37,841 bases of DNA from a virus, in IMG/VR virus record IMGVR_UViG_3300032334_002355, positions 1 through 37,841 of that record; one strand, 5' to 3'. Made by a program: the position numbers and the translations under genes. Below the pieces are notes generated by a model. The model was not told the DNA's origin, searched no databases, and worked only from the letters and a program-made list of their open reading frames with translations. This document shows positions 1-37,841 of the stretch, in pieces. Positions within the stretch are counted from its first letter, which is position 1. Every line of letters starts with the position of its first letter.

Positions 1-980
1 CAGCCGCCGTAGCCAATGGTATTGGCAAAACGAGCGCGGAAAAAGTACGTCACGCCGCCGGAAAGACCGGTGATTTCGACCGATGTGTATGCGCCATCTA
101 TATTGAACGGGCCTTCGTACTCCTCCACAATGGACGAGAAAGAATCATTTAGGGCGGCTTGGATTTGCACGGTGCTTACGGGCGACCCGTTGCCGTTTGG
201 AATAAGCAGGCTGACCGAAACCGCGCCCGGATTCAGCGTCGACGTAGATGCGTAAGCACTATCAGACACGCCGGGAACGTCGGCTGGCGTGGCATACGCA
301 TAGTCAGACCACTCGCCGTCGCCCAGCGAGTTGAAGTGGCGAACGCGAATCGCAAGTTCTTGGCCGGAATAGTCCATCTCAAACGAGCCGATTGTGTACG
401 AGTTGGCTGGCGTATAGGAGCGCACCACCTGCTCGTTGCCCGCTGGCGCGATGTAAGATATGTCAAAGCCACTAGCGCCGGGGCTTTGCGCTAGAGGGTT
501 ATCCCAGCCAAGATTGATGTTCCACCCCGCAACCGCCGTGGCTTGAAAGTTTCGCGGCGCGCTAGGCAGGCCATCGGAAAGAGTGACATACGGCTGCTGT
601 TGTAAGTCGACGGCCCCCTCGCCAACCGCGTTCACCGCGGTAACCCGGATGTAGACCATATTGCCGCCGCGATACGGAACAACCAGCGTAAACGGGTTTC
701 CCTGCACGTCATTCTCACCCAACGTCCACGTTGACGCCCCGTCCTCTGAGTAATAGACGTTGTAGCCCATAATCGCCGCCCCGCCGTCTGACTCTGGCGC
801 GTCCCATGAAATGAGTGCCGCCGACTGCTGAGTCTCGGAGGTAACGGCGGCCACGTTCCGCACCGCGCTCGGCGCAGTCGGCGCAACGGCCGTCCAGACC
901 TCAGTCGTGCCGAGATACGCCTTGCTCGGCGTCACTTCGCCAAGCCGAAACGACGTCACATTCGTGTTGCCAATCTTCAC
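1..980 (-). CDS. Fibronectin-III-repeat tail/adhesin protein (partial, C-terminus beyond window)
   Basis: The reading frame stays open to base 1, so the C-terminus is missing. I place the start at the GTG at 980, preceded by GAGCGAGG at good spacing; a stop codon lies just upstream in frame. The N-terminus has a short module (KIGNTNV, then AYLGTTEVW) that recurs in the gene at 1570-2226. After it come at least three fibronectin-III-like repeats, with typical phrases such as SAPRNFQATA, ALISWDAPESDGGAAIMGYNVY and VYIRVTAVNAVGEG. Such repeats are common in phage tail tip and fibre proteins, where they mediate weak surface contacts. It follows the collagen-like gene after 11 bases and belongs to the same adhesin group. 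A tail or receptor-contact role is inferred from the repeats and neighbours; no catalytic motif is visible. Confidence 0.85.
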   Translation of the reverse strand, partial: MKIGNTNVTSFRLGEVTPSKAYLGTTEVWTAVAPTAPSAVRNVAAVTSETQQSAALISWDAPESDGGAAIMGYNVYYSEDGASTWTLGENDVQGNPFTLVVPYRGGNMVYIRVTAVNAVGEGAVDLQQQPYVTLSDGLPSAPRNFQATAVAGWNINLGWDNPLAQSPGASGFDISYIAPAGNEQVVRSYTPANSYTIGSFEMDYSGQELAIRVRHFNSLGDGEWSDYAYATPADVPGVSDSAYASTSTLNPGAVSVSLLIPNGNGSPVSTVQIQAALNDSFSSIVEEYEGPFNIDGAYTSVEITGLSGGVTYFFRARFANTIGYGG

Positions 981-991
981 GCTAACCTCGC

Positions 992-1459
992 TCAGTCGGT
1001 AATAACGTAAAGAGTTGTAGCACTCTTAGTCGAGATTGCATCGTACTCGGCTTGCGTCAAACTTACTACGTTAGTGATCTGATCGGCGCCGTCGATGCCC
1101 GCCGTGACGCTTGTAACATATGTGGAGGTGTCCGGCGCTGGCCCAGTAGCGCCTTGAGGCCCAGTAGGCCCGTTTGGACCTGTGGGGCCGTTTGGCCCAG
1201 TGGGACCAATGGGGCCTGTAGCGCCAACAGGGCCAGTAGGCCCGTTTGGACCTGTGGGGCCGATAGCGCCGCTGTCACCCCCGCCGCTAAGTGTCGCCAC
1301 GGTGCCGTCACTCAGTCCAAAATACAGCGAATTTTCTTCTTCGCCATACATTACCTCGCCGGCACGGAGGCTGTTAGGCGCGCCGTCTGTCTCGTTAGCC
1401 GCCTCGCGACGGCGTAAGACGAACCGCCACCCGCGAAATAGCCGTGTAAACACAGACAT
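992..1459 (-). CDS. Collagen-like phage tail/fibre protein
   Basis: 155 residues. Residues 64-107 are uninterrupted Gly-X-Y triplets ([11 protein letters not shown] style), as in bacterial and phage collagen-like triple helices, which trimerise fibres. Residues 30-58 ([18 protein letters not shown]) match a segment in the 586-residue neighbour at 2232-3992 (QPGEMLYDAEENKLYAGL). The C-terminus ([20 protein letters not shown]) matches the end of that neighbour and is a widespread phage tail-fibre ending. The start ATG lies two bases after the stop of a possible 21-residue ORF and has only a weak ribosome site of its own, so translation may be coupled. A role as a trimeric fibre or tail-tip component is likely; the exact location in the virion cannot be told. 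Confidence 0.85.
1161..1262 (-). repeat. Direct repeat in the collagen-like coding region
   Basis: An exact 30-base repeat occurs at 1161-1190 and 1233-1262, 72 bases apart, in the Gly-X-Y tract. Such repeats let the collagen segment expand or shrink by recombination. Confidence 0.8.
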
Positions 1460-1461
1460 GT

Positions 1462-1527
1462 TTAAAACTCACAAGTATTTAGGCTGGCGTTAAACCCGCC
1501 GCTGACGCCGTTATCAAAGGGTAACAT
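1462..1527 (-). CDS. Possible 21-residue leader ORF upstream of the collagen-like gene
   Basis: This lies in an otherwise empty 110-base gap. An ATG at 1527 follows a strong ribosome site (AAGGGGG, five bases ahead) and opens 21 codons ([21 protein letters not shown]) that stop at 1462-1464. The stop is two bases from the ATG of the collagen-like gene, whose own ribosome site is poor. That layout suits translational coupling. The peptide resembles nothing I recognise. It may be a real small protein, a coupling device, or chance. Confidence 0.4.
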
Positions 1528-1569
1528 TTTTGCCCCCTTGAAATCTAATTTTGTGCGGCACGCACGGTA

Positions 1570-2226
1570 TTAAACATTTTGATCCACAAACCCAAAACAA
1601 AGCGTGCAGTAATATTCGGGAACCGTGTAGTGGAATTTTACGCTACTCATTATCCCGTCGATGCGAATGATGTTGAAACCTTCTGCCCCTGTAAACTGAG
1701 TGTACTGCGTAGGGCTTACCTGATTTAGATACGTTGTTTGCGACCACGGCTCGCTGGTTAACGCCCAAATAGGCGTAAACGGTTTTGGTGCGCCGTTTTC
1801 ATCAAACACAAGCACTGGCACAGTAGTACTGGGATTACCGACGCTGGCAAACGCAACCAAGGCGTCTGTGATAGGTTGGCTAAACACCGCGGTAAATACA
1901 CCGGCCTGCGTGTTTGCAATTTGTTTGCCGCTGGGCGGTACGCCGTATTCCGGCGGAAAAATTTGGGCTGCATACATGCCGCTGTGCTCAAACATTCCAC
2001 CGCCACTCTGGGTAATCGCGACTGTGATGTTGTTCTGCCCGATTCCAGACGCTGTAGTTGACGTTACGTCATTGATCGTCATCCACTGAAAACCGGAACT
2101 GCCGAACGCAGGACCAAATACTTCGGTAGTGCCCAAGAACGCCCGTGAAACATCGGTGTTGCCGACTTTGAGCGCTGTGATGTTGGCGGCGCTCAGATTT
2201 ATGTGGCTGTTTACTGTTGCGGGCAT
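1570..2226 (-). CDS. Putative tail structural protein with KVGNT/LGTTEV module
   Basis: 218 residues. The N-terminus (ALKVGNTDV, then AFLGTTEVFGPAF) carries the short module found at the start of the fibronectin-III gene at 1-980, which ties it to the same tail assembly. The rest is rich in Ser, Thr, Val and aromatic residues with few charges, as in beta-sandwich virion domains. No enzyme motif is visible. The start ATG is five bases after the stop of the 586-residue gene, with a weak ribosome site (GGGT), so coupled translation is likely. Function beyond a virion role is unknown. The ending CTLCFGFVDQNV may hold a structural cysteine pair. Confidence 0.75.
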   Translation of the reverse strand: MPATVNSHINLSAANITALKVGNTDVSRAFLGTTEVFGPAFGSSGFQWMTINDVTSTTASGIGQNNITVAITQSGGGMFEHSGMYAAQIFPPEYGVPPSGKQIANTQAGVFTAVFSQPITDALVAFASVGNPSTTVPVLVFDENGAPKPFTPIWALTSEPWSQTTYLNQVSPTQYTQFTGAEGFNIIRIDGIMSSVKFHYTVPEYYCTLCFGFVDQNV

Positions 2227-2231
2227 TGCAG

Positions 2232-3992
2232 TTACCCGTTAATGATGTACAGCGTCGCAGAGTCTTTGGTTGACAGCGCGTCGTAGTCGGCCTGCGAGAT
2301 CGCCATGCAGTTCGTGATCCGGGTCGCACCGTTGACGCCATCCACTACGCTTGTGATCCCCGCCGAACGCTGGAACGTTTCATCCGTAAACGTCACGCCG
2401 CCGCCAGATATTGCAGTCGTGTCTGCGCCGTCAGATACATGAAACGGCGAGTCACAGTAGATCGTTCGCGTCTGGCCGCCATAAACGCTCTTAATACGGC
2501 CGCCCTGCCAGTTTAATTCGTACCCAACGGCACAGATAAGCGACAGCCCGTTTAGACCGCCGGTGTCGTTACCGAACGAACCAACAACGAATTGCGAGTT
2601 GTTAGGCAGCATCATGCCGATGCCGCTGATCTGGGCCGTGCCGCCACCCGAGGCAACGGTGAACCCGCCGCCGTAATTAGGCAGGTAGTCTGCGCCGTTA
2701 ACGCCTTGTCCTTCGTTTCCGTTCGGCGCATCCGCGCTGACCGGAACCCATCCCGTTGTAGGAAATACGTACGGGTTGCTGGAAGGGTTAGTGAAGTATG
2801 TTCGCGGCCAATCCGCGCCGGAGCAGAGCCGCCAGTAATTCACCGGCGGGTCTGTCGCGCCATCGTCGTTCGGATCGGTGCCCCAGCCAGTTCGGTTGCC
2901 CGGTGCGAGAAAAAATGCGACGCCGTTTAATAATTCGTCGTTTTGCACCAAGTAGTAGTTGTGCGTACCGGGTTCAGGTGTGTGCATACCGTCGTTCGAC
3001 CAGCCGGTTGGCCGGACGGCAACAGCGGTCCGCATATACGTGCCGTTCATGTCTGACCACTGAGTTCCGCCCGGCCCGCCCCACGCCGGGACCGGACTGA
3101 TATAACCCTCGCCAGAATTGGTGATGCCACTCACAACAACCGAAGACGTAAGCGTGACGTTGTTGAATGTCACGTTGTCGATCGTGTTGAGGTCTTGATC
3201 GAACGGGTTGCCGCCACTGCCGCCACCGCTGCTGATCTCTACCGTGGTCGTGTCTTCAAGCCCGGCATACAGTTTGTTTTCTTCTGCGTCGTACAGCATT
3301 TCGCCCGGCTGCACGTTGATTGGCGTCGGGTCTTCGGCGCTGACAACCTCGCGGCGGCGATGCGGAAAGTGCATGGCCCTGAATACGCGCGTAACGGCCT
3401 CAATCGGCCCATCGCTGATTTCCAAATAAGTGAAATAACTTTTTTCGTTACTTTCAGTGTCGAGGTCGGCGTTGAAACCGATGCGGTACGCACCAGCGGG
3501 CAACCGCTCGTTGGTAAGCGTAATCGTGTCGACAAGCGTGGCGTTTACGTTATTGCCGTGAAACAATTCGTGTGTAATGGTTTCTGCGACTGGGTTATAC
3601 GTCACGCGCGCTGTGTACGTGTGGCCAATTATGAGTTCGTATTGCGACCCAACATTGTTTTCTTCTTGCCCTTCGATTTCTGGCTCGCCGCAGTTGTACT
3701 GGACTGCAATACGAGACGCGTCGTCGTGCCAACTCCAATACGGCTCGACGTCGGCTTTGAAAAAACAAATGCCTTGGTCGGGGCAGTTGCCATCTACGGC
3801 TGCGTGCACAAACGTATAAATAACTACGACAGTCTCGTCGCTGCCGATGTCGTAGTTCGTGCGGATTTGGTACGGCGCGTTGGACGTATCGCCGGAGAAC
3901 CACATACCGGTGGCGTCAAACCCGAAAGATACTCCGCCGGGAAACGTATCGAGCCACGAGGGCTTTGTTTTTAGATTGCTAGAAACGCTCAT
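2232..3992 (-). CDS. Lectin-like multidomain tail/adhesin protein
   Basis: 586 residues. Residues 1-195 resemble an L-type lectin/concanavalin-like beta-sandwich: WLDTFPGG, FFKADVEPYWSWHDDASRI, an NDGN-type turn, and ending YFTYLEISDGP. Residues 225-248 (QPGEMLYDAEENKLYAGL) and the last 40 residues (ISQADYDALSTKDSATLYII) are shared with the collagen-like neighbour. Residues 263-285 (NPFDQDLNTIDNVTFNNVTL) are a typical phage fibre repeat that leads into a variable receptor region. The start ATG at 3992 has GCGAGG upstream. It is probably a fibre or tip protein that recognises cell-surface sugar. The lectin call rests on pattern recognition, not alignment. Confidence 0.75.
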   Translation of the reverse strand: MSVSSNLKTKPSWLDTFPGGVSFGFDATGMWFSGDTSNAPYQIRTNYDIGSDETVVVIYTFVHAAVDGNCPDQGICFFKADVEPYWSWHDDASRIAVQYNCGEPEIEGQEENNVGSQYELIIGHTYTARVTYNPVAETITHELFHGNNVNATLVDTITLTNERLPAGAYRIGFNADLDTESNEKSYFTYLEISDGPIEAVTRVFRAMHFPHRRREVVSAEDPTPINVQPGEMLYDAEENKLYAGLEDTTTVEISSGGGSGGNPFDQDLNTIDNVTFNNVTLTSSVVVSGITNSGEGYISPVPAWGGPGGTQWSDMNGTYMRTAVAVRPTGWSNDGMHTPEPGTHNYYLVQNDELLNGVAFFLAPGNRTGWGTDPNDDGATDPPVNYWRLCSGADWPRTYFTNPSSNPYVFPTTGWVPVSADAPNGNEGQGVNGADYLPNYGGGFTVASGGGTAQISGIGMMLPNNSQFVVGSFGNDTGGLNGLSLICAVGYELNWQGGRIKSVYGGQTRTIYCDSPFHVSDGADTTAISGGGVTFTDETFQRSAGITSVVDGVNGATRITNCMAISQADYDALSTKDSATLYIING

Positions 3993-4029
3993 GCGGATAC
4001 CTCGCTGAGTGCAAAAAATAAAACTGGAA

Positions 4030-4449
4030 TCAGCGCAGCATCGGCGTTTCGATAGTGACCGTCAGCACAAAATTTTTGCTTCCTGCGCCGTTTGGTTTAA
4101 TCCACAGATATAAATAACGCTTCGGCACAGACGGTGTCCCGTCGCGGTTTAAGTACGCCACGTTGACGTCAGTATTTTCAGCGATTGCCACAACGTCAGG
4201 GTCAACGACTACGTCGGCGAAATCGGCGAGGCTTAACACGTGAAATGCCTCAGCCGGCAGTGACGCGTTCGGCTCTGTTTCTTGGTTGCTAGAGTACAAG
4301 TCGGCGTCGAACTTGTTGTCGGCGCCAGTTGTCTGCACAAGCGCATAGCCGCGCAAAATACCGCGGTGCGGTGCGGGCACCGGGATTACGGTTTCTTGAC
4401 CGCTAACAGCCGCGAAAGATATTGTTCCCGACCAAATCGTACTTGCCAT
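4030..4449 (-). CDS. Hypothetical structural protein (139 aa)
   Basis: I do not recognise this family. The protein is rich in small and beta-forming residues and contains no cysteine. Features include an early IPVPAPHRGILRGYALVQTTG segment of strand-turn character and a C-terminus with alternating hydrophobics (KNFVLTVTIETPML), as in small jelly-roll or tail-decoration proteins. AGGTG lies six bases before the ATG. It sits 11 bases after the 798-residue virion-like gene and just before the adhesin genes, so a small virion or tail-completion role is possible. That is inferred from position only. Confidence 0.65.
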   Translation of the reverse strand: MASTIWSGTISFAAVSGQETVIPVPAPHRGILRGYALVQTTGADNKFDADLYSSNQETEPNASLPAEAFHVLSLADFADVVVDPDVVAIAENTDVNVAYLNRDGTPSVPKRYLYLWIKPNGAGSKNFVLTVTIETPMLR

Positions 4450-4460
4450 ATTTTCACCTA

Positions 4461-6857
4461 TTACGAGGCCCCAGCGGCAGCAGTGAGATCAACGTCTTGC
4501 GCTTCCTCTTCCGGATACGGTTCAATTGTCTTTTGCTTGAGGAAGAGGATGACGTCGCCCAACATTTCAAACGCGTTGCGCAACGAATCTTCCAGTTCCG
4601 GCATGTCGGCCTTGCCGTAACGGTCGGCAAAACGGTCGCCGTGCCAGTAAAACATAAATAAAATGCGTCCGAGTTTGTCGAGCCCCTTGGTCAACTCACC
4701 CATGTAACGGTCGACCAAACCGTCATCACGCACCGCGCGCAACATCGACCCAATCATCGCGGTGTCGAACACTTCGCGCTGACCGGTTTCCGCGGCTTGC
4801 AACACATTCTGAATCGCTTTTTGATCGAGTTGCGTGTTGGGGTTGTACACGCTGCGGTCAGTCTGGCTGGCCGCCATGCCTGAAACCGGCACGCCGACGT
4901 CAATACCCAATTGCGTCGGCACGCTGGTGCCCATAATGCTTTCGCCACCCATGACCGGCCCCGGATCAGCCGGAGCGCTCGGGGCGCCCTGCACCATCAT
5001 CGGGGGCCCGTACGGATTGGCATATTTCACGCGGCAGGCAAACTTGCGTTGCCGGCGGGCGTTAGCCAGCACGTCGCGAGCGGCTTTTTCTCGCAACCCG
5101 TGTTTTTGCACCAGCGACACCAGCGCCTGCTTCTCCGACAACTCTTTTTCAATCAGTTGCTTTTTGTCGCTGTGAATTTCGACCGCCGTGCCGTTGTGAT
5201 ACACCGTCAGGCTGCCCAGTTTTTGCATCAGCGACAACTGCGCGTCTGCGAGATTGCCGGGCATCAGCGGCGGATTGTCGCTCTCGCCGCAGCCGCACGC
5301 ATTTTGATCGTCAGCGTTAGGTACATCATCTTCGCCCAGAGCGCACTTTAATAACTTATAGCCTTCGGGCACAAAAATGTCACCCATGCTGCTCCGAAGT
5401 TTTGAACCACCTTTGCCGTTTAGGTGGACGCGAACGCCGTCACGGTACTTGTCGTAGTTTAACGGGTCGGTGTAGCAGCAGGGCGAGATGTGACCCTTGG
5501 GCGGAAACTTGGAGTAGTCTTCCATGTGCACTTCGTATGCCTGCCCGCCAAACTCAGTGTCACCGTATTCGCGGAGCACGCGAAACGGAACCGTGGTGTC
5601 ACCGTTTTTGTGGATGAGCATGTAGCGCCCGTTCTTTGCGACGCTGTTAGCCTCCGGCAGGCCCTTGTACCAGTTATCAAAATCGTCACCCTCGACGCGG
5701 CTTAGACAGAATACCTGATCCGCGCGCGTGTTAATCCACTCGGGCTTGCCGTCGACGCGAACTACAGTCACAAAGTCTGCGCGCTTGCTGGCGCCCATTG
5801 GGTACACAGCGACGTAGCACTTTTCCGTGTTGCCGGGCTTTACCAGTACGTGGTACAAGCCGCTTTGCGTGGGGTTAAATAACTTCTTTTCGACTTGGAT
5901 GTGATACGGTACGGACACGGCGTCGTCGCCGCGCTCGTCTTTGATCAACACGCCGTCGCGCAGCAACTTTTCTTGGTCTTCTTCGGTGTGGCCGGCCGGC
6001 AAACCCTTTTGCACGGTGGCGTCATAGGTGATTACCGTCAGCGTCGCCTGCGCAGCCGGCTTGTCCGGCGCGTCGCCCAGAACGCTGGCAACTTTCGAAG
6101 TTGTGCTGCGAGCCTTAGCCAACGCAACCGCTTCTTTGACAACGCCCAGCCCGTGAAACTCGTCAAACGCTTGGGCTAATGCGGGCGCGTACTTGAACGT
6201 GTTGACCAGCACATTAATCGTTTCAAGCCGTGCTTCTTTGACAAACTTTGCCAGATCGAGTGTACGGCCCATATCAGCCATGGCGGCGGCGGTGTTCATC
6301 GTCGCGGTCTTAGCCAACGTCGGCATCACGGCCGTCATCATTTCTTTTAACGTGGGCTGAGCCGAGCCGAACTTAGCCGGCGAGCGGGACAACTGTGTAA
6401 AGTCGGGCTGCCGCTGGCCAAACTGCGTTAAGTTCTTGTCGATTCCGCTGCCAAGAATGCTGGGCTTGCGGTTAACAAGATAATTGACCCAGTTTTCCTT
6501 GAGCGGCACGAACATATCCTGATTTTTGATGTACAGGAGTTCGTGGCCCTTCAAGTCGCCGTTTAAAAAGAACACAGGTGCGTACAGCCACATCGATCCG
6601 AGTTTGAACGCGAAAACGCCAACCGCTTTGGTATTTTCGCGATTGCGGTCCAGCAACTGAAACCCGATCTCGTGATCCAACAGTTTGGGTGCTGAATCGC
6701 GCAGGTATGCGTGCGCAAGATTGCTAAACGCCTGTTCAAAGGCTACGTCGTCGCCCCGGCCGCCAATTTCGGCGATTTTGGTCTGCGTGCGGTCATAGCC
6801 GCGCACTACACCCAGCCAGTGCTTCCACGACGCTTCTTTTGACTTTTTGTTATACAC
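4461..6857 (-). CDS. Large unknown protein (798 aa), probable virion component, downstream of RNAP
   Basis: I chose the GTG at 6857 because AGGGAGG lies seven bases ahead of it; an earlier in-frame GTG at 6893 has no ribosome site and would encode the ribosome site itself. The N-terminal 150 residues form a compact domain (ending FVPLKENWVNYLVNRKPSILG). A middle section has paired cysteines (SPCCYTDP and ACGCGESDNPP) that could bind metal. A helical stretch with charged repeats (KKQLIEKELSEKQALVSLVQ) is a likely coiled coil, and the C-terminus is acidic. It directly follows the beta-prime C-terminal gene and precedes the tail genes, so it may be a virion protein or a polymerase partner. I see no known enzyme motif. 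Confidence 0.7.
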   Translation of the reverse strand: MYNKKSKEASWKHWLGVVRGYDRTQTKIAEIGGRGDDVAFEQAFSNLAHAYLRDSAPKLLDHEIGFQLLDRNRENTKAVGVFAFKLGSMWLYAPVFFLNGDLKGHELLYIKNQDMFVPLKENWVNYLVNRKPSILGSGIDKNLTQFGQRQPDFTQLSRSPAKFGSAQPTLKEMMTAVMPTLAKTATMNTAAAMADMGRTLDLAKFVKEARLETINVLVNTFKYAPALAQAFDEFHGLGVVKEAVALAKARSTTSKVASVLGDAPDKPAAQATLTVITYDATVQKGLPAGHTEEDQEKLLRDGVLIKDERGDDAVSVPYHIQVEKKLFNPTQSGLYHVLVKPGNTEKCYVAVYPMGASKRADFVTVVRVDGKPEWINTRADQVFCLSRVEGDDFDNWYKGLPEANSVAKNGRYMLIHKNGDTTVPFRVLREYGDTEFGGQAYEVHMEDYSKFPPKGHISPCCYTDPLNYDKYRDGVRVHLNGKGGSKLRSSMGDIFVPEGYKLLKCALGEDDVPNADDQNACGCGESDNPPLMPGNLADAQLSLMQKLGSLTVYHNGTAVEIHSDKKQLIEKELSEKQALVSLVQKHGLREKAARDVLANARRQRKFACRVKYANPYGPPMMVQGAPSAPADPGPVMGGESIMGTSVPTQLGIDVGVPVSGMAASQTDRSVYNPNTQLDQKAIQNVLQAAETGQREVFDTAMIGSMLRAVRDDGLVDRYMGELTKGLDKLGRILFMFYWHGDRFADRYGKADMPELEDSLRNAFEMLGDVILFLKQKTIEPYPEEEAQDVDLTAAAGAS

Positions 6858-6901
6858 AGAGCCACCTCCCTGCGGCGTTTTCAGGCAATACACGTACTAA
6901 T

Positions 6902-8857
6902 TTACAGAGTTTTGGGCGGAGAGCCTAGTATACTTGGCGACGGCCGGCTAAACGACGGCGAAACTGGCGTAGATTCTGGTTTCCAGCCGCTGGTCGGGTT
7001 TGTTGAACTTGTGGCGCCAAATTGTTCGCCGCGGGCTAGTGACGGCACATAACTACTGCCGGCCTCGTCGCTTTTTCGCGCGCGGTGCACGCTGTCGAGG
7101 AAGCCGCGAGATTGATATGACCCGAGCATTCGCGTCATCCAATCCTGATCATTCGAGATGTTTGCCATGCCGCGCACCATCTCTGGTTGAAACGGCGGTG
7201 GTTCGCGGTGGGCTTGCACATTGTTAATGCCATACTTTTTTAAATTTGCCAGTACGCTTTTGGTAAGTTTCGTGCCGATGGAATAATGCAGTGTTGGCTC
7301 TTCTAAATAATGATTCGTGAGCGTTTCAGGATTGCCTGCCACGGCACCCTCTCGGGGCCGCCATGACCGCTCTAGCGCAGAGTAGGGCACAACCTCGTCG
7401 GGAACATAGTCGCCGTATTCGTCGGTGAGGCGTACGTGATTGATTAATCCACGAGCCACCAATTCAATGTTCCGGCGGTTGCCAGTGATTCCCGAGTTGC
7501 CTAACACTTGGCGCATTGCCTGCACAAAATATCGCCGCCCCTCGCCAACGCCTTTGTGTCGAACTACTTCTGCGGGGTTTGGCATGCCGTCGGACAGCAC
7601 GTCTCCGGCTTCGAGCGTGTCGCCTTTTTTTACTGCCAACTCGCGGTCGGCTGGGACGTAGTGCTCTTCGCCGTCAACGGTGACATAAAAACCGCCTTGT
7701 GCCGCGGGCCGAATTTCCTGCACGGTGCCGTCGCGCTGGGCGTGGGCCGCGCCGTCGGGATACTTTTTTGGCACCTGCACCAACGCGTTGATCGCTTTAA
7801 AGCCAGAGATTGATTTTGCGCCGCCGACACCGCCAGAGTGCTTCGATGACAACTGCGACTGTGACACCGGCTCTGACAGGGCCTGCGCCGCCGCAACACC
7901 TACGTAATCGCCTACAGGTGGTAATCGGCTTTTTTCTCGGTAGCCCACGTCTTTCGCGTACACGCCGCCGTCTTCCGGACCGCCGACGAGCGGACTGCGC
8001 ACCAAGATATCTTTGAAGCCGGCCGCTTTAATGTCTTTGAGAATCTTGGGCGTTAAAACCGTATTGCGCTTGTACGCGCCTACGTCGCGGGCCAATAGCG
8101 CACCCTCGTTATCGGGATCATCGACGTCGGCCGGCAGGCCGCGATTAACAGCCGCCTTCAGCCGCTCCTCGTCTTCTTCATCATCGGCCGTGACGAGCAA
8201 CCGGTGAGCCATCTGCGTCAGTTGCTTACCGTAAAACCCGGCGTCGGCTGTGGCGGTTTTGACGTCAATAACGCCTTTACGCGTGCCGAACGACGCCGCA
8301 AAATATTCGGCGGGCGTAAGTCCGCGGCTGTAACTGTGCACGACCGGTAAAGGAATTGGGTGGTCGCGGTGGTCTACATATTGCAGATCAGCACCCAATA
8401 GCGAATTCAGCACAAACTTGTTGCCAGTCGCGCCTGAAATAAACTGATACGCTAACGGGTTGTTCGCCTCTTTTGCTTCGTTAAACACGTCTTCGACTAG
8501 TTTTTGTTGCGTGTTTGACGCTAACTGCAAAATTTTTAATTCGCGCTCTTTGTCTGACAGATTAGTGTCCGCCAAAATTTGCCGAAGTTGTTTTTTTACT
8601 TTTACCTGCGCGTGTTGGCTCGCTAGTGTCGGCTTGATGTGCCGCAACCCCATAGAGAAGCCGCCGGTGGTATACGCCGCCTCGCGGGCAACGTCGTGAA
8701 TTTTTTTCATCGCGTCGCGGTATTTGTCGGGGTGGCGCTTGGCCAGTTCGGTAGCCAACGTGCTCATACCTTTTTTGTCCAACACGCGCTCGTAGTCGCG
8801 CATGTCGTCCGGCAACGCTTCATTGAGCATTAACTGCCCGAGAGTGGTTTTTAGCAC
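6902..8857 (-). CDS. RNA polymerase beta-prime subunit, C-terminal fragment (trigger loop, jaw region)
   Basis: 651 residues. It starts with TTLGQLMLNEALPDD, which matches the conserved TTVGRVIFNE segment of beta-prime, and this supports the GTG start at 8857. Residues 191-220 (GTRKGVIDVKTATADAGFYG) match the beta-prime GARKGLADTAL..TADSGYL bridge-helix region. Residues 319-344 (YVGVAAAQALSEPVSQSQLS, then SKHSGG) match the trigger loop (VGVIAAQSIGEPGTQLTMR, then TFHTGG); His340 is kept, but the Met-Arg pair is Leu-Ser. Residues 287-305 match the second zinc site but lack its cysteines. The last 100 residues are poorly conserved and rich in Ser and Pro. It must combine with the fused beta/beta-prime protein encoded two genes upstream to make an active enzyme. 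Confidence 0.95.
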   Translation of the reverse strand: MLKTTLGQLMLNEALPDDMRDYERVLDKKGMSTLATELAKRHPDKYRDAMKKIHDVAREAAYTTGGFSMGLRHIKPTLASQHAQVKVKKQLRQILADTNLSDKERELKILQLASNTQQKLVEDVFNEAKEANNPLAYQFISGATGNKFVLNSLLGADLQYVDHRDHPIPLPVVHSYSRGLTPAEYFAASFGTRKGVIDVKTATADAGFYGKQLTQMAHRLLVTADDEEDEERLKAAVNRGLPADVDDPDNEGALLARDVGAYKRNTVLTPKILKDIKAAGFKDILVRSPLVGGPEDGGVYAKDVGYREKSRLPPVGDYVGVAAAQALSEPVSQSQLSSKHSGGVGGAKSISGFKAINALVQVPKKYPDGAAHAQRDGTVQEIRPAAQGGFYVTVDGEEHYVPADRELAVKKGDTLEAGDVLSDGMPNPAEVVRHKGVGEGRRYFVQAMRQVLGNSGITGNRRNIELVARGLINHVRLTDEYGDYVPDEVVPYSALERSWRPREGAVAGNPETLTNHYLEEPTLHYSIGTKLTKSVLANLKKYGINNVQAHREPPPFQPEMVRGMANISNDQDWMTRMLGSYQSRGFLDSVHRARKSDEAGSSYVPSLARGEQFGATSSTNPTSGWKPESTPVSPSFSRPSPSILGSPPKTL

Positions 8858-8863
8858 GGCGCG

Positions 8864-9082
8864 TTACTTTTTTAATGGTGGAATTTCGCGCACAATTGGT
8901 GCGTTAGGTACGCCGGCCAGCGCCAGCGCGTCTTTAAAGTCTACGTCTCCAACTGCTGAATACATGATGCCGTCAGCCAAATGCACCGCGACAAAAATCG
9001 GGTTGCTGAGGTCGTCTTCAATGACAACCCCGTGCGCCGCGGTTTCTTTGGCCTGCAAATTATGCTGCGTCTTAACGAGCAT
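8864..9082 (-). CDS. Small conserved-looking protein between the RNAP genes (72 aa)
   Basis: Unrecognised. The sequence is well-behaved for a folded protein (HGVVIEDDLSNPIFVAVHLADG). It has no cysteine, membrane segment or low-complexity tract. The ATG at 9082 lies inside the last codons of the upstream PGM-rich gene (11-base overlap), and the stop is six bases before the GTG of the beta-prime C-terminal gene, so all three are probably translated together. Its place between the two polymerase pieces makes a polymerase accessory role possible. It does not resemble omega or alpha by eye. Confidence 0.7.
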   Translation of the reverse strand: MLVKTQHNLQAKETAAHGVVIEDDLSNPIFVAVHLADGIMYSAVGDVDFKDALALAGVPNAPIVREIPPLKK

Positions 9083-9755
9083 ACTCGTTTAAACTCCGCT
9101 GCAGAGCGCTCAGCGCGGCGGCCTTTGCGTGCAGCGCGCCGCGCGACGCCTGCAGCGCGCTGGCCCAACTTGCCATCTTGCCGGCTTCCGGCGGCGGCGC
9201 ACCCGGAGGCAGCGGCCCGCCCGGAGGCATCGGGCCGCCCGGAGGCATCGGCCCCGCGGGGGCGCCACCCGGAGGTGCGGCAGGCGGAGGCGGGGCCATC
9301 GGACCACCCGGCAATGCAGACTCAGCCGGTGGGGCGCCTGTAGTTCCCGGCGGTAACACCAGCGACTCGGGCGCAACCTGCACGCCCATGGCGTTCATAA
9401 TCGCAGTCAATTGTTGCTGCATGTTATACAGCCGGTAATCAAGCATCTGCATCATCTGCTCGGGCTTCAACTTTTGCTGTCCGTTCGCGCCGGGAGCCGC
9501 GGGGGCGGCCTGCGGCATCGCCGGCGGGAGTGCGCCCATCATCGAGGGGTCCATCATGCCCGGAGGAGCGGCGCCGCCCATCGCGGCCGGGTCCATCGGG
9601 GGAGCGCCGCCCATCATGGCGGGGTCCATCGGGGGCGCGCCACCCATCGCAGCCGGGTCCATTGGAGGCGCGCCGCCGCCCGGAGGCACGACCGCCGATT
9701 TTTCAAATACCACCCGCTTGGCGAGCGCTAACAACTCTGGATTGACTGCGTCCAT
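9072..9755 (-). CDS. Pro/Gly/Met-rich repeat protein between RNAP genes
   Basis: 227 residues, mostly low complexity. Three tandem 11-residue units (GGAPPMDPAAM type) occupy roughly residues 26-60, and a PMPPGG repeat lies near 165-190. Between them is a helical, Gln/Met-rich segment (PEQMMQMLDYRLYNMQQQL) that could form a short coiled coil. The C-terminus (ASWASALQASRGALHAKAAA) is an Ala-rich helix. An early FEKSAVV matches short Lys-X-Ala motifs in other virion-like proteins here. GGAGGGG lies before the ATG. It separates the two polymerase genes. A scaffold-like or virion linker role is possible, but function is unknown. Confidence 0.7.
   Translation of the reverse strand: MDAVNPELLALAKRVVFEKSAVVPPGGGAPPMDPAAMGGAPPMDPAMMGGAPPMDPAAMGGAAPPGMMDPSMMGALPPAMPQAAPAAPGANGQQKLKPEQMMQMLDYRLYNMQQQLTAIMNAMGVQVAPESLVLPPGTTGAPPAESALPGGPMAPPPPAAPPGGAPAGPMPPGGPMPPGGPLPPGAPPPEAGKMASWASALQASRGALHAKAAALSALQRSLNEYAR
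9550..9680 (-). repeat. Short tandem repeats in the Pro/Gly/Met-rich gene
   Basis: Three near-identical 33-base units encode GGAPPMDPAxM. A second series with PMPPGG units lies near 9190-9260. Both are in frame and part of the coding region. Confidence 0.75.
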
Positions 9756-9776
9756 GCTACCCCTCCGTGGTTCCGA

Positions 9777-12700
9777 TCAATTTTTGTCTTCAACGATATG
9801 TACCGGCGTGTCAATATCGATGTCGCCGCGGCGATACGCAGCCACCGCGTCTTTTTTACTTCTGTATACTCGCGGTTTGGCGCGAGGATTCATTTTACTA
9901 GATGCTAAGTATACACCACTCTGGTAATCTTTGTTTGGCACATAATGGGCTTTAAAATTTGACGCCGCAAACAAATTTTTACTCGGCAGCATCTTTTCGT
10001 AGGCTTCTTTGGCGGCGTCTTCCGTGCTGGGGACGTGATATTGCATTGCGTCCCCGTCGAAGTCGGCGCCAAAACCCTTGGTAATGACCGGATTGACTTC
10101 CATTACCTTGTTTTTGGTCAGCCGCGGTTTAAACGCCATCACGCCATACCGGTGCAATACCGGCGCCCGATTGATAACAATAGGCTTGGCTTGCATTTGC
10201 CGGTTTAACTCGTCAAACGCTGCTTTGTTTTTCTCTTCGACTGCCTGCAGGGCGTTCATGCGGGGTAAGCCGCGGCGGACCAGCGCCCGGACAACAAACG
10301 GCTTGTACACCTCCCACGCTTTTTCTTCGGGAAGCGCTACCTCGTCCATGTCGAGGTCGGGATTGGGTGTAATCACAGCGCGGCCTACCAAATCGACCGT
10401 GCTCGACAACAGTTTGCGCTGCATGACGCCAAACTTCGGGCTATCGCCAAAAATCTTTGACAAAAAGCCGCGCACATTGCGTTCCACGTTTTTGGGCTGC
10501 TGCGGATCGCCCAGCCCGGTTACCGCCTTCATAGAGTCGTACAAAGACAATCGCTCGCCGCTAACGTCGGAAAGCAGGCTGGCCGACTCTTTCAGCACGT
10601 TATTCGAATCAATCAGTTCTTTGTACAGATAATTTGCGTCGTCTACGAGCGGCAATTTTTTGGCGCCCATCGTCGACACGGGGCGAAACATCGGGGGGAG
10701 AACGGGCATTTTATTGAGCATCCAGTCTTTCGGCTGGAGGCCGGTGGCTTCCGCACCCTTTAAAAATCCCAGCCGGCGGACAGCCGCGTCGCGCAGTGTT
10801 TTTCGACCAGACTTGATATCTTCTCGGGCCTGTTCAATCGCCCGCGGGAGGTTGATCTTGGCCAACGCGTCGCGAATCGCCGCCGGTCCCGTCGCATCGC
10901 CCAGTTTCTCCTGCCCGCCCAGCACTGCCCGAAATTGTTTCTCTGTTAACCCGAGCACGCGGCGGATCGGCTCCTCCATGACGGGGTTGGGCATGGGTTC
11001 GTGCAGTGTGACCTTGGCCCATCGATTGCCGGTGTGGCCACCGGTTAACATCTCGTCGAACAGCCCGTTTTTAATGGGCTTCATGTTGCCTTTCCAGTCG
11101 ACCGTCTCGGTGCTTGTAATCTCGCGGTCGCCAGCCAGTTCGTCGATGTCCTTGTCGGTCAGGGCCATGATGTGCGTCTTACTGCCGGTGCGCACGGCGT
11201 TCACCCCAGACGCGCGCAACTGCCCGACAAACTTCTCGTACACGTGCGGTACGCGCGGCAGCGGCGGATCATAGCCCGCCATAAACTGCGTCCAGTATTC
11301 GGGGTTGGCCTGCCCACGCACCATCTTGGCGTCTCTGATGACTTTGCCAGCCCCGTGCGACAAGAGCGCGCCCACCTCCAACATCCCGACGCGTTTGGCG
11401 CCCGTCTCGCCGCCCTTGGCTGGCGCACCCTCCACGCTGTATCCACCTGTCGCCCGGCTCTGCCCCTTGCTCTCAGCCGTGTGGTGCAACTTCATAAAAA
11501 AGCGATTGCCCGTCAGCACGCCTTTGATTTTGCGGCCGGTTTCAGGGTCGACGAGGTCTTCGGTGTCGGACAGGTTGTGTTTTGCCAATTCCTGCATGGC
11601 GTACTCAACCAAATCTTTTTGGTCGTCGAAATCCTTGATCTTGAACGGCTTGCCCGTCTTTTCGGCGATTTTGCCCAACGCAGCCTCGATCACCTGCGCC
11701 GGGTTCACACGATTTAACAGCCCGAGCGGGCTTACCAGCACCTCAAGCGGGCGACCCTGCGCGTCTTGCGGCATTTGGTGATCCGGCACAATCTCGGACA
11801 CCACACCCTTGTCGCCGAAGCGGCCCGTCAACTTATCGCCGACCTCCATTTGGGCCTGCGACTTGACCACCACGCTCACGCCTTTTTTCGTGTGCTCGAC
11901 GTCGGTGACTACGCCGGGCGAATGATGGTCCCACGTCAGTGTCTCGTTTGAAAAGTTACCACCACGGCCGCGATGCACCTTGCCGTACACCTGTTCCTTC
12001 TTTTTTGCAACGAGCACAAGCGGGTCGCCGTAGTTGACGATGGTGCCCTTTTTAATCGCGCCCTCGTCATCAAAGTTCTCCAGCATCTTCTTGTCGTACT
12101 CGCTGGGAAACAGGCTGACGAACGACTTTTTTCCGACGTGGGTGTTGTCGTCCCATTCGGCCTCATTCTGATACATGTGTTGGCTGGTAAGTCGCTTGGC
12201 CGCCGACTCCGAGATCACCACAGCGTCTTCATAGTTGCGGCCGCGGAACGGTGTGTAACCGACGCGCAGGTTTAAACCCAACGCCGCGGAACCGTTTTTG
12301 TCTGTAAAGTTAGACGTAGCGACCAGTTGACCGGGTTTCACCACGTCACCGGGTTTGACGGTCGGCGTCTGCGTCCAAAACGTCTTGCGGTTGAAGGGCA
12401 TGTCGTTATACAAGTCAACCGTGTGCTTGTTGCCGTCTTTGTCGCGGATCACCATCTCGTCCGGCGTGACTGACAACACCTGCCCGCCAACTTGGGCTTT
12501 AATTGCGCCCATCTTCTCGCCCATTTCGTCTTCGTGCGACACGCCGGGCATATCCGCCTTTTCAGACTGCACAAACGGCGATTCAGCGTTTTCCAGCGGC
12601 AGCGCTTGTGTAAACATGCGGCTACCCATGATGACACGCTGACCTTTTACCATCGACTTCATCGGCACCATGTTGGTAAGCGTCGAGAACGTGTTGTCCA

Positions 12701-14219
12701 TGTTGGGGACAGTGTACGTCGCGTCTTTTTTCGGCACATACTTAATTTTGCCGTTCACGAGCGCAGCGACCATCGGCAAATCAGACTTATCTTCGCCCGG
12801 AAACATCAATGGCGTGTCGGCTAGTTCCTGCGGCGTTTTGTATTCTGTCTCACCTGTTTGGGCGTTGCGGACGGGCACCACAAACGTCTTCATGTTGGTG
12901 CCAGACTTGCGCGCGCCAGCCGCAAACCGCATGTCGACACCTACCTTGCCCGACTCTGGCGTGCGCAGGTAGTCAATAAAACCAAAATGGCTTGGCTGCA
13001 CGCTGCGCGACTCGGCAGGGACGGCGTCAAGCGAACCGATGCCGCCTTCCCCGAGCCGGGTGACGCGCGTTTGGTGATCAAAAATTTCGGCGGGGTTAAT
13101 CTCTTCTAAACTCGACCCCAACCCGGACTGAATCAACGCCGCAGAAATACCTTTGTTGAACACACCCGACGGAATGTGGTCGAGCGACTTTTTAGCGGTG
13201 GCTTTCCAAAGTAATTGTCGCAGCGCGGACTTGTCTTTTACAAATCGCTCTGCCAACAAGTCTTCGGGGCCAAACACCTGCTGGAAGGTCATGCTGTCGC
13301 GGTCGTCGCTTTCGGCTTCTTTGCGATTGACGGCCAGTAGTTTTTTAGTGATGTCGAGAATCGCGTCGGGGGTAAGCGTCTTGTACGGCTTGCCGAGCGT
13401 GCGCTTGGTCACTTCTTCGTCGAGTTCGGTTTTATTAAATTCGTCTGCAATCGCTTTGATTTTGGCAATCTGGTCGGCTTGGGGGTCTGCTTTATACGCC
13501 AACCGCTGGTACAACTTATCGAGCGTACCGGCGTCGCCCTGCTGCATGTTCGCGGCGGTGATTTCGTTGCCCCACGCGTCGCGAATCTGCTTTTCGGGCA
13601 CACCCAGTGTTTTCAACAGCGGCATCAACGGAATCTGCGCCTGCCCGATTTGAATCTTGAACACACCGGTTTCGGGGTCGAGGTAGTACCGGTGCGAACG
13701 GCCTTTACCCGGCAGCGTGTTGACGTGCGATTCCAGTTCGCCGTTGTCTTTCTCGCGGGTGAACACGCCGGGTCGCAACCGCAGTTGGTGCGCCAGTGTG
13801 TACTCGACGCCTTTGTTGACGAATGTGCCGGAATCGGTCAGATACGGCACGTTGGCAATTGTGGCGGTACGACTCGCCACAGGGGCGCTGGTTTTGTTAT
13901 CAACCAGCGTCCACGTGCCGACCATCTTGCGGGTTAGCGAGTTGCGGGTAAGCACTGCCCGCTTTTGGTCTTTGCGGGCAAACCGCTCCGGGCCGGCATA
14001 CTGCACGCCCGATAGTTGCAGCGTATACAAGTCGTTTTTAATCGGCTCAATGCCTGACGCGCTCTTCAAAGCCTGATCAAAAATACTTTGGCGCAACGCA
14101 GGAACGTCGCCAAACGCCCGAAACGACTGCTGCGGCTGTTGCGGCTGTTGCGGCGCCATGGCGCCGATCGGCGCCGCTGGCGGCAAGCCGGGCGAAGGAG
14201 GAAAAAACGGCTCAGCCAT
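9777..14219 (-). CDS. Fused RNA polymerase beta / beta-prime N-terminal protein
   Basis: 1480 residues. A Pro/Gln-rich leader (about 1-35) is followed by the whole beta subunit. Landmarks are IANVPYLTDSGTFVNKGVEY (N-terminal lobe), FGFIDYLRTPESGKVGV (rifampicin-region equivalent), FRGRNYEDAVVISE (about 658), GDKLTGRFGDKGVVS (about 793, both conserved lysines kept) and SRATGGYSVEGAPAKGGETG (about 925). From about 1060 it becomes beta-prime: NRWAKVTLHEPMPNPV, MLNKMPVLPPMFRP, INRAPVLHRYGVMAFKP, then the Mg-binding DFDGD at 1386-1390. It stops about 90 residues later, near where cyanobacterial and plastid rpoC1 and rpoC2 divide. There is no cysteine anywhere, so the N-terminal zinc site is lost. 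The residue normally Asn before ADFDGD is Gly. With the product of 6902-8857 it should form a template-dependent RNA polymerase. No sigma or alpha is seen. Confidence 0.97.
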   Translation of the reverse strand: MAEPFFPPSPGLPPAAPIGAMAPQQPQQPQQSFRAFGDVPALRQSIFDQALKSASGIEPIKNDLYTLQLSGVQYAGPERFARKDQKRAVLTRNSLTRKMVGTWTLVDNKTSAPVASRTATIANVPYLTDSGTFVNKGVEYTLAHQLRLRPGVFTREKDNGELESHVNTLPGKGRSHRYYLDPETGVFKIQIGQAQIPLMPLLKTLGVPEKQIRDAWGNEITAANMQQGDAGTLDKLYQRLAYKADPQADQIAKIKAIADEFNKTELDEEVTKRTLGKPYKTLTPDAILDITKKLLAVNRKEAESDDRDSMTFQQVFGPEDLLAERFVKDKSALRQLLWKATAKKSLDHIPSGVFNKGISAALIQSGLGSSLEEINPAEIFDHQTRVTRLGEGGIGSLDAVPAESRSVQPSHFGFIDYLRTPESGKVGVDMRFAAGARKSGTNMKTFVVPVRNAQTGETEYKTPQELADTPLMFPGEDKSDLPMVAALVNGKIKYVPKKDATYTVPNMDNTFSTLTNMVPMKSMVKGQRVIMGSRMFTQALPLENAESPFVQSEKADMPGVSHEDEMGEKMGAIKAQVGGQVLSVTPDEMVIRDKDGNKHTVDLYNDMPFNRKTFWTQTPTVKPGDVVKPGQLVATSNFTDKNGSAALGLNLRVGYTPFRGRNYEDAVVISESAAKRLTSQHMYQNEAEWDDNTHVGKKSFVSLFPSEYDKKMLENFDDEGAIKKGTIVNYGDPLVLVAKKKEQVYGKVHRGRGGNFSNETLTWDHHSPGVVTDVEHTKKGVSVVVKSQAQMEVGDKLTGRFGDKGVVSEIVPDHQMPQDAQGRPLEVLVSPLGLLNRVNPAQVIEAALGKIAEKTGKPFKIKDFDDQKDLVEYAMQELAKHNLSDTEDLVDPETGRKIKGVLTGNRFFMKLHHTAESKGQSRATGGYSVEGAPAKGGETGAKRVGMLEVGALLSHGAGKVIRDAKMVRGQANPEYWTQFMAGYDPPLPRVPHVYEKFVGQLRASGVNAVRTGSKTHIMALTDKDIDELAGDREITSTETVDWKGNMKPIKNGLFDEMLTGGHTGNRWAKVTLHEPMPNPVMEEPIRRVLGLTEKQFRAVLGGQEKLGDATGPAAIRDALAKINLPRAIEQAREDIKSGRKTLRDAAVRRLGFLKGAEATGLQPKDWMLNKMPVLPPMFRPVSTMGAKKLPLVDDANYLYKELIDSNNVLKESASLLSDVSGERLSLYDSMKAVTGLGDPQQPKNVERNVRGFLSKIFGDSPKFGVMQRKLLSSTVDLVGRAVITPNPDLDMDEVALPEEKAWEVYKPFVVRALVRRGLPRMNALQAVEEKNKAAFDELNRQMQAKPIVINRAPVLHRYGVMAFKPRLTKNKVMEVNPVITKGFGADFDGDAMQYHVPSTEDAAKEAYEKMLPSKNLFAASNFKAHYVPNKDYQSGVYLASSKMNPRAKPRVYRSKKDAVAAYRRGDIDIDTPVHIVEDKN

Positions 14220-14224
14220 AGTAA

Positions 14225-15361
14225 TTACATGCCGGCCCCGCCGGCCGCCATGCGTTTAATTTCAGCAAGTTCTATCGGGTCGATCCACGGCGCGTCGAGA
14301 CCGCGCATGCGCTCGCGGGCAGCACGGGCTCGCGCCAAGGCGCGCGCTTCTGATTCGGCTTTTGTTGCTTTGTACATGTGCCGCGCGCCAATCGCGCCCG
14401 CGCCGAGCGCGCCGATGCCCATTAAACCAAGCCCCATGGCGCTAGTATTCCGAAAACCTGCGTACCCGTAATCTTTAATATTGTTGCCTAGATTGGCTAA
14501 CCACTTTGGGATAGCGCGTTTTTCTTGTCGTGCTTTTTTCGTTTGCGCAAACAATTCGTCCAGCGCAACGTCGAGAGCCGCCGCGGTCTTCTCGTCTGTT
14601 TCGGGCTTTTTCTTTTTCGTGTCATTTCCGGTCAGCGCCGAAAAATACTCGTCGCGCGCGTTTGTTATGGCGTCACGGTTCGCTTGAGAATTGTCAGACT
14701 TGGCTAACGTGTTCACCATTTTTAACCCGCCGTACACGCCCGCTGCCGGGAGTAGCGCGCCCGCCAGCCCCATTGCGGCTTGGTGCGGTGGGTCTTTCGC
14801 CGGAACGCCTGTCCCGCCGCCGCCTAACAAGTAAGTTGAGGCAAACAACGGATTAAAATACATCCATTTCGCACCGCCAAGTCCCTTGGAAACAGCATTC
14901 ATGACGGGCGCCGAGGTCAACGCCGCGCCCGCAAGGCCGCCGGCCCCACCCACCGCCGCCCCGCTTAAAGCCGCCCGCAATCGCTGCCCCTTGGCTTTCT
15001 GGCGCGTCGCGCCAATCAGGGCGCCGGCGCCTGCGCCAAGCGCGGGCAGCAGCACCATATTGCTGTCAAAAGCCACCTTGTCTTGTTCAGCCGTATTGGG
15101 AAGTAACGGGGCGTTGACCAGCGATTCAAGCGGGGGCTTCGCCGTGGCTTGCCGCGCGCGGCCACGCAAATACTTCGCTAGTTGGTACAGGCCGCCGGCG
15201 CCGATGCCGATGCCAATTCCGGCCGCCGTAGCGCCGCCAAGATGTTTGGCGAATTCGCGGTAGTTCTTTTCAGCCAGCGCCGGATCATTGTAGGTCGAGG
15301 ACCCGGTCGGCGTGGCAAAGGGGTTCCAGTCGCCTGCGGCGCTTTGTTTTGTCGTTTGCAT
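14225..15361 (-). CDS. Glycine-zipper membrane-active virion-like protein (378 aa)
   Basis: The protein has about five Gly/Ala-rich hydrophobic stretches (near residues 43-66, 103-122, 133-155, 195-215 and 310-330), such as GIGIGIGAGGLYQLAKYL and GLGLMGIGALGAGAIGA. Lys-rich linkers separate them, and the tail is a basic helix (ARALARARAARERMRGL). Glycine-zipper patterns of this kind are known in pore-forming and phage-injected internal virion proteins. DKVAF and EKTAAAL are examples of the Lys-X-Ala motif seen in neighbours. Its stop is five bases before the polymerase ATG, which has a poor ribosome site, so translation of the polymerase is probably coupled to this gene. Identity as an ejected protein is inferred. 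Confidence 0.7.
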   Translation of the reverse strand: MQTTKQSAAGDWNPFATPTGSSTYNDPALAEKNYREFAKHLGGATAAGIGIGIGAGGLYQLAKYLRGRARQATAKPPLESLVNAPLLPNTAEQDKVAFDSNMVLLPALGAGAGALIGATRQKAKGQRLRAALSGAAVGGAGGLAGAALTSAPVMNAVSKGLGGAKWMYFNPLFASTYLLGGGGTGVPAKDPPHQAAMGLAGALLPAAGVYGGLKMVNTLAKSDNSQANRDAITNARDEYFSALTGNDTKKKKPETDEKTAAALDVALDELFAQTKKARQEKRAIPKWLANLGNNIKDYGYAGFRNTSAMGLGLMGIGALGAGAIGARHMYKATKAESEARALARARAARERMRGLDAPWIDPIELAEIKRMAAGGAGM

Positions 15362-15371
15362 TAAAACACCA

Positions 15372-15722
15372 TTAGTTTTTCGGCGGAATCATGCCGTACA
15401 CCTGACACCATTCCAACCACACGCGGTAATGTTTATGTTCGTCGTCCCAGTGGTCGGACCTCTTTTGCAGCATGTACCAGCCGTTCACTATTTTATCGTT
15501 GATGTCGTCAAATTCCGCTTTTTGCGTCTCGTCCCACAACTCAAACAACCGCGATTTAAAATCGAGGCGAAAGTCAATATTTTCGAGTTCGTCTTGTTTT
15601 AGGTTGGGCTGCACGCCGGGCTGCGCCAACACGGGAAAGCCTTCCGGTGTTCCCGGCCAGTGCAATTTATGGCCGCCGTGCTGCGGCCCGGCCACTTCAG
15701 TAAAGTACTTCCGTGTACCCAC
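15372..15722 (-). CDS. Hypothetical Trp-rich protein (116 aa)
   Basis: Unrecognised. GTG start at 15722 with an excellent AGGAG site. The N-terminal third is Gly/Pro-rich (HGGHKLHWPGTPEGFPVLAQ). The rest is a helical, charged segment (DFKSRLFELWDETQKAEFDD) with Trp at many positions, ending WLEWCQVYGMIPPKN. It has no membrane segment or known motif. It lies between two glycine-zipper genes in a tight run, so it could be a chaperone or small virion partner for them; that is inference. Confidence 0.7.
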   Translation of the reverse strand: MGTRKYFTEVAGPQHGGHKLHWPGTPEGFPVLAQPGVQPNLKQDELENIDFRLDFKSRLFELWDETQKAEFDDINDKIVNGWYMLQKRSDHWDDEHKHYRVWLEWCQVYGMIPPKN

Positions 15723-15730
15723 AATATCTC

Positions 15731-16798
15731 CTATAAGCCGCGACTTTTTCGATACTGCTCGTACGCGCGGCGGGATTTAATCCGGTTGGCCTGCGCTTGA
15801 TACGCCCGCTCAATCTCGCGGGCTTTGATATCTTCTTCGTTCTCTTCCGGTTCCGTCGCCTTAGCGGCGGCATAGCCACCCATGCCGCCGAGAGCCAGCC
15901 CGCCAGCAATCGGCGCGCCCAACAAGAGCGCGCCGCTAAGCCCGGTCCATGACGCTGTTTTATCGGCGGCGGTTTTGCGCGATTGCCGATACTGCTCGTA
16001 GGCGCGGCGGGCTTTAAGGCGCTGGGCTTGAACTTTGTACGCGGTCTCTATTTCGCGTGCTTTGATATCTTCTTCGTTCTCTTCGGGCTCCTGCGCCTTC
16101 GCGGCGGCGTATCCGCCTAAACCGCCAAGGGCTAAGCCGCCTGCAATAGGCGCACCCAACAGCAGCGCGCCTGCAACTTCGGGCCTAGCGAGCGGAGCGG
16201 CGCCTGCTACCAACCCACGACGGGCCAAATCTAATAATGCCAAACGGCCGCCCCAATTAAGTGCGTTGCCGCCTAAAAGTCTCCCGTAACTGAGCGCCCG
16301 GCCGCCCGCGCCCAGCAGCGTGCGAGCGCCGGCGGCACCGGCGCCTGCGAGCGCCGAACCTGCAGCACTGACTGTCGGCAGCATGGCGCCGGTGGCGTTC
16401 GCCGTACCGAACAAGGGCATTGCACCCGCGCCGGCAGTCGCGACGGGGGCCGCGCCGAGCGCCGCAGCGGCGGCACCAGCCGCGGCGCCCGTACCCATAA
16501 AACCGCGGCCGGCCCACATTAACGGAGCCTCGCCCTTAGACATTGGCGACGTATCTTTCGTCCACGGGTTATACCACTTGTCAGTCGTGTCTAAATAGTT
16601 TGTGCCTTTTGGACCAGACGCGCCCCACGGGTTTAAAACACGCCCTAACTCGCTCGCAAACGTACCCCACGTCGGATCGTTTTTGCCAGCAGATTTAACA
16701 AACGCCAAAATATCGGCGTCTGCCATGCCCGCAGAACGGCAGCGCGATAAAAACGCTTGTTTAAATGCGAGACGGTCAACGTCGGACGGTGAGGGCAT
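15731..16798 (-). CDS. Glycine/alanine-rich protein with tandem duplicated C-terminal domain (355 aa)
   Basis: The N-terminal 50 residues form a small helical domain. Residues 69-145 (WYNPWTK, then MGTGAAAGAAA, MPLFGTANATGAMLPT) match residues 72-147 of the protein at 34820-35728, so the two genes are paralogues. The C-terminal half holds two copies of a 65-residue unit (residues 210-274 and 289-353): a glycine-zipper helix (GALLLGAPIAGGLALGG) followed by a charged helix (EPEENEEDIKAREIE, RRAYEQYR). The copies are joined by KTAADKTASWTGLS. GGAG precedes the ATG. It is probably a membrane-active or core virion protein. No enzyme motif is present. Confidence 0.75.
   Translation of the reverse strand: MPSPSDVDRLAFKQAFLSRCRSAGMADADILAFVKSAGKNDPTWGTFASELGRVLNPWGASGPKGTNYLDTTDKWYNPWTKDTSPMSKGEAPLMWAGRGFMGTGAAAGAAAAALGAAPVATAGAGAMPLFGTANATGAMLPTVSAAGSALAGAGAAGARTLLGAGGRALSYGRLLGGNALNWGGRLALLDLARRGLVAGAAPLARPEVAGALLLGAPIAGGLALGGLGGYAAAKAQEPEENEEDIKAREIETAYKVQAQRLKARRAYEQYRQSRKTAADKTASWTGLSGALLLGAPIAGGLALGGMGGYAAAKATEPEENEEDIKAREIERAYQAQANRIKSRRAYEQYRKSRGL
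15740..16171 (-). repeat. Tandem duplication inside the 355-residue gene (two 195-base units)
   Basis: Units at 15977-16171 and 15740-15934 encode the same 65-residue domain with a 237-base period. Protein identity is high, but many codons differ at third positions (for example the stretches coding LGAPIAGG), so the duplication is old and kept by selection rather than a recent slip or an assembly artefact. Confidence 0.85.
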
Positions 16799-16799
16799 A

Positions 16800-17297
16800 T
16801 CACTCTCCGGGCAAAATTAACTTTTTGGGCGCACTAGCGGCGTCTCCCATTGTAAAGTCTGGGGCCACATGTTTTCCAGTGTCCCGCCCCAGCGGTAATG
16901 TGCCCGGCAATCCAGTTGTAAAATCTGCCGAACTCGCGAGTGAAATCCGACTTTTACGCCGCGGGCGGTGCCGCAAAAACCACTCATCGACCTTGGGGTC
17001 GGTGCGGTCGCCCTGTTCTTTCGCCTCGTACGTACAGGCGATCATGTTTTCGATCGCCTGTACCAACTCCATGCGGTCGGCCGAAATCCACTTTTTATCT
17101 GGATTTTGGGCGGACGCAGTGCGCATGCGCTGGGCTTCTTCCGACAACGCCTGCGCGCGCTGCAGAAACTCGCGGCGGGTCAGCACAAAAAATTCACCGC
17201 TGTTTTCGTCGTGCAGACACACAAACCCGTTTTCAGCGTAAAATTTCAAACCTCGAAACGTGTAACACTTGCCCGTAATTTTTTTCAGGTCACCCAT
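16800..17297 (-). CDS. Hypothetical protein (165 aa)
   Basis: Unrecognised. The N-terminal 45 residues look like a small beta domain (TFRGLKFYAENGFVCLHDEN, then FFVLTRREFL). A helical middle (QALSEEAQRMRTAS) and a disordered Arg/Ser/Pro tail follow. Four cysteines do not form a clear metal motif. GGAAGG lies before the ATG. The TGA stop almost touches the ATG of the paralogous glycine-rich gene. It could be a small structural or assembly protein; nothing in the sequence decides this. Confidence 0.65.
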   Translation of the reverse strand: MGDLKKITGKCYTFRGLKFYAENGFVCLHDENSGEFFVLTRREFLQRAQALSEEAQRMRTASAQNPDKKWISADRMELVQAIENMIACTYEAKEQGDRTDPKVDEWFLRHRPRRKSRISLASSADFTTGLPGTLPLGRDTGKHVAPDFTMGDAASAPKKLILPGE

Positions 17298-17410
17298 GTG
17301 TTGCCTTCCGTAGCATAAATTGGGCGTCAGCCTCCGTACTGCCCTGTATATCGGACAATACGAATTTCAGCAACGGGCATCCTATTTCACCACTGTTGCG
17401 GCATACGCAA

Positions 17411-17665
17411 TTAGTTAGAAATAGCCTGCCCGCCCGGTGTACCCTCACAATCCGGGCACTTCGTCCACCCTTGATCGTCGCCCGTGCGTACGCGACCGGC
17501 ACCATTACAAGTAGTGCAGTCCTTAGTCGGCACCTTTGGTTTTGTAGGCTCAGCCGCCGGAATCAGAGCGGCGTAGGCGGCCTCTGCGGCCACGGTGCCG
17601 ACGTAGTCGGTCGTGGGTGGCGCGGCCGGGGCGGGCGTCAACAACAGAAACAGCCACTCTAACAT
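17411..17665 (-). CDS. Small protein with N-terminal hydrophobic segment and DnaJ-type zinc finger
   Basis: 84 residues from the ATG at 17665, which has AAAGGTG upstream; a longer frame upstream has no ribosome site. Residues 1-12 (MLEWLFLLLTPAP) are a short hydrophobic anchor or signal, followed by a Pro/Ala linker. Near the C-terminus two CxxC knuckles with glycines (CTTCNGAG and CPDCEGTPGG) look like half of the DnaJ cysteine-rich repeat and should bind one zinc. There is no J domain, so this is not DnaJ. Small proteins with this finger occur in phages, usually without known function. Both flanks are spacers of about 90-115 bases. Confidence 0.7.
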   Translation of the reverse strand: MLEWLFLLLTPAPAAPPTTDYVGTVAAEAAYAALIPAAEPTKPKVPTKDCTTCNGAGRVRTGDDQGWTKCPDCEGTPGGQAISN

Positions 17666-17754
17666 GTACGCACCTTTAAATTTTTTGATGGTTTGTGCGA
17701 AGTGACACAAGATTGTTATGTCGTTCCGCGCGACACAGAAAAACCGATATGTCG

Positions 17755-18780
17755 CTAAATGTTGCCTAATGCGCCATATGACTTCAGTTTCTTGGGCGGC
17801 CAGCCGTTGACGCCCGAGAACGCAATCATCGACCGATTTTTGATATCTGACCAGCGCGCCCAAAACGACCCAACTGGGATATCAATGTTCGTGCCCAGAA
17901 TGCGCCGCGGCCCGTCATTCCACTGACCCCATGAATTTTGAATTAACACCAGTGGCTCGTTGTAAACGGCTTTAATAGCGTCCCGATCATCTACGCCCAG
18001 ATAGGCCATCGCGTGGGCCCAAGACCCCTTCCGCGAACTTACACCATGTTCATTTCGTTGACTTGAAAATCCTTCTGAGCCGCACGAACTTATACAGTAA
18101 CCATTGGCTAAAAAGTCGCGCAGTTGATCGTAGTCTTCGACATCGGTGACGGTGCGAATTAAATGATTCTTGCCGATCGCCAGCCATGACTCGGGTGGTG
18201 TGCGCGAGCCATACAGCCCGGCGTTGCGCGACGAGTATTGCGTCATGTCGACGCCAATTTCGTCGTACTTCTTGCGCAACCACAAGCCCGACTCTTTCAT
18301 CGCCACGCGGGCCGCGGCGGAACATGTCCAGCCGTCGCCGCCGTGGCGGCGCCAATTGTAAAACGCTTCCGTGCTGAGCACGCCGTTTAAACGCGCGGTG
18401 TCGCTGACCGCCGGCGCGCCTTCCAGCCGCCCACTTACTTCGTCCGGCTTGCCGCTGGTGACTTCGCAGCACAGTGAGCCGAGACACGCGTTTCGGGTCG
18501 ACCAACTAACGCAGTCGCCACGGCCCTGCGCGCCGCCCGGCAAACATTCGGGGTACAGCGTAGTGATCTCTACGACGGGCAGACTCAGTTTGCCTTTGCC
18601 TGTATTTTCAAGTCCGTAGGCTTGGCAAGCCATGGCCCCGTCGGGAAATCCGCCGGCCGCGCGAACATCTGCCCACAACTGCGCGTCAGCCTCGGGGTCG
18701 CTGTAGACGCCGACAAAACCTTTTTCGTACGCCTCGACGACGTCGTACACATTCTCAAAAAACAGTTCTGGTTCAGCCAT
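17755..18780 (-). CDS. Papain-like (C1A-type) cysteine peptidase
   Basis: 341 residues from the ATG at 18780, chosen because AGGTG sits five bases upstream; an earlier start at 18813 would run through the terminator hairpin. Catalytic features: oxyanion Gln85, nucleophile Cys90 in QGRGDCVSWS, His256 in GSWAHAMAYLG, and Asn282-Ser-Trp-Gly in IQNSWGQW. This order and spacing fit clan CA family C1 peptidases. Extra paired cysteines (CLGSLCC, CISSC) may form disulfides. There is no signal peptide. It follows a strong terminator, so it may begin a new transcription unit or depend on read-through. Possible roles are virion-protein maturation or attack on host proteins; the sequence does not tell which. 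Confidence 0.85.
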   Translation of the reverse strand: MAEPELFFENVYDVVEAYEKGFVGVYSDPEADAQLWADVRAAGGFPDGAMACQAYGLENTGKGKLSLPVVEITTLYPECLPGGAQGRGDCVSWSTRNACLGSLCCEVTSGKPDEVSGRLEGAPAVSDTARLNGVLSTEAFYNWRRHGGDGWTCSAAARVAMKESGLWLRKKYDEIGVDMTQYSSRNAGLYGSRTPPESWLAIGKNHLIRTVTDVEDYDQLRDFLANGYCISSCGSEGFSSQRNEHGVSSRKGSWAHAMAYLGVDDRDAIKAVYNEPLVLIQNSWGQWNDGPRRILGTNIDIPVGSFWARWSDIKNRSMIAFSGVNGWPPKKLKSYGALGNI

Positions 18781-18791
18781 GCGCGCACCTG

Positions 18792-18830
18792 TAAAAGTTA
18801 CGCCCCGCCGCAATAGCGGCGAGACGTAAC
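18792..18830 (-). terminator. Intrinsic terminator between the FnIII-like gene and the peptidase gene
   Basis: On the minus strand, GTTACGTCTCGCCGC, loop TATT, then GCGGCGGGGCGTAAC forms a 15-pair stem with two G-T wobbles. TTTT follows at once. The hairpin begins about 15 bases after the stop at 18845. The peptidase ribosome site lies a few bases beyond the T-run. This is the strongest terminator in the window. Confidence 0.85.
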
Positions 18831-18844
18831 CGTCGTGTTAACTG

Positions 18845-19195
18845 TTATTCTTCGGTGACATCGTCAGCCACTTCCGGAGCAGGCGTATCTTCCACGCGCC
18901 GCTCGGCGACCAACGAGACATTCAACCCGCCCGGAACGGACGGCGGCAACGTGTCGACCGCAGTGAAATACATTTCCGCAGGGTCCGAACGGTTGCCGGC
19001 GTCGTCGACATCGACGAGCCGTAACACCACGTCAGCATCTTGCGGCACATCGACTTCACCCAAGTCCAGCGTGTAGCCCGGAAAAGAAACAACCGCTTGT
19101 TCTACGCCGTTAATAATTACGCTAAGTTCGCGAACTACCACGTCGCTTTCAACAGCCGGAGCAGCAGACACAGCGTAAGTTAAAACATCAGCCAT
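18845..19195 (-). CDS. Ig/FnIII-like domain protein (116 aa, soluble form)
   Basis: ATG at 19195 with an excellent AAAGGAG site seven bases ahead. The sequence reads as one or two beta-sandwich domains: VVRELSVIINGVEQAVV, then DVVLRLVDVDDAGNRSDP, then DTLPPSVPGGLNVSLVAE, which has the typical Pro-rich lead into a fibronectin-III strand. The tail is acidic (EDTPAPEVADDVTEE). Such small domains occur on phage capsids and tails as decoration. The same frame stays open upstream and adds a membrane segment (see the 18845-19345 entry). A terminator follows directly. Confidence 0.75.
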   Translation of the reverse strand: MADVLTYAVSAAPAVESDVVVRELSVIINGVEQAVVSFPGYTLDLGEVDVPQDADVVLRLVDVDDAGNRSDPAEMYFTAVDTLPPSVPGGLNVSLVAERRVEDTPAPEVADDVTEE

Positions 19196-19345
19196 AGGCT
19201 TTCTCCTTTGCTCAGAAACAGACAGACGCGGCGTTGTTGGGCGCCGCGTCAACAACCTGCTCATAATAACAAAAAAGACAAACGGGCACCACAACAGAAT
19301 AAACACTGTGAACACAAACGCGTTCGTATCAGTTGCAGACATCAC
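18845..19345 (-). CDS. Alternative membrane-anchored long form of the FnIII-like protein
   Basis: From GTG/ATG at 19345/19342, nine or fewer bases after the previous stop, the frame reads through 50 extra residues into the 116-residue form. The extension has a clear transmembrane helix (FVFTVFILLWCPFVFFVIM) followed by a basic stretch (SRLLTRRPTTPR), giving a predicted N-out, C-in anchor. The upstream ribosome site (TAGGTAAC) is modest, while the internal one is strong. Two products from one frame are therefore possible. Alternatively only the short form is made and the extension is chance, though such a clean helix argues against that. Confidence 0.4.
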   Translation of the reverse strand: MMSATDTNAFVFTVFILLWCPFVFFVIMSRLLTRRPTTPRLSVSEQRRKPMADVLTYAVSAAPAVESDVVVRELSVIINGVEQAVVSFPGYTLDLGEVDVPQDADVVLRLVDVDDAGNRSDPAEMYFTAVDTLPPSVPGGLNVSLVAERRVEDTPAPEVADDVTEE

Positions 19346-19353
19346 CGTGTTAC

Positions 19354-19794
19354 CTACTTCGCTGACGCCGCCACAATTTGGCAGGCTTTTAACAACTGTG
19401 CGCGCGTTTCAGGATTAGCCGGCAACACGTCGTCGGTTCCGGTTTGCTGGAGAAACACTTGCTCAATCGCCACGTCGAGACCCGGATACTTGCCGGGCGT
19501 ATCAATCGCCAACTGCAGCGTGTTCGCTTGGTAGTCGGCCCACTGCTCGGTTGTCTTTATGCGTTGGCCACTGTCGCGCTGCAGCACCGTCGCCATCGCC
19601 GAATACACATCGCGCACCCGTGCTTTGTCTGCCGCCGGAGCCGAGCGCAACGCCGCCACAATAGCGTCCGAAACCGGCACGTCTACCGGCGCCGGAACTG
19701 GCGCGGGGTTAGGGCGTGTCGGCAACGTGATCCCGTTCGGGTAGAAGATCGACAGGGCCAGCACAAAACCGGCCACCCAAACTAACTTTTTCAT
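19354..19794 (-). CDS. Exported protein with signal peptide (146 aa)
   Basis: MKK followed by a hydrophobic core (LVWVAGFVLALSIFYP) is a standard signal peptide or N-terminal anchor. A Pro-rich linker (RPNPAPVPAPVDVPV) leads to a helical domain of about 100 residues with no cysteine before the last helix (KACQIVAASAK). GGGAG precedes the ATG at 19794. The C-terminal domain is not a family I know. It sits among other small membrane or exported proteins next to the metallopeptidase, so an envelope or lysis role (spanin-like or accessory) is possible but unproven. Confidence 0.75.
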   Translation of the reverse strand: MKKLVWVAGFVLALSIFYPNGITLPTRPNPAPVPAPVDVPVSDAIVAALRSAPAADKARVRDVYSAMATVLQRDSGQRIKTTEQWADYQANTLQLAIDTPGKYPGLDVAIEQVFLQQTGTDDVLPANPETRAQLLKACQIVAASAK

Positions 19795-19818
19795 TGGAAT
19801 TACTCCCGATCGTGGTTA

Positions 19819-20094
19819 TCAGACGTTTTTCGCGGGCGGAATGTGCTCAACAATTACGCGTAACAGCGCTGTGCAGGCTTCAACACCCTGCTCGCACCCT
19901 TCGGCCGCTAATTTGTCGCGCAACTCGGTCACAGACACCAAGTCGTCTACAATCGTGACCGCAATCGACTTCTCGACAACCGGCCCGCCGACGTTCGGGG
20001 CCGCCTTGCGCACCAGCGCCAACAACTCTTTACCGTACGCCGCCACCACCAACGCGGTAAACACTACCGACGCTAAAATTTGAAATGTAGTCAT
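19819..20094 (-). CDS. Small single-pass membrane protein (91 aa)
   Basis: Residues 5-22 (QILASVVFTALVVAAYG) form a transmembrane helix near the N-terminus. Beyond it are a basic patch and a helical soluble domain with two cysteines (EGCEQGVEACTALL). The ribosome site AAGGAG at 20108-20103 is excellent. It lies 30 bases after the metallopeptidase and 24 before the exported protein. No family recognised. Position and topology fit an i-spanin or accessory lysis protein, but nothing in the sequence proves it. Confidence 0.7.
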   Translation of the reverse strand: MTTFQILASVVFTALVVAAYGKELLALVRKAAPNVGGPVVEKSIAVTIVDDLVSVTELRDKLAAEGCEQGVEACTALLRVIVEHIPPAKNV

Positions 20095-20124
20095 AGTATG
20101 CTCCTTCAGCCTGCTCAGAATATA

Positions 20125-20949
20125 TCACGTTTTTGGTACAAGGACATAGGGGCGCCCGTTAATTAGCAGTGTGCCGCCAATTTTAACGGCGGCGTCCTTA
20201 GTCACCGGATACTTTTTCGATCTCCGGCCGTACAATTTTACAATTTCCGTCACGTCGCCCTTTTGCGGCGCGCTCACGTTTGGGTCGTAGTATGGCGCCA
20301 TCAGATTGCCAGCATTTAAGTGCCCCAACCCAAGTGCGTGCCCAATCTCGTGACACATCACCGCGATCGCCATGTTGAACGTCCACGGCTCGGCTTCGTC
20401 GTACATCTGGTCTAGTTGAATATTTTCGGCCACGCCGCACGGCAACTCGCTCCACGCCAACGTACCGCCGCGGCTGTCGAGGTGGTGCTTTTTACCCGTT
20501 CCGGAGCGCGCGTAAATGTTGGCTTTAGCGACTTCTTCTACCCGTGTCGGTTCAATGTCGCAAACCGCGGCCCATTGAGAAAACGCGATATCGTACGCTT
20601 CGATTACCTGCGTCGGCGACACACCCGGCAGTCGAAGATCGTGGTAGTAGGTAATTTTTTTCATCGGCCACTTGCATGGCTTGCCGTTCGGGTCCGTTAA
20701 CCCAAAGTCCGGCAAACCGCACCGGCGGCGACTGAGCCGATGCGCGGTCTCATCGTTTACGTGCCCGTTCACCGCAATGCCGTTAAACTTCTGATACGCG
20801 CGAACGGCTTTTTCGAGTTCTTTGCCGCGAATTGCCTTTACGGCAGTCCACGTCTTATCGCCAAAGTAGCCAAGATTAAATAAATACTGCAGCGTCTGTT
20901 GCGTTGTCAGGACGTTCGGGTCCGAAATATCTTTTGACTTCCGTGTCAT
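20125..20949 (-). CDS. Matrix-metalloproteinase-like (M10, matrixin) zinc peptidase with cysteine-switch propeptide
   Basis: 274 residues. Residues 12-75 form a peptidoglycan-binding-type helical domain like the MMP prodomain (LQYLFNLGYFG, KAVRAYQKFNGI). It ends at RRCGLPDFG (76-83), the equivalent of the PRCGVPD cysteine switch, whose Cys77 would ligate the catalytic zinc and keep the enzyme latent. The catalytic domain has HEIGHALGLGH (His200, His204, His210 ligands, Glu201 base) and a Met-turn at 217 (AGNLM). About 35 residues follow the domain; no hemopexin domain and no signal peptide are seen. TAGGAG precedes the ATG. It may cleave envelope proteins at lysis or entry; that role is inferred from the membrane-protein neighbours. 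Confidence 0.9.
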   Translation of the reverse strand: MTRKSKDISDPNVLTTQQTLQYLFNLGYFGDKTWTAVKAIRGKELEKAVRAYQKFNGIAVNGHVNDETAHRLSRRRCGLPDFGLTDPNGKPCKWPMKKITYYHDLRLPGVSPTQVIEAYDIAFSQWAAVCDIEPTRVEEVAKANIYARSGTGKKHHLDSRGGTLAWSELPCGVAENIQLDQMYDEAEPWTFNMAIAVMCHEIGHALGLGHLNAGNLMAPYYDPNVSAPQKGDVTEIVKLYGRRSKKYPVTKDAAVKIGGTLLINGRPYVLVPKT

Positions 20950-20958
20950 GGGTGTCTC

Positions 20959-21354
20959 CTACTCGTGGGCGAGTGCGACTAACGCCTGCAATGCCGCCGG
21001 GTCGGCCTGTTCGGCGACGCTGTACACGGCCGAAAGAAACGGGTTGTCCAACCGCTGCGTAGAGTCAGCGCAACAATCGCGCCAAAGTCGCGTCAGCCGC
21101 CGCCGCAGGCGCAGCAAATGGCGCGGCGGCAGGGTGCGAATGTCGCGCATGTCTTGCACAATCTGCTCGTCGTCATGCGTCTCCCGGCAATGAACAATAA
21201 CTTGAATTACAATCGAAATAATGGTGAGGATTGTCAACGGGTCGAGCGTGACGTTGTGCTCGACCTGAAAGCAGAGTTCGTCGGTCAACGCCTGCTTTAA
21301 CTCGCTCAGCGCCGGCGACGACTCACACGCGCCCACAATCTGTTCTGGCCGCAT
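20959..21354 (-). CDS. Small membrane protein (131 aa)
   Basis: An N-terminal helical domain of about 37 residues is followed by one transmembrane segment (LTILTIISIVIQVIVH, near residues 40-56). After it come an Arg-rich segment (LPPRHLLRLRRRLTRLWRDCC) and a helical C-terminus. Its start is one base from the stop of the preceding gene, with a weak site, so translation is likely coupled. No family recognised. It is part of a run of small membrane proteins around the matrixin gene. Confidence 0.65.
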   Translation of the reverse strand: MRPEQIVGACESSPALSELKQALTDELCFQVEHNVTLDPLTILTIISIVIQVIVHCRETHDDEQIVQDMRDIRTLPPRHLLRLRRRLTRLWRDCCADSTQRLDNPFLSAVYSVAEQADPAALQALVALAHE

Positions 21355-21355
21355 G

Positions 21356-21718
21356 TTACTTCTGCAGGCGCAGCCGCTCGATGGCCAACGCTTCTCGATA
21401 ATGCATCTGCGCCGCGATGAGTTGCGCCTGCACAGCCTGTCGGCCGGCTAGATACTTCCACACTAACGCCGTGTTTACAACCAGCACCTGCGCAGCAGCC
21501 AGCACCGCACTCAGGGCTTTAATCAAACTTTCGGCGTTGGTGGCCTCAACCCACCCCAACAACACGCCGACCGTGACCAGATTCGTGGCGGCGGCGATAG
21601 CCATGGTCCAAAATTCAGGCGTCAGCCAACGCACAGTTACTTCCGGTGCGGCGTCAGGGACCGGTTCGCCCATCACGCGCAAATCTTCTTTGATCTGTGT
21701 TTTTTTCGACGTCGCCAT
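21356..21718 (-). CDS. Two-helix membrane protein (120 aa), holin-like topology
   Basis: Start ATG at 21718, preceded by AAAGGAG; the longer upstream frame lacks a site. After about 32 soluble residues come two transmembrane helices (FWTMAIAAATNLVTVGVLLG and ALSAVLAAAQVLVVNTALVW), then a charged helical tail (MHYREALAIERLRLQK). Size and topology resemble class II holins, but a better holin candidate lies at 25892-26263. The pair could be holin and antiholin or the second could have another membrane role; this is inference from topology. Confidence 0.65.
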   Translation of the reverse strand: MATSKKTQIKEDLRVMGEPVPDAAPEVTVRWLTPEFWTMAIAAATNLVTVGVLLGWVEATNAESLIKALSAVLAAAQVLVVNTALVWKYLAGRQAVQAQLIAAQMHYREALAIERLRLQK

Positions 21719-21735
21719 TGCGTGCTCCTTTGTAA

Positions 21736-22908
21736 TTAACGTTGCATGCCGAATATAGACGGAACGACAGCATGCATCATACCACCCCACAAGCCCATAT
21801 CTTGTAATTTTTCTTGTCCCGCCGGTGTTAAACCCGCCAACGCAGACAGCGCTCGGCCGGCGATGTTCGCCGTAGCCAAACCGACGCCGGCGGACGCAAT
21901 GCCGCGAATCACGTCAACAGGGCGAATGATCGGCGACTGCTGTGCGGCGCTCAACCCGCCCATTAACCCGGTGGCGGCCGCGGCGTACGCCGGCGGTGTA
22001 AACATCTGATTGCCGGTGTACATGCCGCGCTGCACGTCGTTCCACGCAGCGGCATTAAACTGCGGCACTGAGACCGTCGGCGCAAACAACCCGGAGTTGC
22101 TCCGCGAGTTCATATCGCGCACGGCGTTGATGTCGTAATTCATTTTAAAAAACCCATCGGCATTTTCGTGCCGCGAGTCGTACGGCGCGGCCATCGTGCC
22201 AGTCCCGGGCCGGGCGCCAAACGTCGCGCCTTGCGGCGCCGGGTTGTAGTTCCGTGTCTTGCCAAACCGCTCGCGCGTTTGGGGCGCTGTCGGCCGGGAT
22301 AAGTGATATTCCGGCACGGGGTACGGATTCGGCGGCTTGGGGAACTCCTGCTCGTTGCGGCCTAACCACCCCCGCCAGAATCCCGTCCCTAATTGCCGGC
22401 CGCGCGAGTACGCGTTATTCGCGCCGATAGCGACACCCGCGCCAACGCCCAACAATCCCAAATTGCGCCGCAACTTGCCCCGCTCAATGTATCGCTCGGG
22501 AAACAAATTCTCAGCCAGCGTGCCGGCGCCGTACCCTAAGCCGCCCAGCAGCAGACTTGACACAATTCCGTTGGTCAGCGGCGTGGCGCCGCCCATCATG
22601 CGCTGCGCAAAGTCAACGCCGGAGGCGACGTAGGGCAATCCCGCCATCTTGAGAAAAATAACATTGGGGTCGTCGCGCTGCTCGGTGAGCGGGCGGACAA
22701 TGACGTTGTCAGCGGCCAGTTTGGTCCGGTACGGCTTGGAGCGGTAAATCGTTAACTGATCGGTCTCGGGCTGCCATGTCGCCACGCAGCCCACCATGTC
22801 GCCCACTTGCTCGGCAAACTTGAGATACGCGGCTTGCACCGCTAGCGCCTGCGGCAATAACGCCACGACGCGGTCCGGAACTTGTTGCCACTCGCTAAGT
22901 TGGGTCAC
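21736..22908 (-). CDS. Glycine-rich virion-like protein (390 aa)
   Basis: The GTG start at 22908 overlaps the previous stop (GTGA). Residues 1-90 form a soluble domain (QVGDMVGCVATWQPETDQL). Then come Gly-rich hydrophobic segments (SSLLLGGLGYGAGTLAENLF, GLLGVGAGVAIGANNAY), a Pro/Tyr-rich disordered linker with many Asn and Arg, and a C-terminal Ala/Gly helical part (GLMGGLSAAQQSPI, GIASAGVGLATANIAG). The architecture resembles the other glycine-zipper proteins of the window and fits an internal or ejected virion protein. No enzyme motif is visible. Confidence 0.65.
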   Translation of the reverse strand: MTQLSEWQQVPDRVVALLPQALAVQAAYLKFAEQVGDMVGCVATWQPETDQLTIYRSKPYRTKLAADNVIVRPLTEQRDDPNVIFLKMAGLPYVASGVDFAQRMMGGATPLTNGIVSSLLLGGLGYGAGTLAENLFPERYIERGKLRRNLGLLGVGAGVAIGANNAYSRGRQLGTGFWRGWLGRNEQEFPKPPNPYPVPEYHLSRPTAPQTRERFGKTRNYNPAPQGATFGARPGTGTMAAPYDSRHENADGFFKMNYDINAVRDMNSRSNSGLFAPTVSVPQFNAAAWNDVQRGMYTGNQMFTPPAYAAAATGLMGGLSAAQQSPIIRPVDVIRGIASAGVGLATANIAGRALSALAGLTPAGQEKLQDMGLWGGMMHAVVPSIFGMQR

Positions 22909-23162
22909 GAGACAGTCCGCCAGAGGTTAACAAGAAATCGACACACTACTACCACCCACGCCAACACGCCGCTGATAGCAAAAAAAAGCAGCACCGGAAT
23001 TGATAACAATGCCGGCCACAATTCCCGCATGTTTATTTTACTCAAAACCGCCCAGATACGCAGATAGGGTACGCGATCTGGTGCCGTATCTGGTCGCGGC
23101 GGCTGTGGCGGCACAGGCTTTTTTTTCAACAGGTCGGAAAGGCGGTCCCATAAATTTTTCAT
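22905..23162 (-). CDS. Small membrane protein (85 aa)
   Basis: The ATG at 23162 overlaps the stop of the Nudix gene (ATGA), so I prefer it to an earlier in-frame start. The N-terminal 45 residues are charged and Pro-rich (LLKKKPVPPQPPRPDTAP). Two closely spaced hydrophobic runs (LWPALLSIPVLLFFAISGV and LAWVVVVCRFLVNLW) make one long or two short membrane helices at the C-terminus. No family recognised. It is one of several small membrane proteins in this block. Confidence 0.65.
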   Translation of the reverse strand: MKNLWDRLSDLLKKKPVPPQPPRPDTAPDRVPYLRIWAVLSKINMRELWPALLSIPVLLFFAISGVLAWVVVVCRFLVNLWRTVS

Positions 23163-25732
23163 TTTGGCGCCCCGAATACCGTGTTTAACGCGTGGTCGCC
23201 ATACATTTGCACACTCTGATCGAACCAATTTTGTTGCGGCATGTCGCCCATAATCGCGCGCCGGGCCAATTCGTGGCGGTACATGGGGTCAACGGCGGCG
23301 CGGTATTGCTCGTGATTCTGGTTCGCCTGCAGCATAAAGTCGCCGCGCTGTTTCACGGCCTGCAGATGGTCGCGCACGTTGTCAAACACTGTCTTGTTGT
23401 AGTCGTAGCGCAACGGCTGCCGCATGTTAAACACGTTTTTTAACTGGCCCCAATACATGCTCGGCTGCTGGGCTGGTGTTTGCTGGCCAGCCTGCGGCGC
23501 GCCCCAGTTCTGTGTCGCTTTTTTTACGCTGGCAGGAATTGTGATCGGCGCAGTGTGGAAGCGAAACTTGGTGGGCTTGTGGGTAATCCCCTTGTACTTG
23601 GGTTTGTCGTCGTCGATTTCCCAGTCCTGCGGCGCTTGCGCCATTAATCGCCGCAGAATCTCGTGCTTGTGCCCGTAGCGTTTCGCGTCCGAATGTGTTT
23701 TCGCGGCTTTTAACTCGTCAAGAATTGTGGGCGACTTCTTGGTCGCGGCTAGATACGCGCGCAGCGCCACATCATTGCCAAATTCCGTTAGTTGTTGCTG
23801 CCGGGCCACAGTCGGAACCACGCGGCCTTTCTCTTTGAAATTATTTAACATCTGCGCGGCTTGGGCGCGGTACCACCACACCGGTTTACCGTCGACCTCG
23901 CCCTTGTGCAGCGGCTCGGGGTGCAGGTCGCTTACATCCCACCCCTCCTCGCGCGCTTCTCGGGCCACGGCGGCGAGCGGGTCTTCGCCCGGCTCTAATT
24001 TTCCGCCCGGCAACCCAAACTTCCCATCGCCGGTCGGCCGGGTTGTGGCGGCATAGCCCTTTTCATGCGGGGCGATGACAAAAGTCGCCCACGGAGACTC
24101 GGCGGCTTTTTCTACTTCTTTTTGTTTTTCGTAGTAGCGGGGGTCTTCGGACAAATGATCCTTGGCAATTTCTTTGGCGATTTGATCATCGTCGGTGTGT
24201 TCGCGCTCATGGTCTGCTCCTTCAGCGAGGGCCGGGCGTGGAAATTTACTGTCGGGCACTCCGTCGGCTTCGCCTCCGGGAAGTTTGTCGGCGGCGGCTG
24301 TTTTATTTGCCGCGCTGTCAAGAATGTACTGCAGGGCTCGCTGGCGGCCGAGCGCGACCGGCGGCGACATGTGCTGCTTGCCCTCCATCATCTGCAGCGC
24401 TGCTGCGGGCGTGTAAAAACCGCGATTGGTCGCAGACCACGCATCGAGGTTTTTGCGGCGCAATTTTTTTACAAAATCTGCCATCACAAAGTGCGTCCGC
24501 GAACCCGCAAAGTTGCGCCCGGTTCGCTGCCGGTATTCGTCGCTCCACGTGTTGTCGACGGGGTCGAACGGCAGGCGAACCGGATTCGCGGCTTGAATGC
24601 CGGTCTCCTCTAACAGTTCCCGCACGGCGGCTTGTTCCGGTGTTTCCCCGGGGTCGAGCCCGCCGCCCGGAGCCGCAAACGCCTTGTCGCTGTCCCACGT
24701 GCCGCCGTATATTTTTCCGGTTTTGGGATGCCGCGTTAAAATCTCCACGCGTTCCCGCCACGGTAACTCCGCCGCCACTTTTGGCGCGGCGAGCGAGGGA
24801 TACACCGCCGTCTCCCGAAATTTCTTTACCCGCGCAGCGAGCAGTTCTTTCTGTCGCTGACTTTTGAGCCACGCCTGCGCAATCAACGCCAAATCTGTCA
24901 TCTCTTTGTCAACGTTGCCCTGCGTCTGAATCGCGGTCTGGGTGTCGGTCAGGTGCTGCGGCAGGGCGGCCAGCAGGTGGTCGCGTTCGCTCCACTTGGG
25001 CGCCAGTTTTGTTAAATCAACCGCTTGTTTCGTTGCGCAGCAGTACCGTTTGCAGGTACACGTGGGCGGGCAGGTGCATTTGCCGGAACAGTTACAGTCA
25101 TACGTAGTGGTTTCGTCCGCCGCGGCTTTTAATTCGCCCCGGCCGGCTGCGTCGTCAAACTTGCTGACGGAGTTCTCCTGCAGCACGCTTTTCCGCCGCA
25201 CGGCTACCGTAATATGAAACGGGTGGCCTTTGGGGTAGGGCGAGAGGCCGTAACTTTTGCGCAGCGTCGCCAGTTCGGGCGCGGATACTTGAATCACCCA
25301 GACTTTGCTGACGCCATCGATGTTCTGGACCGGCACTTCTTTCAGCGTGCCCAACGCGTAGCGAAACGTGTGGCCGCGCTCAGATATCTTGTCGGCGCCG
25401 ATTTTATTGACTTCATCTGCCGTCATCACCGAAATGTGCGCGTTGAGCACATCGGGCTTCACGTTGGGGACGTTCAGCGCGCCCGCCAACGGCAGTTCCG
25501 TGCCGGGGGCGGTCAACGCGTCATACACGCCGCGGACCAATGCGTTCGGGACAGATAACAACAGCCAGCCGCTCTGCGCAACATGCAATCGGCCCGACAA
25601 CGGGTGTTGTGTTGCGGCCTGCTTATTGCCACGATGCAGCCACCCCAGCGCGTGCCCAGCGTGATACTCAGCGGTCTGCGTGACAGACGCAGCGTCGAGG
25701 ACCGGGGCGTTCAGAATAGAAAAGCCGTCCAT
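23159..25732 (-). CDS. Multidomain protein: 2H phosphoesterase, Cys cluster and two Nudix domains
   Basis: 857 residues with GGAG before the ATG. Residues about 50-180 look like a 2H (LigT-like) phosphoesterase with both signature histidines: His99 in NAHISV and His173 in PFHITV. Residues 213-232 contain nine cysteines (spaced CNC, CTC, CTC, CC), like a metallothionein or compact zinc knot. Nudix box 1 is complete at 357-379 (GGLDPGETPEQAAVRELLEE, then TGI). Nudix box 2 (577-599, GKLEPGE, REAREEGW) keeps the acidic metal ligands but has Trp at the final Gly. The last 160 residues are a helical domain of unknown fold. 2H enzymes open cyclic phosphates or 2'-5' bonds and Nudix enzymes cut diphosphates, so nucleotide or signal degradation is plausible. 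A structural virion role for the C-terminus cannot be excluded. Confidence 0.85.
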   Translation of the reverse strand: MDGFSILNAPVLDAASVTQTAEYHAGHALGWLHRGNKQAATQHPLSGRLHVAQSGWLLLSVPNALVRGVYDALTAPGTELPLAGALNVPNVKPDVLNAHISVMTADEVNKIGADKISERGHTFRYALGTLKEVPVQNIDGVSKVWVIQVSAPELATLRKSYGLSPYPKGHPFHITVAVRRKSVLQENSVSKFDDAAGRGELKAAADETTTYDCNCSGKCTCPPTCTCKRYCCATKQAVDLTKLAPKWSERDHLLAALPQHLTDTQTAIQTQGNVDKEMTDLALIAQAWLKSQRQKELLAARVKKFRETAVYPSLAAPKVAAELPWRERVEILTRHPKTGKIYGGTWDSDKAFAAPGGGLDPGETPEQAAVRELLEETGIQAANPVRLPFDPVDNTWSDEYRQRTGRNFAGSRTHFVMADFVKKLRRKNLDAWSATNRGFYTPAAALQMMEGKQHMSPPVALGRQRALQYILDSAANKTAAADKLPGGEADGVPDSKFPRPALAEGADHEREHTDDDQIAKEIAKDHLSEDPRYYEKQKEVEKAAESPWATFVIAPHEKGYAATTRPTGDGKFGLPGGKLEPGEDPLAAVAREAREEGWDVSDLHPEPLHKGEVDGKPVWWYRAQAAQMLNNFKEKGRVVPTVARQQQLTEFGNDVALRAYLAATKKSPTILDELKAAKTHSDAKRYGHKHEILRRLMAQAPQDWEIDDDKPKYKGITHKPTKFRFHTAPITIPASVKKATQNWGAPQAGQQTPAQQPSMYWGQLKNVFNMRQPLRYDYNKTVFDNVRDHLQAVKQRGDFMLQANQNHEQYRAAVDPMYRHELARRAIMGDMPQQNWFDQSVQMYGDHALNTVFGAPK

Positions 25733-25746
25733 GGCTGCTCCGCCAG

Positions 25747-25941
25747 TTACTGGCCGGGCGGGACAGCCGTCTGCGTCGTGTACGTTGGCAGCGCGGGCGC
25801 ATCACACGCGGCGTACGACCGGGCGTACGCGGCTAAAAGCAGCACCCACGCGCATAGTGCCGCCATGCCCCACGCCATGATACTCATCGTGTTACGAACG
25901 TGCGGGTCCATGGTCGTCGCTGTCGTTGTCGTGTGTTGCAT
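25747..25941 (-). CDS. Small exported/membrane ORF overlapping the holin gene (64 aa)
   Basis: The start at 25941 has AAAGGGA upstream and lies inside the last 50 bases of the holin gene in another frame. The product has one hydrophobic helix (SIMAWGMAALCAWVLLLAAY) ending near AACD, then a short Pro/Thr-rich tail (APALPTYTTQTAVPPGQ). A short Pro-rich exported peptide overlapping a lysis gene recalls o-spanins (Rz1-like), although the lipobox is imperfect (YAAC). An internal ATG at the MSIM segment is an alternative start. It ends 15 bases before the Nudix gene. Confidence 0.5.
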   Translation of the reverse strand: MQHTTTTATTMDPHVRNTMSIMAWGMAALCAWVLLLAAYARSYAACDAPALPTYTTQTAVPPGQ

Positions 25942-26263
25942 CGCGGTCCCTTTCGTGGTGAACGATGATTTTAATTCCGGCCCCAGACAGCACAGAAATT
26001 AAGATATCCGTTAGCGTTGAGCCGCCCATGCCGGCCAGCACGCAAAACCCCAACAAACTGTACACGTTTTCGGCGTTTCGGTAATTTTGATACCACAGCA
26101 ACGCGATGGCCAAACCCAGAAAACCGGCGTTCAGCATCGCGCTCACTACCGCTAGTTTAGAAAGTTTGCGGGCGAAACGCAAAAGCGTCGCCAGCCCGGC
26201 AAACGCCGAAACACCAAACGCGCTGGCGAAGATTGACAGCGACGTAAATAATTCCTCGGTCAT
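25892..26263 (-). CDS. Phage holin, LydA-like (holin superfamily III type)
   Basis: 123 residues. I place the start at the ATG at 26263 (MTEELFTSLSIF) because the hydrophobic protein begins there; the frame stays open further upstream through a structured noncoding-looking region. Three membrane segments: SIFASAFGVSAFAGLATLL, LNAGFLGLAIALLWYQNY, and VYSLLGFCVLAGMGGSTLTD. The Gly-rich last helix followed by a short soluble, highly charged tail (ERDRDATHDNDSDDH) matches LydA-type holins. Such proteins form membrane holes that time lysis. The ribosome site is weak, which is common for holins under tight control. The tail overlaps the next small ORF. Confidence 0.75.
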   Translation of the reverse strand: MTEELFTSLSIFASAFGVSAFAGLATLLRFARKLSKLAVVSAMLNAGFLGLAIALLWYQNYRNAENVYSLLGFCVLAGMGGSTLTDILISVLSGAGIKIIVHHERDRDATHDNDSDDHGPARS

Positions 26264-26309
26264 GAGTGATTTACCGGTCAAAACGACAAAAATGTATGTA
26301 CCGTAAGCC

Positions 26310-26330
26310 CTCGCGATCCCCTTCCGCGAG
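26310..26330 (-). other. RNA hairpin upstream of the holin (6-bp stem)
   Basis: Minus strand CTCGCG, nine-base loop, CGCGAG. It lies just downstream of the UUCG hairpin and about 50 bases before the holin ATG. There is no T-run directly after it, so it is not a standard terminator. Confidence 0.5.
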
Positions 26331-26335
26331 TCCGA

Positions 26336-26353
26336 CCTCGACCGAAGTCGAGG
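26336..26353 (-). other. UUCG-capped RNA hairpin upstream of the holin
   Basis: Minus strand CCTCGAC, TTCG, GTCGAGG: a perfect seven-pair stem closed by C(UUCG)G, the most stable class of RNA tetraloop. Together with the next hairpin it makes a compact structured leader. It could mark processing, protect the mRNA, or act in transcription control. Confidence 0.6.
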
Positions 26354-26518
26354 ATTCACGGCAACTTTCGAGGGTAAGAAATTTACCCCGTGTGGTATTC
26401 GCCGCACCTCCGACCGTGTTCACGACTAACCCTGACCACGACGCCATGTCCCCGTTGGCGCATCCCTGCGGCAACAGCGACCCTAACCGATCGACCACCA
26501 CGACCAACTTACGGTACA

Positions 26519-26560
26519 CACCAATTATACGAACTACCGAGTAACATTCGGTAATTGGTG
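26519..26560 (-). promoter_or_regulatory. Candidate promoter/operator: inverted repeat containing TATAAT
   Basis: CACCAATTA and TAATTGGTG form a perfect nine-base inverted repeat, and inside it TACCGA/TCGGTA forms a second arm. A perfect TATAAT (minus strand, 26524-26529) lies in the downstream arm. No good -35 lies 16-18 bases upstream; a TTGACA is present, but about 39 bases ahead. It could be a host-type -10 box under operator control, or a site for another polymerase form. It stands ahead of the holin block and after the degenerate phosphodiesterase gene. Confidence 0.45.
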
Positions 26561-26584
26561 CGGCGGATTGTCAAAGAACCGCTA

Positions 26585-27040
26585 CTAGATATACCGCGTT
26601 GGTGTATCGCTGCATAGACCGGCCGGCTCATAATTTTGCAGCCAGCCCGGTTCGGCGGTCTCGGGCAGATACGCAATCGCTCGCGGGGACAGCGCGTGCG
26701 GCGGTGGCGTCCAGACAAACTGCGCGCTCGTTAACGTCATGGCGCTGTCTGCCTGCAGAAAGCAGTGCGCGTTAATATTGCAGAGCGCGTCAATCGTTTC
26801 GGCGTCAACGGCCCGGCTCCAGACCCGCTGTTTTGATAAAAAAGCGGGCGGCACGGTTTGATAGCCGCGAAACGTAGGTAGTAAAAACTGCCCGTGCCGA
26901 AAAATAACATTGACGCAGACGTGCCAGCCGTCTTTCAACGCTTTTTGCACGTACGCCAGCGTGTTTTCTAACTCGGCGTTTATGCCTGTGACGTTGCCCA
27001 GATGCGAGATAATAATGCCATCGAAAGCCTGCCTGCGCAT
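26585..27040 (-). CDS. Degenerate glycerophosphodiesterase-like (TIM-barrel) protein
   Basis: 151 residues from the ATG at 27040; an earlier TTG-initiated frame would run back into the terminator. The pattern IISHLGN.TG.NAELENTLAYVQKAL, then a strand, a loop and FVWTPP follows a phage/bacterial family with SHRGN, EIDVW and LGHDEP, related to GDPD phosphodiesterases. Here the expected catalytic residues have changed: HRG to HLG (residues 13-15), EID to CVN (near 42-44) and GHD to LPT (near 54-56). It is shorter than true GDPDs. It is probably inactive as a phosphodiesterase and may bind a ligand or sugar phosphate. The family link is from memory of the motif and is moderate. Confidence 0.6.
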   Translation of the reverse strand: MRRQAFDGIIISHLGNVTGINAELENTLAYVQKALKDGWHVCVNVIFRHGQFLLPTFRGYQTVPPAFLSKQRVWSRAVDAETIDALCNINAHCFLQADSAMTLTSAQFVWTPPPHALSPRAIAYLPETAEPGWLQNYEPAGLCSDTPTRYI

Positions 27041-27075
27041 ACGACGTCCCTGTCGCCAGAATGTGTCTATCAACG

Positions 27076-27107
27076 AAAACGCCCATCGTACCAAGCGGCG
27101 ATGGGCG
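27076..27107 (-). terminator. Intrinsic terminator after the actin-like gene
   Basis: Minus strand CGCCCATCG, ten-base loop, CGATGGGCG gives a perfect nine-pair GC-rich stem followed by TTTTCGTT. It begins about 19 bases after the stop of the actin-like gene and precedes the phosphodiesterase-like gene. Confidence 0.8.
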
Positions 27108-27125
27108 CGTCCACGATCCCGGGCG

Positions 27126-28160
27126 TCACAATACTTTCGCGGCGATCAAACACCCGCGGGCCACGGCGTGCAACGGGTCACTCGCGTGCCGCACTTCTTT
27201 GATCGCTAGCGGAAAGTCGTTCTCGGCCAGTTTTTTCTCGAACATCGGCACAAAACCTTGCGCTTGTGTCGTCCCGCCCGCGACGGCAATCAGTAACGGG
27301 TTTTTGAACTTGGGCAGGGCTTTGTGCCCGCGCAGCGCATTAGCCAGTTGTTTAGTCGTATAGTCAATCAGCCGCTCGTAATAAGCGCTGACCGCGGCCA
27401 AGACAGGATTGTCGTTCTGCTCGCCAATCACAAACGCGCCGTTCTCTTTTTCCGCCTGCACCACGCTGTCGGGCTCGCCGGTCGCGATTCCGGCCATGCG
27501 ATCAATCCAGTCGCCCGATTTAGTGGTGGAGAACGTGACCGTGGGTTCGCCGTTGAGCATCACGCAGCAGTTCACCATGCCCGCGCCCCACGACAATGCC
27601 ACGCCGGTGTAATCGTCGTTCTCTAACTCGGAATAGCACAGGGCTTCTGCTTCGTTGATCGCCCGGGCGCTGTACCCTTGGCCCTGCAGCACCGTCTTGA
27701 CCACATCTTCGTGATAGCCCACGTCAAACTCGTCGTCTTCTTGGTCGACGGGCTGGGCCGGAATGCAAAACACCAACTTTTCGTCGGGCTCGCTGGCGTG
27801 GCCGCACACCTGCTGGAGAATGTATGCCAGCACGCGCTTGGCCTCTTTTTCCTTGGGGCTGACGACGCCGCGGTACATGGGACGCTTGGCCGACTCGTTG
27901 CGCTCGATCGCTTTTTCAATCGCGTCTTGGCCGAGAATAATAAACGCGCCGTCGGTGTCTTTCACGAATACTTTGCCCTGCAGGCCCTTTTCAATCATCT
28001 TGGTGGCGACAGGCGTCGTGGGCTTAATCACGTAGAACGCGTCCCGGAAATCGGTGTATTTCACATACCCGAACTTGTCGTCGCTGGTAAAACTGACGGG
28101 CGCTTCGCTGTCAGAAGCGAGCACGATAAACGAAGTGCCGACGTCGAGACCTTTGGCCAT
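27126..28160 (-). CDS. Actin-like / ParM-like ATPase
   Basis: 344 residues with AAAGGA before the ATG. Actin/Hsp70-fold nucleotide motifs occur in order: phosphate-1 GLDVGTSFIVLAS (residues 4-16, Asp6 as the Mg/nucleotide residue), phosphate-2 like GVALSWGAGMVNCCVML in the middle, and adenosine motif LLIAVAGGTTQAQGF near the C-terminus. Length fits ParM/Alp/MreB-type filaments. Phage-encoded actin homologues are known to position replicating DNA or virion parts, or to segregate plasmid-like prophages. No adjacent ParR-like adaptor is obvious, though the 120-residue membrane protein just upstream may be a partner. A terminator follows. Confidence 0.8.
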   Translation of the reverse strand: MAKGLDVGTSFIVLASDSEAPVSFTSDDKFGYVKYTDFRDAFYVIKPTTPVATKMIEKGLQGKVFVKDTDGAFIILGQDAIEKAIERNESAKRPMYRGVVSPKEKEAKRVLAYILQQVCGHASEPDEKLVFCIPAQPVDQEDDEFDVGYHEDVVKTVLQGQGYSARAINEAEALCYSELENDDYTGVALSWGAGMVNCCVMLNGEPTVTFSTTKSGDWIDRMAGIATGEPDSVVQAEKENGAFVIGEQNDNPVLAAVSAYYERLIDYTTKQLANALRGHKALPKFKNPLLIAVAGGTTQAQGFVPMFEKKLAENDFPLAIKEVRHASDPLHAVARGCLIAAKVL

Positions 28161-28162
28161 AG

Positions 28163-28525
28163 TTATTTTCCTTTCAGTTGCGATAACCGCGAGACGGACG
28201 CGCCAATGTTATCTTGCTGCGCCGTCGTGGTGCCCATCTCGACGTCTGACCCTTTTTGAATTCCCGCTGTGTTAATCTCGGTGACCACGGTGCGCGTGTC
28301 GATGTCGATTTTTTCGGCGACTAGCGGCGTGCCGACGGGCGGCCGCGGGGTCGTGGCCATGCGCTGCGCGAAAAAGCCCGTTGCCTGTGGAATTTGACTG
28401 GCGCCCGCGTGCCATTCCCGAAGCCGAACATACAGGTAATCAAGGCGTGCGCAAAGATAACCGCCAAGAAAACCAGTGCCAAAAACCCCGATAAAAATGA
28501 CAGCAGCATAATCATAAAAAGGCAT
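28163..28525 (-). CDS. N-terminally anchored membrane protein (120 aa)
   Basis: ATG at 28525 with GGAGG four bases ahead. Residues 6-26 (YAAVIFIGVFGTGFLGGYLC) form one transmembrane helix; the rest is soluble and mostly polar, with a central Pro-rich part (MATTPRPPVGTPL) and a Thr/Gln/Ser tail. It ends three bases before the actin-like ATPase, so the two are surely co-expressed. It could be a membrane anchor for the filament, but that is inferred only from adjacency. Confidence 0.7.
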   Translation of the reverse strand: MPFYDYAAVIFIGVFGTGFLGGYLCARLDYLYVRLREWHAGASQIPQATGFFAQRMATTPRPPVGTPLVAEKIDIDTRTVVTEINTAGIQKGSDVEMGTTTAQQDNIGASVSRLSQLKGK

Positions 28526-28554
28526 ATAACCTCCACGCAAAATGTAAGTATACC

Positions 28555-28824
28555 TTACGTTTCGGGTGTTTGGTTAGCCGGCCATTTGTGCTGCTGCGCC
28601 GCGTCGTACCGCCATAGCTCCTGCGCGTCAAACACCTCGGGCGCGCACTCGGCCGCGGCATACAGGTCATAGGGGCGAGGAAAATGCCGCAGCACGCGCA
28701 ACGCTTCCTGCCGCACCTCTTTTGGCACGCGTTTAATCCCACCGTCGTTATACGGGCTGATTAGCCGAGTTAAAAAATCCACGGCGTGAATGACCGCGCG
28801 GGTGCGCTCAGACGGAAGCGTCAT
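28555..28824 (-). CDS. BPSL0761-like small protein
   Basis: 89 residues. The ATG at 28824 overlaps the stop of the HAD gene (ATGA), which fixes the start. The pattern MTLPSERTRAV, DFLTRL, RVPKEVRQEALRVLRHFP matches a small bacterial family known as BPSL0761 (MTMPYERTRAVLQTREFL, RVPKAVRQRA, LLRHYP), found in proteobacterial chromosomes and prophages with unknown function. The C-terminus after residue 60 is less typical. The match is from memory and fairly strong. Confidence 0.75.
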   Translation of the reverse strand: MTLPSERTRAVIHAVDFLTRLISPYNDGGIKRVPKEVRQEALRVLRHFPRPYDLYAAAECAPEVFDAQELWRYDAAQQHKWPANQTPET

Positions 28825-29231
28825 GGTGTCCACACTTTGACAGGGTCCACGCAGCCTTTGCCAAACACCGGCAACGTCTCGCAGACCGGAAACATATCTT
28901 CTAACTTGCGAAAGACCGCCGCATCGGTTGCGCCGACGCCTTCCGGCAAGTCATCGATCCAGATGTCGATTTTGTAGCCCAGTGCCAACGTCCGGTCGCG
29001 TTTGGGAGAATGATTGCAAAAAACGCAGTCGGTCAGCAGTGTGTACGTCTGCTCGCCAAAGGTGCGCAATAACTCTATGCGCGAATGCGGCGTGTCAGTC
29101 CGGCCCGTGACACAGATCACTTTGTGCCCCCGCTTGACGGCGTGCCGAATAAAAAAGCGCCAGAACTCGACGTCGCTGGTGAAGGTGCGGTCGAAATCCA
29201 GTGCCATCGTCGTGGGGCGGTAGGGCGTCAT
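28821..29231 (-). CDS. HAD-superfamily phosphatase
   Basis: 136 residues. Motif I is DFDRTFT (residues 12-18; Asp12 nucleophile, Asp14 acid/base). Motif II is VTGRTDT, and motif IV is near DIWIDDLP with paired aspartates; a Lys upstream (KRDRTLALGYK) may be motif III. The small size with no cap fits type C0 HAD enzymes such as polynucleotide 3'-phosphatases or nucleotidases. The start overlaps the membrane-protein stop (ATGA). With the neighbouring methyltransferase, glycosyltransferase and nuclease-like genes it may serve nucleotide or glycan metabolism; the substrate is unknown. Confidence 0.85.
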   Translation of the reverse strand: MTPYRPTTMALDFDRTFTSDVEFWRFFIRHAVKRGHKVICVTGRTDTPHSRIELLRTFGEQTYTLLTDCVFCNHSPKRDRTLALGYKIDIWIDDLPEGVGATDAAVFRKLEDMFPVCETLPVFGKGCVDPVKVWTP

Positions 29232-29497
29232 GCCTTCGGCCTAGAGTCCATGTATTTCACGGCGATGTAAGTGCCGAGAAACGCCCCGAGCGCCAGCGGA
29301 ATCAGATACCAGATATTGTGCAAGTACGTCATCACGCCGTATGCCCCTAAACTGTACAGAAGCGCGCTGATTCCGCTGGCCGCGAGCGCCTGCTGCCGGC
29401 TGACGCAGATTACATACAGCGCGTACAAGATATCAAAGACGACGTAGACCACGAATACAGTCAGCGCCGTCCACCAACTAAAGTCTTGCGAGTCCAT
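29228..29497 (-). CDS. Small multi-pass membrane protein (89 aa)
   Basis: Three hydrophobic segments: TALTVFVVYVVFDILYALYV, ALAASGISALLYSLGAYGVM, and WYLIPLALGAFLGTYIAV, with short polar loops and a charged C-terminal tail (KYMDSRPKA). The final LGAFLGTY motif resembles small conserved membrane proteins seen in phages and bacteria, but I cannot name the family. The ATG follows the methyltransferase stop by two bases, and its own stop overlaps the HAD start. Confidence 0.7.
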   Translation of the reverse strand: MDSQDFSWWTALTVFVVYVVFDILYALYVICVSRQQALAASGISALLYSLGAYGVMTYLHNIWYLIPLALGAFLGTYIAVKYMDSRPKA

Positions 29498-29499
29498 GG

Positions 29500-30051
29500 C
29501 TAGAGCCCTAAAGAATCAAGCGCTTGGCACTGGTCACCCATATCGTTGACAAGGTAATTCTGCCGCGCCAACCGGTCTAGCATCTCGTCAATTAAGTGCC
29601 GCGGAGTTAGCGCGTTACTTTCAAAAAGAATTTCGGCCGGCCGCAGCATACATGTGTCCAAAAAGTCGTGCAGGATCACCGTGTCGTGACCTTCGGTGTC
29701 GATTTTGAGTAAATCAATATGCGTCACGGCGTACTTATCGAGCAGTGATTTAATGCGCACGACTGGCACGGTATCGCACCAAATCCACTCCGGCGGCAAG
29801 TGGTGGTGCTGTGGGTGCAATTTGTTAACAGAATTGCAGCCGCGTAACCAGTCGTCAAGCCCGTGCTCGACAATTATGTGCTCCGGCACGTAGTAAATAT
29901 CAATAGACCCGGCGTAGTTGCTGACGGCGACATTTTCTTTATTGCAGTTTGCCGGCAGCCGATCAAAATACGTTTTAATAGGCTCGACAAAGATGCCGGG
30001 TTTTTGTCCGGCAAGCGTTTCAAAATCGCAGACGCCGATTTCGACAATCAC
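29500..30051 (-). CDS. FkbM-family SAM-dependent methyltransferase
   Basis: 183 residues from a GTG at 30051 that overlaps the previous stop (GTGA). The N-terminus (MIVEIGVCDFETL, then GIFVEPI) is a shortened motif I with its acidic residue (VEP). The family signature is IDLLKIDTEGHDTVILHDFL near residues 114-133. FkbM enzymes methylate hydroxyls of sugars and secondary metabolites; phage copies are thought to modify surface glycans or nucleotides. The usual GANIG loop is compressed here. It lies one gene from the glycan-related genes on the right. Confidence 0.8.
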   Translation of the reverse strand: MIVEIGVCDFETLAGQKPGIFVEPIKTYFDRLPANCNKENVAVSNYAGSIDIYYVPEHIIVEHGLDDWLRGCNSVNKLHPQHHHLPPEWIWCDTVPVVRIKSLLDKYAVTHIDLLKIDTEGHDTVILHDFLDTCMLRPAEILFESNALTPRHLIDEMLDRLARQNYLVNDMGDQCQALDSLGL

Positions 30052-30266
30052 GCAAGGTTACCCTGCTCGACGAGTTGCTCAAAAATATCCCACAGCCGTT
30101 GGACGCGCAGCGTGTGCAACTCGGCGAGCCCGAGCAGCACGTTCGCTAGTTTGTCTACGTCGTGGTCGGCTGCTGTAGCGCTCACGGCGATCAACTGCAG
30201 GTCGTCCGCCGTGCGCCAGCATTCCATGACGCTCTGCTCTAACTCAAACCGATCAGGTGTGGCCAT
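30048..30266 (-). CDS. Small conserved phage protein (72 aa)
   Basis: The pattern MATPDRFELEQSVMECWRTADDL, then DVDKLANVLLGLAEL, LWDIFEQLVEQ is a short helical protein that I recognise as widespread in tailed phages (RFELE..IM.CW..VDDL type) and of unknown function. GGGAA lies before the ATG at 30266. Its stop overlaps the methyltransferase GTG. It is the first gene after the tRNA. Confidence 0.7.
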   Translation of the reverse strand: MATPDRFELEQSVMECWRTADDLQLIAVSATAADHDVDKLANVLLGLAELHTLRVQRLWDIFEQLVEQGNLA

Positions 30267-30284
30267 ATGCTGTTCCCTAATAAA

Positions 30285-30356
30285 CTGCCCGGGTAAGACT
30301 CGAACTTACAACCCCAGCATTAACAGTGCCGTGCACTACCATTGTGCTACCGGGCA
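30285..30356 (-). tRNA. tRNA-Asn (anticodon GTT)
   Basis: A complete cloverleaf on the minus strand: acceptor TGCCCGG/CCGGGCA (seven pairs), D stem GCAC/GTGC with loop AATGGTA, anticodon stem CGGCA/TGCTG with loop CTGTTAA (anticodon GTT), five-base variable loop, T stem GTAAG/CTTAC with loop TTCGAGT, and discriminator G73 as expected for Asn. CCA is not encoded. It lies three bases after the ferritin-like stop and 19 before the next ATG, so it must be cut out of an mRNA. Confidence 0.95.
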
Positions 30357-30359
30357 TTT

Positions 30360-30923
30360 TTACGTGGCTAAAAACTTTTCCGGATCGTGCCGCGTGTTGC
30401 GCAGTATCTGCCGCAGATCGTCGGCCATGAGCCGGCGCATCCGCTCGCAGTCTTCGTAACTGTCTTTCAATTGATCTTCATAAAACACGGTCAGATAGCG
30501 CGCCGTCACCGGAAACGCATCCGCCAGATACTCCAACTGCTTCAGCCGCGTGGCATAGTTTTGCGCAACATGGGCCTCTAATTCAATCGCGTGCGTCAGG
30601 GCGTCGGCCGGGTGTGTGAACGTGGAGAACTCGTGCCCGGTCTGTGTCGGCTGGGCGTAGTTCAATCCGTACAGCCGGTCGAGAAACATCTGGACGTGCT
30701 GCATCTCACCCTTGGCCGCGTCGGTAAAAAACTCGCGGTATTCGGCGGCGTGAAGGCCGGTGATCGCACTGGCGTGATACAGATAAAACGCCAGATGCGT
30801 CCACTCGTTCTGCAGGTCGCTGTTCATCACGTCCAAAAACGCGGGCAGCGTCAGCGCCGGCACGCCCGTCGGCCCCGCTGGGCCTGCGGGGCCCGAATCG
30901 CAGCGGGTATTGTCAACTGTCAT
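30360..30923 (-). CDS. Ferritin-like diiron protein with collagen-like leader
   Basis: 187 residues; AGGTG before the ATG, which overlaps the previous stop. Residues 11-20 (GPAGPAGPTG) are a short collagen-like leader. From residue 26 the protein is a four-helix bundle: LQNEWTHLAFYLYH (Glu40), KGEMQHVQMF (Glu73 and His76, the ExxH ligand pair), AIELEAHVAQNYA (Glu114/Glu116) and VFYEDQLKDSYED (Glu149). This is the ligand order of ferritin-like and bacterioferritin/DPS-type domains. It could bind iron or detoxify peroxide. The odd leader suggests attachment to another Gly-X-Y protein or to the virion; that is speculation. Confidence 0.75.
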   Translation of the reverse strand: MTVDNTRCDSGPAGPAGPTGVPALTLPAFLDVMNSDLQNEWTHLAFYLYHASAITGLHAAEYREFFTDAAKGEMQHVQMFLDRLYGLNYAQPTQTGHEFSTFTHPADALTHAIELEAHVAQNYATRLKQLEYLADAFPVTARYLTVFYEDQLKDSYEDCERMRRLMADDLRQILRNTRHDPEKFLAT

Positions 30924-31555
30924 ACGCGCACCTCATCGTCAAAGACATCGGGAGTAAAATCCGGCTCCGCCGCCGGACAAAATGAAAACGTCTGGGAAAA
31001 ATCCGCGTGGGGTTTGGGCGGCGGTATCAACGCCGAAATAGGCACGTTATAACAATCCCAGCGAAACCGCCAGCCACGATCACTGGCGGGGTCGAGATCG
31101 CCGCGCGCGTAAAATTGCGCCACGCCCGACGAGAAAAAATCTCGCTTGGGCATGAAGCCCAGCAGCCACGCCTGCGACAAGTCGTTGAGTACCCGCACGA
31201 ACGCGTAGTAATCGCACTGCTGCTTGATGTTGCTCGCCGCGATTGAGCAGTTGTATTCCGGCCGCGGGACGCTCGTGCACCGCTTCGTCTTGACGTCGAT
31301 TCGGCCTAGCCACAGCGGGTCGAGCACGTCGTAGTGAAACACGTCGGGCACACCCTCGGACGCCAACCAGTTGTAATAACTGCGCACCAACTCTTCCCCC
31401 ACAAATCCGGCCAGCGTGCCGTCGCCCTCGGTGATCGAGTTGCGCAGATACCCGCGACCGTTGCGGGTGGTGAGCGTGTCTCGCATCTCCTGCTCACGGG
31501 CGCGGGCGGCCTCAATCTGGTTGTCCGTGGGAATCAAGAGCACCGGAGTAGCCAT
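30920..31555 (-). CDS. Conserved phage protein, PD-(D/E)XK nuclease-like
   Basis: 211 residues; AAAGGA before the ATG. Pattern: GTLAGFVGEELVRSYY (Glu54), VFHYDVLDP, then RIDVKTKRCT (Asp87 and Lys89), followed by YNCSIAASNIKQQCDYYAF. An acidic helix, a strand with Asp and an (D/E)XK-like strand, then a Gln, is the order of PD-(D/E)XK nucleases. The same sequence family (GFLGE, KIDVKTKRCT, QQCD) is common in large phages as an uncharacterised protein. The C-terminal 60 residues are variable. Activity is not proven; it may be a structure-specific or host-DNA nuclease. Confidence 0.7.
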   Translation of the reverse strand: MATPVLLIPTDNQIEAARAREQEMRDTLTTRNGRGYLRNSITEGDGTLAGFVGEELVRSYYNWLASEGVPDVFHYDVLDPLWLGRIDVKTKRCTSVPRPEYNCSIAASNIKQQCDYYAFVRVLNDLSQAWLLGFMPKRDFFSSGVAQFYARGDLDPASDRGWRFRWDCYNVPISALIPPPKPHADFSQTFSFCPAAEPDFTPDVFDDEVRV

Positions 31556-31597
31556 GCGAATCCTTTCGCGTTAAGGGCATCCTTGCCAACCGCATCG

Positions 31598-32503
31598 TCA
31601 GCGCGGCACACACGCACTGAACTCCTGTCGCCAGTGCGGGAGCACCGCGGACCAGTCATAACACTGGGCCGCCGTAAGCGCCGCCTGCCGCATCTGATCG
31701 TACCGCGCTGGCTCGTTTTGTAAAGCGCGAATGGCCATTACGGCGCGCGTTGTAAACAAATCATCGGGTGTGGGCAGTAAAATACCAGCGCCGCGCTGGC
31801 AGTGTTCTGGAAATAAACCCACCGCCGTGCCCAACACCGGCAAGCCCGCCGCCGCGGCTTCTAACACAACGTATGGATTGCCCTCAGTTGTGGAGCAAAA
31901 AATTACCAGATCGACGTGCTGGTACAGGCGGTCCGCGGCGAGAAAATGCACATGCTCGCGATGGTACAGTGCGAGCGGCACCATCTCCGCCACGCGCTTG
32001 GCTAAATAACCGCGCTTGATATCATCGTGGTCGTCGACCCGGGCCATTTTGCCGAAATACCCTAACGTCCGCACGGTCGTCGGCGCTGGGCGCTGATAGT
32101 TTTGCGTTGTCACGCCGACCGGCAGCCACGCTGGTTCTCGGGCAATGTTGCGGAATTGGGCGCGCTCGATAATGTACGGGCTGACGGCCCCAAAACCGCG
32201 CAACTCCCCGAAGTATCGTTTAGGAAAGCGGCGGAGGGCGTCCACGAGGTCAAAGTCACTGTGGGCGTGACCATAGCACTTGTGTAAAGGAATGCCGTAG
32301 GCGTCGTGCAGGAAAAAGCATCCCACGGGTGTGGAGCAGAATAGATCGTACTTTTGCTGCAGCCCGGCAACTGTTTCGGCGTCATAGCCTTTACTCCAAT
32401 CCAGCAGATCACAATCGTATTCGGGATACAGATATTTAGCCGCCTCGCGGAATATCTTGCCGAACACCCAGTTATCTTCGAAGTAGAATAAGACGCGCTT
32501 CAC
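31598..32503 (-). CDS. GT4-like glycosyltransferase
   Basis: 301 residues; GTG start at 32503 with GGAG about nine bases ahead. It has a two-domain GT-B layout. The C-terminal half has the donor-binding signature FCSTTEGNPYVVLEAAAAGL with the E-x7-E motif, followed by PVLGTAVGLFPE, typical of GT4. The N-terminal half is short (about 130 residues). It would transfer a nucleotide-activated sugar to an unknown acceptor, perhaps a virion protein, DNA base or host surface glycan. An FkbM methyltransferase lies a few genes downstream, so a glycan made by the pair is possible. Confidence 0.85.
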   Translation of the reverse strand: MKRVLFYFEDNWVFGKIFREAAKYLYPEYDCDLLDWSKGYDAETVAGLQQKYDLFCSTPVGCFFLHDAYGIPLHKCYGHAHSDFDLVDALRRFPKRYFGELRGFGAVSPYIIERAQFRNIAREPAWLPVGVTTQNYQRPAPTTVRTLGYFGKMARVDDHDDIKRGYLAKRVAEMVPLALYHREHVHFLAADRLYQHVDLVIFCSTTEGNPYVVLEAAAAGLPVLGTAVGLFPEHCQRGAGILLPTPDDLFTTRAVMAIRALQNEPARYDQMRQAALTAAQCYDWSAVLPHWRQEFSACVPR

Positions 32504-32569
32504 ACGCTCACTCCGGCGGCTGAAAGTAGCCTACCGCGGCGCGCGCATGCTGTAAACAGCGGCCGGCCG

Positions 32570-34795
32570 TTATTTGGCCGACTTCTTTTTTGTTTCGGGC
32601 TTTTTTTTACTGCCAGCGGGCCGACAAGAGTCGTTGCTGTAGGGGGCTTTGCCCGGCACGGGTTCATAACCAGCCCAGCAGCGGGCGGCTTTTTGGCACA
32701 GCACGATAATCTTTTCGCGCTGATTGGAAGGCGGCTGGCTCATCTTTCGTTTTTGCAGTTCATGCAATCTCCGGGTGTTTTTTAAATCATACGTCGGCTT
32801 CTGCGCCTGCAACGTTTGCAAGTCGTGTAACTCTTTGGCGTCCATGGCGTTAAATGCGCGCTTGGTCGTCGTCTCGTCCGCCCACTGCGCCACGAGATAG
32901 CGCACAATGTGTTCATGCTGGTGAAACGAGTTTTGCTTCTCTTGTCCGCCAGTCCACCAGTCGGAAATAGCGGCGCGCGTGGCTTGGCCGGCTTGGTTGG
33001 CGTAGCCCATCGGGTCAGACGCAAACGCGCCCATCGCCGAGCCCGCCTGCCCGATGGCGTCGACAGCCTGTCCCGCCCGGCCGTACCATGTTTTGCCGCC
33101 GTCTGTGTACGCTCGTCCGGCGGCTAACTGTTTCCCAATATCGCTATTCGGGTCGTCAAACGCGCCCAGAATTTGCTGCGAGTTAGCGAACGCGCGCTCC
33201 GCGTCGGCAGGAGACTTGATATTATTGGGGTCCATGCGCATGAGCAGCGAATTGCGCAGTGATGCCGGCAAGCCCGCTAACTGCTGTAACTGCCCGCGCT
33301 GCTGCTCGGCTTTGGCCAACTGCGCCTTCGCGCCAGCCGTGCCGCCCATTACCGCGCCCATCAGCCCGCCACCACCGCCCTGATTTGCCGCAGCCGCGAC
33401 CGGATTGTCGGCCATGAGCGTAGATAAATCTTGCTTGCCCGGCACCATGCCCATGGCTTGGCCCGCGTCCAGCAGCATGTTGTTAACACCCGACTGCGCA
33501 CCTTCACCGAACATGCCGCCCATCGCGCCGCCCACCCCCGCTACGCCCAAGCCCAGCAAGCCCAGTAGGCCCATGCCGCCACCGCCTTCGCCAAACAGCG
33601 ACGACATCAAACCGACTACGCCCGCGCCAAGCCCTAAGCCCATCATCATCTTCATCGGCATCGACATGTTGTTCCAGCCGTCCATGGCCTGCTGAAAGAA
33701 CCCGCCTTGTTCCTGCGTGGTGGGTGGCGCGCCGGTTTGGGCCTGCCGCTCCGCCATCATTCGTTGAAACTCTTGGGACACAAAATTGTTGCCAGCGCCG
33801 TCGATGCGGCTTTGAAACGCGCGGGCATTCGGCGTGTCTTTGCCGCCTGCCAAATCGTTTAGCCCCTGTTTTAATTCAGGGTCCGAATCAACAAGACTTT
33901 GCACATACGCCCGCGCATCTTGTTGGCGTTCTGGCACCGGCCGATTTTGATCGTTTAATCTTTCGCTGAGTTGGGCCTGATCGAGTTCCGGTTGCGTCGG
34001 CCCGCCCGTGGGATTCGTGGCTTTTTCTTGGTCAATTGTTTGGTTAAGCCGCTGCTGGTCCATTTGGGCGCCGGCTTGCCCCGCAGTTTCCGCAGTCTGC
34101 GCTGGCGCGGGCTGGGCGACGGGCATCGGCTGGTTCGCGCCCACTGTTCCGGCAAAGTTATCAGGCAAAATCGAGCCGGTATTCGGTGCGGGTTGGGCGC
34201 CAGCCGGTCCTGCGGTTGTCGGCAGCGCGTCAGCGGGTGTCTGCGGCGGGCCGCCGTCTGGAAAGCCGCCCCGTTGCGCCGGCATCTGTCCCTTATTGGC
34301 GATCCACGAGTCTACCCATTTTTGTTGGTCGGCAGGGCGCTGCGACTGCCCGGTGCGATAGCCATATTCGCGCAAATACTCACGTTGCCCCTGCTGCATG
34401 GCAACGTGTGGATCATCCGATAACTTGGGCGCCCACGGAGTATTCATGACATCAAAATCAGGAATTTCTTCCTTCGCTGCCATTAATTCGGCCGGGGAGT
34501 TGTATGTTTGACCGGTAACCAACGACGGCATGCCTTCGGCACGGCCTGAAAAACCCCGCCGAAAAGCGTGCCGCGACACCGCGGCGGTGTCGCCCAGTTG
34601 CGGGCCGGAGTTACCGCCCAGCGACGGCGCCATAGTTGCGGGAGCGGGCATTTTTCCACCCCCAAGCCCGCCGCTTAGCGCCGCCGGGCCGCTTAATCCC
34701 GCGGCGCTGGGCTGCGTGTCCGAGCCGGGTACTCCCGTCAGCGTGCTGCCATACTTATGCAAACCCCGGTGCAGTATGTGTCGCAATGGTGTCAT
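32570..34795 (-). CDS. Large Gly/Gln/Pro-rich virion-like protein with central hydrophobic domain (741 aa)
   Basis: GAGG precedes the ATG. The first 300 residues are disordered and rich in Gly, Pro and Gln. Residues about 380-445 hold a very Gly- and Met-rich hydrophobic stretch (MKMMMGLGLGAGVVGLMSSL, then GMGLLGLLGLGVAGVGGAMG), then more Ala/Gly helices. The C-terminus is charged and ends in a Lys-rich tail (SKKKPETKKKSAK) after a Cys pair. This resembles internal, ejected or pore-forming virion proteins. It precedes the glycosyltransferase and follows a paralogue of another virion-like gene. Function is inferred from composition only. Confidence 0.65.
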   Translation of the reverse strand: MTPLRHILHRGLHKYGSTLTGVPGSDTQPSAAGLSGPAALSGGLGGGKMPAPATMAPSLGGNSGPQLGDTAAVSRHAFRRGFSGRAEGMPSLVTGQTYNSPAELMAAKEEIPDFDVMNTPWAPKLSDDPHVAMQQGQREYLREYGYRTGQSQRPADQQKWVDSWIANKGQMPAQRGGFPDGGPPQTPADALPTTAGPAGAQPAPNTGSILPDNFAGTVGANQPMPVAQPAPAQTAETAGQAGAQMDQQRLNQTIDQEKATNPTGGPTQPELDQAQLSERLNDQNRPVPERQQDARAYVQSLVDSDPELKQGLNDLAGGKDTPNARAFQSRIDGAGNNFVSQEFQRMMAERQAQTGAPPTTQEQGGFFQQAMDGWNNMSMPMKMMMGLGLGAGVVGLMSSLFGEGGGGMGLLGLLGLGVAGVGGAMGGMFGEGAQSGVNNMLLDAGQAMGMVPGKQDLSTLMADNPVAAAANQGGGGGLMGAVMGGTAGAKAQLAKAEQQRGQLQQLAGLPASLRNSLLMRMDPNNIKSPADAERAFANSQQILGAFDDPNSDIGKQLAAGRAYTDGGKTWYGRAGQAVDAIGQAGSAMGAFASDPMGYANQAGQATRAAISDWWTGGQEKQNSFHQHEHIVRYLVAQWADETTTKRAFNAMDAKELHDLQTLQAQKPTYDLKNTRRLHELQKRKMSQPPSNQREKIIVLCQKAARCWAGYEPVPGKAPYSNDSCRPAGSKKKPETKKKSAK

Positions 34796-34819
34796 CGTCG
34801 CCTCGTGTACGGCACAAAC

Positions 34820-35728
34820 TTACTGCCGCATCTGCATCACACCCGCTGGCGCGGGGGTCTTCGCCCCAAACATGCGCGCAACAGGCTGCGGCAGGCCCAA
34901 CGGACCGCCTAACGAAGAAATATGTTTCCACGTCTCCAGTGGTTTGGGCAGACCGGGTGCGCCTATCGGCATTTCCATGCCCTTGGGCGCCATCGACGGT
35001 AAGCCCCAACTGGGACCTTTAACCTTGTCAAAGTTTCCAGTGCCCGCGGCGTAGGCGTCCATAGCCAAATCTTCGGGTTTATAGCCAATGCTTTTGAACG
35101 CCGGCTCCACCCGCGTTTGATACGTATTGATCGCCGTATTTGCGCGGTTCATCATGTTTTGGGCCGCGGGCGCGGCTTGATTCAGCATCTGGCTGCCCCG
35201 CTGCAGTAAATTCTGTCCGGCCGGTGTTTGCGACCCTGCGGCGACTGTCCCCGCCGTAGTCCCAGCCGTAGCCGCCGCAGAGCCCGGCAAAAACGTCGGC
35301 AGCATGGCGCCAGTCGCGTTCGTGGTGCCGAACAGCGGCGTGGCGCCTGCAGTCGTGCCGCCAAGAGCCGGCGCTGCGGCTAAACCACCTGCGGCTGCAC
35401 CAGCAACAGCGCCTGTGCCCATGGCTACTTGGCCTGCCCGCATCAAGCCAGTTTCGCCGCGCTCCCTGCCGGTCTGTTTCGTCCACGGGTTGTACCAGCG
35501 GTCCAACGTGTTTAGAAACGGCGAGGAGTTAGTTGGCGCGCCCGATGACCGCGCAGGCTTTGGTGGATTCATCCATTCCTGAAAAAATGAACGCGGAGCC
35601 GGCGGTTGTGCTGGCGTTGGCGCCGGCGCCGGTTTTGGCGGCAGGGCGGGCGCCGGGCGAGACCCCTGCGGGCCTTGTGCCATCTTTTGCATCAGTGTGC
35701 GGCCAAAGTTATAGGCGGCTGTGTGCAT
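34820..35728 (-). CDS. Glycine/alanine-rich protein (302 aa), paralogue of the gene at 15731-16798
   Basis: Residues 72-147 (LDRWYNPWTK, VAMGTGAVAGAAAGG, PLFGTTNATGAMLPT) match residues 69-145 of the 355-residue protein far downstream. The N-terminus is Pro-rich (PKPAPAPTPAQPPAP). The tandem zipper units of the paralogue are absent; the C-terminus has MDAYAAGTGNF and Pro/Met-rich segments instead. The ATG at 35728 has no clear ribosome site; internal Met codons at residues 13 and 16 are alternatives. It is likely a virion component of the same kind as its paralogue. Confidence 0.65.
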   Translation of the reverse strand: MHTAAYNFGRTLMQKMAQGPQGSRPAPALPPKPAPAPTPAQPPAPRSFFQEWMNPPKPARSSGAPTNSSPFLNTLDRWYNPWTKQTGRERGETGLMRAGQVAMGTGAVAGAAAGGLAAAPALGGTTAGATPLFGTTNATGAMLPTFLPGSAAATAGTTAGTVAAGSQTPAGQNLLQRGSQMLNQAAPAAQNMMNRANTAINTYQTRVEPAFKSIGYKPEDLAMDAYAAGTGNFDKVKGPSWGLPSMAPKGMEMPIGAPGLPKPLETWKHISSLGGPLGLPQPVARMFGAKTPAPAGVMQMRQ

Positions 35729-35773
35729 AATAAACTTGTGACAGGGGTGAAGTGTGGTTATTTATTGTAGCAA

Positions 35774-36124
35774 TCACAGAACGGCATGCGTAAACTGCAT
35801 CTCATAAGCAGAGTACAGTTCGGCAAACGCTACGCCCCATGCGGCGTCATGGGCTAAACTATTGAACGCCTCGTCGGTGGCGGCGGTGTCAAGCCGATGA
35901 TTCCACGCCCGCGCGTGCGCCCACTCGTGGAGCAGTGTGTCCATGGCGCGAATCTCGTCGATCTCGTTGTCGATCTGAATGAAAAACTTCTTGCCGTGTT
36001 TCCAGCAGCGGCCGTCCAGTTTTTTAGATAACTTGACGCGCCGCACGAAGACTGGAAATGCCGCGGGAAACTTCGTTTTCAGCATCCGCAGCAGCGCGTA
36101 ATAGTTTTTAAACACGCCGGGCAT
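35774..36124 (-). CDS. Small HExxH metallopeptidase-like protein
   Basis: 116 residues with GGAGG before the ATG. The core is MDTLLHEWAHARAWNH, with HEWAH giving two zinc ligands and the catalytic Glu; a later acidic helix (AWGVAFAELYSAYE) could supply the third ligand. A preceding strand pair (FFIQIDNEID) fits compact zincin folds such as SprT-like or M78-like phage proteins. Phage proteins of this size and pattern are common and uncharacterised. It follows the SNF2 helicase after a 108-base gap. Confidence 0.75.
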   Translation of the reverse strand: MPGVFKNYYALLRMLKTKFPAAFPVFVRRVKLSKKLDGRCWKHGKKFFIQIDNEIDEIRAMDTLLHEWAHARAWNHRLDTAATDEAFNSLAHDAAWGVAFAELYSAYEMQFTHAVL

Positions 36125-36232
36125 AGAACGTCCTCCGTGACAAGGCCCTGTGCCGGCGTCCTTGCCAGCGGAGCCCGATTATACCCGACAGCCGGAGGTG
36201 CCGTCGCCCGGAGTTTTTACGCTTTTTCAGGC
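36125..36232 (-). promoter_or_regulatory. Spacer with a TATAAT box and hairpins (possible promoter)
   Basis: TATAAT occurs on the minus strand at 36178-36183, about 55 bases before the metallopeptidase ATG. Just upstream of it CGACGGC and GCTGTCG can pair (one wobble, seven-base loop), and downstream CAAGG/CCTTG can pair. No convincing -35 is present. A 13-base element (TGGCAAGGACGCC, 36155-36167) recurs with one change at 31576-31588. Confidence 0.35.
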
Positions 36233-37841
36233 TTACTGGCTCTGCAACTGCCGGAATTGCGTCCGCTGCCACGCCTGCCCGGCCGGAGTATTTAACAACG
36301 CGGACATAGTTTTGCCGGGCCCGGACGCCATCTTCGTGCCAAAGGCAAACGGCCGGGTGTCATACGAACTTTGCTTAGTCGGCATGGTCCCGACCTCCTG
36401 TAATACCTTGCGGAACGTGTCGTTGAACTGTTCTTTCTCAGCGGTCAGGCGCTCCAACACCTCGTCCGCCGTGCGCTGGCGCTTCTTGCCGCCCAGCCAT
36501 TTGCCCCAGAAGCCCGGCTCTTCTGACTGGGCCAGATATCTTTGAACCGCGACACTCTTGAGTTCCTCGGGCAGGTCGCGGTGGCTGTCGAAGCGTAAGC
36601 CGCGCCCTTTGGCCTGCTGGCTGCGGGCTTCATTCCAGTGCGGGTCCAGAAGTTGAATTAAACTCGTGCCCTTGGTGGAAATACCTTCGGCGCCGGCCGG
36701 GCCAATTAAGAGCGCCCGGAGTTTCCCGGCGTTGTAGGCGTCCACCGCGGCTTGGCGCACTTTCGGGCTCACGCCGCCATGAAAAAACGCGTGCGGAATC
36801 TGGGCGCGCTCAAGGGCCGCGGCATAAGGGCGCAGGCCGGCGTCGATAAAGTTCGAGTAGATCAGGGCCTTCTTGCGCGGGTCACTCTCAAACTTGGTCT
36901 TCAAGTTATCAAACGCCGTGCGCAACTTGGAACTCTGGTCAAATGCCTTGAGCGGGTCCTTGTCGGCTCGGAACGGCTGGGTTGAGAGGCTGACTTGGCG
37001 CAGGCCGGTGAGAAAACTATTGAGGCGCGATAACTCGTCTTTGCTGAGCGGAAACTCTTGGTCTAACTTCCAGAGAAATCCGGGCGGAATCTTGGTCCGA
37101 ATCGCCTGTTGAATCTTCTGCTGCTCGTCGGACAACGGGACGCGCACGACCTCTTCGTTGACGTTCACGCCTTCAGGTGTTTTGCCCGGTTGGTAGTCGA
37201 CTTTGCCCGCCAGTAATTTGCGCAACTCATCTTCGTTCTTGACGTAGGGGACCGCGCCGGGTTTGGCCCCGCGCAGCCAGCCCAACAAACCCGGCCGGAC
37301 CGTCTTGTTGCCCACGAACTTGTCCTCGAAATCCTTGGGCGTGATGTACTTATCGTTGAGCATCGACACGAGGCTGGCTAAGTCACCGGGCGAGTTCGTG
37401 ATCGGTGTGCCTGTTAATAACAGCAGCCGGCGGGCCTGCATCGCCGCCTGCATCGCCGCGCGGGTGCTGGCGGCTTGTGGATTTCGCAGTCTTGCCGCCT
37501 CGTCCATGATCAGCGTGTCGGGGGGCGTGGTAAACTTCTTGCCCAAGCCCAGCCCCGTGTAACTCATGACTTCAGGATTCGAGCCGCGTGTAAACTTCTT
37601 GATCTCTTTCTGGAAATTTCCGCGCAGACTCGCCGGTACCACGACGCCATACTCGCTGCCATCGTGGGCCTTGGCTTTCTCGGCCGCGGCGATGCTGGCT
37701 AGTGATTTGCCGGTGCCTAAGCCGTGATAGACGAGCAGGCGGGGATCGTCGCCGGCAATGCGATCGGCTACGCGCTGCTGGTGCTCTTGGAGTTGCAGGT
37801 CAGGTATCAGGTCGGCTTGTTTATCTCTGCCAAATTGGCGC
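36233..37841 (-). CDS. SNF2/NPH-I-like superfamily 2 helicase (partial, N-terminus beyond window)
   Basis: The frame is open to the right edge, so the N-terminus is missing. Walker A is GLGTGKS (37703-37723), motif II is IMDEAARLRN (DEAA rather than DEAH), and motif III is LLTGTPITNSPGDL. The second lobe has KALIYSNFIDAG, HAFFHGGVSP, GAEGISTKGTSLIQLLDPHW and QQAKGRGLRFDSHRDLP. The last stretch resembles the motif VI region of poxvirus NPH-I/VETF and NCLDV helicases (GR.IR..SH..LP). SNF2-type ATPases translocate on duplex DNA. Because this phage encodes its own RNA polymerase, a transcription-recycling or termination role is conceivable. The C-terminal 100 residues include linkers typical of virion-like proteins. 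Confidence 0.85.
   Translation of the reverse strand, partial: RQFGRDKQADLIPDLQLQEHQQRVADRIAGDDPRLLVYHGLGTGKSLASIAAAEKAKAHDGSEYGVVVPASLRGNFQKEIKKFTRGSNPEVMSYTGLGLGKKFTTPPDTLIMDEAARLRNPQAASTRAAMQAAMQARRLLLLTGTPITNSPGDLASLVSMLNDKYITPKDFEDKFVGNKTVRPGLLGWLRGAKPGAVPYVKNEDELRKLLAGKVDYQPGKTPEGVNVNEEVVRVPLSDEQQKIQQAIRTKIPPGFLWKLDQEFPLSKDELSRLNSFLTGLRQVSLSTQPFRADKDPLKAFDQSSKLRTAFDNLKTKFESDPRKKALIYSNFIDAGLRPYAAALERAQIPHAFFHGGVSPKVRQAAVDAYNAGKLRALLIGPAGAEGISTKGTSLIQLLDPHWNEARSQQAKGRGLRFDSHRDLPEELKSVAVQRYLAQSEEPGFWGKWLGGKKRQRTADEVLERLTAEKEQFNDTFRKVLQEVGTMPTKQSSYDTRPFAFGTKMASGPGKTMSALLNTPAGQAWQRTQFRQLQSQ

Follow-up and report, generated by a model that had tools for sequence, protein, structure and literature searches.

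Why would a bacteriophage encode an enzyme built like the proenzyme of a matrix metalloproteinase (MMP), and what would a latent protease of this kind do during infection? The question is raised by a gene in an IMG/VR virus record of 37,841 bases, referred to below as the window. An earlier note had described an MMP-like enzyme with an intact cysteine switch at 20125-20949. These coordinates proved correct, and the strand, which had been left unstated, is the minus strand: the reading frame runs from an ATG at 20949 to a stop at 20125 and encodes 274 amino acids, and the plus strand of the same interval is rich in stop codons.

Pfam analysis assigned residues 92-240 to Peptidase_M10 (PF00413; E = 2.3e-18, 67 bits against a cut-off of 24) and residues 20-70 to PG_binding_1 (E = 1.3e-8, above the cut-off). 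The order of elements, a prodomain followed by RRCGLPDF, HEIGHALGLGH and the Met-turn NLMAPYY, is exactly that of MMPs, as had been claimed (Table 1). The prodomain comprises three helices (residues 16-25, 42-55 and 66-72 in the structural model, pLDDT >90), and the C-terminal beta-hairpin is recognisable too in prophage relatives from Planctomycetota. Two residues before the switch cysteine, the window protein has Arg instead of the Pro of the animal PRCGxPD. The histidines that bind the structural zinc in MMPs lack conserved counterparts: Trp166 and Gln178 align with MMP His183 and His196. A scan of the window protein for a hydrophobic N-terminus revealed no signal peptide and no transmembrane (TM) segment, and the N-termini of its relatives are charged. 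By catalytic-domain homology, zinc site, Met-turn and fold, the protein belongs to peptidase family M10 (matrixins), with predicted proteolytic activity. It is assigned here, from sequence and model, to Pfam M10 as an MMP-zymogen-like protein and is not classed as an endolysin. The suggestion that the prodomain may target the cell wall is less supported: Pfam also assigns the prodomains of MMPs to PG_binding_1, so this resemblance is uninformative about wall binding.

Table 1. Coordinates of the M10 gene, its elements, its neighbours and the secreted proteins of related contigs. Positions refer to the window unless a contig is named.
Feature	Position	Strand	Basis or remark
M10 matrixin-like zymogen, 274 aa	20125..20949	-	without signal peptide or TM segment
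Prodomain, residues 14-73, MMP-prodomain / PG_binding_1 helical bundle	20731..20910	-	Pfam and model
Cysteine-switch motif RRCGLPDF, residues 75-82	20704..20727	-	conservation; Cys77 codon 20719-20721
Peptidase_M10 catalytic domain, residues 92-240	20230..20676	-	Pfam and structural match
Zinc-binding motif HEIGHALGLGH, residues 200-210	20320..20352	-	ligands invariant in aligned sequences
Met-turn NLMAPYY, residues 215-221	20287..20307	-	Met217 conservation
Conserved C-terminal beta-hairpin GGTLLINGRPYVLVP	20134..20178	-	model strands 260-263, 266-269
Holin-like protein, two TM, two genes upstream of M10	21356..21790	-	TM scan and weak PF23987 matches
131-aa protein, one TM, directly upstream of M10	20959..21354	-	TM scan, gene order
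91-aa protein, N-terminal TM, directly downstream of M10	19819..20094	-	TM scan, gene order
146-aa protein, N-terminal TM or signal	19354..19794	-	TM scan, gene order
166-aa protein, N-terminal TM	18845..19345	-	TM scan, gene order
Papain-like cysteine peptidase candidate	17755..18813	-	motif only
Secreted CxxC(H) proteins	L112:6183-7472, L308:7564-8940, L310:16573-18075, L328:8043-9563		

A family profile derived from a diverse alignment matched human proMMP-1 end to end, collinear through the prodomain and the catalytic domain (E = 1.4e-41), a resemblance that chance cannot explain, and proMMPs ranked above all catalytic-domain-only MMPs in this search. A first AF2 model, obtained with close relatives only (pLDDT 72.7, prodomain poorly docked), was replaced by one from the deeper, diverse alignment (pLDDT 88.4, pTM 0.84). 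Each of the best 14 VIA-align matches of the latter was an MMP proenzyme, and nine aligned over 205-216 residues at 2.0-2.5 Å (1su3_A, Z 25.0, 2.0 Å over 206; 5ue4_B, Z 25.4, 2.2 Å over 209; 1slm, Z 24.5, 2.5 Å over 212). Catalytic-only MMPs scored below the proenzymes, at Z 21.4 or less, and the catalytic domain of the model matched MMP catalytic domains at Z about 21 and 1.7-2.3 Å. These matches, which place the prodomain in the latent position, run counter to the refuting outcome named in the earlier note, a model with Cys77 far from the zinc site. Residues ~14-244 of the model overlay latent proMMPs, mostly at 2-2.5 Å, which predicts a prodomain seated over the active site; AF2, having been trained on MMP structures, may favour this latent pose. 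By the same superposition, the Cys77 thiol would lie at the catalytic zinc, the model itself being metal-free.

Close relatives, all of them in viral contigs, were retrieved at 56-77% identity, 13 by a single-sequence search and 68 loci by an alignment search; together with divergent phage and prophage relatives, they show that the same fusion recurs in other phages, a search the earlier note had proposed. Several of the contigs carrying close relatives measure 193-205 kb, and the gene has a fixed place in one block of these ~200-kb phages. The relative G006 (204,621 bases) was taken as complete because of its 123-base terminal repeat. RCGLPDF is invariant and HExGHALGLxHL conserved in 43 distinct close relatives. 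Among 50,697 cultured-phage records, neither the M10 protein nor its prophage relative had a match, and the sole PHROGs match was a weak one to an endolysin peptidoglycan-binding entry.

Conservation was assessed in an alignment of 42 phage and prophage sequences with 27-77% identity. Cys77, Trp126, Leu164, Ala165, His200, Glu201, Gly203, His204, Gly207, His210, Asp232 and Tyr240 were invariant in 42/42; Met217 was kept in 39 and replaced by Leu in three. The divergent L313, L328, L350 and L366 had been retrieved with Cys in the search pattern, and L100, L101, L184, L186, L194 and L240 without it; owing to these six, the invariance of Cys77 is not purely a product of selection by the pattern. 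Three other cysteines, C92, C130 and C171, were jointly present in 38 sequences and jointly absent in four, all of which kept Cys77. Since the three vanish while Cys77 stays, the conservation of Cys77 appears linked to the zinc site rather than to disulfide bonding with any of them. C92, C130 and C171 behave as a structural unit, perhaps a metal site in place of the lost MMP structural zinc.

This pattern bears on a reading in which the MMP-like fold carries no working latency switch, the cysteine being structural or the protein being an ordinary wall hydrolase that binds peptidoglycan through its PG_binding_1-like domain. The surroundings of the switch cysteine do vary in distant members (CGVAD, CGVVE, CGISG, CNHPD), and in L194 the helical bundle is lost and the cysteine retained. 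That very retention of Cys77, despite decay of the bundle and flanking motif and the loss of other conserved cysteines, argues against the reading, as does the docking of the prodomain in the model as in proMMPs; we regard it as quite improbable. The earlier description of an MMP-like latent zymogen is instead borne out, at the level of sequence and model, by the proMMP-1 profile match, the invariant Cys77 and the superposition on latent proMMPs, and latency is a well-supported prediction.

A DNA pattern combining the switch and the catalytic motif, run across IMG/VR, matched 70 contigs: 57 from the family of the window protein, six new ones with an in-frame protein (L313, L329, L336, L350, L328, L366) and seven others. 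These seven of the 13 new contigs were set aside, as they held no in-frame switch protein. CGxPD was found upstream in only two of 78 other metzincin ORFs (mostly from among the matches listed in one scan), and both were copies of one Tat-signal protein. According to these counts, M10-like enzymes are ordinary in phages and a cysteine-switch zymogen is rare outside this M10 family. The remark that such an enzyme is unusual in a phage consequently holds for the cysteine switch and fails for M10-type metzincins, which are common in viral contigs. The M10 zymogens of L313, L329, L336 and L350 carry PRCGCPD, and the Met of their Met-turn is replaced by Leu (ILWPSY); a protein judged by eye to be YiiX/NlpC-P60-like is encoded nearby.

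The gene order around the M10 gene was conserved in the 68 loci, a few small genes being missing in some and some loci being cut by contig ends. Identified by their positions in the window, the genes are NUDIX/2H (23159), 22905, 21736, 21356, 20959, M10, 19819, 19354, 18845, papain-like 17755, 17411 to 14225 and RNA polymerase 9777. A TM scan predicted one or two TM segments in each of the products of 22905, 21356, 20959, 19819, 19354 and 18845. Pooled homologues of the neighbours gave seven matches to Phage_holin_10 (PF23987; best 6.4e-5), all below the Pfam cut-off. The weak holin matches in seven of 12 large relatives all fall on the gene two upstream of M10, and the window's own copy of that gene gave no score against Phage_holin_10. 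In the papain-like candidate, Q96, C101 and H267 are invariant in 44 sequences and N293 is present in 38 of the 44; with no Pfam match and no PDB match by sequence, the assignment is motif-based only. This candidate is a possible partner or activator of the M10 zymogen.

Several other products of the window were recorded. The gene at 23159-25732 (minus strand) encodes an 857-aa protein with a 2H phosphoesterase domain, NUDIX-domain stretches and DUF5661. An actin-like protein with weak salactin/MamK similarity (27126-28160, minus strand) is strongly conserved among relatives. A small SprT/minigluzincin-like protein with an HEWAHARAWNH motif (35774-36124, minus strand) is 77% conserved in G006. 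Collagen-like Gly-x-y repeats occur in a tail-fibre-like protein (992-1459, minus strand), and G006 encodes long collagen-like proteins.

We propose that the latent M10 metallopeptidase is most likely the enzyme with which the phage lysis cassette breaks the envelope, a reading to which we give roughly even chances. Lacking a signal peptide, the zymogen would be produced in the reducing cytoplasm of the host and kept inactive by the MMP-type prodomain, the Cys77 thiol acting as fourth ligand of the catalytic zinc. At a late stage of infection, membrane lesions formed by the neighbouring holin-like protein would release it from the cytoplasm. Outside, the switch would open through thiol oxidation and/or cleavage of the prodomain, whether by the zymogen itself, by a protease of the host or by the papain-like peptidase encoded nearby, and the active protease would cut envelope proteins or peptides. 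The proposal is supported, as far as sequence and model go, by the zymogen architecture, the latent fold, the co-conservation of the cysteine and the zinc site, and the fixed place beside holin-like and membrane-protein genes. Beyond these, we infer the lysis role, the export through holin lesions, the trigger, the substrate and the host. Timed activation outside the cytoplasm, as the earlier note had suggested, is plausible given the missing signal peptide and the holin-like gene two genes upstream. G006 also encodes a secreted thioredoxin-like protein (106513-106842, WCKYC) and a TM-anchored trypsin-like protein (99100-99966, GDSGG), which may bear on activation by redox change or by proteolysis.

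The main rival places the protease in the virion, because the RNA polymerase genes of the conserved block have homologues among virion proteins of Salmonella phage Arash. The window encodes a multisubunit RNA polymerase (9777-14219 and 6902-8857, minus strand), in which one gene encodes beta joined to the N-terminal portion of beta' and the second encodes the remainder of beta'. In Arash virions, mass spectrometry places its distant homologues among the most abundant proteins (PMC10585845), so the polymerase of the window may be virion-packaged. The M10 protein would then be packaged with the polymerase or in the tail, become active on the cell surface or during injection, and digest host surface or defence proteins. 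The conserved block does run directly into these polymerase genes, and a latent form would shield virion proteins; however, Arash, a distant relative and the only one with virion proteomics, has no M10 relative, and the immediate neighbours of the M10 gene encode small membrane and holin-like proteins, not tail or capsid proteins. In the Planctomycetota prophages the M10 gene lies by packaging and head genes, yet inside a group that includes secreted proteins. We consider a virion role unlikely.

An accessory protease, secreted or intracellular, would serve to take over the host, to exclude superinfection or to digest nearby cells and be dispensable for lysis and entry. The Listeria gene pair mtz-tim, an accessory prophage pair that sensitises cells to lysins (PMC8235301), offers a precedent, but the M10 protein has no signal peptide and its place is fixed in all 68 loci found, unlike that of an accessory gene. 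Such a role appears to us rather improbable.

If the M10 protein acts in lysis, the presence of another lysin becomes relevant. In G006, no lysozyme, amidase, CHAP, M15, M23, NlpC or transglycosylase domain was detected by Pfam among 139 mid-sized ORFs and nine more, a scan that covered ORFs of 90 aa or more, apart from two longer than 1000 aa and some of the 65-99 kb region. Six-frame searches detected no GH24, Amidase_2 or M15_4 in the 12 large relatives, G410 and G411. A full Pfam scan of G410, a 47-kb phage contig that carries a terminase, a major head protein and an M10 protein, revealed no recognised wall hydrolase. Missing known lysin families do not amount to a missing lysin, and an unrecognised family may be encoded elsewhere in these phages. 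In the L313 and L350 phages, TM proteins once more precede the M10 gene, together with a protein that, judged by eye, resembles a permuted NlpC/P60 hydrolase. No M10 peptidase is known to cleave peptidoglycan.

The nearest cellular relatives were found in a scan of bacterial genomes, in three Planctomycetota assemblies. Two of these have sufficient sequence on either side to show that the M10 gene lies in a prophage: it is followed by large terminase, portal and head genes, and the element is flanked by typical chromosomal genes. These relatives retain the switch cysteine as CGVAD or CGVVE, and further relatives on the viral contigs G410 and G411 have FCGIS and FCNHP. Across 392 Planctomycetota genomes, a DNA pattern for cysteine-switch M10 gave one match, judged from its sequence to be due to chance. 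The family profile found one genome, that of the known prophage, and four M10 proteins without a switch. In the Planctomycetota prophages, G410, G411 and L328, a secreted CxxC(H) protein of 430-500 aa adjoins the M10 gene; the two of these proteins that were tested had no NCBIfam match, and no secreted CxxCH protein was found in the window. The small protein upstream of the prophage M10 gene was considered as a counterpart of the window's small membrane proteins and rejected, as hhalign detected no similarity.

On account of these M10 relatives, the host of the window's phage group is probably a planctomycete. For G410 and G411, a TIGR02996 match below the cut-off and a LETRETP-like motif seen by eye are only suggestive of the host. 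The planctomycetal envelope has, in the account given in PMC4432640, long been described as proteinaceous, yet it contains peptidoglycan; an envelope rich in protein would be a suitable target for a protease lysin.

A bolder form of the lysis proposal holds that the protease zymogen has replaced the endolysin. The cysteine switch would sense the compartment, keeping the enzyme silent in the reducing cytoplasm and turning it on once holin lesions expose it outside, and the envelope, probably that of Planctomycetota, would be opened by proteolysis; MMP-type latency in phages would be independent of animals. We advance this combination tentatively and think it doubtful as a whole. It raises the idea that some phages lyse cells via a redox- or cleavage-gated protease. 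If true, it would provide a large group of uncultured phages with its first identifiable lysis gene, the M10 gene, and give a clue to the way in which phages breach planctomycetal envelopes. An MMP prodomain with a cysteine switch is usually treated as an animal and plant trait, and the known prokaryotic cases, karilysin and mirolysin, use other propeptides. The conservation of a complete zymogen of the MMP type in different phage lineages bears on the origin of the cysteine-switch mechanism. In a literature search thin on subscription journals, we found no published phage M10 zymogen with an MMP prodomain and cysteine switch.

Among known systems, the animal proMMP-1, -3, -9 and -10 (M10A) share with the phage protein the prodomain bundle, the RCGxPD switch, HExxHxxGxxH, the Met-turn and the predicted latent packing at 2-2.5 Å. 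Unlike them, the phage protein has no signal peptide, hemopexin domain or conserved structural-zinc His; it has Arg for Pro before RCG, the extra co-varying C92/C130/C171 and an added C-terminal hairpin. The MMPs of insect viruses such as granuloviruses, ascoviruses, iridoviruses and entomopoxviruses are likewise virus-encoded M10 enzymes and gave structural matches in BFVD, at about 20% identity; these are viruses of animals, and the genes were probably captured from animals. The SAR endolysin P1 Lyz is a glycosidase with a signal-anchor that is inactive until its compartment changes and is activated by disulfide isomerisation. Both enzymes would be cysteine-controlled and compartment-gated under our proposal, but the Lyz cysteine is not a zinc ligand.

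Karilysin of Tannerella forsythia has a bacterial M10 catalytic domain and a short propeptide, and its proenzyme (4r3v) matches the model at Z 21.2. It has an aspartate switch (PMC8259862), in contrast to the full MMP-type cysteine prodomain of the phage protein. Mirolysin, an M43B pappalysin from the same species, shows cysteine-switch latency via Cys23 experimentally, and replacing Cys23 makes activation much faster (PMC8259862). It resembles the phage protein as a prokaryotic metzincin with a cysteine switch, experimental in mirolysin and predicted in the phage; it differs in family and propeptide and in being a secreted host enzyme that is not phage-borne. Listeria mtz, a metzincin of phage origin, lies near holin-lysin genes and affects wall sensitivity, but it has a Sec signal peptide, is described with no mention of a switch or prodomain, and is paired with tim, a lipoprotein resembling TIMP-like inhibitors (PMC8235301).
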